Assembly: GCF_001895145.1 (NCBI RefSeq)
Contig: NZ_BDIR01000002.1
Location: 1 to 64,000 of the forward strand
Reading direction: 5' to 3'
DNA length: 64,000 bases
Source of the DNA: Arcobacter sp. LA11
GTDB lineage: Bacteria; Campylobacterota; Campylobacteria; Campylobacterales; Arcobacteraceae
The translations under genes were made by a program, and so were the position numbers. Below are positions 1 to 64,000 of this stretch, piece after piece. How positions within the stretch are numbered: position 1 is the first letter of the stretch; each line of letters starts with the position of its first letter. The notes under the pieces were generated by a model. The model was given only the letters and a program-made list of their open reading frames with translations. It was not told where the DNA came from and did not search any database.

Positions 1-135
1 AATTCATAATTACCTATTATCCTTTATTTGTCTTATTATTTAATATATATCAATATTATCAAAAAATATATTAGTACATTATCAAAATAGCTTATATTAA
101 AAAAATATAGATAAAACCTTTTAGCATAAATTCCC

Positions 136-141
136 TATAAT
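136..141 (+). promoter_or_regulatory. -10 box upstream of helicase gene
   Basis: A perfect TATAAT lies 25 bp before the TTG start at 166, with an AAGG ribosome-binding site at 156-159. I see no clear -35 box, which is usual for the main sigma factor of Campylobacterota. The rest of 1-135 is very AT-rich and carries nothing else I can name, apart from a short ATTATCAAAA direct repeat near 56 and 79. Confidence 0.5.
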
Positions 142-165
142 CACATATTAAATTTAAGGTTTTTT

Positions 166-2937
166 TTGAACGAGTTTATTACTAACAATTCTACTTCTAA
201 TTTTTATAATCATTTCACAAAACTTCTACATGAATGTGATTCTTTTATTTTTAATGTTGCATTTATTAATTTTTCTGGCTTACAATTATTATTGGATTCT
301 TTAGATTCTTGTGAGAAAAGAGGAATAAAAGGAAAAGTTCTTACTTCTACTTATTTAAATTTTACAGAAGCAAAAGCTTTAGAACGATTAAAAGAGTTTG
401 AAAATATTGAGTTGAAGATATTTGAGTCTTCAGAAAAAAATATTGGTTTTCATGCAAAGACTTATATTTTTGAATTTGAAGATGCGTATAAAATTTTACT
501 TGGTTCATCAAATATAACTGCGAGTGCTTTTAAAACAAATATTGAATGGAATATTAAAACTGTTTCAAAAAAAGATGATCTGTTCTTAAAAGAGGTGTTG
601 CAAGAGTTTGGTTCTCTTTGGCAAGATTCTTTTTTTGTTGATGATGATTTTTTAACTTCATATAAAAACTTTCAAATTTCACAAAAGATAGAACAATTTA
701 AATATAAAAAAGAATTTACTATTAATTTTATGCAAAAAGATGCTTTAGAAAGATTAGAATTTTTACGAAAAAAAGGTGAGAAAAAAGCTTTAGCTATTGC
801 TGCAACTGGAACTGGGAAAACATATCTAGGTGCTTTTGATGTAGAAAAATACAAGCCTAAAAGAGTGCTTTTTATAGTACATAGGGAAAATATTTTACTA
901 AAAGCAAAACAGACTTTTGAATCTATTATTCATGACTTTTCATGTGGTTTATATACTGGAAATAAAAAAGAAGAATCTAAGGATTATATTTTTGCAACTA
1001 TTCAAACGCTTAGTTCAAATTATGAAAATTTTAGAAAAGAAGAGTTTGATTATATTATTGTAGATGAAGCTCATCATATTACAAGTCCTAGCTATAAAAA
1101 AGTTTGTGAATATTTTACTCCTAAGTTTTTACTTGGACTTACTGCAACGCCAAATAGAAGTGATAAAAAGTCTATATATGAAGTCTTTGATGATAATATA
1201 GCTTGTGATATAAGATTAAATGACGCTCTTGAATATAGTCTTGTTTCACCTTTTCATTATTATGGAATAAGTGATATAAATAGTATAGATTATGAAGGTA
1301 TTGATTTAACAAAGATTTCAGAGCTTGCAAAACTTTTGATGGTAAATAGAAGAGTTGATTATATAATTGATAAGATGAATTTTTATGGACACTCTGGATT
1401 AAAAAGAAAAGTTTTAGGCTTCTGTGCTTCAAAAGAACATGCACTATTTATGAGTGAAGAGTTTAATAAAAAAGGAATAACCTCTACTTCTTTAATAAGT
1501 GATGATTCTATACAAAAAAGAGAAGATATTATAAAAAAGCTTGAAGATGAAAATGATAAACTAGAAGTAGTCTTCACCGTTGATATTTTCAACGAAGGTG
1601 TCGATATCCCATCTATAAATACTGTACTTCTTTTAAGACCTACAAACTCTCCAATTATATTTATTCAACAACTTGGACGTGGTTTACGAAAGTATAAAAA
1701 TAAAGAGTTTTTAACTTTACTTGATTTTATTGGAAACCATAATAAAGCATATCTTATCGCACTTGCTTTAGTTGGAAATAAAGCAATTGATAAAGAGAGT
1801 ATCAAAATATCACTACTAAACAATTTTGCAAATATTGATAATGCTTTTATTCAAATGGATGAAATTTCTAAACAAAGAATTTTAGAACAAATTGATAATG
1901 AAAATTTCAATACTTTAAAATACTTAAAAGAACAATACTTTGAATTTAAATCAAATACAGGAAATAAGATTCCGACTCTTTGTGATTTTATATTCCATGA
2001 TGAAATAGTCTCACCACTTTCTTTTATAAGTGAATCAAAATCATATATAGAATTTTTATCAAAAGTAGAAAAAACAGAAGAGTTAAAAGATTTATGTACG
2101 AATGAAGATTTTATAAAAGCTATTAGATTTACACAGTCATTTTTTCCTATAAAAAGAGTTTATGAGTTTGTTATATTAAAACACTTACTTGATAATGAAC
2201 TTTGTGATATTAAGCAGGCTAAGAACTTACTAAATAAATATTTAGAAAGGGTTTGTGAAGATACTATAAAACATAGTTTTGAGTATTTAAATCAAAACTA
2301 TTTTGACTCTGGACAGATAAGTAGATATCTAAAATTAGCAAATCTAAAAGATGGAAAACTAGAAAAAACAAAAGAATTCACTCAAATATTAGCAAATAAA
2401 AAATACAAAGAAATTTTCGAAGATAGTTTAAATTATGCAATAGTAACTTATGAAAAAGATTTTGGAATAAAAGACTTTGGAGTGCCATTTTTAAAATTAT
2501 ATGAAAAATACAATATGCTAAATATAGCACAGCTTTGTAACTTTAATAAGATACACTCTTCTTTTAGAGGTAGTGGTTTTTTAAAGTATAAAGATGATTT
2601 CTTTTTATTTATAACTTTAGAGAAAGATAAGTTTTCAAAAGCTTCAAGTTATCATAATGCTTTTCTTTCTAAAGAAATTTTTACATATTCTAGTAAACCT
2701 AGCCATTCGCAAGAAAAAGGCGATGGACAAAGGCTCTGTGAAAATAAAAAATATGGAGTCAGACTTCATATTTTTGTTAGAAAATTTTCCCATGTGGATA
2801 AGAAAGTACAAGGATTTATCTATCTAGGTCTTGCAAATGCACAAAGTTATAAGAACAATAAACCAATTGATTTAGAACTTAAATTAGAAACTCCACTAAA
2901 TGATAAACTTTATGAAGAGTTTACACGAATAATATAG
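166..2937 (+). CDS. PLD-nuclease / SF2 helicase fusion protein (DUF3427-type)
   Basis: A 923-residue protein. The N-terminal ~160 residues carry one phospholipase-D-like motif (HAK near residue 97, then GSSNIT), expected to act as a nuclease half-site that dimerises. The SF2 helicase core follows: Walker A AATGTGKT (about 213-220), DEAHH motif II, LTATPNR motif III and QQLGRGLRK motif VI. The C-terminal third matches the general layout of DUF3427 helicases. It starts at TTG behind AAGG. These fusions are thought to act on nucleic acid in repair or defence, but I know of no settled role. The small membrane protein gene follows after 7 bp and may be co-transcribed. No restriction, methylase or other defence gene is adjacent, so a phage-defence role is only a possibility. 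Confidence 0.85.
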   Translation: MNEFITNNSTSNFYNHFTKLLHECDSFIFNVAFINFSGLQLLLDSLDSCEKRGIKGKVLTSTYLNFTEAKALERLKEFENIELKIFESSEKNIGFHAKTYIFEFEDAYKILLGSSNITASAFKTNIEWNIKTVSKKDDLFLKEVLQEFGSLWQDSFFVDDDFLTSYKNFQISQKIEQFKYKKEFTINFMQKDALERLEFLRKKGEKKALAIAATGTGKTYLGAFDVEKYKPKRVLFIVHRENILLKAKQTFESIIHDFSCGLYTGNKKEESKDYIFATIQTLSSNYENFRKEEFDYIIVDEAHHITSPSYKKVCEYFTPKFLLGLTATPNRSDKKSIYEVFDDNIACDIRLNDALEYSLVSPFHYYGISDINSIDYEGIDLTKISELAKLLMVNRRVDYIIDKMNFYGHSGLKRKVLGFCASKEHALFMSEEFNKKGITSTSLISDDSIQKREDIIKKLEDENDKLEVVFTVDIFNEGVDIPSINTVLLLRPTNSPIIFIQQLGRGLRKYKNKEFLTLLDFIGNHNKAYLIALALVGNKAIDKESIKISLLNNFANIDNAFIQMDEISKQRILEQIDNENFNTLKYLKEQYFEFKSNTGNKIPTLCDFIFHDEIVSPLSFISESKSYIEFLSKVEKTEELKDLCTNEDFIKAIRFTQSFFPIKRVYEFVILKHLLDNELCDIKQAKNLLNKYLERVCEDTIKHSFEYLNQNYFDSGQISRYLKLANLKDGKLEKTKEFTQILANKKYKEIFEDSLNYAIVTYEKDFGIKDFGVPFLKLYEKYNMLNIAQLCNFNKIHSSFRGSGFLKYKDDFFLFITLEKDKFSKASSYHNAFLSKEIFTYSSKPSHSQEKGDGQRLCENKKYGVRLHIFVRKFSHVDKKVQGFIYLGLANAQSYKNNKPIDLELKLETPLNDKLYEEFTRII

Positions 2938-2944
2938 GAAAACA

Positions 2945-3412
2945 ATGATGTTATCGATTTTTAATAATGCTCCAACTTATATGACAGTTTTTACAGTTTA
3001 TATATTTTTTCTGCCTTTTTTCTTTTTACTTAGTATTTTTTTAGCAAAAAGAAAAAAAATAAAACTGCACTTTATCTCTCAAACTTTTCTTCTAGGATTG
3101 ACTTTACTTTTTGTTTTATACTTTGAGATTATGATTAGAATTTATGGAGGTTTTTTAGATTTTGCAAATGATAGTTTTGTTCCATATCCTTTTTTATTAG
3201 GGTTTTTGATTTTCCATATTATTTTAGCCTCTATTTCATTGGGAGGATGGATATATCTTTATATTAGTTCTTTAAAAGCAATAAACAAAAAAAGTCCAAA
3301 CTCTTTTAATAAAATAAAACATAAAAAAATTGGAATATCTATATTTATCGCTCTGACTGTTAGTTCAATTACAGGATTATTTATATATATCTTTTTGTTT
3401 TTTAGATATTAG
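2945..3412 (+). CDS. DUF420-like small integral membrane protein
   Basis: A 155-residue protein with four hydrophobic segments (roughly residues 15-35, 45-65, 80-107 and 130-153). Histidines in or near membrane segments (FHIILASISLGGW, then HKKIG) followed by TG and Y resemble the DUF420/YozB family, some members of which are linked to haem-copper oxidase assembly. It lies 7 bp after the helicase-nuclease gene, and its 3' end overlaps the convergent deoxyribosyltransferase gene by 11 bp. Family assignment is by eye. The function is unknown. Confidence 0.6.
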   Translation: MMLSIFNNAPTYMTVFTVYIFFLPFFFLLSIFLAKRKKIKLHFISQTFLLGLTLLFVLYFEIMIRIYGGFLDFANDSFVPYPFLLGFLIFHIILASISLGGWIYLYISSLKAINKKSPNSFNKIKHKKIGISIFIALTVSSITGLFIYIFLFFRY

Positions 3413-3902
3413 ATATTTTTTTTAAAACTTTTTCAAAGTCACCTATAACAATATCTTCAACGGAACACGCAATCATAAGATTTACAGGATGATTAAAATC
3501 TTCAATCATTTTTCCATTTAGATCACAATAAGTATCTCCATGAGCTAGTATTTCATCTTCATGAAATTGTTCTAAATATGTAGTCTCTCTAAAAAGATAT
3601 CCATAAACTTTTTTACCAAGAGCTGAAGCATAACCACACTCCCAAATAGTTCCACTATCACTCTCTTTTCCTCTAAAAGAGTTTAAGTTTGCAACTACAA
3701 GATCGCATTCATCTATCAAATTTTTATTTGCTTCAAAAATATCTTTAGCAATTTTTTGTTTTGCTTGGTTGAAATCAATAACATTATCAAGTGGATATAG
3801 ACCTATAAAGCCATAATCTTTGCAAAGTTCTACATATCTTTGACCAATTTCTATAGAGTCCATTTCAAATACATCTGGCCCTGCTATATATATTTTTTTC
3901 AT
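3402..3902 (-). CDS. nucleoside 2-deoxyribosyltransferase
   Basis: A 166-residue Rossmann-like protein opening with KKIYIAGPDVF, the usual N-terminal strand and loop of the family. A central ECDLVVANLNSFRG and SDSGTIWECGYASALGK supply the conserved Asp and the Glu-containing catalytic segment. These enzymes move deoxyribose between bases in nucleotide salvage. The ATG at 3902 has AAGGA six bases upstream. It follows the MazG-like pyrophosphatase gene by 9 bp, so the two probably form a nucleotide-housekeeping operon. Length is normal for the family. Confidence 0.85.
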   Translation of the reverse strand: MKKIYIAGPDVFEMDSIEIGQRYVELCKDYGFIGLYPLDNVIDFNQAKQKIAKDIFEANKNLIDECDLVVANLNSFRGKESDSGTIWECGYASALGKKVYGYLFRETTYLEQFHEDEILAHGDTYCDLNGKMIEDFNHPVNLMIACSVEDIVIGDFEKVLKKISNI

Positions 3903-3911
3903 ATTGATTCC

Positions 3912-4259
3912 TTATTTCTTTTTACCATATTCTATTCTCTTTCCATTTTCATCAATTAAAGGATATTTTTTTTCATTTAATTTCATTTTTTCAATTATTG
4001 CATCTTCTAGATTTATATCTAGTTTCATACACATTCGTATAAGGTATACTGCAATATCAGCTATCTCTTGTTTTGCATGTTCTTTTTTATCATCACTTAG
4101 ATTATTTGCTTGTTCAAGTTCGAGCCATTGAAATATTTCAAGTAGTTCTGATGCCTCAACACTTAAAGCCATAGATAAATTTTTTGGGTTATGAAATTTT
4201 TCCCAATCTCTTTGTTCCGAAAAGTCTTTAATAATACCTTCAATTTTTTGCATATTCAT
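3912..4259 (-). CDS. MazG-like nucleotide pyrophosphohydrolase
   Basis: A 115-residue protein from the ATG at 4259, chosen over an upstream in-frame start because AAGAGG sits six bases before it and the extra residues are a hydrophobic run read from the intergenic region. It has the all-alpha NTP pyrophosphatase pattern: a WEKFHNPKNL segment, EASELLEIFQW with the metal-binding glutamates, then EIADIAVYLIRMC. This resembles the RS21-C6/dCTP pyrophosphatase branch, which cleans up non-canonical nucleotides. It is followed closely by the deoxyribosyltransferase gene and is divergent from truD across about 60 bp. Confidence 0.85.
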   Translation of the reverse strand: MNMQKIEGIIKDFSEQRDWEKFHNPKNLSMALSVEASELLEIFQWLELEQANNLSDDKKEHAKQEIADIAVYLIRMCMKLDINLEDAIIEKMKLNEKKYPLIDENGKRIEYGKKK

Positions 4260-4320
4260 GTTAAACCTCTTTAAATGATAAAGTATTATATAATACCGAA
4301 ATTTTAAAAAAAGAAAAATA

Positions 4321-5322
4321 ATGATAAAAAGAATGTTTTTACAAAAACACAAAGCAATTGATTTTAAGTTTTACCAAAATGTTGATGATTTTATAGTTGA
4401 AGAGCTTCCAATAAAATTTGCAGGACGTGGAAATTTTATTATTGCAAAGATTAAAAAAAAACAACTTGGAACTTGGGATTTAATAGAGAGCCTAGGACGT
4501 GGACTTAGAATCTATGAAAATGAATTAGGTTATGCAGGATTAAAAGATAAAAATGCAACAACTACACAGTATATCTCTATTCCAAAAAAGTATTCAAAAG
4601 ATTTAAAAAACTTTAGACATAATAAAATTGAGATTCTAGAAACAACTCTTCATGGTTCAAAATTAAATATTGGTGATCTAGAAGGAAATAAATTTGAAAT
4701 AAATCTTCATGATGTAAAAATAGAAGATGTTGGAAAGATTGAAAAACTTTTAAAACAAATTTCAAAAGTAGGAATGCCAAACTATTTTGGGTTTCAGAGA
4801 TTTGGCTTTGAAGGGGAAGAAAATCTTGAGAAAGCTAGAAAATATATCTATGAAGACTTGATTATAAAAGATAGAAAAATATCTAAAATGTTAGTCTCAG
4901 CTTACCAAAGTGATTTTTTCAATAAATGGTTAGTAGAAAGATTAAAAAATAGTACAGACTTTTTTAAACCTTTATCTGGCGATGTTTTTAGAGAATATTC
5001 AAAAGATAAATTTTTTACACCAAAAAATTTAAATGAAAATATTCTAAAAGATTTTGAAGATAAAAAAATAGTACCAACAGGACTACTTCCAGGTCGTCAA
5101 GCCTTTAGAAGTATGCATGAGGCAAGAACTATTGAGCAGAAGTATGATGATGCATATATTCAAGAAAAAGGCTATAGAAGAGACGCTATTGTCTATCCAA
5201 AAGATATATCAGTAAACTACAATAAACAAACTAGTAAATGTAAAGTGAAGTTCTCACTTCCTAAAGGCTCTTATGCCACTGTATTAATTGAGAATATTAT
5301 GAATAGGAATCTAAAAGCTTAG
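4321..5322 (+). CDS. truD: tRNA pseudouridine(13) synthase TruD
   Basis: A 333-residue protein that isomerises uridine 13 of certain tRNAs. The family motif GLKDKNATTTQ (about 73-83) contains the catalytic Asp, and GMPNYFGFQRFG (about 151-162) is the second hallmark. Length agrees with the bacterial family. It is transcribed divergently from the MazG-like gene and ends convergently with nirD. A second Met at residue 5 could also be the start. The annotated ATG follows an AAAGAAAAATA stretch, a weak ribosome-binding site. Confidence 0.93.
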   Translation: MIKRMFLQKHKAIDFKFYQNVDDFIVEELPIKFAGRGNFIIAKIKKKQLGTWDLIESLGRGLRIYENELGYAGLKDKNATTTQYISIPKKYSKDLKNFRHNKIEILETTLHGSKLNIGDLEGNKFEINLHDVKIEDVGKIEKLLKQISKVGMPNYFGFQRFGFEGEENLEKARKYIYEDLIIKDRKISKMLVSAYQSDFFNKWLVERLKNSTDFFKPLSGDVFREYSKDKFFTPKNLNENILKDFEDKKIVPTGLLPGRQAFRSMHEARTIEQKYDDAYIQEKGYRRDAIVYPKDISVNYNKQTSKCKVKFSLPKGSYATVLIENIMNRNLKA

Positions 5323-5338
5323 ATTCCTGTCTTATATT

Positions 5339-5647
5339 TTATAGATTAAGATATAAAAAACCGCCATCTACTTTACTTTCGTAAACATTAGTACAACCAC
5401 TATCATTTCCAAGTGCTTCACCCGTAGCTAAATCTATATCCCAGTTGTGTAATGGACAAGTAACCACTGATTCATGAACTAGACCTTCACTTAATTTTCC
5501 TTGCTTATGTGGACAGATATTGTTGATTGCAAAAATAGAACCATCTCTATTTTTAAATAAAGCGATTTCTTCTTCCCCTATAACCACTTTTCTTGAACCC
5601 ATAGCTGGGATATTTTCTGCTTCTATTACTTTAATCCAAGTTGCCAT
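5339..5647 (-). CDS. nirD: nitrite reductase (NADH) small subunit NirD
   Basis: A 102-residue Rieske-type protein. The two ligand pairs are seen in CPHKQG (about 45-50) and CPLHNW (about 64-69). With NirB it makes the cytoplasmic siroheme nitrite reductase that turns nitrite into ammonium with NADH. Its ATG overlaps the nirB stop in TAATG, so the two are translationally coupled. It is the last gene of the unit and ends convergently with truD, with 16 bp between them. Confidence 0.93.
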   Translation of the reverse strand: MATWIKVIEAENIPAMGSRKVVIGEEEIALFKNRDGSIFAINNICPHKQGKLSEGLVHESVVTCPLHNWDIDLATGEALGNDSGCTNVYESKVDGGFLYLNL

Positions 5648-8112
5648 TATACTGTCTCCTTTGCTACATAGTTTGGTAAATTTTCTGTATCAATTACAAT
5701 TGGATTAAACTCTTTTGTATATCCATCCTCAATTGCTTTTGCCCAAGGGTCAACTTGTGCTGATTTTTGTGATTCATCAAATGAAGCTGCGTACATTTTT
5801 CTTTTTTCATCGTCAAACATAACTTCTTTTATATACTCTAATCCAACTCTTTCTATCCAGTGAGCTGTTCTTTCTAGATAGTACGCATCTTCTCTATAAA
5901 ATTGCATATAAGCTTTTGTATATTCGAATAATTCTTCATCCGTTTCTACTTTACATAAGAAATCAGTAACTCTAACTTTGATACCACCATTACCTGCTAT
6001 ATGGATTTCCCATCCTGAATCAACACCTATAACTCCAAAGTCTTTAATTGTTGCTTCGGCACAGTTTCTTGGACATCCTGATACTGCAATTTTATATTTA
6101 TGTGGTGTCCATGAACCCCATGTTAATTTTTCTAGTAGTACACCCATTCCCATTGAATCTTGTGTACCAAATCTACAATAAGTATTTCCTACACAAGTTT
6201 TTACAGTTCTAAGACCTTTAGCATATGCTTGACCAGATACGAAACCTGCATCATTTAAATCTTTCCACATAGGTTCTAATTGTTCTTTTGTTACACCAAA
6301 CATATCAAGTCTTTGTCCCCCTGTAAACTTTACAGTTGGTACATTATATTTAACAGCAATATCTGCCATATCTTTAAGCTCTTGAGCTGTTGTTAATCCA
6401 CCCCAAATTCTTGGAACTACTGAATATGTACCATCTTTTTGTATATTTGCAAATACTCTATCATTTACAAGGGCAGATCTTTTGTCATTTTGATATTTAT
6501 CATCATTGTATTTAACAAGTAAGTAGTAGTTAATAGCAGGTCTACATTTAACACATCCATCTTCTGTTTTCCAATCAAGTTTTCTAAATACTTCATATAC
6601 ATTGTTAAAATCATTTGAGTTAATAGTATCTTTTATTTCTTGGTGTCCAACATCACAACAATCACAGATACCTTCAACTGTATCATTGTATTCATCACCT
6701 AAAGTGTTTACTAAAATTTGTTCAACTAAACCTAAACATGAACCACATGATGCTCCAGCTTTTGTACATGATTTTACATCACCAAGTGTTTTTAAATCTT
6801 TGTCTTTAATAGCACTTACAATATCACCTTTACAAACACCATTACATCCACAAACTTCCTCATCATCACTCATGGCATTTACATCATCACCACCGTGACC
6901 TGCATCTCCTGAAAGTGCAGACTTACCAAATAGTATTTTTGTTCTTAAGTCGCTTATATCAGTATGTTCTTTTAAAAGTTTTAAATACCAAGAAGCATCC
7001 ACTGTATCACCATAAAGTACAATACCAATGATTTTATTATCATAGATTACAAGTTTTTTATAAACTCCAACTTTTTCATCAAGTAAGATAAGTTCTTCTG
7101 TAGTCTCATCACCTAAGTAGTCTCCAGCTGAAAATAAGTCAACGCCAGAAATTTTAAGCCTAGTTGATAAAGTAGAACCAGAGTATCCATCTATATCTTT
7201 ATCTGCAAGTTTTTTAGCTAATACTTTTGCTTGCTCATATAAAGGAGCAACTAAACCATATGTATTTCCTTTATGTTCAACACATTCTCCAATTGCAAAA
7301 ATTGAGTCATCACTTGTTTTCATAAAATCATCAACTGCGATACCTTTTTTAGTCTCAAGTCCAGCTTCTTTAGCTAAAGTAGTATTTGGAATAATCCCTG
7401 TTGCAAAAACTACGATATTTGAACTTACTGTTTCACCATCTGTAAAACTTACACTTTCAACTGTATTTTTTCCTGTAATTTCTTCAATAGTAGTATTTAG
7501 TTTAAACTCTATTCCATATGATTCAAGGTTTTTTTGTAAAAGTTTTCCACCAGTTGTGTCTAATTGTTGTGAAAGAATAGAACCACTTCTATGTACTAAA
7601 ATAGTTTTAATTCCATGCATTGCTATACCATATGCAGCTTCAAGACCAAGTAATCCTCCACCAACAACTACAGCAGTTTTTTCTTTATCTATAGTATCAA
7701 TAATAGTATCTACATCATGTTTTGTTCTAAATGCAATTACATTTTTTAAATCGCTTCCCGTTGTTTTAGGAACAAAAGGCTTTGACCCAGTAGCTATTAA
7801 AAGTTTGTCATATGAGGTTTCTTTTCCACTTTCACTTTTGATTGTTTTTGATTCTTTATTTATAGAAGTAACTTTGTCACCTTTGTATAAAGTGATATTA
7901 TGTTCATCGTACCATGATTGGTGATTAATAATAGTATCTTCAAAAGTTTTTTCTTGTGATAGTATATATGAAAGCATAATTCTATTGTAGTTTACATAAG
8001 GTTCTTCACCAAAAACTGTAATATCATATTTCTCTTTTGTAATATCTAATAAATCTTCAACTGTACGAAGACCACTCATTCCATTTCCAATTATTACTAA
8101 TTTTTCTTTCAC
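5647..8112 (-). CDS. nirB: nitrite reductase (NADH) large subunit NirB
   Basis: An 821-residue cytoplasmic enzyme reducing nitrite to ammonium. Order of parts: FAD-binding GNGMSGLR at the N-terminus, NAD-binding GGGLLGLEAA near 150, a BFD-type [2Fe-2S] segment (CGCNGVCKG near 419, then CGSC), a second Cys-rich segment (CDCC near 487), and the siroheme/[4Fe-4S] half with CVGNTYC near 637 and CPRNC near 676. The start is GTG behind AAGGA. It sits downstream of the phosphatase-kinase fusion with a 185-bp gap that carries its own operator-like palindrome (8179-8193), so it probably has its own promoter. Length is normal. Confidence 0.95.
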   Translation of the reverse strand: MKEKLVIIGNGMSGLRTVEDLLDITKEKYDITVFGEEPYVNYNRIMLSYILSQEKTFEDTIINHQSWYDEHNITLYKGDKVTSINKESKTIKSESGKETSYDKLLIATGSKPFVPKTTGSDLKNVIAFRTKHDVDTIIDTIDKEKTAVVVGGGLLGLEAAYGIAMHGIKTILVHRSGSILSQQLDTTGGKLLQKNLESYGIEFKLNTTIEEITGKNTVESVSFTDGETVSSNIVVFATGIIPNTTLAKEAGLETKKGIAVDDFMKTSDDSIFAIGECVEHKGNTYGLVAPLYEQAKVLAKKLADKDIDGYSGSTLSTRLKISGVDLFSAGDYLGDETTEELILLDEKVGVYKKLVIYDNKIIGIVLYGDTVDASWYLKLLKEHTDISDLRTKILFGKSALSGDAGHGGDDVNAMSDDEEVCGCNGVCKGDIVSAIKDKDLKTLGDVKSCTKAGASCGSCLGLVEQILVNTLGDEYNDTVEGICDCCDVGHQEIKDTINSNDFNNVYEVFRKLDWKTEDGCVKCRPAINYYLLVKYNDDKYQNDKRSALVNDRVFANIQKDGTYSVVPRIWGGLTTAQELKDMADIAVKYNVPTVKFTGGQRLDMFGVTKEQLEPMWKDLNDAGFVSGQAYAKGLRTVKTCVGNTYCRFGTQDSMGMGVLLEKLTWGSWTPHKYKIAVSGCPRNCAEATIKDFGVIGVDSGWEIHIAGNGGIKVRVTDFLCKVETDEELFEYTKAYMQFYREDAYYLERTAHWIERVGLEYIKEVMFDDEKRKMYAASFDESQKSAQVDPWAKAIEDGYTKEFNPIVIDTENLPNYVAKETV

Positions 8113-8178
8113 GATTATTCCTTCTAAATCTTATGTTTTAATTATTCCAAAAAATCTACATTTTGTATCAAAAAAAGT

Positions 8179-8193
8179 GTATATAAAATATTC
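8179..8193. promoter_or_regulatory. 15-bp palindromic operator candidate upstream of nirB
   Basis: GTATATAAAATATTC matches 14 of 15 positions of the near-palindrome GTATATAAAATATAC that recurs in the nitrogen island. It lies 67-81 bp before the nirB GTG. The binding protein is unknown. Confidence 0.5.
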
Positions 8194-8262
8194 AATAAAC
8201 TTAATTCTTAATAAAATTATCTAGAAAATAAGTATTTGAATGTATCTATTTAGCTTTTATAG

Positions 8263-8279
8263 CTTTATTTTACATTAAA
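8263..8279 (-). promoter_or_regulatory. TTAATGTAAAA-type motif upstream of nirB
   Basis: Read on the minus strand this is TTTAATGTAAAATAAAG, close to the 19-bp repeat that flanks the second nasA gene (AATTAATGTAAAATTAAGA). It lies just after the stop of the phosphatase-kinase gene and about 150 bp before nirB. The sequence is AT-rich, so chance is possible. Confidence 0.3.
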
Positions 8280-8297
8280 TATCCCAAGGTATCCACT

Positions 8298-10022
8298 TTA
8301 TTTTAAAACTAAGAAAACTATACACATGGCTAAAATAAAGCTAACTATTTTCCAAAAGAAAACAGGGTTTCTTTTTATCAGTGCTGGTTTTGTTTTGTTC
8401 AAAAAGTTTTGATTTGGATGATGTAAATCATAAATAAATTCTGACAATTCTGAGTATCTATCATTTGGGTTAATTTCCAATGCTTTTTTTAATGCTTCAT
8501 CTACCCACGTAGGAATTATAGATTCATCTTCATAGGCTAAGCTATAATATTTTAGTTTTTTCTGTAAAGATGTTGTATGAGATTTTGCTACATTTATTCC
8601 ATATGGAAACTTTCCTGAAATCATTTGATATGTAATTACTGCTAGTGAAAAGATATCTGAACGATTTGAACCTTTAAAACCAAGGAAATATTCAGGAGCA
8701 GAATATAAAGCAGTGCCTTGTAGGTGTTCTTGTTCTATTATTGAATTGATATCTTGTATTCCTTCAACTCTTGTAGAACCAAAGTCAATGATTTTTATTG
8801 AGCCTGTGTTATCTATTAGAATATTTTCAGGTCTTATATCTTGATGTATCATTTCAAGTCTATGAAAAGCAAAAAGTCCTTTTGCTATTTGTTCTATAAT
8901 ATTTCTTATTTTCTCTAACTTAGGTTTTGGATTATCTATTATCCATTGGCTTAGGGTTTGACCTTCTATAAACTCTGTGACATTATATAAATAATTTTGC
9001 TTTCTTGTTTGAACATAGGATTTTACTACATAGGCATTGTTGATTTTTTTTGCAATCCAATCTTCTAATATAAATCGTTCTAAGTATGCTTTATCATTTT
9101 GTAATTCTGTTGATGGAGTTTTTATAACAACAGATGTTTTTGTTTCATTATCGACTGCAAGATAAACATGGCTTCTTGGACTTGAACTTAAATTTCTTAT
9201 AATTGTATATCCATCAAAAGTTTGTCTTGCTTCAAGTATTGGAGGAAGAGGTTTTTCATCAAGTTGCTGATTTATCTCTTTTAATTCTTTATTTGGAAGA
9301 GCATCGATTCTTACAAGTTGAATAGTTAAATTATCATCGCTTCCATTTTTTAAAGCTTCTTCTGCGAAAATTTTGGCAGCCTCTTCGTAATTATCTTTGT
9401 ATTTTTTCAAAGTATCAAGCATAAAATCTTTTTTAATAAATTCATAAACACCATCAGTCATAAGTAAAAAAATATCATCTTTATCAACAGGGATTGAATC
9501 ATAATCAATTGTAAGCTGTGAATCAATACCCATAGCTCTACTTAAATAACTTTTATCTTTTGAAACCCAAAGTCGATGATCAGTTGTAAGTTGTTGAAGG
9601 TTATTATCTTTTAATCTATATATTCTTGAATCACCAAGATGAAAAATATGTGCAGTAGTTGATTTTATGATTATAGAACTAAAAGTACAGACATATCCTT
9701 TGTCTTTATCATATCTATGTTGGCTTTGTCTTGTTTGTGAATATAACCAAGAATTGGTTGCTGTTAAAACTCTTTGGGCTGATTTTTTAACAGACCAAGT
9801 CTGGGAGGTACAATAGTAGTCTTCTAAAAAGGAATTTACAGAAACTTTACTTGCTATATCACTTACGTTGCTGGTGCTTATTCCATCTGCTAGGGCTATT
9901 GCTAGACCTTTATATTTTAGTAGATGATCATTTGGTATAGAAATACCATGGAAATCTTGATTTACTTCCTTTACTCCTTTAGTAGAGTATTGACCGCTCG
10001 TGATTTGTAATTTATTATTCAT
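8298..10022 (-). CDS. PP2C phosphatase-Ser/Thr kinase fusion, membrane-anchored (copy 1)
   Basis: A 574-residue two-headed signalling protein. Residues 1-245 are PP2C-like: LADGIS near the start, GDSRIYRL, LLMTDGVYEF and SDDNLTIQ provide the metal-binding aspartates. Residues 270-540 are a Hanks-type kinase: VVIK (Lys near 299), HQDIRPEN catalytic loop near 392, IDFGST near 411 and a GTALYSAPE activation segment. A single membrane helix closes the protein (about 552-572), leaving both enzymes in the cytoplasm. It lies between cynS and nirB, and a paralogue lies beside narK. From memory, fused proteins like this occur next to nirBD in other proteobacteria, for example the PA1779-PA1783 region of Pseudomonas aeruginosa. 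The substrate is unknown. A role in tuning nitrate/nitrite assimilation is an inference from position. Confidence 0.9.
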   Translation of the reverse strand: MNNKLQITSGQYSTKGVKEVNQDFHGISIPNDHLLKYKGLAIALADGISTSNVSDIASKVSVNSFLEDYYCTSQTWSVKKSAQRVLTATNSWLYSQTRQSQHRYDKDKGYVCTFSSIIIKSTTAHIFHLGDSRIYRLKDNNLQQLTTDHRLWVSKDKSYLSRAMGIDSQLTIDYDSIPVDKDDIFLLMTDGVYEFIKKDFMLDTLKKYKDNYEEAAKIFAEEALKNGSDDNLTIQLVRIDALPNKELKEINQQLDEKPLPPILEARQTFDGYTIIRNLSSSPRSHVYLAVDNETKTSVVIKTPSTELQNDKAYLERFILEDWIAKKINNAYVVKSYVQTRKQNYLYNVTEFIEGQTLSQWIIDNPKPKLEKIRNIIEQIAKGLFAFHRLEMIHQDIRPENILIDNTGSIKIIDFGSTRVEGIQDINSIIEQEHLQGTALYSAPEYFLGFKGSNRSDIFSLAVITYQMISGKFPYGINVAKSHTTSLQKKLKYYSLAYEDESIIPTWVDEALKKALEINPNDRYSELSEFIYDLHHPNQNFLNKTKPALIKRNPVFFWKIVSFILAMCIVFLVLK

Positions 10023-10033
10023 ACTATTAAACC

Positions 10034-10076
10034 TTAATGCAGACTAAAAAAGGTTAAAAAATTTAGTCTGCATTAA
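10034..10076 (-). terminator. 15-bp perfect hairpin between cynS and kinase fusion
   Basis: TTAATGCAGACTAAA (10034-10048) and TTTAGTCTGCATTAA (10062-10076) are perfect complements around a 13-nt loop. The hairpin fills nearly the whole gap after the cynS stop. There is no T-tract after the 3' arm on the minus strand; AAGG for the kinase start follows at once. It could be an attenuator, a processing site or mRNA 3'-end protector rather than a full terminator. Confidence 0.6.
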
Positions 10077-10084
10077 AATCTAGT

Positions 10085-10525
10085 TTACCAAGATTTATAA
10101 CCTAGGAATTTTCCATTCATAGTAATTACAACTCTATCTCCAGCTGGATTCTTTTCTTTTTCGATATCCATTGAGAAATCAATTGCACTCATAATTCCAT
10201 CACCAAATTTTTCACCTATAATCTCTTTTATTGTATCTCCATAAACACCTATAACTTCATAGAATCTATATACTACGGGGTCTGTAGGAATAACTTGATC
10301 CCAAGATTTATATGGATACTCTTGTAAAACTTTTTCAACGTTTTTACTAAGTTTTAGAACTTTACAAAGCTTTTTAGCTTGCTCTTTTGTTAAAGAATTT
10401 TTTCCTAAACAAGCTGAAGTTAAAAATACACTTCCTAATCCAACTTTTGAAGAGATGTCTTCCCAAGATAAACCAAGTTCTTTTTTTGAAATTATTATTT
10501 CTTCTGTCATTTCTATTTTTGTCAT
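10085..10525 (-). CDS. cynS: cyanate hydratase (cyanase)
   Basis: A 146-residue cyanase that splits cyanate with bicarbonate into ammonia and CO2 in the cytoplasm. The C-terminal catalytic part is clear: VVYRFYEV holds the conserved Arg and Glu, and GDGIMSAIDFSMDIEK the conserved Ser. The N-terminal part is the helical HTH-like oligomerisation domain. Length is slightly below the ~156 of the E. coli enzyme. It follows the FNT channel gene by 45 bp and precedes the phosphatase-kinase gene, so cyanate use appears to be regulated with nitrite use. The ribosome-binding site TAGGAG sits before the ATG. Confidence 0.95.
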   Translation of the reverse strand: MTKIEMTEEIIISKKELGLSWEDISSKVGLGSVFLTSACLGKNSLTKEQAKKLCKVLKLSKNVEKVLQEYPYKSWDQVIPTDPVVYRFYEVIGVYGDTIKEIIGEKFGDGIMSAIDFSMDIEKEKNPAGDRVVITMNGKFLGYKSW

Positions 10526-10542
10526 TCTTTATCTCCTAAATT

Positions 10543-10569
10543 ACTTTATAGGCAAAAAGCCTATAAAGT
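10543..10569 (-). terminator. 11-bp perfect hairpin between FNT gene and cynS
   Basis: ACTTTATAGGC (10543-10553) and GCCTATAAAGT (10559-10569) pair perfectly around a 5-nt loop, immediately after the FNT stop. No T-tract follows on the minus strand, and the cynS ribosome-binding site comes 5-10 nt later. It is probably a partial terminator or mRNA stabiliser that sets the ratio of the two proteins. Confidence 0.6.
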
Positions 10570-10570
10570 T

Positions 10571-11407
10571 TTATGCTGCGTATTTATCCGAAGAAACACC
10601 TAAATCTCTTCTTTTATCAGTTTTAACGTGTGTATAGTAAATCATTAGACCAACAAACACTAAACCACCTACCAAGTTACCAAGTGCAACTGGAAGTTCA
10701 TTCCATAATAAGTAATCAGCAATTGTAAAATCTCCACCCATGATTAAAGAGAATGGAAAAAGGAACATATTTACAATAGAGTGTTCAAACCCCATAAAGA
10801 AGAACAGCATAATTGGCATCCACATTGCAAGCCACTTTCCTGAAACAGAAGTAGAAATCATAGCTCCAACTACACCCATAGATACCATCCAGTTACATAA
10901 CATACCTCTAATAAATACTGTAATCCACCCAGCAATTCCATATTCAGAGTACCCAACTGTTCTAGACTCACCTATAGTTGCAACCTTTGCAGCAATTGCT
11001 CCACCATCAGTATTGAATCCCATAGTAAAGATAAATGCCATCATCACTGCAACTGTAAATGCACCACCAAAGTTACCAAGAGCAACTAATCCCCAGTTTC
11101 TTAGAATTTGTTTCCATGTAACCCCAGGTCTTTTATCAATCCATGCTAATGGAACTAAAGTAAATACACCAGTTAAAAGGTCAAATTTCATAAAATAAAG
11201 CATGATAAAACCAACAGGGAATAAACAAGCCCCTAAAATTGGTGACCCTGATTTCATTGCAACTGTAATTGCAAAAACTGCTGCTAGTGCTAAAATTGCA
11301 CCTGCCATATATGCTCTAATTAATGTATCTTTTGTAGACATGAATACTTTTTGCTCACCAGCATCAACCATTTTGGTAGCAAACTCAGACGGTTCTATAT
11401 ACGCCAT
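10571..11407 (-). CDS. formate/nitrite transporter (FNT) family channel
   Basis: A 278-residue membrane protein with six hydrophobic spans. RGMLCNWMV and the following GFEHSIVNMF, with the central channel His, are FNT signatures. FNT channels carry formate, nitrite or similar small anions as pentamers. Its place directly before cynS and upstream of nirBD points to nitrite. Cyanate is a possible alternative because of cynS, but that is inference. AAGGAGAG precedes the ATG. A palindrome like those before nirB and narK lies 88-102 bp upstream. It is divergent from the histidine kinase gene. Confidence 0.88.
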   Translation of the reverse strand: MAYIEPSEFATKMVDAGEQKVFMSTKDTLIRAYMAGAILALAAVFAITVAMKSGSPILGACLFPVGFIMLYFMKFDLLTGVFTLVPLAWIDKRPGVTWKQILRNWGLVALGNFGGAFTVAVMMAFIFTMGFNTDGGAIAAKVATIGESRTVGYSEYGIAGWITVFIRGMLCNWMVSMGVVGAMISTSVSGKWLAMWMPIMLFFFMGFEHSIVNMFLFPFSLIMGGDFTIADYLLWNELPVALGNLVGGLVFVGLMIYYTHVKTDKRRDLGVSSDKYAA

Positions 11408-11494
11408 AAACTCTCCTTGTTTTGTTTATAATTTTTAGATGAGAGTATTAAAACAAAAGAAGTGAGGAAAAAAATAGGATTTTTGAGATTCTAT

Positions 11495-11509
11495 GTATAC
11501 AAAATATAC
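11495..11509. promoter_or_regulatory. 15-bp palindromic operator candidate, FNT / histidine kinase intergenic
   Basis: GTATACAAAATATAC matches 14 of 15 positions of the shared consensus and reads as GTATA-N5-TATAC. It lies 88-102 bp before the FNT start and about 60-75 bp before the region where the divergent kinase gene should start. Confidence 0.5.
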
Positions 11510-11609
11510 AAAGTGAGTAATTAAAACTGTTTAATAAAGTTTTATAATTACATATATAAAAAGGAATCTCATCAGAAAATCAATCATATATCTATTTATA
11601 TTTTTTTTA

Positions 11610-13109
11610 TTGTCACTTTTTTTATTAATTGGAAGTACTATTAAAGACTCATATAAAGTTCAAGAAAATCTTTTAAATGAAAGTCTAAAAAATAAAGCAC
11701 TTGCTATTTTCAATCTTATAGTTGATATGAGACATTGGAATGCCCAATATAAAGGTGTTTATGTTAGAAGTGATAAATTAGAACCTAATCCATATTTAAA
11801 ACCTGGTTTTATAAAATCAAAAAACAATGAAAAACTCATCTGGGTAAATCCAGCTTTTATGACTAGACAAATATCTGATATTGCAAGTAAAAGAGATGGC
11901 TTTAAACTGAAAATCACAAGTAATAAACTAATTAATAAAAATAATGCTCCAGATGAAGAAGAGAGAAAGATATTAAAATATTTTGATAATAATATTGATG
12001 TACCATATTATTGGAGTATGGATAATAATACTTTTAGGTTTATGGGTGCTTTGAAAACTGAGGAAAGTTGTCTTGAATGTCATGCCCATCAAGGGTATAA
12101 AGTAGGAGATGTAAGAGGTGGTATCTCTGTATCTTTTGATGCGAAGAAAGAGTATAAACAGCTTGAAGAGATTAATAAAGATAAAGAACAGACTATTTTC
12201 TTTTTGGTTATTGCTGCTATTGGTACTATTATTACCTTGATTGTTTATCAGCGTATTAAAAGAGTAGACGAGATGAAAATTTCAAATCTAAATAGTACTT
12301 TAGAAACAAAAGTAAAAGAACTTGATGATTTTAATAAAACTTTAGAAATAAAAGTAAAAAAAGAGGTTGAAAAACAAAGAGAAAAAGAGAATCTTTTAAT
12401 CCAACAATCTAAACTTGCAGCACTTGGAGAAATGATAGGAAATATTGCCCATCAATGGAGACAACCAATAAGCGCAGTAAGTGCAATCATGATGAATATA
12501 AAATGGACAGCAATAGCCCAAGGCGCAGATAAAAACTTTTTAGATGAAAGAATGAAAGAGGCAAATGAACAATTAAAATATATGTCTCAAACTATTGATG
12601 ACTTTAGAACTTTTTTTAAACCAAATAAAGAAAAAGAGTACTTTGATTTAAAAGAAGAAGTACGAAAAGCATATAAGATTTTAAGGGCCTCTCTTGAAAA
12701 TGAAAATATCAATCTTCAAATATATTCTAATACAACAATAGAAGCTTATGGTTATGCAAATGAATTTTCGCAAGTTGTATTAAATATAATTTCAAATGCA
12801 AAATATGTATTAGTTGAAAGAAAAATAGAAAACTCAAAGATAGAAATACATTTATCAAAAGATGAACAAAATATATATTGTGAGATAAAAGATAATGCTG
12901 GTGGAATAGAAGAAAAATATATTGATAGAATTTTTGAACCATACTTTACAACAAAAGAACATCACGGTACTGGAATAGGATTATACATATCAAAAGAGAT
13001 AATACATAAACATATGAAAGGTATGTTAAGAGTAGAAAATGGCAAAGATGGAGCTAGTTTTATAATCTCAATACCAAGAGTAAAAAAGGAAAATCATGCA
13101 GATACTTGA
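11610..13109 (+). CDS. sensor histidine kinase with haem-motif periplasmic domain
   Basis: The only canonical start is TTG at 11610, giving 499 residues, but it has no ribosome-binding site and cuts the first membrane helix. AAGGA at 11561-11565 and in-frame codons from 11571 (ATC) would encode I-R-K followed by a full hydrophobic helix, so a non-canonical start near 11571 is likely. The sensor region (about 20-190) is DUF3365/Tll0287-like and contains CLECH near residue 153, a c-type haem attachment motif. Then come a second membrane span (about 193-214), a coiled coil, the H-box NIAHQWRQP near 280 and an ATP-binding domain with GTGIGLYIS. The response regulator gene overlaps by 14 bp. It may sense redox state, NO or nitrite. 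That is inference. Confidence 0.9.
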   Translation: MSLFLLIGSTIKDSYKVQENLLNESLKNKALAIFNLIVDMRHWNAQYKGVYVRSDKLEPNPYLKPGFIKSKNNEKLIWVNPAFMTRQISDIASKRDGFKLKITSNKLINKNNAPDEEERKILKYFDNNIDVPYYWSMDNNTFRFMGALKTEESCLECHAHQGYKVGDVRGGISVSFDAKKEYKQLEEINKDKEQTIFFLVIAAIGTIITLIVYQRIKRVDEMKISNLNSTLETKVKELDDFNKTLEIKVKKEVEKQREKENLLIQQSKLAALGEMIGNIAHQWRQPISAVSAIMMNIKWTAIAQGADKNFLDERMKEANEQLKYMSQTIDDFRTFFKPNKEKEYFDLKEEVRKAYKILRASLENENINLQIYSNTTIEAYGYANEFSQVVLNIISNAKYVLVERKIENSKIEIHLSKDEQNIYCEIKDNAGGIEEKYIDRIFEPYFTTKEHHGTGIGLYISKEIIHKHMKGMLRVENGKDGASFIISIPRVKKENHADT

Positions 13110-13776
13110 GAGACTAAAAACTAAAACTATCTTACTAGTTGAAGATGAAGATATCATAAGAGAAAATATTGCTTCGATGTTAAAATTCTTTTTTAAAGAA
13201 GTATATACTGCAATTGATGGTTATGATGGTATTGATAAATATGAAGAGCATCTTCCTGATATAGTTATGACAGATTTAAAGATGCCAGTTATGAATGGTT
13301 TTGAACTTATTGAAGAACTTAGAACTAGATCATGTAAAGCATATACGATAATTGTATCAGCTCATACAGATACAGAACTTTTACTTGATGCAATTCACAA
13401 TGGCGTAGATAGATATATAATAAAACCAGTAACAGAAGATGAACTTTTTGAAGCTTTTGAAGCATATTTTAAAAAAATAGATGAAGAGTTACCTAAAGTT
13501 ATTGAGCTTAGTTCAAGTATAACTATTAATTTTGATAAAGCGTTTGTAGTAGTAAATAGTGAAGAAATTCATATAAATAAAAAAGAGACCCAGTTTCTAA
13601 CTTTGCTTTGTAAAGATATGGATAAAACAATAACTTATGAAGAAATAGAGTATCAAATTTGGGGAAGCGCTTCTATGAGTTTAGCTGCAATTAGAAGTGT
13701 TGTAAGAGATCTAAGAAAAAAGATAGGACAAGATTATATTTTAAATGTATCAGGGACTGGTTATAGGTTAAGATAG
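13096..13776 (+). CDS. OmpR/PhoB-family response regulator
   Basis: A 226-residue regulator. The receiver domain has acidic residues in VEDEDI, the phosphoacceptor Asp in TDLKMPV near residue 60, and the Lys in YIIKPV near 110. The C-terminal winged helix contains EEIEYQIWG and ends VSGTGYRLR, typical of OmpR/PhoB DNA-binding domains. It overlaps the kinase gene and is surely its partner. It is the only dedicated DNA-binding regulator in the nitrogen island, so it is a candidate for binding the repeated intergenic motifs, though these look palindromic rather than the tandem repeats OmpR-type proteins usually prefer. Confidence 0.92.
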   Translation: MQILERLKTKTILLVEDEDIIRENIASMLKFFFKEVYTAIDGYDGIDKYEEHLPDIVMTDLKMPVMNGFELIEELRTRSCKAYTIIVSAHTDTELLLDAIHNGVDRYIIKPVTEDELFEAFEAYFKKIDEELPKVIELSSSITINFDKAFVVVNSEEIHINKKETQFLTLLCKDMDKTITYEEIEYQIWGSASMSLAAIRSVVRDLRKKIGQDYILNVSGTGYRLR

Positions 13777-13780
13777 TTTT

Positions 13781-13999
13781 TTAAATCTTTACATTCCAAT
13801 CTTCTAAAGTTTTAGGAGCTTCTAGTTCACAATTGTCCCACTCTTCAAATCCTGATGTTTTTTCATAAACTTGCAAAGCTAACTCTTCCGCTTTTTCTGA
13901 CCAGTTTATTACGTCATCATTTATAGTTAGATTATATCCACCATATGGTGCTGCTGAGATAAAGAATATTCCAAAAGGTGTTTTAAAATAGTTTCTCAA
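13781..13999 (-). CDS. small uncharacterised protein
   Basis: A 72-residue ORF starting at TTG, with AAGGA eight bases upstream. It has a hydrophobic N-terminal stretch (GIFFISAAPYGGY) and an acidic C-terminal half rich in Trp and Glu. I do not recognise a family. It lies 20 bp after the LysE gene on the same strand and ends convergently, 4 bp from the response regulator gene, so it fills the space between two real genes. This spacing and the good ribosome-binding site support it as real. Confidence 0.6.
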   Translation of the reverse strand: MRNYFKTPFGIFFISAAPYGGYNLTINDDVINWSEKAEELALQVYEKTSGFEEWDNCELEAPKTLEDWNVKI

Positions 14000-14019
14000 A
14001 ATTTGATTCCTTCTATATT

Positions 14020-14661
14020 TTAGTTATTACTAGTAAGTGCAACTTTTAATCCAAATGCAATTAATACACTACCAATAATTCTTTCTATTGTTTTCTTTGA
14101 TTTATAAAATTTATCTAATAAAATTGGGTGAGTAAACAAATAGCTTACGGTAATAAACCAAATTAGATGTGCAAAAGATATAATCATTCCATATACTAGT
14201 TGTATCCAAATAGGAGTTTCTATAGTAACTACCTGAGTAAAGATACTTAAAAAGAATATTGTTGTTTTAGGGTTCAGTACATTTGAAATAAATCCAGTTT
14301 TAAAAGCTTCAAGATTAGATATATCTAAATGGCTTTTATTCTGTTCAATATCAACTATTGATTTTGAAGTAAAAGTTTTCCATCCAATATAGATTAGATA
14401 TGCAGCACCTAGATACTTTAAAATTGAAAATAAGATTATAGAGTTTGAGATAATAACAGCTAGTCCAGCAATAGAGTATGCAACATGAAACCATACCGCA
14501 GTACTTATCCCAAGAGCAGAATATAAACCAGCTTTTCTACCATAGAAAATACTGTTTCTTGTAACCATCACAAAATCAGAACCAGGACTAATTGCCATAA
14601 ATATTGCTATAAAACTCATAGTTAGTATTTCATTTAAATAAGGGATTGAGTCTAAGAACAT
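14020..14661 (-). CDS. LysE/RhtB-family amino-acid exporter
   Basis: A 213-residue membrane protein with about six spans. The N-terminal AISPGSDFVMVTRNSIFYGRKAGLYSALGIS is the RhtB/LysE signature region, and the second half holds GFISNVLNPKTTIFFLSIFTQ, also typical. These proteins export amino acids or homoserine lactone-like compounds. AAAGGA precedes the ATG. It sits between the response regulator/small ORF and nasA without a clear pathway link. The substrate cannot be told from sequence. Confidence 0.88.
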   Translation of the reverse strand: MFLDSIPYLNEILTMSFIAIFMAISPGSDFVMVTRNSIFYGRKAGLYSALGISTAVWFHVAYSIAGLAVIISNSIILFSILKYLGAAYLIYIGWKTFTSKSIVDIEQNKSHLDISNLEAFKTGFISNVLNPKTTIFFLSIFTQVVTIETPIWIQLVYGMIISFAHLIWFITVSYLFTHPILLDKFYKSKKTIERIIGSVLIAFGLKVALTSNN

Positions 14662-14747
14662 ATTATTCCTTTACGTATTTATTGAATAGAGATTATATCT
14701 AAGATAAGCTATAAGAGTAATAGAAATATATAGTAAAGTAAGTAAAG

Positions 14748-14774
14748 AAGCTACAAGTATAAAACTTGTAGCTT
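14748..14774. terminator. 11-bp perfect hairpin between nasA and LysE genes
   Basis: AAGCTACAAGT (14748-14758) and ACTTGTAGCTT (14764-14774) pair perfectly around a 5-nt loop. The plus-strand side is followed by a T-rich stretch. It sits between the nasA 3' end at 14920 and the LysE start at 14661 and probably ends the nasA transcript. A weaker hairpin lies at 14804-14821. Nothing else is visible in 14662-14919. Confidence 0.55.
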
Positions 14775-14919
14775 AATGATTTAATTTTATTTTTTTAATT
14801 TGTTTTATCTTCTTAGATAAACCTTTTTCTTAAATGGACAGTTTTGTACCATTTTCAACATCTAAATATAACTAATAAAAATGTGAAATTAATCGGAAAA
14901 AAATAGAAAAAAACTGATA

Positions 14920-17235
14920 TTATTTATTAATAGAATTTTTTTTCATTATTTCATTTGCAAAAATACTCTCATTTTTAACCACAATATGTTCAAGTTCTCC
15001 AATAACTTCTGTCTCTTTCATCTTAATCCCATCTGGAACTTTAACACTATGAAGTTGAACTGCACACTGTTTATAATTTGGTTCAAAAGATTTTGGATCA
15101 AAATCTGCGATTGTGATTGCATTTATTAGTTGTTCATTATAATGAAATGGTACAAAAACTGAACCAGGTCTTACATTTTGTGACTCTCTTACTATGATAT
15201 CTTTGATTTTTCCTCTACTTGAAGATATATCCATTCTATCTCCACTTTTAACTTCTAGTTTAAGGGCATCTTTTGGATTTATTTCAATCCATGCTTCAGG
15301 TGCTAGGTCATTTAGTATAGAGATAGTTTTTGTTTTTGTTCTTGTGTGCCATTGTTCAACTGTACGACCAGTATTTAACATAAGTGGAAAATCACTGTTT
15401 TCAGACTCTAGAAGTGGTAACCAATCAAGAGCTAATAAATTTGCTTTTCCATCACTAGTATTACAAGGCATATTTTCATCATAAAGTCTTGCAGTTCCTT
15501 TTGGATTTTTTGTATTACAAGGCCATTGGATTCCTCCAAGTTCTTCTATTAGTTCATACGTCATACCTGTATAATCACAAAGTCTTCCATCACTTAATTT
15601 TTTCCATTCATTAAAAGCATCTCTTGGTTCTTTCCAATTTGGATATAGTTTTTCATCTAGTCCAAAGTATTTTGAAAACTCTAATACAATATCAAAGTCA
15701 CTTTTACAAATACCAAGAGGTTCTACAGCTTTTTTAGCATAGTTACATCTTCTTTCACTATTTGTATATGTTCCTTCTTTCTCACTCCACGTAGCAGCAG
15801 AAAATACTATATCAGCTTTCATAATGGTTTCACTTTTAAATGCATCTTGAACTACAAGTAGCTCAAGTTTTCTAAGTGCTTTTCGTAATTTGTTTTGATC
15901 AGGAAAAGATACTAAGGGATTAGTTGCAACAAGCCATAAAGCTTTTATCTCACCTTTTTCTATAGCATCTATTATTTGTGGATATGAGTAACCACGTGAA
16001 GTTGGTACATCTTCTACTGGAAGATTCACAATGTTTGCATACTCTTGTCTATCTTTTTCGCTTGCAAAGTTTCTATATCCTGGTATTGAAGAAGTAAATC
16101 CAGTTTCTCTAGTACCCATTGCGTTACATTGACCTGTAATAGAAAGTGCCGTTGCACCTTTTCTTCCAAGGTTACCAGTAATAAGTGCAAGATTACAAAT
16201 CGCACTAACTGTATCAGTTCCTATTGAACTTTGATTTACTCCCATAGTCCATGCTGACATAGCTGCTGGTGATTTTGCATAAACACGAGCAAGGTTATAT
16301 AAATCTTTTACCTCAATACCCGTTATCTGGGCAACATCTTGTGGTTTATAGTTTGCCATGACATGTTTTCTAAACTCTTTATATCCAGTTGTTCTTTTTT
16401 TAATAAACTTTTCGTCTTCCCAACCTTGTTCTAAAATAATATGACAAAGTCCATTCATCAAGGCTAAATCGCTTCTAGGTTTTATTGCTACAAAGATATC
16501 TGCCATTTTTGCAGTTTTTGAAAACCTTGGGTCAATTACTATAATAGTTGGTTTCTTACCAGTAATCTTTTCATTTTTTGCAATATGAAGTTTCAAAATA
16601 GGGTGGTTATCTGCAATATTTGCACCTATTAAAACAATAGTATCTGCATAAGAGAAATCTTCATAACATCCAACTGGTCCATCACTTCCAAAAGTTTGTT
16701 TATATCCCATAACTGCACTTGCCATACAAAGTGTTGTATTGCCATCGTAGTTGTTTGTCTTTAATCCCATTTGAACAAACTTACCTAGAGTATAAAACTC
16801 TTCTGTTAAAAGTTGTCCTGTAGAGATTACTGATATAGCTTGGTTACCATATTTTGATTGTATTTCTTTAAATTTATCACTTGTTGTTTGAAAAGCTTCT
16901 TCCCAAGAAGAACTCACTAATTGACCATTTTTTCTAATCATTGGAGATGTAAGTCTATTTTCACTTTGAACCATGTCATGTTCGCTTAAACCTTTTGGAC
17001 AAAGAGTTCCTTTATTTACAGGATGAGCTGGGTCACCTTTTGTATATGTAGGTTTTCCATTTTGTACACCAATATATAAGCCACAACCAACACCACAATA
17101 TCCACAAGTACTTCTAACCCAAGAAGTTGGAGCTTTCTCTTTAGCTACTTTTCCAAATACTTTATCATCTACAAGTGAGTATTTATCATTTTTAATATCT
17201 ACACCTAGAAAGTTTTTAATTTTATTAATCATCAT
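14920..17235 (-). CDS. nasA: nitrate reductase, molybdopterin catalytic subunit (copy A)
   Basis: A 771-residue molybdopterin oxidoreductase with no Tat signal, so cytoplasmic. The N-terminal [4Fe-4S] ligands are CGYCGVGC near 44-51 and LCPKG. This is followed by the usual molybdopterin core (WEEAFQT, YDGNTTLCMASAV, TMGVNQS, SITGQCNAMGTRETG) and a C-terminal molydopterin-binding domain (TGRTVEQWHTRTKT, then FVPFHYNE). It resembles NasA/NarB assimilatory nitrate reductases. Its ATG overlaps the stop of the fused DmsB-DmsC gene (TAATG), so the two are coupled and may form a complex. A second, shorter homologue lies upstream. Substrate assignment to nitrate rests on family and context. Confidence 0.88.
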   Translation of the reverse strand: MMINKIKNFLGVDIKNDKYSLVDDKVFGKVAKEKAPTSWVRSTCGYCGVGCGLYIGVQNGKPTYTKGDPAHPVNKGTLCPKGLSEHDMVQSENRLTSPMIRKNGQLVSSSWEEAFQTTSDKFKEIQSKYGNQAISVISTGQLLTEEFYTLGKFVQMGLKTNNYDGNTTLCMASAVMGYKQTFGSDGPVGCYEDFSYADTIVLIGANIADNHPILKLHIAKNEKITGKKPTIIVIDPRFSKTAKMADIFVAIKPRSDLALMNGLCHIILEQGWEDEKFIKKRTTGYKEFRKHVMANYKPQDVAQITGIEVKDLYNLARVYAKSPAAMSAWTMGVNQSSIGTDTVSAICNLALITGNLGRKGATALSITGQCNAMGTRETGFTSSIPGYRNFASEKDRQEYANIVNLPVEDVPTSRGYSYPQIIDAIEKGEIKALWLVATNPLVSFPDQNKLRKALRKLELLVVQDAFKSETIMKADIVFSAATWSEKEGTYTNSERRCNYAKKAVEPLGICKSDFDIVLEFSKYFGLDEKLYPNWKEPRDAFNEWKKLSDGRLCDYTGMTYELIEELGGIQWPCNTKNPKGTARLYDENMPCNTSDGKANLLALDWLPLLESENSDFPLMLNTGRTVEQWHTRTKTKTISILNDLAPEAWIEINPKDALKLEVKSGDRMDISSSRGKIKDIIVRESQNVRPGSVFVPFHYNEQLINAITIADFDPKSFEPNYKQCAVQLHSVKVPDGIKMKETEVIGELEHIVVKNESIFANEIMKKNSINK

Positions 17236-18827
17236 TAGCCCCTTTGGTTCCCTGCAAAAAAGTTTCCTGCAAGTCCTTGAGCAACTGCAGTTTTATAAAA
17301 TAGTAGTCTTGAAATAATTTCACTAGAAAATGAAATAATAATTGCAAGACCTAATACAAAAATTGAATCTGGATAGTTACCAGCAGCTAGAAGAAGCATA
17401 GCAAATAGAGGTAATGCTAATGCTCCAATATATAAAGACATCTCTCTATAATCATTATATTTTTTAAAATGTTCTTCATATAAAATCTTTGTTTTATTTA
17501 GTTGATAAAAGTGTTTATTCTCTTTATCTAGATATTTATAAAAATCATTTTGATTTGCAAACTCTTTATATTGAAAAAATGAAATAAATAGTGCTATAGG
17601 TATAACAACACTTGCACTTGCATAGTACGCATTTAATATAAGAATAAAGCCTATTAATAAAATTCCAATATATGAAACATTGAAGAAAATATTTGTTGTT
17701 TCTTTTTTATTCCAAGATGGTCTAGCTTTAATTCTATAAATCATAGATTGAGCATAGATTCCATAAATACCAATTGCTAATACACCAACTTCTATAATAA
17801 ATCTAAACACTTGGTTAAATTCAAAAAAGAATATTGGAAGAAGAAGTGTTAATCCTCCTGCATAAAGACTAAGGGCTAAAGCTTCTCTACTTAACCAAGA
17901 AGTTTTAATATTTTTCATAGCTGTATATGCTAATATTGGACGTCCAAGGTGTAAAGCAGATAGTGGTAACCCAATTGCTGCTGGTATAAAAATGGCAATC
18001 AACATCCATATATTTGGAATAGCAAGATTAAATCCAAGTAAGCTTGCAAACTCTCCTGCAACTAAAGCTATAAATCCTCCAACAGAAATTTGAGTTAAAA
18101 TTGTCATAAATACAAGTGGCCATTCTGAATGATTTGGTTTTACAATATGTGCATCTGCTGGGATTACTTTTTCTGTAGCATCATCAATTGTATATCTAGT
18201 AGTTGGTTTAGTTACTTCTGTATCTGGAAGATGAGGTGCAATTCCTTCTTTTTCTAAACCAGTATCAAGCCATTCTTGTGTATTTACAACTTCTATTTCA
18301 ATTGCACCTGCTGGACAGGCTTGTACACAGGCTGGAGTTTGTCCTATATCTAACTTATCATGACACATGTGACACTTAGTTACTATTCCTCGGTCTTCAT
18401 TAAATACAGGTACTTCATAAGGACAGTTCCATGTACAGTATTGACATCCAATACACGTATCATCATCGTGAAAAACTATTCCATTGTCAAATTTTATATA
18501 AGATTCTGTAGGACAACCTTTTAAACATTCTGGGTCAATACAGTGGTTACAAGACATTGAGTTAAAATGATTTGAAACATTTGGGAAGATACCACTTTGA
18601 GTTTCTCCTACTCTTCTCCATTTTATATCAGCAGAGTTATTATTTTGTTCATTACAGGCAACTTCACAACAGTGACACCCTACACAGGCTGTTGCATCAA
18701 AGTGAAACCTATACTGTTCTCCTTCTTTGGGTTTTTCTATATCAATATTGTAGTTACCACATTGCATACCGGTTTGTGCTTTATGATTTATAAAACTTTC
18801 TAAGGGAGTCTCTTCATTTATACTCAT
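17235..18827 (-). CDS. fused DmsB-DmsC-like iron-sulfur / membrane anchor subunit
   Basis: About 530 residues from the ATG at 18827 (MSINEE), preferred to the upstream start at 18869 because it has AGGATATTGAGA before it. Residues 1-185 hold four [4Fe-4S] Cys groups (CVGCHCCEVAC, CNHCIDPECLKGC, CIGCQYCTWNC, CHMC with CVQAC), as in DmsB. From about 230 onward there are eight or so membrane spans of the DmsC type. Such a fusion could pass electrons from the quinol pool to a molybdoenzyme. It is coupled to nasA copy A by a stop-start overlap. A quinol-linked membrane donor is unusual for an assimilatory nitrate reductase, which normally uses ferredoxin or a flavoprotein. Confidence 0.88.
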   Translation of the reverse strand: MSINEETPLESFINHKAQTGMQCGNYNIDIEKPKEGEQYRFHFDATACVGCHCCEVACNEQNNNSADIKWRRVGETQSGIFPNVSNHFNSMSCNHCIDPECLKGCPTESYIKFDNGIVFHDDDTCIGCQYCTWNCPYEVPVFNEDRGIVTKCHMCHDKLDIGQTPACVQACPAGAIEIEVVNTQEWLDTGLEKEGIAPHLPDTEVTKPTTRYTIDDATEKVIPADAHIVKPNHSEWPLVFMTILTQISVGGFIALVAGEFASLLGFNLAIPNIWMLIAIFIPAAIGLPLSALHLGRPILAYTAMKNIKTSWLSREALALSLYAGGLTLLLPIFFFEFNQVFRFIIEVGVLAIGIYGIYAQSMIYRIKARPSWNKKETTNIFFNVSYIGILLIGFILILNAYYASASVVIPIALFISFFQYKEFANQNDFYKYLDKENKHFYQLNKTKILYEEHFKKYNDYREMSLYIGALALPLFAMLLLAAGNYPDSIFVLGLAIIISFSSEIISRLLFYKTAVAQGLAGNFFAGNQRG

Positions 18828-18897
18828 TCTCAATATCCTATTATTATCTATAATTGAATATTGTAGCAATAATTTTATGTAAATTTAAAGTTAATCT

Positions 18898-18912
18898 ATA
18901 TATAAAATATAC
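18898..18912. promoter_or_regulatory. 15-bp palindromic operator candidate upstream of dmsBC
   Basis: ATATATAAAATATAC matches 14 of 15 positions of the shared consensus GTATATAAAATATAC and lies 71-85 bp before the start at 18827, the same distance as at nirB and narK. A plausible -10 (TACAAT on the minus strand) lies about 40 bp further downstream. Confidence 0.5.
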
Positions 18913-18944
18913 AATAAAATATTTTTATATCTATAAAATAAGAT

Positions 18945-18963
18945 AATTAATGTAAAATTAAGA
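18945..18963. repeat. 19-bp exact repeat, copy 1 (3' flank of nasA copy B)
   Basis: AATTAATGTAAAATTAAGA here is identical to 20993-21011. The two copies flank the second nasA gene. The core TTAAT-N5-ATTAA is a dyad. This copy lies about 118-136 bp upstream of the dmsBC start. Confidence 0.55.
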
Positions 18964-20952
18964 TTACAATTTTTCTATTCTTACTGCACTATGGTTATAA
19001 TCTGGTTGTAGGGAATCTTTATCTAGTAAATCATTTGTAAGATAATTTATATTTCTATTACTAACAGGTATAAATATTGTATCTACTCTTATCGTGTCTG
19101 TGATTAAAACTTTTGATTCAATTTCTCCTCTAATAGATTGAATTTTTATTTTGTCATTATCTACTAATCCTAATTTTTTAGCATTTAAAGGGTTCATTTC
19201 ACAAAAGTCTAAATCTTTAAATTTTAGAAGAGTTTTTGGAAGATTTGTTTTTGTTCCACTATGCCATTGGTCTCTTGTTCTTCCTGTTATTAAAATAAAT
19301 GGATATTTTATACTTGTCTTTTCACTTAAAAGTTTATTTTGTACAAAATGAAGATTTGCTTTTTTGTTTTTTGTAAAAAATTCTTTTTTTAAAACAATAT
19401 CTTTTCCCCATACAAAAGGTTTTTTTGATAAATCATCATAGTCTGCTTTATGTATATCCATATGATTAGATAATTTTGTCATCTCTTGATATTCTTGAAA
19501 AATTTCTTTTGAAGATTGAAAATTAAAAGCATTTTTAAATCCAAGTTTTTGTGCAATTAATTGAAAAATCTCCCAATCTGGTTTACAATCAATTGAAGTT
19601 CGTGTTAGTTTTTCTTGTTTTGTGATTGTTCTATCTAGATTTGTTTGAGTTCCTTCTTTTTCTCCCCATGGAGAAGCAGGGAGTTTGATATGTGCAAAAT
19701 CAGATGTTTCAGAGTTATCATAAGCATTGATTTCTATAACAGTAGGTATTTTTTTCATTAGTCTTTCAACTTTATTTCTATTTGGAAGATGATAAACAGG
19801 ATCTGTGTGACAAATAACAAGCACATCTAAATTTGCACTTAGCATTTGTGTTGCAGTTAATCCTACTTTATTATCAATCTTATTTGTATCCCAAAACTGT
19901 GAAACTTTTTTTATAGACTCTTTTTCAAAACCTAAATGTACTGCAAGCATAGTGGAAAGTCCACCAACTTCCCTTCCTCCCATTGCATTTGGTTGACCAG
20001 TTAATGAAAATGGTCCATTCCCTTCTTTATAGATTTTTCCTGTAAGTAAATGAGTGTTTATAAGAGATAGATTTTTATCTACTCCTTGAACTGATTGGTT
20101 TAATCCCATTGTCCATGCTGATATTATATTTTCACTGTTTTTATATATTTCCCAAAACTCTTCAAATTGTTCTTTTGAAAGTCCAGTTCTTTTTAGCATT
20201 TTAGTTATAGGAACTCTTTTAAATTTATTTTTTAATAGTTCATAATTATTTACATTTTCTTTTATAAATTTTTCATCAACTAAATTTTCATCAATAATTC
20301 TTTTTGAAACTAGATTAAAAAAATCTATATCACTTCCTACTTTTAGTGGAAGATATAAATCAGCAATCTTAGCAGTATCAGTAAATCTTGGGTCTAGAAC
20401 GATAATCTTAAGACCTTTTTTCTTTGCTCTTTTAATATTATTATGAAAAACTACATGTGCCTCGGCAGTATTCGCACCTGCTAAAATAAGAAGATTTGCT
20501 TTAAAAACATCTTCCATTCTAACTGGAACAAAATCTATTCCAAAGGCTTTTTTATGGGCTACAACTGCACTTGACATACATGTTCTACTATTTGTATCTA
20601 CGTTATTTGTACCTAAAAAACCTTTTACTAATTTATTTGCAATATAATAATCTTCGGTTAGCAGTTGACCTGATAAATAAAATCCAATTTTATCACTAGT
20701 AGTAGCTTTGATTTTTTTTGCTATAACATCTACTGCATTATCCCAAGAGGTAGTCTTAAGTTCATCATGGAGTGTTTCTCTAATGTGTGGACGTAATAAT
20801 CTAGTAGGAGTTTGAATACTTAAAAGTTCAGAAACTCCTTTTGAACAAACTTTTCCTTCATTTACTGGATAAACTAAATCTCCTCTTAATTTATCTTCTT
20901 CAAATTCTAGACCACAACCAACACCACAATATCCACAAACTGACTTTATCAT
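18964..20952 (-). CDS. nitrate reductase-like molybdopterin oxidoreductase (copy B)
   Basis: About 662 residues from the ATG at 20952; a TTG one codon earlier is less likely because AGGA is six bases before the ATG. It begins directly with CGYCGVGC and KVCSKG for the [4Fe-4S] cluster and has the same core as copy A (TMGLNQS, SLTGQPNAMGGREVGG, TGRTRDQWHSGTKT, then IFIPVSNRN). It is about 110 residues shorter than copy A and lacks its N-terminal extension. It is cytoplasmic, of NasA/NarB type. It sits between the phosphatase-kinase copy 2 and dmsBC, flanked by 19-bp exact repeats. Which copy is the true nitrate reductase, or whether they work together or on different substrates, cannot be read from sequence. 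Confidence 0.85.
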   Translation of the reverse strand: MIKSVCGYCGVGCGLEFEEDKLRGDLVYPVNEGKVCSKGVSELLSIQTPTRLLRPHIRETLHDELKTTSWDNAVDVIAKKIKATTSDKIGFYLSGQLLTEDYYIANKLVKGFLGTNNVDTNSRTCMSSAVVAHKKAFGIDFVPVRMEDVFKANLLILAGANTAEAHVVFHNNIKRAKKKGLKIIVLDPRFTDTAKIADLYLPLKVGSDIDFFNLVSKRIIDENLVDEKFIKENVNNYELLKNKFKRVPITKMLKRTGLSKEQFEEFWEIYKNSENIISAWTMGLNQSVQGVDKNLSLINTHLLTGKIYKEGNGPFSLTGQPNAMGGREVGGLSTMLAVHLGFEKESIKKVSQFWDTNKIDNKVGLTATQMLSANLDVLVICHTDPVYHLPNRNKVERLMKKIPTVIEINAYDNSETSDFAHIKLPASPWGEKEGTQTNLDRTITKQEKLTRTSIDCKPDWEIFQLIAQKLGFKNAFNFQSSKEIFQEYQEMTKLSNHMDIHKADYDDLSKKPFVWGKDIVLKKEFFTKNKKANLHFVQNKLLSEKTSIKYPFILITGRTRDQWHSGTKTNLPKTLLKFKDLDFCEMNPLNAKKLGLVDNDKIKIQSIRGEIESKVLITDTIRVDTIFIPVSNRNINYLTNDLLDKDSLQPDYNHSAVRIEKL

Positions 20953-20955
20953 CAA

Positions 20956-20981
20956 AAATCCTATATATTTTTATAGGATTT
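20956..20981 (-). promoter_or_regulatory. hairpin covering the ribosome-binding site of nasA copy B
   Basis: AAATCCTATA (20956-20965) and TATAGGATTT (20972-20981) are perfect complements with a 6-nt loop. On the minus-strand mRNA the 3' arm contains the AGGA ribosome-binding site and runs into five U residues just before the ATG at 20952. It could hold translation off (thermometer or attenuator) or act as a weak terminator for the kinase gene upstream. Confidence 0.5.
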
Positions 20982-20992
20982 ATTATATATAA

Positions 20993-21011
20993 AATTAATG
21001 TAAAATTAAGA
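20993..21011. repeat. 19-bp exact repeat, copy 2 (5' flank of nasA copy B)
   Basis: Identical to 18945-18963. It lies about 41-59 bp before the nasA copy B start, near where a promoter-proximal regulator would bind. A related TTAAT-GAAAA-ATTAA occurs at 24284-24298 in the narK/nrtA intergenic region. Confidence 0.55.
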
Positions 21012-21035
21012 ATATTCTGTTTAAAAGATAAACAA

Positions 21036-22661
21036 TTATGAAGTTTTTATCCACATAATAAAATTAAGGATTAGTAGAAAGTAAAATCCAAACTTATAAA
21101 ACTTCAAAGGATCTCTTTGAAGTAATGGTGTATTTTTATTAAAAAATGGTTTTACCTTATCAGAGTTTTCCACTTCATAATTCATAAGAGTATAATTTTC
21201 ATACCTCAAGTTTTCATCTACACTTATGGCTCTTAATATAATACTTTCTAACCAATTTGGAATATTATTGTTATAAGTTCTTGGTAGTTTTGCTTTTTTA
21301 AATGTAGGGTTTTGAAAAGGTTCAATTTCTCCATATGGAAACTTACCTGTTAAACTTTCATATAAAGTAACTCCAATAGAAAATATCTCTGTTTTTTCAT
21401 TGATAAAAGCATCTTTAAATCTCTCAGGAGCCAGATAAGAAGGCGTTCCAGCTTTATTATTTATTGAATAGACTTCAGTAATAGAACCAAAATCAATGAT
21501 TTTAAAAATTCTTTTTCCATCACGTTCACATACAATAATATTTTCTGGTTTTATATCTCCATGAACTAAGTCATACTTTAATAAATACTGACTCATACTA
21601 AGTAAAGTTTTGGCTAAAACTATGGATTCTTCAATTGATAGTGTTCTTTTTTTAAGATACTGTTTTAATGTAATCCCATCAAGTTTAGTCATAAGATAAT
21701 ATCTTGCAGTTCTATTTTTAGGAACTACACTTTTTGGAAAAAATCCAGCTTTTAATCTTTTTGCATTCCATACTTCTTTTACATATAAATCTAAAATATC
21801 TGGATTTTCTACTGCTTCAGCTGGAGCAAACTTTATTACATATTCAATACCTTTTTTTTCACAAATCCAAGTTCTGTCATTTTGAATTAATGACAACTTA
21901 AGTTTATAACCATCAATTTCATCACCTTTTTTTAATTTTTCAGGGATGTTTAGTGATAATTTTTTTAATTTACTTACTTCATCAATATCTAAAATATCAA
22001 TTACTATTGCAGAAGTATCATCAGGAAGGTTATCTTCCATTAGTTTACTAGCTTTTTTTACAAGTGGTATTGCTCCATTTCTCATGTGTTTTGATAACAT
22101 ATCATTACTCATAACTGAGTATAATCCATCACTACATAAGAGAATTGAGTCATCTTTTTGTATGTTATTTTCAAAATAAAAAATTTCTAATTCATCATTT
22201 ATTCCAATAGCATTTGATAAAACACTATGCATTCCTTCTTCATTATGGTCATATGAAAGTTGTTTTAGTTCTTCATCTCTTTTTATATATATACGGCTAT
22301 CTCCAACATTTGCACCATATAATCTATTTCCATCAATTACAACGATAGTTAATGTTGTGACAAGTTCTGGTCTTTCGTATTGATCTATAGATTCTTTATA
22401 TAAAATTGAGTTAATAGATTTAATAAAAGATTTGATAGATTTTTCAATTGTCCATGCAATAGGTCTATTTTTGAAGTTATTAATTAAATGAGTTGTAACT
22501 CTTTTTGCAGCTTCTGCTCCTGCTATTGCAGAACCAACACCATCGCAAAGAACGGCAACAGTTATATTATCAGATACTTTAATATCGTAAAAATCATCTC
22601 CTGTTAGCTCAGCTCTTTTTGCTAACATAAATCCTGTCGCTTTTATATTATTTTTACTCAA
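21036..22661 (-). CDS. PP2C phosphatase-Ser/Thr kinase fusion, membrane-anchored (copy 2)
   Basis: A 541-residue paralogue of the protein at 8298-10022. The PP2C part (1-225) has VLCDGVGSA, GDSRIYIK, LLCSDGLYSV and PDDTSAIV. The kinase part (about 245-510) has YVIKFAP, the loop HGDIKPEN near 365, IDFGSI near 387 and GTPSYLAPER. A hydrophobic C-terminal segment (about 520-540) anchors it. It starts at TTG with AGGAG eight bases upstream. It lies after narK, separated by a terminator-like hairpin, and before nasA copy B. The catalytic residues of both halves look intact, so it may set the phosphorylation of a shared target in both directions. The target is unknown. Nitrate-uptake control is inferred from position. 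Confidence 0.9.
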   Translation of the reverse strand: MSKNNIKATGFMLAKRAELTGDDFYDIKVSDNITVAVLCDGVGSAIAGAEAAKRVTTHLINNFKNRPIAWTIEKSIKSFIKSINSILYKESIDQYERPELVTTLTIVVIDGNRLYGANVGDSRIYIKRDEELKQLSYDHNEEGMHSVLSNAIGINDELEIFYFENNIQKDDSILLCSDGLYSVMSNDMLSKHMRNGAIPLVKKASKLMEDNLPDDTSAIVIDILDIDEVSKLKKLSLNIPEKLKKGDEIDGYKLKLSLIQNDRTWICEKKGIEYVIKFAPAEAVENPDILDLYVKEVWNAKRLKAGFFPKSVVPKNRTARYYLMTKLDGITLKQYLKKRTLSIEESIVLAKTLLSMSQYLLKYDLVHGDIKPENIIVCERDGKRIFKIIDFGSITEVYSINNKAGTPSYLAPERFKDAFINEKTEIFSIGVTLYESLTGKFPYGEIEPFQNPTFKKAKLPRTYNNNIPNWLESIILRAISVDENLRYENYTLMNYEVENSDKVKPFFNKNTPLLQRDPLKFYKFGFYFLLILNFIMWIKTS

Positions 22662-22730
22662 GTTAACAACTCCTAAAGTATTATGTATATATTTAAATTA
22701 AAACTTCAAATAAATTCTTAATTTAAATAT

Positions 22731-22764
22731 AAAAAGAGACTCTTTTATTAAGAGACCTTTTTAT
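22731..22764 (-). terminator. terminator downstream of narK
   Basis: On the minus strand AAAAAGGTCTCTT pairs, with one mismatch, one A-C mispair and a wobble, with AAGAGTCTCTTTTT around a short AT loop, ending in a T-run. It begins 8 bp after the narK stop and should end most narK transcripts before the kinase gene. Confidence 0.6.
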
Positions 22765-22771
22765 AAGTTTT

Positions 22772-24052
22772 TTAGATTCTACCACCAGCGGTAACACCCC
22801 AAGTTGTTCTCCATCTAGTTTTAACTAAACTGATTCCTGAAATTGCTACGATTACAACTACTGCAAAGATCAAAAAACCTGCTGTATATCCGTCAAATGC
22901 ACCTTTTGACCAACCTAGTGTTTTAATCAGAGCTGTTCCTCCAAGACCACCAGCACATCCAACAATTCCTGTCATTATACCAATATCTTTACCAAATCTT
23001 TGTGGAACTAACTGGAATACTGCACCATTTGCCATTCCAAGATTTGCCATAATTAAGAACAGTACTAAAATAGCCACTGCAAATGGTAATTCAACGGTTG
23101 CATTTATAATTGCTAGTAAGGCAACAATACCATAGAAAAAATATAGAGATCTAACTCCACCAATTTTATCTGCAATATTTCCACCAACAGGTCTTAATAC
23201 TGCACCTGCAAATATACATAAAGCACCAAAGTAACCAGCAATTACTTTTACATTTCCTTCATCTAATACATCTATACCAAATGCAGCCATATCTACTTGA
23301 TAAGTATTCATTAAATATACTTTCATATATCCAGCAAATCCAACAAATCCACCAAATGAAACTGCGTAAAATAATGAAAACCACCATGTATCTTTATCTT
23401 TTAATAGTTTTCCATAATCTTTTAATTTTTTAGGATTTGCTTTATATACAGATTCAGGTGCATCTTTTGCTAAGAAAAGATAAGCAACAAAAACGACAAT
23501 TGCCATTGCTGCACCAACTCCAAATACTGAATCCCATCCCCAGATTTCTGCAATTTTTGGCGCAAATAAGAAATCAATTACAACACCAATATTACCAGCA
23601 CCAGCAATACCTAAAACTACACCTTGAAGTTTTGGCGGATACCATTGTCCAGCTTGTGGTAAAGCAACTGCAAATGAGGCACCTGCAAAACCAAGACCAA
23701 GAGCAACTATTAGTAGTTGATTATATGTAATATTGTCACCTTGTAAATAAGCAGTTAATAATGCAGCAATAACAATTGCTTGTGAGATAAGTGCTGTCAT
23801 TTTTGCACCTAGTTTGTCAACTCCAAACCCTAATACAATTCTTAATATTGCTCCTGATAAAATAGGAAGTGATAATAATGTAGCTTTTTCACTTGCTGTC
23901 ATTATATGACCACCTAAAGCTAAAGCTTCAGAAATTTCTGTACTAAGTGGTCCTAACATTGTCCACACCATAAAACTCATATCAAAATATAAAAAAGCCA
24001 TGAACAAAGTAGTTGCGTGTCCTTGTCCTTTTAAGTCTTTTAATCCTGCCAT
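22772..24052 (-). CDS. narK: NarK/NasA-type MFS nitrate/nitrite transporter
   Basis: A 426-residue major facilitator protein with about 12 spans. The glycine-rich segments GLGFAGASFAVALPQAGQWYPPKLQGVVLGIAGAGN and GIMTGIVGCAGGLGG are the nitrate signature motifs of the NNP family. It imports nitrate or exchanges nitrate for nitrite at the inner membrane. AGAAGGA precedes the ATG. The first gene of the minus-strand half of the island, it is divergent from the ABC importer across 352 bp that carry two copies of the shared palindrome. Confidence 0.9.
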   Translation of the reverse strand: MAGLKDLKGQGHATTLFMAFLYFDMSFMVWTMLGPLSTEISEALALGGHIMTASEKATLLSLPILSGAILRIVLGFGVDKLGAKMTALISQAIVIAALLTAYLQGDNITYNQLLIVALGLGFAGASFAVALPQAGQWYPPKLQGVVLGIAGAGNIGVVIDFLFAPKIAEIWGWDSVFGVGAAMAIVVFVAYLFLAKDAPESVYKANPKKLKDYGKLLKDKDTWWFSLFYAVSFGGFVGFAGYMKVYLMNTYQVDMAAFGIDVLDEGNVKVIAGYFGALCIFAGAVLRPVGGNIADKIGGVRSLYFFYGIVALLAIINATVELPFAVAILVLFLIMANLGMANGAVFQLVPQRFGKDIGIMTGIVGCAGGLGGTALIKTLGWSKGAFDGYTAGFLIFAVVVIVAISGISLVKTRWRTTWGVTAGGRI

Positions 24053-24116
24053 ATATATCCTTCTGTAACTGTTTTGTGAAAGTATATAATTAATGATAAA
24101 AAAAAAGTATATAAAT

Positions 24117-24131
24117 GTGTATAAAATATAT
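24117..24131. promoter_or_regulatory. 15-bp palindromic operator candidate upstream of narK
   Basis: GTGTATAAAATATAT matches 13 of 15 positions of the consensus and lies 65-79 bp before the narK ATG. Confidence 0.45.
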
Positions 24132-24155
24132 CCAATATATAAATACTATATAAAC

Positions 24156-24170
24156 AGATATAAAATATAC
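24156..24170. promoter_or_regulatory. second palindromic operator candidate upstream of narK
   Basis: AGATATAAAATATAC matches 13 of 15 positions, with the right half perfect. It lies 39 bp centre-to-centre from the first narK copy, close to four helical turns. Confidence 0.42.
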
Positions 24171-24404
24171 AAAATAGATGAACAATAAATATACTTGATA
24201 TATAAATTTATTTTAATGAAAATTTAATAAAAGGAAATCAAATATAATATAAAAAAGCTAATATATAGGGTTCAAGAAATTAATTTAATGAAAAATTAAG
24301 AATTATATGTATAAAAAATGAACAATAATAATGTATGTTTTATCAGAATTTACTGATACAATACTCTTATCAAAACATATACAGTGTTAAATTAAGGAGA
24401 GTAG

Positions 24405-25781
24405 ATGTTAAAACAGGTATTAAAAATTGGTTTAGGTGTTTCAGTTGTTGCTTCAACTTTATTAGCAGCCCCAGAGAAAACAAAATTAAAAATAGGTTTT
24501 ATTGCACTAACTGACTGTGCTCCATTAGTAATTGCAAAAGAGAAAGGATTCTTTAAAGCTGAAGGTCTTGATGTACATGTTGCAAAAGAAGGTGGTGGAT
24601 GGCCAGGTATTCAGCAAAAAGTAATTTCTGGTGAATATGATTTTTCTCATGCACTAGCAGGTATGCCTATTGCTGCAACACTTGGAATCAATGGAAATGC
24701 TCATTTACAAGCTTTATTATCATTAGACTTTAATGGTAATGCAATTACATATGGTAATAATATTATTGCAGAGATGGAAAAATATGGTTTAGATAAAACA
24801 AAAAGACCAGTATCTGCTGAATCTCTAAAAAAATATATTGATGCAAAAAGAGCAAAAGAGGGTGATAAGTATGCCCCACTTAACTTTGGTATGGTTCACC
24901 CAGTTTCAACTCACAACTATGAGTTAAGATATTGGATGTCTGCTTCTGGAATTAAGCCAGACCAAGATTGTACTATCAAACCATTTCCACCACCAACAAT
25001 GCCATCAAACTTAATTGCTGGAAATATTGAGGGTTATTGTGTTGGTGAGCCTTGGAATTCAAGAATTGTACTTAAAGGTAAAGGTTCGGCACTTGTAACA
25101 AATTATGATATCTGGAACAATAATCCAGAAAAAGTTCTACAAGCAAGAGCTGATTTTGTTAAGAAAAACCCTGAAACTACAAAAGCTGTTATGCGAGCAG
25201 TTATTAAAGCTCAAAAATGGTTAGATGAATCATGGGAAAATAGAGAAGAAGCTATTGGTTATTTAGCTAAGAAAAACTATGTAAAAGCCCCAAAAAATGT
25301 ACTTAGAAAATCTATGTCAGGAACATTCCTTTATAACAAAGGTGTAGATTCTGCTAATCCAATGTTTAATGTATTTGCAAACAACTACGCAGCGTATCCA
25401 TTTTATTCACATGGAATGTGGTTTGTTACTCAAATGTATAGATGGGGACAACTTGATAAACCAGTTGATATGAAAGCATTAATTGAAAAAGTTTATAGAC
25501 CTGATTTATTTGCTGAAGTTGCAAAAGAAGTTGATTATAAGTTACCTCCAAGTCCATGGAAAAAAGATGGTGTTGATGAATATAATAAATTCTTAGATGG
25601 AAAAGTTTGGGATCCAAATAAAGCAGTTGATTATATCTTTGATTTCAAAGTTCAAAACTCACTTGTTTCAAAAGAAGATTTAATGAAAGCTAACTCATGG
25701 AAAGTTGAAACTAAACAACCTGGTTATACTTGTCATTATGGTCCTGCTGGATGTGCAGATCCAAAATATGTTACTAAATAA
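24405..25781 (+). CDS. nrtA: NrtA/CmpA-family ABC transporter substrate-binding protein
   Basis: A 458-residue periplasmic protein with a Sec signal peptide ([21 protein letters not shown], split here as a charged start and a hydrophobic run to about residue 22). The mature start [20 protein letters not shown] and the later CVGEPWN are typical of the nitrate/bicarbonate/cyanate binding proteins NrtA/CmpA/CynA. AAGGAG precedes the ATG. It is the first gene of the ABC operon and is followed by two hairpins before the permease gene, as expected when the binding protein is made in excess. Nitrate is the favoured ligand from the neighbours. Cyanate is possible because cynS is in the island. Confidence 0.88.
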
Positions 25782-25804
25782 AGTATCAAATTTATAAAAA
25801 ATAA

Positions 25805-25837
25805 AAAAAGATAAAGCCCTAGGGGCCTTGTCTTTTT
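25805..25837 (+). terminator. imperfect terminator-like hairpin after nrtA
   Basis: AAAAAGATAAAGCC pairs, with small bulges, with GGCCTTGTCTTTTT, ending in five T residues. It begins about 24 bp after the nrtA stop. Its last four bases are shared with the next hairpin, so the two structures compete. Confidence 0.5.
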
Positions 25838-25891
25838 AAATGCCTAGTTATATTTTCATTTCCTTCTATTTAAGATACTAGGCATTTAAAA
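25834..25891 (+). repeat. 15-bp perfect inverted repeat between nrtA and nrtB
   Basis: TTTTAAATGCCTAGT (25834-25848) and ACTAGGCATTTAAAA (25877-25891) are perfect complements around a 28-nt loop. It may protect the nrtA mRNA 3' end or act in read-through control to nrtB. Confidence 0.65.
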
Positions 25892-25922
25892 GAACAAATT
25901 AAAAAAACAAAAGGTTAAATTT

Positions 25923-26732
25923 ATGAACAAAGAAACACTAAAAAAGATATTTCTTCCATTGATTGTATTAGTTTTAATAATACAAGTATGGTCGGGTATT
26001 GCTAAGATTGTTGAGGATTTCCCAACTCCAAGTGATACTTATGTATATGCTTTTGGTGGAATTACAACAGATGGTGATGAAATTGATGGTGTTTTATCTG
26101 ATCCTTTTTATATCGAGAACCAAGATGATAAAGGACTTTTTTGGCAAATCTTAGCATCTCTTGAAAGGGTATTTGGTGGGTTTGCACTAGCAGTTTTAGT
26201 TGGTGTTCCAATTGGTTTATTAATTGGTATGAGTAAAAATATGCAATATGCACTTGATCCTTTTATTCAAATTTTTAAACCAGTTTCACCACTTGCATGG
26301 CTTCCATTATTGTTATTTGTGTTTCAAGATATTAATACAACTGCAGTTTCAACGATTTTTATTACATCGATTTGGCCAATTATTATAAATACTGCACTTG
26401 GTGTTAAAAATGTAAATGAAGACTATTTAAATGTTGCAAAGGTTTTACAGTTTACTCCAATTGAAAAAATCTTTCAAATAATTTTACCTGTTGCTGTTCC
26501 TTTTATTTTTACAGGAATGAGATTATCTTTAGGTATTGCATGGCTTGTAATTGTCGCAGCTGAGATGTTAACAGGTGGTATTGGTATTGGATTCTGGATT
26601 TGGGATGAGTATAACAATCTTGCTTACCACAATATCATTATTGGTATTATAGTTGTTGGTATTATTGGTTTTATCTTAGATGTTATGATGGGTAAAATCG
26701 CTGATTATTTTGATTATAGAAAAAAGATGTAA
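25923..26732 (+). CDS. nrtB: NrtB-type ABC transporter permease
   Basis: A 269-residue inner-membrane permease with about six spans. The EAA-loop segment VNEDYLNVAKVLQFTPIEKIFQIILPVAVPFIFTGMR, which contacts the ATPase, is clear at about 172-206. It fits the nitrate/taurine/sulfonate permease family. An 11-bp gap separates it from the ATPase gene, and a 141-bp hairpin-rich gap from the binding-protein gene. AAAAGG lies before the ATG. Confidence 0.9.
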   Translation: MNKETLKKIFLPLIVLVLIIQVWSGIAKIVEDFPTPSDTYVYAFGGITTDGDEIDGVLSDPFYIENQDDKGLFWQILASLERVFGGFALAVLVGVPIGLLIGMSKNMQYALDPFIQIFKPVSPLAWLPLLLFVFQDINTTAVSTIFITSIWPIIINTALGVKNVNEDYLNVAKVLQFTPIEKIFQIILPVAVPFIFTGMRLSLGIAWLVIVAAEMLTGGIGIGFWIWDEYNNLAYHNIIIGIIVVGIIGFILDVMMGKIADYFDYRKKM

Positions 26733-26743
26733 GGACATAAACA

Positions 26744-27538
26744 ATGAGTAAGAACTTTTTAGAATTAGAAAATATCCATAAAACTTTTCCCCTTCCAGGT
26801 GGAAAAGAGTATAAAGCCGTTGTTGATGTAGACGTGAAAATAGCTAAAAATGAAATTATTTCAATTATTGGGCATAGTGGTTGTGGTAAATCAACACTTT
26901 TAAATATGATTGCAGGATTAGATGCTCAAACAGAAGGTAATATTATTTTAAATAATAAAGAGATAAAAGGACCAGGTCCTGAAAGAGCTGTCGTTTTTCA
27001 AAATCACTCTTTACTACCATGGTTAACTGTATATCAAAATATTGAAATGGCAGTTAAAAAAGTAATGCCTGGTTTAAGTTCATCAGAACTTAGAGAAAGA
27101 GTTGAAAAGTTTGTTTCTATGGTAAATCTTGACCATGCAAAAGATAAATTTCCAGGGGAAATTTCTGGTGGTATGAAACAAAGAGTTGGTATAGCAAGAG
27201 CTTTATCAATCAAACCAGATGTTTTACTTATGGATGAACCTTTTGGTGCACTTGATTCATTAACTCGTGCAAACTTACAAGAACATCTAATGAGAATTCA
27301 GCAAAAAGTTGAAAATACAGTTATTATAATTACACATGATATTGATGAAGCAGTACTTTTAAGTGATAAAGTAATTATGATGACAAATGGTCCAGAAGCA
27401 ACTATTGGTGAAGTTTTAGAAGTAAACTTAGAAAGACCAAGAAATAGAGTTGAACTTCAACACGATCCAGAATATATTAGATGTAGAGAAGCAATTTTAA
27501 GTTTTCTTTATGAAAAATTTGCAAAAGAAGATGAATAA
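26744..27538 (+). CDS. nrtD: NrtD-type ABC transporter ATPase
   Basis: A 264-residue ATPase with Walker A GHSGCGKST near 43-51, signature SGGMKQR near 142, Walker B VLLMDEPFGALDS and the H-loop ITHD. It is a single nucleotide-binding domain as in NrtD. No NrtC-type fusion with a binding-protein domain is present, so the transporter probably uses a homodimer. It is the last gene of the operon, with a terminator hairpin 14 bp after the stop. Confidence 0.92.
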   Translation: MSKNFLELENIHKTFPLPGGKEYKAVVDVDVKIAKNEIISIIGHSGCGKSTLLNMIAGLDAQTEGNIILNNKEIKGPGPERAVVFQNHSLLPWLTVYQNIEMAVKKVMPGLSSSELRERVEKFVSMVNLDHAKDKFPGEISGGMKQRVGIARALSIKPDVLLMDEPFGALDSLTRANLQEHLMRIQQKVENTVIIITHDIDEAVLLSDKVIMMTNGPEATIGEVLEVNLERPRNRVELQHDPEYIRCREAILSFLYEKFAKEDE

Positions 27539-27551
27539 TAAAAATAGTTTT

Positions 27552-27582
27552 AAAGAAGAAGAGAACAGAGCTCTTTTTCTTT
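27552..27582 (+). terminator. terminator of the nrtABD operon
   Basis: AAAGAAGAAGAG pairs with CTCTTTTTCTTT (one G-T wobble) around AACAGAG. It lies between the convergent nrtD and racemase-like genes, so it may work for both strands. Confidence 0.6.
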
Positions 27583-27590
27583 AATGTAAA

Positions 27591-28682
27591 TTATAAAATC
27601 ACAGAATATTTCTCTGCAGCTTTTTCATCCCATTGGATTCCACTTCCTTTACAATCACTAATTATCGCATTTCCATTTTCTAAAACAAGAGGATTTTTTA
27701 ATATTGGATTCCACCAATCACAATATTCAAGCCAGTTTGTAGTTGGTGTACAACATAGAAGTTGAGCACTAATTTCTGGCCAAAGATGACTTGAAATTTC
27801 TATATTATGAGCATTAGCAATAGCAGCTGCTCTAATCCATCCTGTTACTCCACCAATTTTCATCACATCTAACATAATATAATCTGAAGCATTGGCTTGA
27901 ATTGCATGTTGCATATCAAGAATTCCCCACCAATTTTCACCACATTGAATAGGAGTTTTTGTCTCTTTTGCAATTTTTGAATGTCCAATATAATCATGGG
28001 CTAAAGTTGGTTCTTCTATCCATGCTAATTTTTCTTTGTCTAATATTCGATGTCTTTTAATAGCTTCTATTGGAGTTAAACTTTGGTTATAATCAACCAT
28101 AATTGACATATCTTCACCAGTAGCTTCTCTCATTGCTTGGATTACTTCAATATCTTCTTCTACTGTTGGATAACCTATTTTTGCTTTTATCCCCTTAAGA
28201 CCTTTTTCTGACCATTCTTTAGCAACTTTAGCACAAACTTCAGCTCCATCATAACCTACTGCTCCATATGCTTTAATTGGCTTAGCTTTTCCACCTAATA
28301 GATTTGTCAAAGATAGGTCTTTTTGTCTAGCAAGGGCATCCCACAAGGCCATATCAATACCTGCAATTGACATTCCAACTAAACCTTGAGTTCCTAATAA
28401 TCTAAATTGTTTATTTAATTTTAAAAAGATATCCAAAGGAACTAATCTCTCTCCTATAACTAAAGGTTCTAGATTTTGAATAAAATCAGCTGTGGCTTTT
28501 AACGCTAGTTTAGTATAGGTAAAAATCATACTATGGCCAATATTTCCGTCACTCATTGATATATCTATAAGAATTAGAGGTGATTCAGTAATAATTCCAC
28601 TTGCTGTTTGGTGTGGTGTTTGCATTGGAACAACAACAGGTCTAACTCGAATAGATTTGATAGTCGATATATTTTCACTCAT
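27591..28682 (-). CDS. mandelate racemase-like enolase-superfamily enzyme
   Basis: A 363-residue TIM-barrel enzyme. The catalytic set of mandelate racemase is present in order and at near-identical numbering: Lys pair in IKAKIGYP (about 165/167), metal ligands in DYNQS, IEEP and GENW, Asp in DVMKIGG, and His in SSHLWPE near 296. From memory the segment from DYNQS to WLE is very close to Pseudomonas putida mandelate racemase. The true substrate may still be another 2-hydroxy acid. AAAGGA precedes the ATG. It stands alone, without other mandelate-pathway genes in the window, and has a TetR-like dyad upstream. Confidence 0.85.
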   Translation of the reverse strand: MSENISTIKSIRVRPVVVPMQTPHQTASGIITESPLILIDISMSDGNIGHSMIFTYTKLALKATADFIQNLEPLVIGERLVPLDIFLKLNKQFRLLGTQGLVGMSIAGIDMALWDALARQKDLSLTNLLGGKAKPIKAYGAVGYDGAEVCAKVAKEWSEKGLKGIKAKIGYPTVEEDIEVIQAMREATGEDMSIMVDYNQSLTPIEAIKRHRILDKEKLAWIEEPTLAHDYIGHSKIAKETKTPIQCGENWWGILDMQHAIQANASDYIMLDVMKIGGVTGWIRAAAIANAHNIEISSHLWPEISAQLLCCTPTTNWLEYCDWWNPILKNPLVLENGNAIISDCKGSGIQWDEKAAEKYSVIL

Positions 28683-28703
28683 TAAATATCCTTTATCTAT
28701 TAT

Positions 28704-28719
28704 TTGACTAATCAGTCAA
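28704..28719. promoter_or_regulatory. TetR-like operator dyad upstream of racemase-like gene
   Basis: TTGACT-AATC-AGTCAA is a 16-bp dyad with six-base perfect arms, 22 bp before the ATG at 28682. Dyads of this form are common targets of TetR-family repressors. No TetR gene is in the window. Confidence 0.5.
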
Positions 28720-28762
28720 GTAAAAGTTTATCAAAATTAGAATATCTAGTCAAGAGTTAAGT

Positions 28763-28798
28763 AAAAAAAAGGTGAAGAACGAATTCTTCACCTTTTTT
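28763..28798 (-). terminator. terminator after the BamB-like lipoprotein gene
   Basis: AAGGTGAAGAA pairs with TTCTTCACCTT around a 4-nt loop, flanked by A- and T-runs on the two sides. It begins 21 bp after the lipoprotein gene stop. It is a strong intrinsic terminator and could act in both directions. Confidence 0.8.
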
Positions 28799-28818
28799 AT
28801 GTTAAGTTATATCAAATT

Positions 28819-29793
28819 TTATTTTAGAATCATATACTCATCATCGTAATAGATTGTATCATCAAGAGCAATTACTTTTTGTTCATTATCAAAGTCAAAA
28901 TCATAAATTGTTTCTGTTTCAAAATCATTTGAGATATTGATTAAAAAACCTTGTGATTCTAAGGCATATAATGAAGTTCCATATGCTAAAGCATAGAATT
29001 TAGCATATTTATATTTTTTTCTATTAATAATATTTAGTGAAATATCAGTTTTAACAATTTGACCATCAATTGTTGCAATATAAATATTATCATCAACTGA
29101 AATAATATCTCTTACATTGTAATCTTTTAAATTTAATACACCATCACCAACAGAGATAACTTTATTCGCTGTTGCTGCAACTAAAGTATCTTTAATAACA
29201 TCTAGGAAAATTATATTATTAAACTCACCATTTGCATCAACTACAATGTTTTTAATAACTTTATTATTTGCTTCTGATACTACTACAATTTTTCCATCCA
29301 AAGTTGGGAATAGAATAATATTACTCATAAAGTGAGGGTTTGCAATTCTTGTATCATTTACATATGAGTGAGTAAAATATTCTTTAAGTAATATTTTATC
29401 AGTATCTGTATTGTATAGTTGAATTGAATTATCAGAAAATAAAAGTGCAAGTTTATTCTCTTTTAGTGTTGCAGCAATAACAACTCCACCAACTTTTATC
29501 TCTTTTTTATCTAATAAAACAGAATCTTTATAATTAGATGCAATAACAACATCATCACTTATATTTAAAAAATTATAACCTTCAGGAATTTTAAATTTTG
29601 AAACACCTCTTTTAGTGATAATCTCACCACTATCAAGTGTTGCTCCATCTTTATTCATTGATATAATATCTCCTGCTAGAGATGCTTTATTATTTTCATA
29701 ATCACCAACAGTATATTCAGGTTCATAAAACTCTTTTCCTGCACAACCTGCAAGAATAAAAATTAATCCAGCGAAAAGAAGTAAGTGCTTCAT
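28819..29793 (-). CDS. BamB-like beta-propeller lipoprotein (putative)
   Basis: A 324-residue protein with a lipoprotein signal (hydrophobic run ending LAGC, Cys near residue 17). The rest is made of repeated short beta-rich segments (for example DDVVIASNYKDSVLLDKKEI and DDNIYIATIDGQIVKTDI), as in a beta-propeller. It follows a YfgM-like gene by 10 bp, the same order as yfgM-bamB in E. coli, which supports an outer-membrane protein assembly role. Sequence identity to BamB is not evident by eye, so this is a structural and synteny-based call. Confidence 0.65.
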   Translation of the reverse strand: MKHLLLFAGLIFILAGCAGKEFYEPEYTVGDYENNKASLAGDIISMNKDGATLDSGEIITKRGVSKFKIPEGYNFLNISDDVVIASNYKDSVLLDKKEIKVGGVVIAATLKENKLALLFSDNSIQLYNTDTDKILLKEYFTHSYVNDTRIANPHFMSNIILFPTLDGKIVVVSEANNKVIKNIVVDANGEFNNIIFLDVIKDTLVAATANKVISVGDGVLNLKDYNVRDIISVDDNIYIATIDGQIVKTDISLNIINRKKYKYAKFYALAYGTSLYALESQGFLINISNDFETETIYDFDFDNEQKVIALDDTIYYDDEYMILK

Positions 29794-29803
29794 TTATTTG
29801 TCC

Positions 29804-30385
29804 TTATTTTGTAACTAAATAGTGGTTTAATATGTTTACTAATTCACTTGCTTTTGAATCAACAGGAATAAGTTTTAAAGTAGCTTTTGCATCTTCAAAC
29901 TTTCCGTCATTTACTTGTATTAAAGCTTTATTAAAAATTGCAAATTCTTTAAGTAAAAAATCATTTTGCATTGACACTGAATTTAACTTGTTAATATCTT
30001 TTGCATTAAGTGCTTTTTGATAATCATTTAATTCTTTTAAATACTTAACTTGAATATCTGCCTCTTTACCATCTTTTGTAGCTTGTACAAACTGAGCTAC
30101 TTGATATAACTGTAGGTTTTTTTCTTTTAATGTAGCCATCGCTGCACTATCTTTAGGGTTTTCAATTAATTTATTATATGCAATATTTGCATCTAATTTA
30201 TTAGACTCTTGGATATTCTTTGTTGTGTATAAACCAATAACTGCACCAATAACAATTACAACTGCTGCTATTATAATTAATTTATTTTTTTTATAAAATC
30301 TTTCTACTTTTACAAAACTCTCTAAGAATTTTTCTTCACTGTTAAGTTCTTCTTTTACGTAATTAACATTTTCTTTTAGACTCAT
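29804..30385 (-). CDS. YfgM-like membrane-anchored TPR protein
   Basis: A 193-residue protein with a cytoplasmic N-terminal ~32 residues, one membrane helix (LIIIAAVVIVIGAVIGLY, about 35-52) and a periplasmic helical domain of TPR type (KYLKELNDYQKALNA and GKFEDAKATLKLIP). This matches the YfgM layout, an ancillary factor of the Sec translocon and periplasmic chaperones. The BamB-like gene follows. It is divergent from ctpA. Confidence 0.7.
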   Translation of the reverse strand: MSLKENVNYVKEELNSEEKFLESFVKVERFYKKNKLIIIAAVVIVIGAVIGLYTTKNIQESNKLDANIAYNKLIENPKDSAAMATLKEKNLQLYQVAQFVQATKDGKEADIQVKYLKELNDYQKALNAKDINKLNSVSMQNDFLLKEFAIFNKALIQVNDGKFEDAKATLKLIPVDSKASELVNILNHYLVTK

Positions 30386-30497
30386 TTAAAACCTTCTTCA
30401 AAAATTAAGACTATATAATACAAAAAAAATCATAAAACCTTACTTTTATATAAAATTTTATATAATACATACTCTTATAATAAATAAAAGGTAAATA

Positions 30498-31790
30498 ATG
30501 AATAAATTTTTAATAATTTCATCATTAGTTTTATGTTTATCTCAATCAATAGTTGCAAAAGAAGAAGTAAAAGAGTTAAATCAGACTAGATTCGAATCAT
30601 TATCTAAGTTAACTCAAGTTATTGGTACGGTTGAGAAATACTACGTTGATGATATAAAGCTCGAAGAAATAGTAAATAAGTCTTTAAAAGGTTTAATGCA
30701 GGAACTTGATGCACATTCAAATTATCTTGATAGAAAATCTTCAAAAGAGATGAGTATTCAAACTCAAGGTGAATTTGGTGGATTAGGAATTACAGTTGGA
30801 ATGAGAGATTCAGCATTAACTGTTATTTCTCCAATTGATGATACTCCTGCGTTTAATGCTGGAGTTAAAGCTGGAGATATAATTTTAAAAATAGATACTA
30901 CATCTACTTTAAACATGACTTTAGATGAAGCTGTATCTTTAATGAGAGGTAAACCTAAAACTCCAATTGTTTTAACAATTGTTAGAAAAGGCGAAACTAA
31001 GCCAATCAAAATAGATATCATCAGAGATATAATTAAAATACAATCTGTATTTGCAAAAACTATTGAAGATGAAGATTTATTGTATTTAAGAGTTTCAAGC
31101 TTTGATAGAAAAGTTACAAATAGTTTAAGAAAAGCAATAAAAAATAGACCTTCAACAAAAGGTATAATTTTAGATTTAAGAAATAATCCAGGTGGACTTT
31201 TAACACAAGCAATTGGTGTTGTTGATTTATTTGTTGATCAAGGTGTAATTGTTTCTCAAAAAGGAAGAAGTGCAGCTGATGAAGAAAAATTTAATGCAAA
31301 ACAGTCAAATACAATAACAACTGTTCCTGTTGTTGTTTTAGTAAATGGAGGGTCTGCATCAGCATCAGAAATTGTAAGCGGTGCTTTACAAGATCATAAA
31401 AGAGCAATTGTAATTGGAGAAAAAACTTTTGGAAAAGGTTCAGTTCAAGCAATTTTACCAATTACTCAAGATAGAAGTGAAAATATTAAATTAACAATTG
31501 CTAAGTACTATTTACCAAGTGGAAGAACTATTCAAGCAACTGGTATTACTCCAGATGTTATATCTTATGCAGGTGAAGCAGTAAGTGAAACTAATTCAGA
31601 ATTTAAAATTAAAGAGGCTGATTTAAAAAAGCATTTAGAAGTTGAATTAGATAAAGATAATGGGATTAAAAAAGAAAAAATAGAACCAAAAAGTAAAAAA
31701 ATTATTACAAAAGAAGATGTAGCAAAAGATAACCAACTTAATACAAGTATTGGTATTTTAAAGTCATTAATAATTATTAATAAATCATAG
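30498..31790 (+). CDS. ctpA: C-terminal processing serine protease CtpA
   Basis: A 430-residue S41 peptidase with a Sec signal peptide (about 1-20), a PDZ domain (about 95-175, GGLGITVGM to KPIKIDI) and the protease core. The catalytic Ser is in GGSASASEIV near 291 and the Lys in GEKTFGKGS near 316. It trims periplasmic proteins and may act on cell-wall enzymes. The tail from about 375 is Lys/Glu-rich. Two TATAAT boxes (30461-30466 and 30476-30481) precede the gene, and purC follows after 8 bp. Confidence 0.93.
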   Translation: MNKFLIISSLVLCLSQSIVAKEEVKELNQTRFESLSKLTQVIGTVEKYYVDDIKLEEIVNKSLKGLMQELDAHSNYLDRKSSKEMSIQTQGEFGGLGITVGMRDSALTVISPIDDTPAFNAGVKAGDIILKIDTTSTLNMTLDEAVSLMRGKPKTPIVLTIVRKGETKPIKIDIIRDIIKIQSVFAKTIEDEDLLYLRVSSFDRKVTNSLRKAIKNRPSTKGIILDLRNNPGGLLTQAIGVVDLFVDQGVIVSQKGRSAADEEKFNAKQSNTITTVPVVVLVNGGSASASEIVSGALQDHKRAIVIGEKTFGKGSVQAILPITQDRSENIKLTIAKYYLPSGRTIQATGITPDVISYAGEAVSETNSEFKIKEADLKKHLEVELDKDNGIKKEKIEPKSKKIITKEDVAKDNQLNTSIGILKSLIIINKS

Positions 31791-31798
31791 GAGAGTAA

Positions 31799-32752
31799 AT
31801 GAAAATAAGTGATATTGTAGCACTTGGTCTTTGGCCGCAGTCAAAGAAAACTACAAACCAAAAAGGTATTTCTGAGTTAGAAGAGTTAGGATATAATCTA
31901 TTTTATATCGGTAAAAATGCAGATCTTTACACATGTCCTGGTGATGAACAAAAAGTATTACTTGTAAGAAGTGATAGATGTTCAGTATTTGATATTCCTT
32001 TAAATCTTGAGATTGAAGGAAAAGGTGTTTCTCAAACTACTATTTCAAATAGTGGAGCAGAATTTGCACGAGAAGCAGGTATTAGAACAGCGATTTTATC
32101 TGAAACAATAGATCTAAGTTTATCTGTTGCACCAAGATGTCAACTTATGGAATTATGTAAACCATTAGAAGCAGAAATTGATGGAGAAGTTGTTCAGTTT
32201 GAATTTATATTTAGAAACTATCTAACAGGTTCTTTATTTGATGCAATTCAAAATGGAAATGATCCATATGGTTTAGATTTACCTACTGATTTAAAACAAT
32301 GGCATAAGTTTGAAACTCCAATTTTTACTCCTACAACTAAAGGAATTAAAGATGAGCCTTTAAATTCTGCAAAAGTTAGAGAAGTTTTTCCAGAAATTAT
32401 TACAAGTATGGAAAAATTATTTAAAGATTTTACAAAATATGCTGAAGACAATGGGATTGTTGTTGTTGATACAAAATTTGAAATCTTTATTGATGCAAAT
32501 GGAGAATGGGTTCTTGGTGATGAAGTTTTAACACCAGAGAGTTCTAGATTTATTGCAAAAGAAGATTTTGATGCACAAAATTATATTTCAATGGATAAGC
32601 AAATTCTTAGAGATTTTGGAAAAGCTAATAATTGGAAAGAAAAATCAAAAGATTTAAAAGCAGGGGAAAAACTAGAAGTGGAAGTTCCACAATCTATAAA
32701 AGATACGATTTTAGATGGTTATAATACTATCCATAAAAGATTAAGTAAATAG
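31799..32752 (+). CDS. purC: SAICAR synthetase
   Basis: A 317-residue enzyme that joins aspartate to CAIR in purine synthesis. Recognised by VLLVRSDRCSVFD (about 54-66), RCQLMELCKPLEAE, RNYLTGS and the VDTKFEIFIDANGEWVLGDEVLTPESSR segment. It is longer than the ~240-residue form and resembles the larger type. It follows ctpA closely and is probably co-transcribed. A hairpin terminator follows, and purS has its own promoter. Confidence 0.92.
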   Translation: MKISDIVALGLWPQSKKTTNQKGISELEELGYNLFYIGKNADLYTCPGDEQKVLLVRSDRCSVFDIPLNLEIEGKGVSQTTISNSGAEFAREAGIRTAILSETIDLSLSVAPRCQLMELCKPLEAEIDGEVVQFEFIFRNYLTGSLFDAIQNGNDPYGLDLPTDLKQWHKFETPIFTPTTKGIKDEPLNSAKVREVFPEIITSMEKLFKDFTKYAEDNGIVVVDTKFEIFIDANGEWVLGDEVLTPESSRFIAKEDFDAQNYISMDKQILRDFGKANNWKEKSKDLKAGEKLEVEVPQSIKDTILDGYNTIHKRLSK

Positions 32753-32760
32753 TTTTAAAT

Positions 32761-32781
32761 ACGAGTACTTTTTGTGCTCGT
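32761..32781 (+). terminator. terminator after purC
   Basis: ACGAGTAC and GTGCTCGT pair (one T-G wobble) around TTTTT, followed by TTTA. It begins 8 bp after the purC stop. Confidence 0.65.
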
Positions 32782-32812
32782 TTAGTCTAAACTGATATAA
32801 GACAGTTTTAGA

Positions 32813-32818
32813 TATAAT
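32813..32818 (+). promoter_or_regulatory. -10 box of purSQ
   Basis: TATAAT 29 bp before the purS ATG; GAGGG before the start is the ribosome-binding site. An AAACTG/CAGTTT inverted repeat lies just upstream (about 32788-32807), a possible operator. Confidence 0.55.
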
Positions 32819-32846
32819 CGCAAAAATATAAATTTGAGGGTAATAA

Positions 32847-33092
32847 ATGAAAGCAATTGTAAATGTAGCATTAAAGCAAGGTGTATTAGACGATCAGGGT
32901 AAAGCAACTCATCATGCTTTAGATACTTTAGGATTTAAAGAAGTAGTTAAAGATGTAAGAATTGGTAAACAAATTATTATGGAACTTAATTCAACAAATA
33001 AAGAAGATGCAAATGCTGAAGTTGTAAAAATGTGTGAAAAACTTTTAGCAAATACAGTAATTGAAGATTACGATATTGAAATTATAGGTTAA
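32847..33092 (+). CDS. purS: FGAM synthase subunit PurS
   Basis: An 81-residue protein with the PurS pattern: KAIVNVALKQGVLDDQGKATHHALDTLGF, then VRIGKQIIMEL, and MCEKLLANTVIEDYDIEI at the end. It bridges PurL and PurQ in the multi-subunit FGAM synthetase. The purQ gene follows after 4 bp. A separate purL must lie outside this window. Confidence 0.93.
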   Translation: MKAIVNVALKQGVLDDQGKATHHALDTLGFKEVVKDVRIGKQIIMELNSTNKEDANAEVVKMCEKLLANTVIEDYDIEIIG

Positions 33093-33096
33093 GACT

Positions 33097-33768
33097 ATGA
33101 ATGTAACAGTATTACAATTCCCAGGTACTAACTGTGAATATGACACTCAATATGCTTTTGAAAAAATAGGGTGTGATGTAACAATAGTTTGGCATAAAGA
33201 GACTAAAATACCTGAAAATACGGATTTATTAGTTATCCCTGGAGGATTTTCTTATGGAGATTATCTAAGAAGTGGTGCAATTGCTAGATTTGCTAATATC
33301 ATGGATTCTGTTCAAGAATATGCTGCTAAAGGTGGAAAAGTTTTAGGTATTTGTAATGGTTTTCAAATTCTTTTAGAAGCTGGTTTATTACCTGGTGCTA
33401 TGAAAAGAAATGACTCTTTACACTTTATTTCTAAATTTAATAACCTAAAAGTTGTAAAGAATGATAATATATTTTTATCTTTACTTAAAAAAGATGAAGT
33501 TTTAAATATCCCTGTAGCACATCATGATGGTAACTACTTTATTGATGCTGATGGATTAAAAGACTTAGAAGAAAATGGACAAATTATTTTAAAATATTGT
33601 GATGAAAATGGAACTGAAGAGAATTTAAATGGTTCAGTTTCTAATATTGCAGGAATTTGTAATAAAGAAAAAAATATTTTTGGACTTATGCCTCATCCAG
33701 AGCGTGCGATGGAAGATATTCTGGGTTGTGACGACGGTGTTATTATGTTAAAAGGGTTTTTAAAATAG
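33097..33768 (+). CDS. purQ: FGAM synthase glutaminase subunit PurQ
   Basis: A 223-residue class-I glutamine amidotransferase. The nucleophile elbow GICNGFQ has the catalytic Cys near residue 86, and HPERAM near the end holds His and Glu. It opens with VTVLQFPGTNCEYD, typical of PurQ. It supplies ammonia to PurL for FGAM formation. Its stop shares one base with the GTG of the next gene. Confidence 0.94.
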   Translation: MNVTVLQFPGTNCEYDTQYAFEKIGCDVTIVWHKETKIPENTDLLVIPGGFSYGDYLRSGAIARFANIMDSVQEYAAKGGKVLGICNGFQILLEAGLLPGAMKRNDSLHFISKFNNLKVVKNDNIFLSLLKKDEVLNIPVAHHDGNYFIDADGLKDLEENGQIILKYCDENGTEENLNGSVSNIAGICNKEKNIFGLMPHPERAMEDILGCDDGVIMLKGFLK

Positions 33769-34922
33769 TGAAAAAATTTCTAGTAGTCTTTTTATTTTTA
33801 GCAAGTTTTTTATTTGCAAATGAATTTGTAAATAAAGAGAGTTCAGCTTTTGGTACACCAATTAATAAGCAGACTACTAGTCCTGTAAAAAGTTATGTAG
33901 GAACAAAAAATTTATATTTATCATATATAAATTATCCAAAGCATATCTATAAAAACCAAAGATTTGAAATTGAAGTAAAAGCTTTAATTACAAGAAAAAA
34001 TTACGATTATATACAAACTAGATTTTTAAATGGAAAAAATATGATTCCATTAAATCCAAAAGAAAAATGGAAAAAATCTACAAATACTAAGAATACATAT
34101 ACAAATAAGTTTTATTTTAAATCTTATGAGAGTAAATTTCAAATGCCTACAATTGAAGTTAGACTTTATAAGGGTAAAACTTTAATGGAAGCTAGAAGAA
34201 TTTCTGGTCTTAATGTTACATTTTCTGAAATTGCAAAAAGTGATGAGAGATTTACAAATGTAATTGCAAAAGATTTTAAAATTGTTACTTCGAAGACTAA
34301 ACAATATACAAATAAAGAAGCTTTAACAATAATTGATATTGTTTCAAATCATTCTAATCTTGAAGACTTTTATATAAAAGGTTTTAAAGAACAAGGAATT
34401 ACAGTTATTGAGGATAATTATCCTAATCAACATGTAATATATTATATTGTAATACCTATACATAAAAAATCTATAATTTTTAATTACTATAATACAACTG
34501 ATAATAAATTTGAAAAAATTATTCTTCCTATAACTTTAGAAGAGGAATTAGTTAGTACTCAAACTGATTTAAATCCAAATAATTCTAGTTTTGAATTTTA
34601 TAAAAAAATAGCAGTTGGTGTTTTAGCTATTATTCTTTTAATACTTTTTGTTTGGAAAAGAAAATATATATTTTTAGTATTATTTTTAATAGTAGCAATA
34701 GTATTTATGTTGTTTGCAATGCCTAATAAAACTATTAGATTAAAAGAAAATAGTGTTATTTATATTTTACCAACAAAAAATTCAACTATTTTTCAAAAAA
34801 CTAAAAAAGAAATAGTTGTAGAAGATATGAAAAGAAAGAATGACTTTGTTAAAATTATGATTGGTTCAGGCGATAATAAATTTATTGGGTGGGTAAAAGA
34901 AAAAGATGTTATCAAGAATTAG
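33768..34922 (+). CDS. uncharacterised exported protein with SH3-like C-terminus
   Basis: A 384-residue protein starting at GTG one base into the purQ stop. It has a Sec signal peptide (about 1-18), a ~260-residue periplasmic beta-rich region (possible BatD-like fold, from the ITRKNYDYIQTRF and SGLNVTF segments), two membrane helices (about 280-297 and 300-318), and a final SH3-like domain (VIYILPTKNSTIF to GWVKEKDV). I do not recognise a named family. The overlap with purQ and the 17-bp overlap with plsC show that it is co-translated with both. An envelope role is likely from topology. Confidence 0.75.
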   Translation: MKKFLVVFLFLASFLFANEFVNKESSAFGTPINKQTTSPVKSYVGTKNLYLSYINYPKHIYKNQRFEIEVKALITRKNYDYIQTRFLNGKNMIPLNPKEKWKKSTNTKNTYTNKFYFKSYESKFQMPTIEVRLYKGKTLMEARRISGLNVTFSEIAKSDERFTNVIAKDFKIVTSKTKQYTNKEALTIIDIVSNHSNLEDFYIKGFKEQGITVIEDNYPNQHVIYYIVIPIHKKSIIFNYYNTTDNKFEKIILPITLEEELVSTQTDLNPNNSSFEFYKKIAVGVLAIILLILFVWKRKYIFLVLFLIVAIVFMLFAMPNKTIRLKENSVIYILPTKNSTIFQKTKKEIVVEDMKRKNDFVKIMIGSGDNKFIGWVKEKDVIKN

Positions 34923-35595
34923 AGGTATAATTGTTTTAATACAATTTTCTATTACTGTTGCAGTTGTAATTGCAGCAATGTATCTTTTTAGAAATTATAC
35001 TCATAAAATTATAAAATTTTGGATGAAAATTCAGATTTATCTTTTAGGTATCAAACTTGAAGTAGAAGGTACTTTAGACGAGTCATGTGATTTAGTAATT
35101 ATGAATCACCAAAGTTTACTAGACATAATAGTTATGGAACATTTACATCCAAAAGATTTAGCATGGGTAGCTAAAAAAGAGATATCTGATCTTTTCTTTT
35201 TTGGACATATTATAAAAGCTCCAAGAATGATATCAATCGATAGGGAAAATAAAGCTGGAATAATTCATATGCTAAAAGAGGCAAAGAATCGGCTTTCTAA
35301 AGGTAGACCAATTGCAATGTTCCCAGAAGGAACAAGAAGTACTGGAAAAGAGATGTTAAAGTTTAAATCTGGTGCTGCTATGGTTGCAAATAAATTAAAT
35401 TTAAAAGTACAACCTTTAATTATTATTAATACAAAAGATATATTAGACTCTCAAAAACTTACAGCAACTCCAGGAAGAGTTAAAGTTATCTATTTAGATT
35501 CGGTTCAAGCAGATAAAAAGAGTGATTGGTTTGCGCAAACTGAAAAAAATATGAATGATATTTTTAATAAAGAGATGAAAAAATATGACTCTTAG
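34906..35595 (+). CDS. plsC: 1-acyl-sn-glycerol-3-phosphate acyltransferase
   Basis: A 229-residue membrane-associated acyltransferase. An N-terminal hydrophobic helix is followed by NHQSLLD (the HX4D catalytic motif near 65-71) and FPEGTRS near 140-146. It makes phosphatidic acid in phospholipid synthesis. The gene overlaps the unknown exported protein gene by 17 bp and crcB by 11 bp, so it is translationally coupled to both. Confidence 0.92.
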   Translation: MLSRIRGIIVLIQFSITVAVVIAAMYLFRNYTHKIIKFWMKIQIYLLGIKLEVEGTLDESCDLVIMNHQSLLDIIVMEHLHPKDLAWVAKKEISDLFFFGHIIKAPRMISIDRENKAGIIHMLKEAKNRLSKGRPIAMFPEGTRSTGKEMLKFKSGAAMVANKLNLKVQPLIIINTKDILDSQKLTATPGRVKVIYLDSVQADKKSDWFAQTEKNMNDIFNKEMKKYDS

Positions 35596-35971
35596 TTGGC
35601 AAACAGTTCTAGCTATTGGGACTGGTGGTTTTTTAGGAGCAATTGCAAGAGCATATGTTGTCTATCTTTCCAATAAACATTTTTCTTATGAATTTCCTGT
35701 TGGAATTCTTTTTGTAAATATATTAGGTAGTTTCCTTATTGGAGTTTTATTTGCTATTTTTGCTAATTATACAGTTGATGATTCTTTAAAATCATTTTTA
35801 ACTACTGGATTTTTAGGAGCATTAACTACTTATTCTACATTTGCAATTGAAAGTTTCTTTTTACTTCAAACATCACTACTTTTAGGTATAAGTAATATGG
35901 CTTTAAACCTTTTAGGTTCTGTCTTAGCAGCAGCTAGTGGATATAAACTTTTACACTTTTTTATAAAATAA
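35585..35971 (+). CDS. crcB: CrcB/Fluc fluoride channel
   Basis: A 128-residue protein with four membrane spans. GGFLGAIARAY, NILGSFLIGVLFA and TTGFLGALTTYSTFAIES are the Fluc family motifs, including the TM3 Thr/Ser and Phe box. It exports fluoride as an antiparallel dimer. A single gene is present. There is no room for a fluoride riboswitch because the start lies inside plsC. Confidence 0.93.
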   Translation: MTLSWQTVLAIGTGGFLGAIARAYVVYLSNKHFSYEFPVGILFVNILGSFLIGVLFAIFANYTVDDSLKSFLTTGFLGALTTYSTFAIESFFLLQTSLLLGISNMALNLLGSVLAAASGYKLLHFFIK

Positions 35972-36028
35972 TATAAACTCCTTTTATTTAACTTTGACTT
36001 TAGTCATTTTTTTTAAGCTTCAAGAAGA

Positions 36029-36034
36029 TATAAT
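36029..36034 (+). promoter_or_regulatory. -10 box of tatA
   Basis: TATAAT 33 bp before the tatA ATG, with AAGGA as ribosome-binding site at 36056-36060. The 95-bp gap from crcB holds no clear hairpin. Confidence 0.5.
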
Positions 36035-36066
36035 AATCCTTAAAAATTAAACATTAAGGATTTAAT

Positions 36067-36294
36067 ATGGGTATGCCAGGTGGTATGGAATGGGTATTAA
36101 TTGCTCTAGTAGTATTACTATTATTTGGAGGAAAGAAAATTCCTGAATTAGCAAAAGGTTTAGGAAGTGGAATTAAGAATTTCAAAAAAGCTGTTAAAGA
36201 AGATGATGAAGTTGTATCTACAGACAAAGCTGATGAAATAGAGAAGAAAGCTGAAACAAAATCAGAAGAACCAAACGAAACTAAAACTGTATAA
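36067..36294 (+). CDS. tatA: Sec-independent translocase subunit TatA
   Basis: A 75-residue protein with one N-terminal membrane helix ([26 protein letters not shown], shortened here), the Phe-Gly hinge, an amphipathic helix and an acidic/lysine-rich tail. It forms the pore of the Tat pathway, which would export folded cofactor enzymes. argS follows after 9 bp. No tatB or tatC is next to it. Confidence 0.93.
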
Positions 36295-36303
36295 GATAAA
36301 ATA

Positions 36304-37893
36304 TTGCAAAATAGAGTAAAAAATTATATAGAAAAAGTTTTAGATACAAGTGTTGTATTAGAAAAACCTAAAGATATTTCTTTAGGACATTTTGCAACAC
36401 CTGTTGCATTTTCTTTAGCAAAAGAGCTAAGAAAATCTCCTATGATTATTGCAGATGATTTAGTAAAAAAATTTGATGATAATTCAATGTTTGAAAAAAT
36501 AGAAGCTGTAAAAGGTTTTATTAACTTTAAATTATCAAATAGTTTTCTTGAAGAATTATCTAAAGAAGCCCTTTTAGCTGGTAATGATTTTGCAAAAGAG
36601 AATTCAAAAGATGAAAAAATTTTATTAGAATATGTTTCTGCAAATCCTACTGGTCCTTTACATATTGGACATGCGAGGGGTGCTGTTCTTGGAGATTCTA
36701 TTGCTAGAGTTGGAAAACATTTAGGTTTTGATATTGTTACTGAGTATTATGTAAATGATGCAGGTGCTCAAATGGATATGTTAGGTTTATCAGTTTCTTT
36801 AGCAGGACGAGAGTTTGTATTAAATGAAGAAGTTGAATATCCAGAAACATATTATAGAGGTGACTACTTAATTGATATTGCTAAAAAAGTATTTGAACTT
36901 CATGGAGCTGACATTTTCCATGATGAATCAAGATTTAGAGAAATGGCAATATTTGCAAAAGATATAGTTCTTACTATAATTACAGATGATTTAAAAGATG
37001 CAGGAATAGAGTTTGATAATTTTGTTTCTGAAGCTTCATTATATGATGCATGGTCTGATACAAAAGCTGTTTTATTGGATAATGGTTCTTTATATACAAA
37101 AGATGAAAAGCTTTATTTAAAATCGACTCTTCATGGAGATGATTCTGATAGAGTAGTTGTGAGAGAGAATGGTATTCCTACGTATTTAGCTGGAGATATT
37201 ATCTATCATAAAGACAAGTTTGATAGAGGATATGATCATTACATTAATATTTGGGGTGCTGATCACCATGGATATATAAAAAGAGTTCATGCAGCAATTG
37301 AGTTTTTAGGAAATGATTCTAAAAAACTTGAAATATTGTTATCTCAAATGGTTCAATTACTAAAAGGTGGTGAACCATATAAAATGAGTAAACGAGCAGG
37401 TAATGTAATTTTAATGAGTGATGTAGTAGAAGAAGTAGGAGCTGATGCTCTTAGATTTATCTTTTTAACTAAAAAAAGTGATACTCATCTAGAATTCGAT
37501 TTAGATATGTTGAAAAATCAAGATAGCTCAAATCCAATTTTTTATATTAATTATGCTTATGCAAGAATAAATCAAATATTTAAAAAAGCAGAAAAAAGCT
37601 TTGATGATGTAGTTGATATTTCTTATGAAAATTTAAATCAAGATGCATTAAACTTAGTATATGAATCTTTATTATTGCCTTCAGTATTAAATGAAGCATT
37701 TAGTAAAAGAGATATGCAAAAGATTACAGATTATCTTTATAGTTTAGCTTCATCTATTCATAGGTTTTATAATGAGCATAAAATTGTTGGGACTGATGAA
37801 GAAAGACAGTATTTAAAAGTATTAAGTTTATCAGCTCAAACAATAAGAGTTTGTTTAAATTTATTAGGTATTAAAGCAAAGGAGATTATGTAA
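36304..37893 (+). CDS. argS: arginyl-tRNA synthetase
   Basis: A 529-residue class I synthetase starting at TTG. The HIGH motif appears in GPLHIGHARGAVLGD near 120, and KMSKRAGN near 360 is the KMSKS loop. The N-terminal Add-1 domain (VKNYIEKVLDTS) and the C-terminal anticodon-binding DALR domain are visible. The start follows the tatA stop closely. Its stop overlaps the start of a 44-residue ORF in TAATG. Confidence 0.95.
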   Translation: MQNRVKNYIEKVLDTSVVLEKPKDISLGHFATPVAFSLAKELRKSPMIIADDLVKKFDDNSMFEKIEAVKGFINFKLSNSFLEELSKEALLAGNDFAKENSKDEKILLEYVSANPTGPLHIGHARGAVLGDSIARVGKHLGFDIVTEYYVNDAGAQMDMLGLSVSLAGREFVLNEEVEYPETYYRGDYLIDIAKKVFELHGADIFHDESRFREMAIFAKDIVLTIITDDLKDAGIEFDNFVSEASLYDAWSDTKAVLLDNGSLYTKDEKLYLKSTLHGDDSDRVVVRENGIPTYLAGDIIYHKDKFDRGYDHYINIWGADHHGYIKRVHAAIEFLGNDSKKLEILLSQMVQLLKGGEPYKMSKRAGNVILMSDVVEEVGADALRFIFLTKKSDTHLEFDLDMLKNQDSSNPIFYINYAYARINQIFKKAEKSFDDVVDISYENLNQDALNLVYESLLLPSVLNEAFSKRDMQKITDYLYSLASSIHRFYNEHKIVGTDEERQYLKVLSLSAQTIRVCLNLLGIKAKEIM

Positions 37894-38027
37894 TGAAATG
37901 GTTTATTATTATATTAGTTATAGGTCTTGGTATTGCCATCTCAACCGGTTATATGGGTGGCGCAAAAGATGCAGCAGGAAATTATAATAAAATTATGACC
38001 GGAAAACCAGTTACGCAAAAAAAATAA
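37893..38027 (+). CDS. 44-residue single-span membrane protein
   Basis: An ORF of 44 codons beginning MKWFIIILVIGLGIAISTG and ending GKPVTQKK. It has one membrane helix followed by a short Lys-rich tail. AAAGGAG lies eight bases before the ATG, and the start overlaps the argS stop (TAATG), so it is very likely translated. A terminator follows directly. I recognise no named family. Confidence 0.75.
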   Translation: MKWFIIILVIGLGIAISTGYMGGAKDAAGNYNKIMTGKPVTQKK

Positions 38028-38048
38028 AAGGGTTAAACCTTTTATTTT
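38021..38048. terminator. bidirectional terminator between argS unit and rsfS
   Basis: AAAATAAAAGG pairs with CCTTTTATTTT around a short loop, with A-runs before and T-runs after. It overlaps the end of the 44-residue ORF and the region just after the rsfS stop, so it serves both converging units. Confidence 0.75.
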
Positions 38049-38375
38049 TTATTGAACTCTGTTTTCTAGTTCACTTAAGAACTCTTCAATTGAATATTTT
38101 TCTCTATATTTTTCACTAATTAAGTGAATAAATACATCACCTAAATCAATAATCGTCCATTCGTCATCATCATCAATTCTTAAAAATTCTTCACCTAATG
38201 GTTTTAAATCTGTTTTTAAATAGTTTAACAATGCAAATGCATGTTTAGGATTTAACGTTGTAGCTATTACTACATAATCAACAATATAATCTTTTGAAGT
38301 TAAATCGATAACTTCAATATTTTCAGCTTTTTTTTCATTTAATATTTGCTCAATTTTTTCTAATCTATTACTCAA
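38049..38375 (-). CDS. rsfS: ribosomal silencing factor RsfS
   Basis: A 108-residue protein of the RsfS/Iojap family: NIEVIDLTSKDYIVDYVVIAT near the start and DDDEWTIIDLGDVFIHLISEKYREKYSIEEFL at the end. It binds ribosomal protein L14 and keeps subunits apart in slow growth. It overlaps nadD by 4 bp, the usual order in bacteria. Confidence 0.94.
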   Translation of the reverse strand: MSNRLEKIEQILNEKKAENIEVIDLTSKDYIVDYVVIATTLNPKHAFALLNYLKTDLKPLGEEFLRIDDDDEWTIIDLGDVFIHLISEKYREKYSIEEFLSELENRVQ

Positions 38376-38923
38376 ATTTTACCTTTTTTATGCCAAATTT
38401 TTTTGACATCTTTTCTAATTTTTTTTGGAATATATTTTAAATTAAAAGTATTTCTTAGCTGTGTTGAACTAATTTTTATATCTACTTTTAATCTTTTTAT
38501 ATAATCACTTTCTTTATATTTAATACCATCTCTTGTAACAACAACTAAGGTAACTAAATCTAAAATCTCTCCATACTTATCCCATAAGTGAAAAGATTTA
38601 TAGTTATCAGCTCCTATAACCAAATAAACTTTTGAGGGCTTGTATTTTTCAATTATATATCTTATAGTTTCAATTGAATATACAGCTCTACCTTGTTTTA
38701 TTTCATAATCAGAAACTTTTATATTTTCTTTTTTTGAAAATAGTTTTTTTAGAAGTTTAAATCTTGTTTTTGCATCGAGAAATGATTTAACTTTTAGTGG
38801 ATTTAAATATGCTGGTACAACTATCAATAAATCAATATCTAATTTTTTGAGAATTTTTTTTGCAATAGTTTGATGACCTATATGAGGTGGGTCAAAACTA
38901 CCTCCAAAAATTGCAATTTGCAC
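38372..38923 (-). CDS. nadD: nicotinate-nucleotide adenylyltransferase
   Basis: A 183-residue nucleotidyltransferase opening with FGGSFDPPHIGH, with the HxGH-type motif, and ending with ISSTQLRN, which contains the conserved SxTxxR element. It makes deamido-NAD from NaMN. The start is GTG with AAAGGA upstream. It is coupled to rsfS and divergent from gap across 89 bp. Confidence 0.94.
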   Translation of the reverse strand: MQIAIFGGSFDPPHIGHQTIAKKILKKLDIDLLIVVPAYLNPLKVKSFLDAKTRFKLLKKLFSKKENIKVSDYEIKQGRAVYSIETIRYIIEKYKPSKVYLVIGADNYKSFHLWDKYGEILDLVTLVVVTRDGIKYKESDYIKRLKVDIKISSTQLRNTFNLKYIPKKIRKDVKKIWHKKGKI

Positions 38924-39012
38924 CTAATTTTTTCCTTTAATTTATGATTAACTAATATTATAGCAACTTTTGGATAAAATATCTACCAAATTATAAAGAA
39001 CAAAGGGTAAAT

Positions 39013-40011
39013 ATGGCTGTTAAAGTTGCAATCAATGGTTTTGGGAGAATTGGTAGATGTGTTGCAAGAATTATTGCGTCACGAGAAGATGTTGAATTAG
39101 TGGCAATCAATGATACTGCGACACCAGAAATGTTAGAATATATTACAAAATATGATACTGTACACGGAACATTTAAAGAAGAATTAAAAGTTGAAAATGG
39201 ATATTTAAAAATGGGTAAAGTTAATGCAAAACTTTATTCAACAAGAGATGCAAAAGAGTTAACTTTCACTAAAGAGTGTGGTGCTGAAGTTATTTTAGAA
39301 TGTACAGGTGCTTACCTTACACAAGAAAAATGTCAAGTTCACTTAGATAATGGTGCAAAAAAAGTTGTAATTTCTGCTCCTGCAAAAGATGCTACACCAA
39401 CATTTGTAATGGGTGTTAATGAATCAGAATATGCTGGTCAAGATATTATCTCAAATGCTTCTTGTACTACAAACTGTTTAGGTCCAGTTGCGAAAATTCT
39501 TGATGATGCGTATGGAATTGAAAAAGGTCTTATGACTACAATTCACTCGTATACAAATGATCAAAATATTTTAGATGTAAAACATAAATCAGATAAAAGA
39601 AGAGCAAGAGCAGGGGCTCAAAATATGATTCCTACTTCTACTGGTGCTGCTAAAGCTATGAGATTAATCATGCCTCAACTTGATGGAAAACTACATGGTC
39701 AATCTGTAAGAGTTCCAACTCCAAACGTTTCAATGGTTGATGTAAACTTTGTAGTTAGTAAAAAAACTTCAAAAGAAGAAGTAAATGCTTTATTTGAATC
39801 AAAAGCAAAAGAACTTGCTGGAATAGTTGCAGTTGATAACGATATGTTAGTATCTTCAGATTTAGTAGGAAATACAAATTCTACAATTGTAGCTTCAGAT
39901 TTAACACAAGTTATTGGTGATGATATGATTAAAATTATGACTTGGTATGACAATGAGTGGGGTTACTCTTCAAGACTTATTGATATGGCAGTTTTTGTAG
40001 CAAACAAATAA
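39013..40011 (+). CDS. gap: glyceraldehyde-3-phosphate dehydrogenase
   Basis: A 332-residue enzyme. The NAD-binding start INGFGRIGR and the catalytic Cys in SNASCTTNCL (about 150) are clear, as are HSYTNDQ and NEWGYSSR. It converts G3P to 1,3-bisphosphoglycerate, or the reverse in gluconeogenesis, which is common in Campylobacterota. It heads the gap-pgk-tpiA-fabI operon. A TATAAA box and AAAGGG lie just upstream. Confidence 0.96.
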   Translation: MAVKVAINGFGRIGRCVARIIASREDVELVAINDTATPEMLEYITKYDTVHGTFKEELKVENGYLKMGKVNAKLYSTRDAKELTFTKECGAEVILECTGAYLTQEKCQVHLDNGAKKVVISAPAKDATPTFVMGVNESEYAGQDIISNASCTTNCLGPVAKILDDAYGIEKGLMTTIHSYTNDQNILDVKHKSDKRRARAGAQNMIPTSTGAAKAMRLIMPQLDGKLHGQSVRVPTPNVSMVDVNFVVSKKTSKEEVNALFESKAKELAGIVAVDNDMLVSSDLVGNTNSTIVASDLTQVIGDDMIKIMTWYDNEWGYSSRLIDMAVFVANK

Positions 40012-40025
40012 GGAATTTAATTTAA

Positions 40026-41224
40026 ATGAAATTACAAGAAATTAGAAATTTAGATATTGATGGTAAAAAAATATTCATAAGATGTGACTTTAATGTTCCT
40101 ATGGATGAGTATAATAATATTTCTGATGATAGAAGAATTAGAAGTGCATTAAATACTATTAGGTACTGTATTGATAGAGATTGTTCAGTTATTTTAGCTT
40201 CTCATTTTGGTAGACCTAAAGAAGCATTTGAAGAAAAATATTCACTTAAACCAGTTGCAAAAAGATTACATACTCTTTTAAAACAAGAGATTAAAATGGC
40301 TAAAAATGTAGTTCAAGATGATACTTTAGAAACTGCAAAAAATTTACAAGCTGGTGAAATTTTACTTCTTGAAAATTTAAGATATAATCCAGCTGAAAAA
40401 GCAAATGATGAAGAGTTTGCACAAAAACTTGCATCAATGGCAGACGTATATATCAATGATGCTTTTGGAGTTTCACATAGAGCACATGCTTCTGTTGAAG
40501 CTATTACAAAATATTTTGATGAAGGTAGTAAAGCTGCTGGTTTTTTACTTGCAAAAGAAATTAAGTTTTTCCATCATATTGTTCATGAACCTAAAAGACC
40601 TTTTGTTTCTATTGTAGGTGGTTCAAAAGTTTCTGGAAAACTTGAAGCACTTTATAATCTTGTACCAAAAGTGGATAAAATCTTAATTGGTGGGGGAATG
40701 GCATTTACATTCTTAAAAGCTTTAGGACATGAAATTGGTAACTCTTTAGTTGAAGAGGACTTAATTCCAGAAGCAATCAAGATTATGGAAGAAGCAGAAG
40801 AATTAGGGGTTAAATTTTATTTACCTGTTGATATTGTTGCAGCAGAAGCTTTTGATGCAGAAGCTATTGCAAAACATGTAACAATTCAAGAAATTCCAAA
40901 AAATTGGATGGGACTTGATATTGGGCCTGCAACTGCTCAATTATTTAGATTAGCACTTTCTGATGCAAATACTATTTTATGGAATGGACCAATGGGTGTT
41001 TATGAAATGGAAAAATTTGCTAAAGGAAGTACAAGAATAGCTAACACCGTAGCTCAATCTTTTGCAACAACTGTTGTAGGTGGTGGAGATACTGCTGATT
41101 TAGTTAGAGTAACTGGTGATGAAGATGATATGACATTTATCTCTACTGGTGGTGGTGCTTCTTTAGAATTAATTGAAGGTAAAATTTTACCAGGTGTTAA
41201 AGCTCTGGTACTAGAGGAAGATTA

Positions 41225-41225
<1 letters not shown>
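40026..41225 (+). CDS. pgk: phosphoglycerate kinase
   Basis: A 399-residue two-domain kinase. [17 protein letters not shown] and the C-terminal nucleotide-binding [10 protein letters not shown] with [14 protein letters not shown] are family hallmarks. It follows gap by 14 bp and its stop overlaps the tpiA start (TAATG). Confidence 0.96.
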
Positions 41226-42764
<1,539 letters not shown>

Positions 42765-42898
42765 ATTATAAAGTCTAAGCTTTTGGCAAATACCTGCGTT
42801 GTCAAGTAAATTTTAGAGACTCACTTACTTTTTGTAAGCTCCTCCCTAAAATTTACTCTCCGCCTTGGTCTTTACTCAAAACCTTAGCTTTCTAATTA
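42765..42898. repeat. ~134-bp imperfect inverted-repeat element
   Basis: The stretch folds on itself with a centre near 42831. The inner arms CTTAC-TTTTT-GTAAG are joined to a perfect AGTAAATTTTAG / CTAAAATTTACT pair (about 42805-42816 and 42846-42857). The outer parts (near 42766-42785 and 42877-42896) pair imperfectly. The whole lies just after the fabI stop. It is richer in G and C than nearby intergenic DNA. It may be a non-coding mobile or dispersed hairpin repeat as well as the operon's terminator. Confidence 0.65.
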
Positions 42899-42980
42899 CT
42901 TGAACTATTTGAAAAAGTTTTTGTTTAAAATTTATTGGAGTTTTAAATTAAGATTTTAAGAAATAGGAAAATTATAAATA

Positions 42981-44189
42981 ATGAATATTAATTTTAAAGA
43001 ATTAGCAGAAAAATACCAGACACCTTATTATGTGTATGATTTTGACCATATTACATCTCAATATACGGAATTAAAAGATGCTTTTAAAGCTAGAAAGTCT
43101 TTAGTTGCATATGCTGTAAAAGCAAATTCAAATTTATCAGTTATTAAGCATTTAGCAAGTCTTGGAGCAGGGGCTGATTGTGTATCTATTGGTGAAGTAA
43201 AAAGAGCATTGAAGGTTGGAATTGCACCTTATAAGATTATATTTTCTGGTGTTGGAAAAATAGATGATGAAATTAAACAAGCTCTTGAATTAGATATTTT
43301 AATGATAAATGTTGAAAGTGATGCTGAGTTAAATAGAGTTGAAATAATTGCAAAAGAATTAGGAAAAGTTGCAAGAATTTCAATAAGAGTTAATCCAAAT
43401 ATTGATCCTCAAACACATCCTTATATTTCAACAGGCTTACATGAAAATAAATTTGGAGTAGATATAGATACTGCAAAAAGAATGTATATCCAATGTAAAA
43501 ATTCTGACAGTTTAGAACCTACAGGGATTCATTTACATATTGGGTCACAGTTAACTCAACTTGATCCAATTAAAGAATCAGTAAAAATTGTTGCAGATTT
43601 AGTAAGAAACTTAAAAGCTATAAATATTGAATTGTCTTTTATGGATATTGGTGGTGGATTAGGTATTGTTTATGATGATGAAAAATTAATTGATACAAAT
43701 GATTATGCACAATCAGTTCTAGAAACTATGTTCGGCCTTGATATTACAATCGTATGTGAACCAGGTAGGTTTATGGTTGGAAATTCTGGGGTTTTTGTAA
43801 CAAAAGTTTTATATGAAAAAGTAAATGGTGAAAAAAGATTTGTTATTGTTGACGGAGCTATGAATGATTTAATTAGACCATCACTTTATAATGCATATCA
43901 TAAAATTGAAGTATTTAATGATAATGAAGAACATAGTGATTGTAATTTAGTTGGTCCAGTTTGTGAAAGTGGTGATTTCTTTGCTAAGAATATTGATTTA
44001 CCTAAAACAGAACATAATGATTTAGTTGCAATTTATAGTGCAGGGGCATATTGTTTTACAATGGCTAGTAACTATAATACTAGAGGTAGAGTTGCAGAAA
44101 TTGCAGTTGAAAATGGACAAGATAGATTAATTAGAAAAAGAGAAACTTTTGAAGATATTATTGCTTTGGAAGAGGAGTTTTTAAAATAA
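42981..44189 (+). CDS. lysA: diaminopimelate decarboxylase
   Basis: A 402-residue PLP enzyme making lysine from meso-diaminopimelate. The PLP Lys is in YAVKANSN near 47; HIGSQLT, GGGLGI and EPGRFMVGN follow, and the second-subunit CESGDFF near 330 is present. It starts a five-gene cluster with the HAD gene, pheA, hisC and dxs. Confidence 0.95.
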   Translation: MNINFKELAEKYQTPYYVYDFDHITSQYTELKDAFKARKSLVAYAVKANSNLSVIKHLASLGAGADCVSIGEVKRALKVGIAPYKIIFSGVGKIDDEIKQALELDILMINVESDAELNRVEIIAKELGKVARISIRVNPNIDPQTHPYISTGLHENKFGVDIDTAKRMYIQCKNSDSLEPTGIHLHIGSQLTQLDPIKESVKIVADLVRNLKAINIELSFMDIGGGLGIVYDDEKLIDTNDYAQSVLETMFGLDITIVCEPGRFMVGNSGVFVTKVLYEKVNGEKRFVIVDGAMNDLIRPSLYNAYHKIEVFNDNEEHSDCNLVGPVCESGDFFAKNIDLPKTEHNDLVAIYSAGAYCFTMASNYNTRGRVAEIAVENGQDRLIRKRETFEDIIALEEEFLK

Positions 44190-44192
44190 TAT

Positions 44193-44981
44193 ATGAGTAA
44201 AATGACTAGAGGATTTTTTATAGATGTACAAGGTACATTAATTGATGATATAAACAAAGAACCTATAAATGGTGCTTGTGAATTTATTGATTTTTTAAAT
44301 AATGAAAATATTCCATATGTTGTTATTACAAATAATACTAAAGAAAAAAGTGATGTTTTCTTAGAAGATTTAAAGATAAAAGGGTTAAAGATAAAAAACT
44401 ATATTGACCCTTTTTCAATTTTAACAGAAAACTTAAAAAGTAAAAAAATTGCAGCCTTTGGAACTAATAAATTTTTGGAAGTGTTAAAATCTTTTGGATA
44501 TGAAATTGATTATGAAAAATTTGATACTTTAGTTGTATCTATTAAAAAAGATTATTCCAACGAAGATTATGCGAATATGATTGAATGTGCAATAAAAGCT
44601 AAAGAGCTTATTGGTATGCATGAAACATCAACTTATTCTAAAAATGGGAAACGTTATCCAGGTGTTGGTGCTATTATGCATATGATTAAATTTGCAGTTA
44701 ATAAAGAGTATAAAGTTGTTGGAAAACCTAGCTTGTCATTTTATGATAAAGCAAGAGAATTAACTAGTTTAGATTTTAAAGATATTACTGTAATTAGTGA
44801 TGATATGATTGGGGATTTATTAGGAGCTTTAAAACTTGACATGAGTGCATGTTTAGTTTTAAGTGGAAAAGTAAGAGCTAAAGAAGAAGTTTTAAATACT
44901 TTGTCTGTAGAAGAAATCCCAAAAAATATTTGTAAAGATATGAGTGAAGTTTTAGAACTTTTAAAAAAAGGTGAAATATGA
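44193..44981 (+). CDS. HAD-superfamily IIA (NagD-like) protein with altered motif I
   Basis: A 262-residue protein of the NagD-type HAD group. Motif I reads FIDVQGTL: the first Asp is present, but the second Asp of DxD, the usual general acid/base, is Gln. Motif II (VITNNT), the motif III Lys (VVGKPS) and motif IV (SDDMIGD) are intact. The change suggests lost or altered phosphatase activity. It follows lysA by 3 bp and overlaps pheA by 4 bp, so it belongs to the amino-acid operon. Substrate unknown. Confidence 0.82.
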   Translation: MSKMTRGFFIDVQGTLIDDINKEPINGACEFIDFLNNENIPYVVITNNTKEKSDVFLEDLKIKGLKIKNYIDPFSILTENLKSKKIAAFGTNKFLEVLKSFGYEIDYEKFDTLVVSIKKDYSNEDYANMIECAIKAKELIGMHETSTYSKNGKRYPGVGAIMHMIKFAVNKEYKVVGKPSLSFYDKARELTSLDFKDITVISDDMIGDLLGALKLDMSACLVLSGKVRAKEEVLNTLSVEEIPKNICKDMSEVLELLKKGEI

Positions 44982-46045
44982 ATGAAGCTGGATTAAAAGC
45001 ATTAAGAGATAAGTTAGATTCTATTGATAATGAGTTATTAAAATTAATAAATGAAAGAATGGAAATTGTCCATCAAGTAGGAGTAGTAAAAGCTCATAGT
45101 GGAGGGGCTATTTATAGACCTGAGAGAGAAAGAGCAATTATTGATAGACTTGAGGACTTAAATGAAGGTAAATTAAATAGAAGTGCAATAGAAGCGCTAT
45201 TTTTAGAAATATTTGCAATTTCTAGAAATCTTGAATTACCTGAAAATATTGCATACTTAGGACCTGAAGGAAGTTTTACTCATCAAGCAGCAGAAGCTAG
45301 ATTTGGGGCTATGAGCTCATATCTTTCGATTGGTTCAATAAAAGGTGTTTTTAGAGAAGTAAGTACAAAAAAAGCTAAATTTGGAGTTATTCCAATTGAA
45401 AATTCTTCAAATGGTATTGTAAGTGATACAATTTCTTGTTTAAGTAATTATGATTTAAAGATTATTGCAGAAGTGATTTTAGATGTTCATCATACACTTG
45501 CTACAACATGTGATAGTGTAAATGATATAAAAAGAATCTATTCAAAAGATATTGCATTTGAACAGTGTCATAGATTTTTAGAGAATTTTGGACTTGATGA
45601 AGTTGAGCATATTCCAGTTGAATCAACAACAAAAGCTGCAAAGATGGCTTTAACTGAACCAGGGGCAGCTGCAATTTGTTCCCATGTTGGAGCGAAAATT
45701 CATAATCTTCCTATTTTATTTGAAAATATTGAAGATAAGGATAATAATAAAACAAGATTTTTCATTGTAAGTGATTTTGAAAATGCACAAAGTGGAGATG
45801 ATAAAACATCAGTTTTAGTAAAGCTTCCAAATACACCAGGAGCACTAGTTGAGTTTTTAACAGATTTTGATAATGCAGGTATTAACTTAACAAAAATTAA
45901 GTCACATATTGTGGAAGGTGTTTCAATTTTCTTTATTGATTTTAATGGTCATAAAGATGATGAAAATGTACAAGAAATTTTTAACAAACATGCTGATTCT
46001 ATTAAGTTTTTAGGATCATATGTAAAAGAAGTAGAAGATATTTAG
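44978..46045 (+). CDS. pheA: chorismate mutase / prephenate dehydratase
   Basis: A 355-residue bifunctional enzyme for phenylalanine. Residues 1-90 are an AroQ chorismate mutase (LDSIDNELLKLINERM). Residues about 95-275 are the prephenate dehydratase (YLGPEGSFTHQAA, IPIENSSNG, and TRFFIVS). The ACT domain follows with LPNTPGALVEFL and IKSHIVEG. The start overlaps the HAD gene in ATGA. Confidence 0.95.
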   Translation: MNEAGLKALRDKLDSIDNELLKLINERMEIVHQVGVVKAHSGGAIYRPERERAIIDRLEDLNEGKLNRSAIEALFLEIFAISRNLELPENIAYLGPEGSFTHQAAEARFGAMSSYLSIGSIKGVFREVSTKKAKFGVIPIENSSNGIVSDTISCLSNYDLKIIAEVILDVHHTLATTCDSVNDIKRIYSKDIAFEQCHRFLENFGLDEVEHIPVESTTKAAKMALTEPGAAAICSHVGAKIHNLPILFENIEDKDNNKTRFFIVSDFENAQSGDDKTSVLVKLPNTPGALVEFLTDFDNAGINLTKIKSHIVEGVSIFFIDFNGHKDDENVQEIFNKHADSIKFLGSYVKEVEDI

Positions 46046-46053
46046 GAGAGAGT

Positions 46054-47175
46054 ATGGAATTTAATAAAGTATTAGATAATTGTAAAATATATGAAGCTGG
46101 AAAACCAATTGAATTAGTTGTAAGAGAATATGGTGTTGATGAAAAAGATATTATTAAACTAGCATCAAATGAGAATCCATATGGAACTTCACCTAAAGTT
46201 ACAAAAAAGATTCAAGAATTAGCACAAAATATGTTTGTTTATCCTGATGATTCTATGTATGAATTAAAAGAAGCCTTAGCAAATAAATTTGATGTTCAGA
46301 GTGAAAACGTAATTATTGGTGCCGGAAGTGACCAGATTATTGATTTTGTAATAAAAGCAAAATGTGATGAAAATTCAAAAATGCTTATGAGTAAAACAAC
46401 CTTTGCAATGTACGAAATTTATGGAAGACAAACAGGTTGCGAAATTTTAAAAACTGAAGATGATGAACATAATTTAGAACAATTTGAATCTATGTACAAA
46501 GAACATGGTGCAGATGTTATTTTCTTGTGTTTACCAAATAATCCTTTGGGTGAATGTTTAGATAAAGAAGCAGTTTATGAATTCTTAGGAAAAGTTGATA
46601 AAGATACTTTAGTTGTAGTTGATGGTGCTTATCAGGAGTATGCAACTTTTAAAGATTCAAAGAAAGCAATAAATCCTGCTGATTTAATTGAGCATTTCCC
46701 AAATACAATTTATTTAGGAACATTTTCAAAAGCTTATGCTCTTGGTGGTATGAGAACAGGTTATGGTATTGCTCAAACAAGTATTATAAAAACTATGTAT
46801 AAATTAAGACCACCTTTTAATATTACGACACTTTCTTTAGCTGCTGGTATTGAAGCATTAAAAGATGAAGAATTTGTAAATAAGTGTATTGCAAAAAACT
46901 TTGAAGAGATGAAAAGATATGAAGAATATGCAATATCTAAAGGCTTCTCATATATTGAAAGTTATACAAATTTTATCACACTTAAATTTGATAATAAATA
47001 TATTTCATCAGAAGTTGCACAAAACCTTTTAGAAAGAGGTGTAATTGTAAGAGATTTAACTGGATATGGTGTAAATGCTATTAGAGTTACAATTGGAACT
47101 CAAAATCAAAATACAAGAGTATTTAAAATGTTAGACGAAGTGTTAGCACAGTTAGAAAAAGTAGAAAATCTATAA
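46054..47175 (+). CDS. hisC: histidinol-phosphate aminotransferase
   Basis: A 373-residue class I/II PLP aminotransferase. SNENPYG near the start, LPNNPLGE, DGAYQEY and the PLP Lys in TFSKAYALGGMRTGYG near 230 fit HisC. In this phylum it may also serve phenylalanine/tyrosine synthesis, in keeping with its place after pheA. AGGAGA precedes the ATG. dxs follows after 16 bp. Confidence 0.92.
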   Translation: MEFNKVLDNCKIYEAGKPIELVVREYGVDEKDIIKLASNENPYGTSPKVTKKIQELAQNMFVYPDDSMYELKEALANKFDVQSENVIIGAGSDQIIDFVIKAKCDENSKMLMSKTTFAMYEIYGRQTGCEILKTEDDEHNLEQFESMYKEHGADVIFLCLPNNPLGECLDKEAVYEFLGKVDKDTLVVVDGAYQEYATFKDSKKAINPADLIEHFPNTIYLGTFSKAYALGGMRTGYGIAQTSIIKTMYKLRPPFNITTLSLAAGIEALKDEEFVNKCIAKNFEEMKRYEEYAISKGFSYIESYTNFITLKFDNKYISSEVAQNLLERGVIVRDLTGYGVNAIRVTIGTQNQNTRVFKMLDEVLAQLEKVENL

Positions 47176-47191
47176 TAAAGTATAAAATACT

Positions 47192-48994
47192 ATGGAAATA
47201 AAAAACAAAAATCTAGAAGAGTTAGAACAAATCTGTTCTGATATTAGGGCTAGAATTATTGATGTTGTTTCACGAAAAGGTGGACATTTTTCATCAACAC
47301 TTGGTGCAGTTGAACTTACCGTTGCTATGCATAAAGTATTTGATGTAAAAAAAGATCCTTTTATTTATGATGTATCACATCAATGTTATCCTCATAAGCT
47401 TATAAATGGTAGATGGGATGAATTTGAAACAATTAGACAATTTGGTGGATTAAGTGGATTTACTAAGCCAAAAGAATCCGAAGCTGATTATTTTGTTGCA
47501 GGACATAGCTCTACATCTATTTCTCTAGCCGTAGGAGCTGCTAAAAGTATCAAACTAAGAAAAGAGGATAGAATCCCTGTTGTTATGATAGGAGATGGTT
47601 CTATGACTGCTGGAATGGTTTATGAAGGTTTAAATGAATTAGGTGATTTAAAACTTCCAGTTGTAATAATCTTAAATGACAATGAAATGTCAATAGCAAA
47701 ACCAATTGGAGCAATTTCTAAATATCTTTCAAAAATACTTGCAGGTAAATTTTATCAAAACTTTAGAGATAGAGTAGATAGAAATATTGTGCAAAAACTT
47801 CCTGATGGAGCAACATATATTGCAAAAAAAATGGAAGAGAGTATGAAACTTATTACTCCAGGTATTTTATTTGAAGAAATGGGTGTTGATTATATCGGAC
47901 CAATTGATGGACATAATTTAGAAGAAGTTATAGAGACTTTAGAACTTGCAAAAGGAATGGGCAAACCTGTAATTGTGCACGCTCATACAGTTAAAGGAAA
48001 AGGTTATTCTATTGCTGAGGGTCAACATGAACATTGGCATGGAGTAGGTCCATTTAATGTTGATGATGGAAAATTTGTAAAAAAATCAAGTGTTAAATCT
48101 GCAACAGCAGTATTTGCTGATGGATTATTAGATTTAGCAAAAAAATATGAAAATGTAGTAGGTGTAACTGCTGCAATGCCAAGTGGAACAGGTATTGATA
48201 AACTTATGAGTGAATTCCCTGATAGATTTTGGGATGTAGCAATTGCAGAGCAACATGCAGTAACATCTATGGCTGCAATGGCAAAAGAGGGATTTAAGCC
48301 TTTTATTACTATTTATTCTACATTTTTACAAAGAGGTTTTGACCAAATAATACATGATGTATGTCTAATGGATCTTCCTGTTGTTTTTGCAATAGATAGA
48401 GCAGGAATTGTTGGGAATGATGGAGAGACACACCAAGGTGCTTTTGATATCTCTTATTTAAGATTTATTCCAAATATGATTTTATGTGCACCAAGAGACA
48501 ATGAAACTTTAAGTTATGCCTTAGAATTTGGTTATGAAGCAAAAAGTCCATGTGCAATAAGGTATCCAAGAGGAGCTTTTGTTGATATTGATTATAAAGC
48601 TAGTAAATTTGTGCTTGGATGTGCAGAACTTTTAAAAGAGGGGACTTCTAAAAAACTATTGATAGGTTATGGGGCAGGAGTTTCAAGAGCAATTGAAACA
48701 GAAAAACTTCATAAAGAAGATATTGCAGTTTTAGACTTAAGATTTGTAAAACCACTTGATAAAGAAAAATTAAAAGAACTATCTAAAAAATATAATGATT
48801 GGTATGTTTTCTCTGATTCACAATTTGAAGGTGGAGTAGCAAGTGCAATACTTGAATTTTTAAATAAAGATAAAATCTGTGTAAATGTTAGATCATTTGA
48901 ATATAAAGATGATTTCATAAATCATGGAGATACAAAATTAATAGAAGAAGATTTAGGTCTTCTTCCTTCTCAATTAGTTAATAAAATTAACTAA
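47192..48994 (+). CDS. dxs: 1-deoxy-D-xylulose-5-phosphate synthase
   Basis: A 600-residue thiamine-diphosphate enzyme opening the MEP isoprenoid pathway. GDGSMTAGMVYEGLN holds the cofactor-binding GDG; the second half has AEQHAVTSMAAMAKEG and FAIDRAGIVGNDGETHQG. The ribosome-binding site is weak. A perfect palindrome follows the stop. Confidence 0.95.
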   Translation: MEIKNKNLEELEQICSDIRARIIDVVSRKGGHFSSTLGAVELTVAMHKVFDVKKDPFIYDVSHQCYPHKLINGRWDEFETIRQFGGLSGFTKPKESEADYFVAGHSSTSISLAVGAAKSIKLRKEDRIPVVMIGDGSMTAGMVYEGLNELGDLKLPVVIILNDNEMSIAKPIGAISKYLSKILAGKFYQNFRDRVDRNIVQKLPDGATYIAKKMEESMKLITPGILFEEMGVDYIGPIDGHNLEEVIETLELAKGMGKPVIVHAHTVKGKGYSIAEGQHEHWHGVGPFNVDDGKFVKKSSVKSATAVFADGLLDLAKKYENVVGVTAAMPSGTGIDKLMSEFPDRFWDVAIAEQHAVTSMAAMAKEGFKPFITIYSTFLQRGFDQIIHDVCLMDLPVVFAIDRAGIVGNDGETHQGAFDISYLRFIPNMILCAPRDNETLSYALEFGYEAKSPCAIRYPRGAFVDIDYKASKFVLGCAELLKEGTSKKLLIGYGAGVSRAIETEKLHKEDIAVLDLRFVKPLDKEKLKELSKKYNDWYVFSDSQFEGGVASAILEFLNKDKICVNVRSFEYKDDFINHGDTKLIEEDLGLLPSQLVNKIN

Positions 48995-48996
48995 AA

Positions 48997-49023
48997 TTAA
49001 TAGTAGTTTGAAACTACTATTAA
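48997..49023. terminator. perfect 13-bp-arm palindrome between dxs and secretin gene
   Basis: TTAATAGTAGTTT-G-AAACTACTATTAA is a perfect palindrome that starts 2 bp after the dxs stop and covers the stop codon of the convergent secretin gene. It probably ends both transcripts. The T-tract is better on the minus-strand side. Confidence 0.7.
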
Positions 49024-50663
49024 TATCCTAATATTTCATTTACTCTTTTTTGGTGAATTTGTTCTGGAGTCATTTTTGGTTCTTTTGATTTAAAAAGATT
49101 TTTAGATGTTGAAGGTTTTTCTTTTTTAACTGTGACTGTTTTTTCTATTTTATCAAGCTTTTCATCTGATGTGGTATCTTCACTCGAAAAATTTAGGTTT
49201 AGTAGATCTAAATATTTTTTCTTTTTACTATCTTTATGTTTTTTAAACATTTTATTTTTATTTTTTTCAAACTTTGTAATTTGATCATTCGTGGAAGCTT
49301 TAACAATTTCAGGAGTTATGAAAAAAACTAACTCACTTTTACCATCTTTAAAAATATTACTTTTAAATAGAAAACCAAGAATTGGTATATCCCCTAATAT
49401 TGGCAGCTTTTCTATATCTTTAGAATTTTCACTATTAACTAATCCTCCAAGAACTACAGTAGCTTTATCTTTTATAATTACAGTTGTCTCTATAGATTTA
49501 TTTATTATACTAGGTATATTATCTACTGCATTTGCCCAATCTAAATCTCTCGATTTTGTAACAATATTTAAGTGTACAAATTCATCATTCATTACTTCTT
49601 TTGCTGTAAGTGTTAATTCTAAACCATAGTCAATCTTTTGTAACTCAGCTTTTTCATCAGATGTTAATCTTACATAGAGTTCTCCTCCTGCTCTAAATTG
49701 AGCTTCTTTGTTTTCAAGAGTAATAAGAGTAGATTCATCTAGAACATTAGCAATACCTTCTTCTGATAAATATTGTAAAGTAAGTGCAGCATTAAAGTAT
49801 TTACCTAAAAAATTTGCAGCACCTGTTAATCCTCCTGTTAATGTAAGAGCTTCAGACATGATAGTATCAACTTTACTACTAACCAATTCATTGTATTGGT
49901 TATTTATTTTTTGATATTGTTCATTAGAAGCATCTACAATAGGAGCATATCCTTTTCCTATTACTGTTCCTGTTCCAAGTGGATCATAGATATCATATTC
50001 TGTTGTAGGAACATATAGACTATTTAAAGGAACATTGTAATTATTTTCAGTGGCTGTATAATTTTTACTTGAGGCAACCCAGTTATTTTTAATTGTTAAT
50101 CCATCAGAATTATTTATTTCAACTGCATATAATTTTATTCTTACCATTTTAGGGTTGGATGTTGAAAGCATATCTACAATCTTTGTTTCTGGGTCTACAT
50201 CAAATTTTTTAAACATTTCTAAAATCTTTTCTTTATCTTTTTGATTTTGAACAGTACCTTTTAGAAATATAGTGTCATTGATTTGTTCTACATCTAAATC
50301 AGGATATACATTTTCTGCAAATGATATAATATTTTTTAAATGTGGTACAATATTAAATCCAACAGTAATAACTGTACTATCTTGAAATCTTATTAAGGCA
50401 CTTTCATTTGCAGAGTTTTTACCATAAATTTTTAATCTAGTTAATGGATTCTCCTTATTTTCAATAAGTTCTGCAGTAATATTTTCACTGTTTGTAATTT
50501 CAATATTTTTAATTCTTTTATTAAATTGTAGAATTTTATAACTATTTACATCAATAAATATTGTTTTATTTTCAAATTGACTTTGAATTAAAATTTCATC
50601 ATTTGCAAATATGGCATTTAAAGATATTATAAATCCTAAAGTAAATATATTTAAAATTTTCAT
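49020..50663 (-). CDS. rcpA: Tad pilus secretin RcpA/CpaC
   Basis: About 547 residues from the ATG at 50663, where AGGAG precedes it and a Sec signal peptide (ILNIFTLGFIISLNAIFA) begins. The upstream in-frame start at 50699 would lie in the preceding gene. It has an N-terminal pilus domain, a BON-like segment (FLKGTVQNQKDKEKIL), and the secretin core with VVLGGLVNSENSKDIEKLP and LGDIPILGFLFKS, ending in SELVFFITPEIV. It makes the outer-membrane ring. A charged tail follows. Last gene of the pilus cluster. Confidence 0.88.
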   Translation of the reverse strand: MKILNIFTLGFIISLNAIFANDEILIQSQFENKTIFIDVNSYKILQFNKRIKNIEITNSENITAELIENKENPLTRLKIYGKNSANESALIRFQDSTVITVGFNIVPHLKNIISFAENVYPDLDVEQINDTIFLKGTVQNQKDKEKILEMFKKFDVDPETKIVDMLSTSNPKMVRIKLYAVEINNSDGLTIKNNWVASSKNYTATENNYNVPLNSLYVPTTEYDIYDPLGTGTVIGKGYAPIVDASNEQYQKINNQYNELVSSKVDTIMSEALTLTGGLTGAANFLGKYFNAALTLQYLSEEGIANVLDESTLITLENKEAQFRAGGELYVRLTSDEKAELQKIDYGLELTLTAKEVMNDEFVHLNIVTKSRDLDWANAVDNIPSIINKSIETTVIIKDKATVVLGGLVNSENSKDIEKLPILGDIPILGFLFKSNIFKDGKSELVFFITPEIVKASTNDQITKFEKNKNKMFKKHKDSKKKKYLDLLNLNFSSEDTTSDEKLDKIEKTVTVKKEKPSTSKNLFKSKEPKMTPEQIHQKRVNEILGY

Positions 50664-50671
50664 TTTTTCTC

Positions 50672-51133
50672 CTAATTTATATCTATACTTAAAGTACATG
50701 TAATTTGTGCTGCACTATTCTCATTGTAAACTACTTTTCTACTTATAAAATTATTGGCACCTTGACCTGATAAGAAATTTTTATTATAAGTTCCTTGTAC
50801 AATAAAAATTGCTTGATAATTAGTATTTTGAGGTGCTGCAGTAGCAATATTACAAACAATATCACCAATTGCAATAGTATCTATTGCAGGAATTCTAATA
50901 CTATTTAAGTCTGTTACTAATTGAGCAGTTGGCATAGTAGATTGTGTTAAAGTACCTGATACTACTCTTACTGCATATTCACTAAGTGCATCCATATTAT
51001 CTTTTATTCTAATTGCTGTAGCATAATTAATTACAAAAAAGAATAGCCATACAAACCCTATAAATAATACCATCCACATAAGAATTTGTTCAATATATGC
51101 AGGTTTCATATTTTGAGTTTTTTGTTTAATCAT
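50672..51133 (-). CDS. TadE/TadF-like minor pseudopilin
   Basis: A 153-residue protein with one N-terminal membrane helix (QILMWMVLFIGFVWLFFFVINY, shortened) and a periplasmic domain with two Cys (VCNIAT and ITCTLS). The size, topology and place in the cluster fit TadE/TadF, though I see no clear prepilin peptidase site. It lies between cpaB and the secretin gene. Confidence 0.65.
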   Translation of the reverse strand: MIKQKTQNMKPAYIEQILMWMVLFIGFVWLFFFVINYATAIRIKDNMDALSEYAVRVVSGTLTQSTMPTAQLVTDLNSIRIPAIDTIAIGDIVCNIATAAPQNTNYQAIFIVQGTYNKNFLSGQGANNFISRKVVYNENSAAQITCTLSIDIN

Positions 51134-51142
51134 AGTTTTTCT

Positions 51143-52318
51143 CTATTTTCTCAGTTTTATATATTCGTCATAATTGATTTCTTTCACATCACTTTTTCGT
51201 ATATAACTTCCATCACATAACATATACCATGAAGTATTTATTTTTGAAATATTAGTATAAGGTAATATATAGTTTTTATAAATTTTTTTATGAATTTTAG
51301 ATCTAATTGATGGATGTTTTCTTATATATACTTTATTTGAGGTAACTAATAAAAGTTTATCTTTTTTAGAACATTCTTCTTTATAATTAGATGAAATTTT
51401 TGCTTTTTTAGTTTGCACTAAATCAGAATTATCTGAATATGAAATAGTAGCAGTTTTTGTACTAACTGATGTTTTTGGCTGATACCATTTTATAGGGTAT
51501 GTTCTTGGTATATATTTTCTTTTTACTATTTTTTTCTTAATGAGTGTTTTCTTTTCTTTTACTTCTTCTTTTTCTTCTACTTCTAATTCCTCTTTTTCTT
51601 CTTCAAATTTTGATTTAACCATCCAAAGTTGTTTACCTTTATTATAATCATTAATTAAAGATATTAAAACTTCTTCTTTTATATCTAAAATAATTTCTTC
51701 AGATCTTAATTCAATTATTTCTTCCACTTGTTTTTTCTTTACAACTTTTTTTATTTTTTTCTTAATAATTGATTTCTCAGTAAGTCTTCCTGAATTAAGA
51801 AAACCTAATAAACGGATATTTTTTGCAACATATTGCACTGAAAATTGGTTAGTTTCTTCTCCTGAATTATCTGGATATACAGAAATAATTTTTATTATAT
51901 CATTGGGTTCAAGGGAATAGTTAGGGTTTTTAAATAGTTTATATGACATATTGTAACTATTATATTTATAATCAATAGTTTTTTTCTCAATAACTTTTAC
52001 AATTTTAATACTTAACTTTTCTTTTAAGAAAGCTTCATTTTTATATATTGTTTCTTTTGCATATTTATTAAGTATTTCTTTTTTTAGAAGAGGTTTTGTT
52101 AATATATACTGTCTTGCAATAGAAGTTTGTTTAATATGTTGGTCTGTAATTAGCGTATCTTTTTTTATATTATCTTTTGCTACATATATTGTTACAAGTT
52201 GATTCTGACTTGCTAATACTTGTTTGTTTTTATCATAAAAGTAATAAGATACGGCAATTGCTGATAATAACATTGATAATAAAACCAGTATAATTGCAAT
52301 CTGTTTATTAAATTTCAT
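51143..52318 (-). CDS. cpaB: CpaB/RcpC-like pilus protein with C-terminal SH3-like extension
   Basis: A 391-residue protein with one N-terminal membrane helix (about 7-27) and an SAF-like domain (VTIYVAKDNIKKDTLITDQHI). A strongly charged Lys/Glu-rich stretch follows (about 235-270), then a SH3-like end (VYIRKHPSIRSKIHKKIY to SYIRKSDVKEI). CpaB/RcpC proteins bridge the secretin and peptidoglycan. The extra SH3-like end is not usual for the family and could bind cell wall. Confidence 0.78.
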   Translation of the reverse strand: MKFNKQIAIILVLLSMLLSAIAVSYYFYDKNKQVLASQNQLVTIYVAKDNIKKDTLITDQHIKQTSIARQYILTKPLLKKEILNKYAKETIYKNEAFLKEKLSIKIVKVIEKKTIDYKYNSYNMSYKLFKNPNYSLEPNDIIKIISVYPDNSGEETNQFSVQYVAKNIRLLGFLNSGRLTEKSIIKKKIKKVVKKKQVEEIIELRSEEIILDIKEEVLISLINDYNKGKQLWMVKSKFEEEKEELEVEEKEEVKEKKTLIKKKIVKRKYIPRTYPIKWYQPKTSVSTKTATISYSDNSDLVQTKKAKISSNYKEECSKKDKLLLVTSNKVYIRKHPSIRSKIHKKIYKNYILPYTNISKINTSWYMLCDGSYIRKSDVKEINYDEYIKLRK

Positions 52319-52336
52319 TTTCTTTCCTTTTGTTTT

Positions 52337-53173
52337 TTACAATCCAAATTCTAAGCTACCTGCCATCATAGGAAAAATAATAAATGCTCCCAGCGCAGGT
52401 AATACAAAAATAAATATAATAAGCATTAAATACATATTTAATGTATTTACTTTACCTTTTATTTTATAAAACTTTTCTTGTCTCATTTCATCTGATTGTG
52501 AAGCAAAAATATTTTTAACTCCTATTCCTGCTTCTTCACTTAATATTAAAAAATCTACAATTTTTGCAACGTCTTCCGAATCAACTCTTTTTTTAAGATT
52601 TTCATAAGCTTTTTTTGTTGAGTAGTTTGTCATTTCATATTCTAATATTGCAATTTCTTTTAATAGTTCTTCATTTAAAATTCCATTTGCTCTTACTGAA
52701 ACAGTAAAGAAAGCATTCTTCAATCCTCCTCCTGCTTCAAGTATTACATTAATTAAGTCAAGAAATACTCCTAAATCAGTATTTATTTTTTCTACTCGTT
52801 CAGATTTTGAAATATATAAATAAAGTTTACCCCCAAATATCAATAATAAGATACCAATAAGTATACCTGTTACTCCAACTGTAAAAGAGAAAAATATTGG
52901 GAATGAAATACCAATAACTAGTCCCATAATAGCAAATACTAATTTACCTTCATTGTATTCTTTTTTTGTCAATCCTGCTTGAATTAATTTAAAATGTAAG
53001 TCTTGAGTATCATCAGCTTTATTTTTAATTTCATTTTGTTTTTCAATAATAGCTAAACTATCTAACTTAGATAAAAGTACAATTTGTTTTTTTATACTTT
53101 TAGAGTCATAAAAAAACCATCCAATTAAAAAAATGATTGCTAAAAAAATAGGAAGAAAAATAATAATATTCAT
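52337..53173 (-). CDS. tadC: Tad platform protein TadC
   Basis: A 278-residue inner-membrane protein of the type II secretion F family. It has N-terminal and C-terminal spans, with the conserved cytoplasmic part VFLDLINVILEAGGGLKNAF and ILSEEAGIGVKNIFASQSDEMRQEK. It partners TadB as platform of the pilus. It follows tadB by 1 bp. Confidence 0.88.
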   Translation of the reverse strand: MNIIIFLPIFLAIIFLIGWFFYDSKSIKKQIVLLSKLDSLAIIEKQNEIKNKADDTQDLHFKLIQAGLTKKEYNEGKLVFAIMGLVIGISFPIFFSFTVGVTGILIGILLLIFGGKLYLYISKSERVEKINTDLGVFLDLINVILEAGGGLKNAFFTVSVRANGILNEELLKEIAILEYEMTNYSTKKAYENLKKRVDSEDVAKIVDFLILSEEAGIGVKNIFASQSDEMRQEKFYKIKGKVNTLNMYLMLIIFIFVLPALGAFIIFPMMAGSLEFGL

Positions 53174-53174
53174 A

Positions 53175-54104
53175 CTATTTTACCTTTGTCAATAAATTAT
53201 TTACAAATAAACCAAATCCAACCCATACTGCTATAAAAAACATTTGAATTTGACCTTCATTTGTACCAAAAAAGTGTTCATCAAGAACACCTTCCATTGA
53301 ACTATCCATCATCTCATAAATAAAGATTACTAAAGCAATTATCATATAACTACCTACTTTTACTTCTCTGGTTGATGCAGTAATTTCTTGTTTTATCTCT
53401 CCTTGATCGTGAAGAGTTTTTCTCAGTTTTTCAAGTGTGTTTGAAAACTTTCCACCTGATTGTCTACCAATAGAAATTGTTAGGTAAAAAATTCTAAGTT
53501 CTTTTGATTCTACTAGTTTAAACATTTTTTCAAAAGATTTTTCCTCTCCAATAATATCTTTTTCTATTAAATAGATATTAAAAACTTCTTCAGTAAACTT
53601 AGATTTTGAAGTTAATACAGATTTTTTTAATGCTTGTTCAAATCCTACTCCACTTTTCATCATACTAGTAACTTTATCTATAATGATTTTTAGACCAAAG
53701 TTAAACTCTTCTTGTCTATTATCAATTATTTTTTTTAGAACTAAAAGTGGGAAAAATGAGAATATTATCCATCCAATTATAAAAACTAAAGGATTTGTAA
53801 TTGCAAAATTAATAAATGTTGCAGATAAAAATCCAAATAAAGTTGAAATAATTATAAATACTATTTCTGAATATGGAGAATCAAAACCTGCATAAGTTAA
53901 TTTCTTGCCTAACCAGTTTCTCTCTTTTTTATTGAATATGGATTGTTTTTTCTTTTCTGCGAGGATTTCATTTGGGTCAACAGATAATTGTTTAATTATT
54001 CTATTTTGTTTATTAAAATTAATATATAAATTATAACTTATAATCCCTAGTAATACTGATAATATAGGAATTATAATAATTAATACAATTATCTCTGTAG
54101 TCAT
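53175..54104 (-). CDS. tadB: Tad platform protein TadB
   Basis: A 309-residue membrane protein of the type II secretion F family. The conserved region IDKVTSMMKSGVGFEQALKKS and SIGRQSGGKFSNTLEKL is seen between two sets of membrane spans. It is immediately after the tadA ATPase gene and before tadC. Confidence 0.88.
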   Translation of the reverse strand: MTTEIIVLIIIIPILSVLLGIISYNLYINFNKQNRIIKQLSVDPNEILAEKKKQSIFNKKERNWLGKKLTYAGFDSPYSEIVFIIISTLFGFLSATFINFAITNPLVFIIGWIIFSFFPLLVLKKIIDNRQEEFNFGLKIIIDKVTSMMKSGVGFEQALKKSVLTSKSKFTEEVFNIYLIEKDIIGEEKSFEKMFKLVESKELRIFYLTISIGRQSGGKFSNTLEKLRKTLHDQGEIKQEITASTREVKVGSYMIIALVIFIYEMMDSSMEGVLDEHFFGTNEGQIQMFFIAVWVGFGLFVNNLLTKVK

Positions 54105-55709
54105 TTATATGGTTCTTTCTATTTTTTGGAAATGAGGCCATTTATGGAAAACTTGAGGATCTTGGTGTAAAAATACATCTATAAATTCATCTTTCCAACC
54201 ACACATTTTATCTGGTAAATCTTTTTCTAATTCATCAATTAACATTGATTTTGGCATTTCAAATTCTTTATTGAAAATTGATATATCAATATCTACTCCA
54301 AACATATTCATTTGAGAAATTGTTCTACTTGGCGTGGAAATAACTTCAAAACTTCCTTTTGTTTTAGTCATATCGCTAGTATCTCTTTTAAATTCAAATA
54401 TATTATTTAAGGAGATAACTGCGTTGTCTTCAATTCTTCTTTCAACTTCAGAGATAGTAATTAATTTTCTTGTTCCATCTGGGAACCTTACTAGTTGAAT
54501 AATAATATCTACTGCTGATACAATTTGTGCACGAATAAAGTTAATATTTGCACTAGGACGTGCTTCTAAATACATATTTTCAATTCTTACAAGAGCTTCT
54601 TTTGTATTATCAGCATGTACTGTAGTCATAGAACCAGGATGTCCAGTATTCATTGCATTTAACATTACAACAATTTCTTGTCCTCTACACTCCCCAACTA
54701 TAATTCTTCTTGGAGATGACCTTAATGCAGAACGTAATAAGAAATCTAAAGGGATAGCTCCTTTTCCTTCTTCATTTGCCATTCTTGCTTCATATGATCT
54801 TATTGAATGACAAGGCATCTGTGGTTGCATTTCTTTTGTATCTTCAATAACCATAAGTTGTTCATTATCATCTACAAATCTTGTCATTGCATTTAAAAAG
54901 GTAGTCTTACCACTTGATGTACCACCTGAAACAATTATATTACATTTACCTTTTGCAACTTTTAATAAAAAGTAGGCCATTTTGAAATCCATTTGCCCTG
55001 AATCTATTAGAAACTCAAGTAATAAAGGTAAATCATTAAATTTTCTTATTGTTATACAACTTCCTTCATTTGCAGCAATAGGAGGAATTTGTACTTCAAC
55101 TCTTGAACCATCTTTTAGTTTACTTGACATAATAGGATGTGCTTCATCAATTTTTCTATTATTTTCAGCAAGCATTTTATCAATAACTTTACGTAATTCA
55201 TCTTCACTTCTAAAAGTAAATGGAGTTTGTACTGTTTTCCCTTTGTAAATAATATCAATATAGTTTTTTGTATTTACAATAACATCATTTAATCCATCTT
55301 TTGCAATATCAAAGAGCGCAGTTATTGGTCCATATCCAATTACATTATTGATTATGAATTCTTTGATATCATCTAATATATCCTTAGGAAGATGATTAGT
55401 TTGCTTAAATCCAAGTATAAATTCAGGTAAAACTTCTTCTAATGAATCTCTAGTGATTTTTTTATCAGATTTTAAATTTATCATAAAAGTATCATTTATT
55501 TCATAAGCAATTTCAAGTAGTTTTTCATCGAGATAAATTTTAGGAAATATTAAACCTGTTTCTTTAGACCTCTTTTTTACTTTTTCAATTTTTTCTTTAT
55601 TTATTCTTTCATTTATATCTTCGTTTTCTTCTTCTTCATAAGAAAAAGACTGTTTTTTAATTTCTTTTTTTTGTTCTTCATCTGCTATTAGTAATCTTAA
55701 GTTTCTCAA
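54105..55709 (-). CDS. tadA: Tad pilus assembly ATPase TadA/CpaF
   Basis: A 534-residue secretion ATPase. Walker A is SGGTSSGKTTFL near 265, the Asp box IEDTKEMQ, Walker B-like RIIVGECRGQE and the His box MTTVHADNTKEAL are all present. It powers pilus assembly and retraction. Its start overlaps the tadZ stop by 4 bp. The first ~80 residues are a highly charged, coiled region. Confidence 0.93.
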   Translation of the reverse strand: MRNLRLLIADEEQKKEIKKQSFSYEEEENEDINERINKEKIEKVKKRSKETGLIFPKIYLDEKLLEIAYEINDTFMINLKSDKKITRDSLEEVLPEFILGFKQTNHLPKDILDDIKEFIINNVIGYGPITALFDIAKDGLNDVIVNTKNYIDIIYKGKTVQTPFTFRSEDELRKVIDKMLAENNRKIDEAHPIMSSKLKDGSRVEVQIPPIAANEGSCITIRKFNDLPLLLEFLIDSGQMDFKMAYFLLKVAKGKCNIIVSGGTSSGKTTFLNAMTRFVDDNEQLMVIEDTKEMQPQMPCHSIRSYEARMANEEGKGAIPLDFLLRSALRSSPRRIIVGECRGQEIVVMLNAMNTGHPGSMTTVHADNTKEALVRIENMYLEARPSANINFIRAQIVSAVDIIIQLVRFPDGTRKLITISEVERRIEDNAVISLNNIFEFKRDTSDMTKTKGSFEVISTPSRTISQMNMFGVDIDISIFNKEFEMPKSMLIDELEKDLPDKMCGWKDEFIDVFLHQDPQVFHKWPHFQKIERTI

Positions 55710-57298
55710 CTTTTTTCCTTATTTAAAAAAGAGAATAATGCTTTTTTATTTTTCTTCTTTTCTACAATATTACTTATATATTCTTTTTCTAATAAGATTT
55801 CCTCTAATGTTTTTACAAAAATCGAATCTTTTGAAACTTCAGAAGCTAATTCACAATAGTTCCAACATTTACCTAAGGTAGCATAATCATTGGGAATTTT
55901 TAGATACATTAACTTTTCTTCTTTTGAACTTGTATTCATTATTGAATCAAAATCTGAAGCAGAAATTTCATTTAATGAGTTAACTCTATTAACAATAAAA
56001 CTTACTTTATCTTTAAGTCCTGCTCTTTTCATTAAAGAATAAAAAGTTTTTAATTTTGATACATGAGGAAGCGTCATTTCTGTTAAAATCCATATTTCAT
56101 TTACTAAATCATATATGGTACTTTTCATACTTGAAGCATCAGCCTCTCCCGTATCAATTATTATATAATTAAAGTTTTCACTCGCTTTTAGTAAATAATC
56201 AAGTAGTTTTTCAATAAAATTATCTTTTTCTACTAAATCTTTATCAATATGTTTTTGAATACCATTAATAGAATAGAAATTTTCTCTTATTTTAACTAAT
56301 CCAACTTCAAGATTTTTTTGTATATTAAAGTCACTCATATTAACTAAGTCTATAATTGTATAGTTTGGTACTGGATTTTGTGATAGAAATAAGTTACTAA
56401 TTGCTTTTGTTGTTGATAAGTCAACATATAAAACATTTTTGCTAGGATTTTTTCTTGCAATTATATCTGCAGTATTCATTGAAATTGTAGTGGCACCAAT
56501 TCCTCCAGAAACACCACTAACTGCAATTATTTTATTGTCAAGTTTATTTTTGTTAATTAGTTTATGTTTTGTATCAAGTATTATATTCTTAATGTGTTCA
56601 GGTGAAAATTCATCTATTGAAACATAATTTTCAATATTTAATTTTCCACAAGTTAAAGAGAGATTGTGATCATTTGGTCCAACTACTATAATAAATTCAT
56701 TGAAAGTTTTAAGCAATTCTTCATCATCTTTGATTAATTCATTATTTTGAACTGTATAAATAATAATATTTTTAGAATTTTTTAAATTTAAAGGTTCATT
56801 AATTTTTGTAATATCATGAATTACACTTATTTCAGCATTAAGTAGTATATCTAAGTTAGTTTGTAGTTTATTTGCAAATTTTATAGTATTTTTATCTGTT
56901 ATTATGTATACATTTAGTGGTGTATTTTGTGATAATAAATCTTTTTCAATTTCAAAAATTTTTCTTAGAGCAATTTTTGATTTTTTAAGTAATTCTCTTA
57001 ATACTTGTCTATACCAAATTCTCCTATTGAAGGTAATTTTACCAAAGATGATATCTCCATCTTTAAGTACTATAGAATATTTATTATTTATAAAGTTTAT
57101 ATCATCTTCAATTATTTCATATCCATCAATTGTAAATCCATAGACAAAATTATTATATTTAAAATCATATTTCATAAATGTAAGTTTTTGGATATTTGAA
57201 ATAAGTACAAATAATTGTAAAATTTCAATTACATTTTCTTTTCTAATATCTAAAGCACCTTGGACATTTGCATATTCTTGATAACTTTTATAATCCAT
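55706..57298 (-). CDS. tadZ: TadZ/CpaE-like pilus localisation ATPase
   Basis: A 530-residue protein. The N-terminal ~245 residues are an atypical receiver-like region. The C-terminal half is a ParA/MinD-like ATPase with AVSGVSGGIGATTIS near 260, a Walker A in which the usual Lys positions are changed, and LYVDLSTTKAIS and YIIIDTGEA. TadZ proteins place the pilus at a pole. It begins the tadZABC run, and the three genes are tightly packed. Confidence 0.82.
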   Translation of the reverse strand: MDYKSYQEYANVQGALDIRKENVIEILQLFVLISNIQKLTFMKYDFKYNNFVYGFTIDGYEIIEDDINFINNKYSIVLKDGDIIFGKITFNRRIWYRQVLRELLKKSKIALRKIFEIEKDLLSQNTPLNVYIITDKNTIKFANKLQTNLDILLNAEISVIHDITKINEPLNLKNSKNIIIYTVQNNELIKDDEELLKTFNEFIIVVGPNDHNLSLTCGKLNIENYVSIDEFSPEHIKNIILDTKHKLINKNKLDNKIIAVSGVSGGIGATTISMNTADIIARKNPSKNVLYVDLSTTKAISNLFLSQNPVPNYTIIDLVNMSDFNIQKNLEVGLVKIRENFYSINGIQKHIDKDLVEKDNFIEKLLDYLLKASENFNYIIIDTGEADASSMKSTIYDLVNEIWILTEMTLPHVSKLKTFYSLMKRAGLKDKVSFIVNRVNSLNEISASDFDSIMNTSSKEEKLMYLKIPNDYATLGKCWNYCELASEVSKDSIFVKTLEEILLEKEYISNIVEKKKNKKALFSFLNKEKS

Positions 57299-57366
57299 TT
57301 TATTTCCTATTTTAAAACTATTATTTTTTAATAATTTAGCTTATTATGCCATACAAAAACTTATAT

Positions 57367-58671
57367 TTATGGGGTACATGTGGTTGTAATAACTGAATCT
57401 GCTGATATTAAAGAAATATCAATCGGTTCAGGTACATAAATTTTTTTTAAATTTAAAGACATATCTGTAAAATCCCTATCACTATTCCATGGTTCGTCTC
57501 CATTAATAGTTGATAAATCTTCTGATACATAAACAAAATCATCTTTTGGGTCTTTTGAATAGTCTATACCATTATCATTTGCATACTCAACCCAATCTTC
57601 AAATGTATGAGCACTCCCTACTACTCCTTGTTCTGCAGTAGATAAGCTATCATAATATGCTTGGGCTTCTGTCGTATAATGTCCAGTATCTTCAATATAA
57701 GCAATAAATTTACCGTATTGGCTTTCTGCTATTTCATTCATATGGTCATATGAATCATCATAATTATATTTTTCTTCTTGAAAATAGATATTTGCTCTTT
57801 GTGGTAAGTAATTATATTGTGGATTTGTACCATCTGTATTTCTTTCTACTTGACCCGTATCCGTTGTAACTTTTACAACAGGTTTTGTATTTGGATCGGT
57901 TGGACAATCATGTTCGAATTCTAGTTGAGTATCTAACGAAATTCCAGAATTTGAACCTGAACCTGAACTATTATAATTTCCAAACCTTCTATATCCATCA
58001 GATATAAAAAAAATCCCACTTTCTGATGCTTTGATTTCTCCTAAAATATCGCCTTTTGCAAAATTATTTTTATTGTCTAATATTATTTTAGGATTTGATG
58101 GACAACCATCATCATCAAAGTCATAAGTTCCTACAAGATTAAAAAAACCAGCATTTATTACATCTCTAAAATATACTGTTACATCAAAGTCAAAGTTTGT
58201 AAAATCTAATGCCCTTGACATTGAAGGTATTGTAAAGCTATCTCTTCCTAAAAGTTTATACCAAAATGTACTTTGTTGATGACTTGAAATAGTTGTTGTG
58301 ACATTGTCCGGAAATTGATCAAGACTTCCGCTTGTTAAGTTCCCATTCACATCATATGTTCCTGAATCTCTCCATGTGTATTGTATTTGATTTGCTGAAA
58401 TTAATTCTGCACCAAGACTTGAGGATGCAATCAAAGTGTTAGTTAAGGCTTCTGCTGCACATATTGCATCCATTGCATTTGGAACTTGGACTTCATTTAT
58501 TGATCTTCTATAAGTTTGAGCTAGCGATTTATTAGCCTCATTTATTAAGTCTTGTAATTCATAAACTTTATTTCTTGTTTGTCTCTCATCATTTACTGTA
58601 GCTATAAATGTAACAATACCAGATAAAAGTATAAATCCTAAAAACATTTGATTTATTATTGCTTTTTTCAT
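57367..58671 (-). CDS. TadG-like exported pilus-associated protein
   Basis: A 434-residue protein with one N-terminal membrane helix (MFLGFILLSGIVTFIATV) and a long, acidic, Asn/Ser/Asp-rich extracellular part that includes YDFDDDGCPSNPK and a Gly-Ser run (SGSGSNSG near 237). Position between the prepilin peptidase and tadZ, with the topology, suggests a TadG-type or minor pilin role, perhaps at the tip. I recognise no exact family. Confidence 0.55.
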   Translation of the reverse strand: MKKAIINQMFLGFILLSGIVTFIATVNDERQTRNKVYELQDLINEANKSLAQTYRRSINEVQVPNAMDAICAAEALTNTLIASSSLGAELISANQIQYTWRDSGTYDVNGNLTSGSLDQFPDNVTTTISSHQQSTFWYKLLGRDSFTIPSMSRALDFTNFDFDVTVYFRDVINAGFFNLVGTYDFDDDGCPSNPKIILDNKNNFAKGDILGEIKASESGIFFISDGYRRFGNYNSSGSGSNSGISLDTQLEFEHDCPTDPNTKPVVKVTTDTGQVERNTDGTNPQYNYLPQRANIYFQEEKYNYDDSYDHMNEIAESQYGKFIAYIEDTGHYTTEAQAYYDSLSTAEQGVVGSAHTFEDWVEYANDNGIDYSKDPKDDFVYVSEDLSTINGDEPWNSDRDFTDMSLNLKKIYVPEPIDISLISADSVITTTCTP

Positions 58672-58684
58672 TTAATAATCCTTT

Positions 58685-59116
58685 TTAGTAAGGGTATAGT
58701 TCCATTTTATATAAAATCTCTGTTATAATGACTGCTAAAAAGATTGCAGGTGCCATTGGTGCAACACGTCTTTTTTTATATTTTTGAAAATATATTAAAA
58801 AAAACATTTGAACAATACCTGTAGTTAGTAGAAATAGAGGGAATAATATAGGTTCTAAATAGATTGCAACTACCATTATATACTTTATATCTCCACCACC
58901 TAAAATCATATTTGGCATGATCAGTAATATTATAACAAAAAAAAGTAAAATTAGAAAGGAAATAATAAATGAATATAGGTTTAGTTGGCTATCTAGATAA
59001 CCAAATGAGAGTAAAAATAATAACAAAGTAACAATTAGTATATTAGGAATCTTATATTTAGTACAATCTATATATGATAATATAAAAGAAAAAATATAAA
59101 ATGATATAGAAAACAT
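58685..59116 (-). CDS. tadV: prepilin peptidase TadV/CpaA
   Basis: A 143-residue A24-family membrane aspartic protease. The two catalytic aspartates are in YIDCTKYKIPN near 15 and GGGDIKYI near 73. It lacks the N-terminal methylase domain, as is usual for TadV. It lies 5 bp after the second pilin gene and should process both pilins. Confidence 0.9.
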   Translation of the reverse strand: MFSISFYIFSFILSYIDCTKYKIPNILIVTLLLFLLSFGYLDSQLNLYSFIISFLILLFFVIILLIMPNMILGGGDIKYIMVVAIYLEPILFPLFLLTTGIVQMFFLIYFQKYKKRRVAPMAPAIFLAVIITEILYKMELYPY

Positions 59117-59121
59117 TAAAA

Positions 59122-59331
59122 TTAACTATTATCTACAATATTATTTATTCCAACATTTGCTCTATCTATCATTGTATTTTTATTGTCGCTAACCCAAATT
59201 TCAACACTAACAAGAGCCGCTATGCCAATAACTACAAAAAGTAAGGTTACAAGAATTCTATCCATTGCACCTTTTTCTGATTTTAACTTAGCAAATATTC
59301 TGTTAAACAAATTAATTCCTTTTAAAATCAC
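59122..59331 (-). CDS. flp2: Flp-type pilin, copy 2
   Basis: A 69-residue pilin precursor. The leader ends KSEKG, then AMDRILVTLLFVVIGIAALV is the hydrophobic N-terminal helix. Cleavage after Gly is expected. The Glu normally at position +5 of mature Flp pilins is absent; position +5 is Ile, with Asp at +3. It is close to copy 1 in this region and differs in leader and tail. Confidence 0.8.
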   Translation of the reverse strand: MILKGINLFNRIFAKLKSEKGAMDRILVTLLFVVIGIAALVSVEIWVSDNKNTMIDRANVGINNIVDNS

Positions 59332-59335
59332 TTAA

Positions 59336-59374
59336 ATAAAGAAGTATGTATTTAAATTAAACACATACTCTTTA
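59336..59374 (-). terminator. hairpin between the two pilin genes
   Basis: AGTATGT (59343-59349) and ACATACT (59363-59369) pair, extended by TAAAG/CTTTA with a bulge. It lies in the 88-bp gap after pilin copy 1 and may hold back read-through so that copy 1 is made in excess. Confidence 0.5.
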
Positions 59375-59419
59375 ATTTATTAAAGGTAAATTTACCTAGT
59401 TTTATTTGTACTAGAGCTG

Positions 59420-59605
59420 TTAGCTCCCAGTTATATTCGTAATAGAGTTGTTCGCTGCATCAATCATAGAGTTTTTACTTGTACTCATCCATTCGTTTAA
59501 TCCAACTACTGCTGCAACACCTACAACAACTAATAATAAAGTTACAAGGATTTTATCCATTGCACCTTTCTCAGATTTAAGTCTTCTTTTTAAAAATTCT
59601 AACAT
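59420..59605 (-). CDS. flp1: Flp-type pilin, copy 1 (major)
   Basis: A 61-residue pilin precursor, first gene of the cluster. The leader is short and basic (LEFLKRRLKSEKG), followed by AMDKILVTLLLVVVGVAAVVG. As in copy 2, the mature protein would have Asp at +3 and no Glu at +5. AGGAGACTTAA precedes the ATG. Its place at the head of the operon with a hairpin after it suggests it is the main subunit. Confidence 0.82.
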   Translation of the reverse strand: MLEFLKRRLKSEKGAMDKILVTLLLVVVGVAAVVGLNEWMSTSKNSMIDAANNSITNITGS

Positions 59606-59873
59606 TTAAGTCTCCTGATTTTGTTATGTTTTACTAATTGTATCATAAATTAATTTAATTTTTCTAAAATTTAGCTTAGTTTTAATTATTTTATTTTCTA
59701 AAATTACAATTTAATTACAAAAGGCAATAATTTTTAGCTTGATAAATGCTATAAACATCGAAATAATAGTCAATTTAGAAATAATAACTTTTTATATAAT
59801 ATTATTCTAATAGGTTATTTATTAATAAGTTAAAAAATTTTAAATAAGTTAATAAGGTTATTTAAAATATTTA

Positions 59874-61358
59874 ATGCTAATATTTCATATGAAAAATAAA
59901 ATCTTTTTTAATCTTTTTATTCATTATTCAATTTATATAATAGCTGCTTTAAGTTTTGCTTATTTTTTAGATATTAGTATGCCTGATGATGGGTTAAGAC
60001 ATATTTCTTTTGCAAATAATATAGATTTAATGAAAAATTGGGGAGAAGTATTTCCTTATTCTTTATTTACAACTTATGACCCTTGGTTTTTATGGCATGA
60101 ATTACTTTCTTTTCTAATGCTTTTTATAGATTATGAATACATACATATTTTTGTAAATTTCCTAGTGTTTTTAATATTATTGATTATTGTAGATATTTTT
60201 ATTAGACGTGGGATTAAATATAATTTTGATACTTTTATATATATAATTGTTTTTTCAGTGGTTTTTTTAAGTGCAAATAGGTATATCATGGTTAGACCAG
60301 ATCTTTTATCTGGATTATATGTTTTGATATCACTTCTTTTAAAAAATAGATTGGTTCCTATTTTTTTATTGACATTAATATATAGCCCTTTTTATTATTT
60401 ATTTTTTATTTATACAGGCTCGATTGGATTAGTTGTTTTAATACAAAAAAAATGGAAACTATTTTTTGGAGTATTCTTAGGGTCATTATTTTCTTTAATT
60501 ATACATTTGCTATATGACATGGAAGGTTATATACTCACTGTTAAAAATATTTTAATTGATCAAAGTCTTAGAATGGGTCTTGAGGTTTCAGAAGGTAAAC
60601 CACTTTTTGATTTATTTGGACATTTGAATTATTTTATTTTATTACCACTATTTTTCATAGCTGGTTATTTTTTAATATATAAAAATTATAAGTATTTCAA
60701 AGAAAATAGTCTTGCTCTTTTTCTATTAATTACGTCAATATTATGGATTAATCAAATAAGATATTTTGTACTATTTCTTCCTATTATTATTATCTATATT
60801 ATTTCTATAATAGCTAACTTAAATAAAAAAAGTTTTTTAAATAGAATAAGAATGTATTTAATTTTTATGAAAAAATATATTTCATATTCAAAGAAAGCAG
60901 TATTATTTTATATAATAGCAATACCTTATTGTATTTTTGCTTTTTCATATGCATTTAATACTAAATCACTAAATAAAGATACAGAAGAAGCAAAATTTTT
61001 CAAAAATATAATTTTTAATGAAAAAACTATTTTGTTAAATAATTTACATGCTGATTTATATAAAGCTTTATATTATAATCCTACAATAAAGTTTATCCCA
61101 AGTTGTAGTGTTGGTTGGTTTGATGATAAAGATAAAAAAATGAAAGATATCTATATAAGAATGCAAAAAACAAAAGGTATTAATGAAAAAGAACTTTTTA
61201 GTTTAATTAAATATGTTAATGCAGATTATTATATACATTATTTAAGAAATAAAAAACAAACTTTAGATTTTGATAAATTAAGAAACTTTGGTATTATTCC
61301 CGAAATGATATATAAAAACCGGATAATATTTAGAATAAAAAGAGAAATAAATGAATAG
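59874..61358 (+). CDS. multi-span membrane protein, GT-C glycosyltransferase-like
   Basis: A 494-residue protein with about ten membrane spans and a ~110-residue soluble C-terminus. Two aspartates lie in the first outside loop (SMPDDGLRH near 30), a feature of GT-C enzymes that use lipid-linked sugars. The family is not certain. The start is doubtful: no good ribosome-binding site is seen, and a second ATG lies five codons in. It overlaps the following GT2 gene by 8 bp, so they work in one pathway. A divergent 268-bp gap separates it from the pilin operon. Confidence 0.6.
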   Translation: MLIFHMKNKIFFNLFIHYSIYIIAALSFAYFLDISMPDDGLRHISFANNIDLMKNWGEVFPYSLFTTYDPWFLWHELLSFLMLFIDYEYIHIFVNFLVFLILLIIVDIFIRRGIKYNFDTFIYIIVFSVVFLSANRYIMVRPDLLSGLYVLISLLLKNRLVPIFLLTLIYSPFYYLFFIYTGSIGLVVLIQKKWKLFFGVFLGSLFSLIIHLLYDMEGYILTVKNILIDQSLRMGLEVSEGKPLFDLFGHLNYFILLPLFFIAGYFLIYKNYKYFKENSLALFLLITSILWINQIRYFVLFLPIIIIYIISIIANLNKKSFLNRIRMYLIFMKKYISYSKKAVLFYIIAIPYCIFAFSYAFNTKSLNKDTEEAKFFKNIIFNEKTILLNNLHADLYKALYYNPTIKFIPSCSVGWFDDKDKKMKDIYIRMQKTKGINEKELFSLIKYVNADYYIHYLRNKKQTLDFDKLRNFGIIPEMIYKNRIIFRIKREINE

Positions 61359-62277
61359 TATTGCAATAATATTACCTGCATACAATGAAGAACTAACAAT
61401 AAAAGAAACAATATTGAGTTTTTATAATGAATTACCTAATGCAAATATTGTAGTAGTTGATAATAATTCAAATGATAAAACCTCTGAGATCGTTCAGAAC
61501 ACTTTTAAAAAATTTGATATAAAAGGAAAACTTTTATTTGAAGCTCGACAAGGAAAAGGTAATGCAATAAGGTATGCTTTTCAGAAAATAGAAGCGGATA
61601 TTTATATAATGTCTGACGCAGATATGACATATCCTGCTTCTGAAATTTACAAGTTAATAGAACCTATAATAAATGAAGATGTTGATATGGTTGTTGGGGA
61701 TAGAATTAGTAGAGGAGATTATGCAAGAGAAAATAAGCGACCTCTTCATACTTTTGGAAATCAATTAGTGAAAAAGTTGGTTAATAAATTATTTAATGCT
61801 AACATATCTGATATTATGAGTGGGTATAGGGCTTTTAGTAAGAAGTTTGTAAAAAATTATCCTATACTTGTTGAAGGTTTTGAATTAGAGACTAATATGA
61901 CTTTACATGCATTGGATAAAAGATTTAAGATTAAAGAAGTTTCAATAGATTACAAAGATAGACCTGAAGGTAGTTTTTCAAAATTAAATACAATAAATGA
62001 TGGTGCAAAAGTACTTTTTACAATTTTTCAGATCTTTAGATATTATAAACCTTTATTATTCTTTTCGATATTATCTGTATTGTTTGCATTGTTATCTTTA
62101 TTGAGTGCAATTCCTGTTTTTAATGATTGGATCTTGTATAAGTATATATATCATGTTCCTTTAGCCATTTTAGCAACGGGATTAGGACTTATTAGTATTA
62201 TTCTATTTTCTGCTGGAATTATATTGGACGCAATTGTTTATCAGAATAAATTAGAGTTTGAACAAAGATTATTATAG
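61351..62277 (+). CDS. family 2 glycosyltransferase, DPM-synthase-like
   Basis: A 308-residue enzyme with a GT-A domain (IILPAYNEELTIKE at the start, VDNNSND, and SDADMTYP as the metal-binding motif near 90) and two C-terminal membrane helices. It resembles polyprenyl-phosphate sugar synthases that load a sugar on a lipid carrier for use outside the membrane. The neighbours, a GT-C-like protein and GtrA, fit this cycle. Confidence 0.85.
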   Translation: MNSIAIILPAYNEELTIKETILSFYNELPNANIVVVDNNSNDKTSEIVQNTFKKFDIKGKLLFEARQGKGNAIRYAFQKIEADIYIMSDADMTYPASEIYKLIEPIINEDVDMVVGDRISRGDYARENKRPLHTFGNQLVKKLVNKLFNANISDIMSGYRAFSKKFVKNYPILVEGFELETNMTLHALDKRFKIKEVSIDYKDRPEGSFSKLNTINDGAKVLFTIFQIFRYYKPLLFFSILSVLFALLSLLSAIPVFNDWILYKYIYHVPLAILATGLGLISIILFSAGIILDAIVYQNKLEFEQRLL

Positions 62278-62279
62278 TT

Positions 62280-62675
62280 TTGAAACAGTTTATTAAATTT
62301 GGGGTAGTAGGAACAATAGGTTTTATTGTTGATGCAACAATTTTAGTTTATCTCATAAATAGTCTTAGTTTTGAAATTCCTTTTGCAAGAATAATATCAT
62401 TTATTATTGCAGTTTTTGTTACATGGACTTTAAATAGAAACTTTACTTTTACAAAAAACAGAAACTTTGAAAAAAGGAAGGAATATATATATTATTTGTC
62501 AATTCAAACAATTGGAGCATTATTAAATTATATAATATTTATTTTATTAGTATATTTTGATGAATTTTTTAAAAATAATATAATTATATCTTTAGCAATA
62601 GCTTCTGTACTAGCAATGTTTTTTAATTTTTTTATGATTAAAAGAAAGATTTATAATAATAGTAATAATATATAG
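62280..62675 (+). CDS. GtrA-family membrane protein
   Basis: A 131-residue protein with four membrane helices. FIKFGVVGTIGFIVDATILVYL, split around residue 20, and TWTLNRNFTF are GtrA hallmarks. GtrA proteins are thought to flip or help move lipid-linked sugars. The start is TTG, 2 bp after the GT2 stop. Confidence 0.88.
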   Translation: MKQFIKFGVVGTIGFIVDATILVYLINSLSFEIPFARIISFIIAVFVTWTLNRNFTFTKNRNFEKRKEYIYYLSIQTIGALLNYIIFILLVYFDEFFKNNIIISLAIASVLAMFFNFFMIKRKIYNNSNNI

Positions 62676-62700
62676 TAGTTAATAATAGTTAAGGAAGAAA

Positions 62701-63471
62701 ATGAAAGTTTTAATACTTGCCGGTGGTTTAGGTACAAGATTGAGTGAAGAAACAGATATAAGACCAAAACCAATGATTGAAATAGGTGGTAAACCTATTC
62801 TTTGGCATATAATGAAAACATATTCAAAATATGGATTTAATGAATTTATTATACTTCTTGGATATAGAGGTTATTTTATTAAAGAATATTTTGCAAATTA
62901 TTTTCTTCATCAAAGTGATGTTACTTTTGACCTAAAAAATAATAATATGGAAATTCATAATAGTAGTAGTGAACCTTGGAAAGTAACTCTAGTTGATACT
63001 GGATTGGATAGTATGACTGGAGGTAGGATAAAACGGGTTGAAGAGTATATAAAAAATGAACCTTTTTTATTAACATATGGTGATGGAGTAAGTGATATAA
63101 ATATAGATGAGCTTATAGAATTTCATAAATCACATGGTAAGGCAATGACTGTAACTTCTTCACTTCCTGCAGGACGTTTTGGAGGCTTAAGTATAGAAGA
63201 AGATAATAAGGTCTCGAAATTCTTGGAAAAACCTAAAGGTGATGGAAATTGGGTAAGTGCAGGATATTTTGTTTGTGAACCTAAAGTATTAGAGTATATA
63301 ACAAGTGGAGATTCAACAATTCTAGAAGAAGAGACATTAAAAAACTTAGCTTTAGATGGAGAATTATATACATATAAGCATGATGGTTTTTGGAAACCAA
63401 TGGATACTTTAAAAGACAAATTAGACTTAAATGATATTTGGAATAGTGGGGATGCTCCTTGGAAAGTATAA
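62701..63471 (+). CDS. rfbF: glucose-1-phosphate cytidylyltransferase
   Basis: A 256-residue nucleotidyltransferase. LAGGLGTRLSEETDIRPKPM at the start is the substrate and metal-binding signature, and GDGVSD near 122 holds the metal Asp. It makes CDP-glucose for CDP-dideoxyhexose or related sugars of surface polysaccharide. AAGGAAG precedes the ATG. The next gene overlaps it. Confidence 0.94.
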   Translation: MKVLILAGGLGTRLSEETDIRPKPMIEIGGKPILWHIMKTYSKYGFNEFIILLGYRGYFIKEYFANYFLHQSDVTFDLKNNNMEIHNSSSEPWKVTLVDTGLDSMTGGRIKRVEEYIKNEPFLLTYGDGVSDINIDELIEFHKSHGKAMTVTSSLPAGRFGGLSIEEDNKVSKFLEKPKGDGNWVSAGYFVCEPKVLEYITSGDSTILEEETLKNLALDGELYTYKHDGFWKPMDTLKDKLDLNDIWNSGDAPWKV

Positions 63472-64000
63472 CTTACGATAAACTCTTTAAAGGTATTTAC
63501 AAAAATAAAACAGTTCTTGTCACGGGTCATACAGGATTTAAAGGCTCTTGGCTTTGTTATTGGCTTATAAAAATGGGAGCGAAGGTTATAGGTTATTCTT
63601 TAGAGGAGAATACAAAGCCGAATCATTTTTCATTATTAAATTTAGATATGACTTCAATATATTCAGATATAAGAGATATAGAAAAGTTAAATAATGTATT
63701 TAAAGAATATCAACCAGATATAGTTTTTCATCTTGCAGCACAGCCTTTGGTTAGGTTATCTTATATTAGTCCTGTAACTACTTTTGAGACTAACATGATG
63801 GGAACAATAAATATTTTAGAAGTAATTAGAAAAAATAATAAAAAGATTGCTATTTTAAATATAACAAGTGATAAGTGTTATGAGAATAATGAATCAAAGT
63901 TAGGCTATGTAGAAGATGATAAATTAAGTGGATATGACCCTTATAGTGCATCAAAGGCATGTTCAGAAATAATCACAAGTTCTTATAGAGATTCTTTTTT
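63459..64000 (+). CDS. rfbG: CDP-glucose 4,6-dehydratase, 5' part (cut by window end)
   Basis: An open frame of about 180 codons to the window end, starting at TTG 63459 (no ATG in frame after the stop at 63444), with TGGGGA upstream, overlapping rfbF by 13 bp. It reads LESITYDKLFKG, then the NAD motif TGHTGFKGSW, HLAAQPLVR, TSDKCYEN and YSASKACSE with the catalytic Tyr and Lys. It is the next step after RfbF. The remainder lies past 64000. Confidence 0.9.
   Translation, partial: MESITYDKLFKGIYKNKTVLVTGHTGFKGSWLCYWLIKMGAKVIGYSLEENTKPNHFSLLNLDMTSIYSDIRDIEKLNNVFKEYQPDIVFHLAAQPLVRLSYISPVTTFETNMMGTINILEVIRKNNKKIAILNITSDKCYENNESKLGYVEDDKLSGYDPYSASKACSEIITSSYRDSF

Follow-up and report, generated by a model that had tools for sequence, protein, structure and literature searches.

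Tad/Flp pili (type IVc), such as the PilA-Cpa pilus of Caulobacter and the Flp1-Tad pilus of Aggregatibacter, are built from small pilins with a leader that ends in a glycine, and the sequence around the cleavage site follows the motif G-XXXX-E-Y. According to the parts of the published accounts used here, Glu19 and Tyr20 of the Caulobacter pilin (positions +5 and +6) form a hydrogen-bond network that is crucial and conserved across Tad pilins, and the contact of Glu5 was put forward as an element of a universal assembly mechanism (PMC11067988). Bacterial type IV pilins hardly ever vary at Glu5 (PMC4471445), and the motifs with which Flp pilins were sought in published work contain it (PMC5430801, PMC3244431). 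Gram-positive tad loci were reported to encode Flp-like proteins without Tyr6 or to have no recognisable Flp (Imam et al., PMC3244431). In the archaeal pili described in PMC7347861, the N-terminal contacts are almost all hydrophobic, and one of these pili has a glutamate. A Tad pilus was reported in a Sulfurospirillum epibiont (PMC10470745), and the open-access literature on Tad/Flp pili in Campylobacterota that we searched holds no description of a clade without Glu5 or of its pilus.

The window, by which we mean the whole 64,000-nucleotide stretch of Arcobacter sp. LA11 DNA that was analysed, is the start of one contig of a 3.1-Mb genome in 53 contigs. It contains what looks like the complete gene set of a Tad-type adhesive pilus, the pilins of which lack Glu5.

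Gene content of the tad operon

The tad operon is compact and occupies positions 49020-59605 of the minus strand. It consists of eleven consecutive genes, all of them open (arrows mark the putative cleavage sites):

59420-59605, minus strand: Flp-like prepilin 1, 61 aa, ATG start, KSEKG↓AMDKILVTLL, without Glu5
59122-59331, minus strand: Flp-like prepilin 2, 69 aa, GTG start, KSEKG↓AMDRILVTLL, without Glu5
58685-59116, minus strand: TadV-type short prepilin peptidase (Peptidase_A24), 143 aa, Pfam PF01478 E 1.2e-8
57367-58671, minus strand: candidate TadG-like or tip protein, proposed from its position and N-terminus MKKA↓IINQMFLG only, no Pfam match
55706-57298, minus strand: TadZ-like ParA/MinD ATPase, Pfam PF13614 8.7e-7, TIGR01968 2.4e-7 (below cut-off)
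54105-55709, minus strand: TadA (CpaF) assembly ATPase, TIGR03819 1e-65 (below cut-off), PDB CpaF 5.2e-67
53175-54104, minus strand: TadB platform protein, PF00482 1.6e-8
52337-53173, minus strand: TadC platform protein, PF00482 9.7e-8, adjoining TadB
51143-52318, minus strand: RcpC/CpaB-like periplasmic protein with SAF-type region, three matches, all below cut-off (TIGR03177 pilus_cpaB 1.6e-4, flgA_cterm 5.4e-5, SAF 0.011)
50672-51133, minus strand: candidate TadE-like minor pilin, KPA↓YIEQILMW, no Pfam match, aligned with 22 relatives
49020-50699, minus strand: RcpA secretin, PF00263 7e-39

The TadV-type peptidase is the sole match in its own genome at E ≤ 1, and we take the motifs DCTKYKIPN and GGGD, located by eye, to contain its two active-site aspartates. 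The operon is flanked on one side by a gene that we presume from its translation to be dxs (47192-48994), and on the other by plus-strand genes which, by eye, are presumably for membrane proteins and sugar metabolism.

The locus has TadA, TadB, TadC, TadV, TadZ, RcpA and an RcpC-like protein in common with the canonical Tad pilus, and its pilins are likewise small and contain a Lys-Gly pair followed by a hydrophobic stretch. In contrast to canonical Tad pilins, they have Ile at +5 and Leu at +6 in place of Glu5 and Tyr6, so that the G-XXXX-E-Y motif is missing, and they do not match the Pfam family Flp_Fap. Furthermore, the TadE/F/G-like subunits lack Glu5 and TadD is absent.

The two prepilins and their cleavage frame

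The gene of prepilin 1 encodes MLEFLKRRLKSEKGAMDKILVTLLLVVVG..., and prepilin 2 contains ...KLKSEKGAMDRILVTLLFVVIG.... The two proteins are identical in 37 of 59 aligned residues (E 9.9e-17 for prepilin 2 against prepilin 1), and both reading frames contain KSEKG followed by AMD(K/R)ILVTLL, in agreement with the original prediction of duplicated pilins that share these motifs. The prediction also held that the pilins have no glutamate at +5, unless cleavage at another site restored it. Every glycine and alanine within the first 45 residues was taken in turn as residue -1. None of the resulting frames of pilin 1 has an acidic residue (Glu or Asp) at +5. Two frames of pilin 2, after Ala14 within the charged leader and after Ala39 within the helix, are the only ones that place an acidic residue there, and neither site is at the boundary between the leader and the helix. 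This listing excludes an alternative cleavage site that would restore Glu5 at a plausible position.

At the boundary itself, position +5 is Ile if the pilins are cut after Gly and Leu if they are cut after the following Ala. The predicted pairing of Ile at +5 with Asp at +3 thus stands for the first frame, whereas in the second the aspartate is at +2. The register of the TadE-like protein argues for cleavage after Gly. Cleavage after Ala is possible, since the first residue of the leaderless paralogs is the Met after KGA, and the Sulfurimonas-type pilins described below read KG↓M. TadV may thus cut the window's pilins after either residue.

The window's pilins match neither PF04964 (Flp_Fap) nor PF16982 (Flp1_like). 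They might be minor or accessory subunits of a compound filament built by a Glu5 pilin encoded elsewhere. We consider this improbable, as the search of the window's own genome with the two families gave no match above their cut-offs, and the Flp matches in the loci around close relatives of TadA or of the pilin are all free of Glu5.

Distribution of Glu5-free pilins in Campylobacterota

A profile of the pilin matched 27 of 397 genomes of the phylum. Thirteen matches were strong, and the corresponding genomes are the same thirteen that encode a close TadA; the fourteen weak matches, with E between 6e-4 and 0.009 and for the most part within long frames, were not counted. In the window's own family, matching pilins are present in 28 of 104 genomes, including that of the window, and the occurrence of the Glu5-free pilin is thus beyond chance. 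The order search matched eight of 199 genomes, of which four belong to the set of thirteen, two (G069 and G196) belong to a third family, and two were weak. One weak match, G056, was set aside. The other, G001, represents yet another family, with KG↓VSGVIVALML at a contig edge and no readable operon; it is probably one more Glu5-free pilin (L009:1462-1602, KG↓VSGVIVALMLILVG), and its N-terminus closely resembles those of archaeal pilins.

None of the 50 pilin matches of the clade that were read has Glu5 (49 are distinct, as one Sulfurimonas record was met twice). The automatic site finder gave no site in five of them (four leaderless, one in a long frame) and a wrong one in another, and these were read by eye. 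Pilins of the window's family have a mature N-terminus of the G↓AMDKILV type, the Sulfurimonas-type pilins have G↓MSGVLV or G↓LSGVMI, and those of the third family have G↓VNGVIV or G↓INGVIV. The Sulfurimonas type is named after a single genome, G409, whose TadA is identical to that of Sulfurimonas sp. N3_29 record VMSZ01000050.1. Where the fragments cover it, the core of the operon is the same, with pilin, TadV, TadZ, TadA, TadB, TadC, RcpC and RcpA. The pilin loci L045 and L048 are orphans with no operon match. In the search for TadA on plasmids, every one of the 4977 records was under 60% identity.

The position of the pilin gene differs among the groups. It ends the operon, after the secretin, in Sulfurimonas-type loci, and it lies on the opposite strand in the third family (L050, L051, L054, L055, L056, L057). 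Therefore, the pilin gene has been relocated within the clade.

The sampled TadA proteins of 17 Glu5-free Campylobacterota form one clade in a quick tree of bacterial sequences, none of them archaeal, with SH-aLRT support of 100 and a stem of 2.09 changes per column. Nine other genomes of the phylum encode a distant TadA (E about 1e-75), and all nine have G↓VTAIEYALIAVA pilins of the ordinary G↓VTAIEY kind. Both the TadE- and TadF-like proteins start with Glu5 in eight of these nine loci; in the remaining one, L087, a simple pattern found no TadE- or TadF-like start with Glu5.

The window's operon had been described as compact and without visible tadD or rcpB. No gene-sized reading frame is left over within 49020-59605 for TadD or for RcpB, the latter judged from frame accounting alone. 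In the window's own genome, the only match to a canonical TadD query was a 600-residue TPR protein encoded on a different contig (E 5.5e-6). With two canonical TadD queries, TadD was detected in none of the 31 fragments of Glu5-free loci that hold TadA (one Sulfurimonas record accounts for two of the 31, and several fragments stop within the operon), whereas the same queries detected it in nine of nine canonical Campylobacterota loci. The lack of TadD is thus common to the relatives. RcpB is missing from the operon as well; however, its absence is not distinctive, because the protein is also missing from L083, the sole canonical Campylobacterota locus listed in full. The single TadA clade, the subunits without Glu5 and the shared lack of TadD bear out the suggestion that the locus belongs to a divergent Tad branch.

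Minor and tip subunits

The TadE-like and TadG-like proteins are candidates assigned by position and N-terminus. In the window's group, TadE-like proteins start with K-x-(A/G)↓x(I/V)(D/E)(Q/N) and TadG-like proteins with K(K/R)(A/G)↓x(I/V/L/M)(D/E/N)(Q/T). In Sulfurimonas-type loci, most proteins encoded at the TadE and TadF/TadG positions have diverged so far that they do not match those of the window. The Sulfurimonas-type TadF-like proteins that were read start with G↓SAAIVP or G↓SVAIVP, in which Val replaces the Glu of canonical TadF (PF16964, G↓SITIEAS). No Glu5 was found among the TadE-like and TadF/TadG-like subunits of the clade that were read.

The TadE-like protein has no match to Pfam TadE or TadF, and its profile is weakly similar to those of canonical TadE and TadF. 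Its AF2 model, with a pLDDT of 82, comprises a 52-residue helix followed by four strands, an architecture like that of a minor pilin; a Foldseek search of the model against the PDB gave nothing at E ≤ 0.001. The TadG-like relatives are 314-846 residues long, many of them 314-464, and may be variable, adhesin-like tip proteins. Those encoded at L044:11435-13855 and L192:2098-4638, with 806 and 846 residues, contain Ig and cadherin-like domains.

In the window's group, position +3 is Asp or Glu in 36 of 37 Flp rows (the remaining row was mis-set and reads Asp by eye), in 21 of 22 TadE-like rows (the remaining one, also mis-set, reads Glu by eye) and in 22 of 25 TadG-like rows. Of the three other TadG-like rows, two have Asn and one (L207_4565) is a mis-set protein that is really TadE-like; three further TadG-like rows, two from the window's group and one Sulfurimonas-type, were given no site. 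These counts suggest another explanation, in which the acidic residue was relocated: Asp at +3 (or +2) would take over the Glu5 contact with the N-terminus of the neighbouring subunit, in a register common to Flp, TadE-like and TadG-like proteins. However, the acid at +3 is missing from all eight rows of Sulfurimonas-type Flp (two of them the same record) and from both rows of the third family, and the TadG-like protein of the window itself has Asn in place of Asp. Since the Sulfurimonas-type and third-family pilins lack it, Asp at +3 is not a general substitute for Glu5, and it fails as the assembly rule of the whole branch that had been proposed from the window's pilins.

Glu5-free pilins outside the clade

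A scan of named genomes found at least 80 TadA loci, at least four of them in the clade. Among the 76 listed loci outside it, at least 33 have a Flp-like pilin with Glu5, at least 24 have one without it, and 19 were left unclassified; the frames of L123, L126, L131, L132, L157 and L167 were set by hand from the sequence, and L125 and L149 were omitted. So far, the Glu5-free Tad clade appears to be confined to Campylobacterota. The idea that Glu5-free pilins as such are unique to this branch or phylum is ruled out by the at least 24 other loci, L164, L116 and L136 among them, which by their record titles belong to Clostridia except L103 (Cellulomonadaceae) and L159 (titled Lactobacillus rogosae).

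Many pilins of the PF16982 Flp1_like family in Clostridia Tad loci lack Glu5 and often have an acidic residue at +1 to +3, as the window's pilins do; G↓VSPVVATVLL is an example among the matches listed. Nine of the 24 loci were scanned with Pfam, and all nine pilins match Flp1_like, four of them above the cut-off; four of the nine have weak matches to the archaeal family Pilin_N. The Glu5 pilin of L148 is also a Flp1_like protein. In contrast to this group, the window's pilins do not match PF16982 and the window's TadA is placed elsewhere in the tree. Moreover, the Clostridia mostly keep a minor pilin with Glu5. By raw script count among the matches listed, a TadE/F-like frame with Glu5 lies near 18 of the 24 loci, a number that includes a false frame in L111 and omits L110, which visibly has Glu5. 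Therefore, it seems that the major pilin alone is altered in most of the outside loci.

The tree sets the Campylobacterota clade apart from the Clostridia group, with three state changes needed, and thus favours separate origins of the two Glu5-free groups. However, a single origin of both was not rejected by the AU test (p 0.118).

Among the matches listed, an acidic residue at +1 to +3 is present in 19 of the 24 Glu5-free loci outside the clade and in three of 42 Glu5 pilins (Fisher p 2.7e-9), which is in favour of a relocated acid. However, the residue is missing from five of these 24 loci, and the association between the acid and the loss of Glu5 rests on few events, with just two independent pairs on supported branches, so it has no phylogenetic power. 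Relocation of the acid is therefore an unlikely general explanation, and we prefer assembly by hydrophobic packing, as set out in the Discussion.

Leaderless paralogs

Five pilin copies in the window's family, either second or orphan genes, start directly at M(D/E)(R/K)IL:

L192:1492-1638: leaderless Flp paralog
L197:11747-11905: leaderless Flp paralog
L045:13702-13848: leaderless Flp paralog
L212, minus strand, start near 9829: leaderless Flp paralog
L189:1305-1445: leaderless Flp paralog

Their starts read MDRIL or MEKIL, and in one case LERIL with a TTG start. A Shine-Dalgarno-like sequence was seen by eye upstream of four of the five. The starts of archaeal pilins can be misannotated at an internal Met, as the cited part of PMC7347861 warns. 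All five leaderless copies have an in-frame stop 0-14 codons before the start, which argues against such misannotation. Bdellovibrio Flp2 (Bd0118) is similarly leaderless and begins at the mature N-terminus, and the trimmed protein was reported to be needed for predation (PMC5430801). In contrast to the pilins described here, Flp2 keeps the EY motif, and the window's two pilins, unlike Flp2, have leaders. Judged from their predicted starts, the leaderless pilins would bypass the prepilin peptidase.

The orphan leaderless genes of three genomes lie near the same conserved gene pair, encoding proteins of 209/207 and 606 residues, which we take to be the Entner-Doudoroff genes eda and edd:

L045, around 13702-17694: orphan gene and gene pair
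L212, around 9683-13671: orphan gene and gene pair
L213, around 9553-14846: orphan gene and gene pair

The region L213:4537-9690 contains a leaderless pilin-like reading frame, MDRVYVALFLVIIG, with an in-frame TAA and AAGGAG upstream. It adjoins genes that we presume from their look to be those of a filamentous phage (Zot-like and secretin-like), and MDRVYVALFLVIIG could be a phage coat protein, not a pilin.

The syntenic orphan pair L045/L212 has dN of about 0.20 and dS of about 1.9, the latter near saturation. Such a difference argues against the view that the locus is decaying or makes no pili, for which the missing Glu5, and nothing else, could be cited. Since, in addition, all eleven genes are open, the operon is kept in relatives and the pilin recurs across the window's family, decay is scarcely credible.

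Discussion

From the gene set, the absence of Glu5, the single clade and the conservation of the operon, we infer how the pilins may be processed, polymerised and packed, and which assembly rule they may follow. The major pilins and the other pilin-like subunits would have lost Glu at +5. TadV would cut off the leader, either behind Gly or behind the next Ala, and TadA, TadB and TadC would polymerise the bare hydrophobic helices through a channel formed by RcpA and RcpC. The TadE-like and TadG-like proteins would act as minor subunits or at the tip. Hydrophobic packing of the helices would keep the filament together, in a manner resembling that of several archaeal type IV pili. We estimate the probability that the locus makes a working Tad pilus without the Glu5 network, held by hydrophobic helix packing instead, at roughly 0.6. 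Some members may be aided by an acid in the first turn of the helix.

Hydrophobic packing is favoured because the N-terminal contacts in the archaeal pili of PMC7347861 are almost all hydrophobic and because the best PDB match of the clade's pilin profile is archaeal. This match is the filament core of the Iho670 adhesion filament (E 0.0067), followed by a bacterial geopilin (0.017), and the likeness to Iho670 is confined to 25 hydrophobic residues and has a weak E-value. Archaeal type IV pili, including the Iho670 filament, resemble the window's pilins in their hydrophobic N-terminus, often without Glu5. In contrast to archaeal pilins, those of the window, at 61 and 69 residues, are too short to include a globular domain, and their locus encodes a CpaF-type ATPase and a secretin. 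Published observations also weigh against the proposal: archaeal type IV pilins are described as having Glu at the same position in the cited part of PMC11067988, and Glu5 mutants of classical pilins are stated in that of PMC4471445 to form no homopolymers. In the window's family, moreover, Asp at +3 may yet take the place of Glu5.

The same archaeal likeness, together with a weak similarity of prepilin 1 to the NCBIfam entry for bindosome BasC (0.003, well short of the cut-off), might be taken to mean that an Epd-type pilus was imported from archaea and that the pilins are simply of archaeal type. This is very improbable, since TadA scores 230 bits against bacterial CpaF structures and 113 bits against FlaI, and the operon carries an outer-membrane secretin.

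Assembly by hydrophobic packing could be one part of a larger change. Flp, TadE-like and TadF/TadG-like subunits may have dropped Glu5 together, so that the whole machine switched its N-terminal assembly code and now polymerises with an acid in the first turn or with none. We put this forward tentatively, at somewhat less than even odds.

Motif searches that require Glu5 would miss candidate pilins of this clade and of Clostridia, since these lack the residue. The presence of the Glu5-free clade beside canonical Tad systems in one phylum offers a ready comparison for what Glu5 does, be it charge neutralisation, docking or register. As the subunits are without the glutamate presumed necessary for locking such pili together, the pilus of these bacteria is probably held in another way. 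If this is true, the Glu5 network, which was described as universal for Tad pili, would be dispensable.
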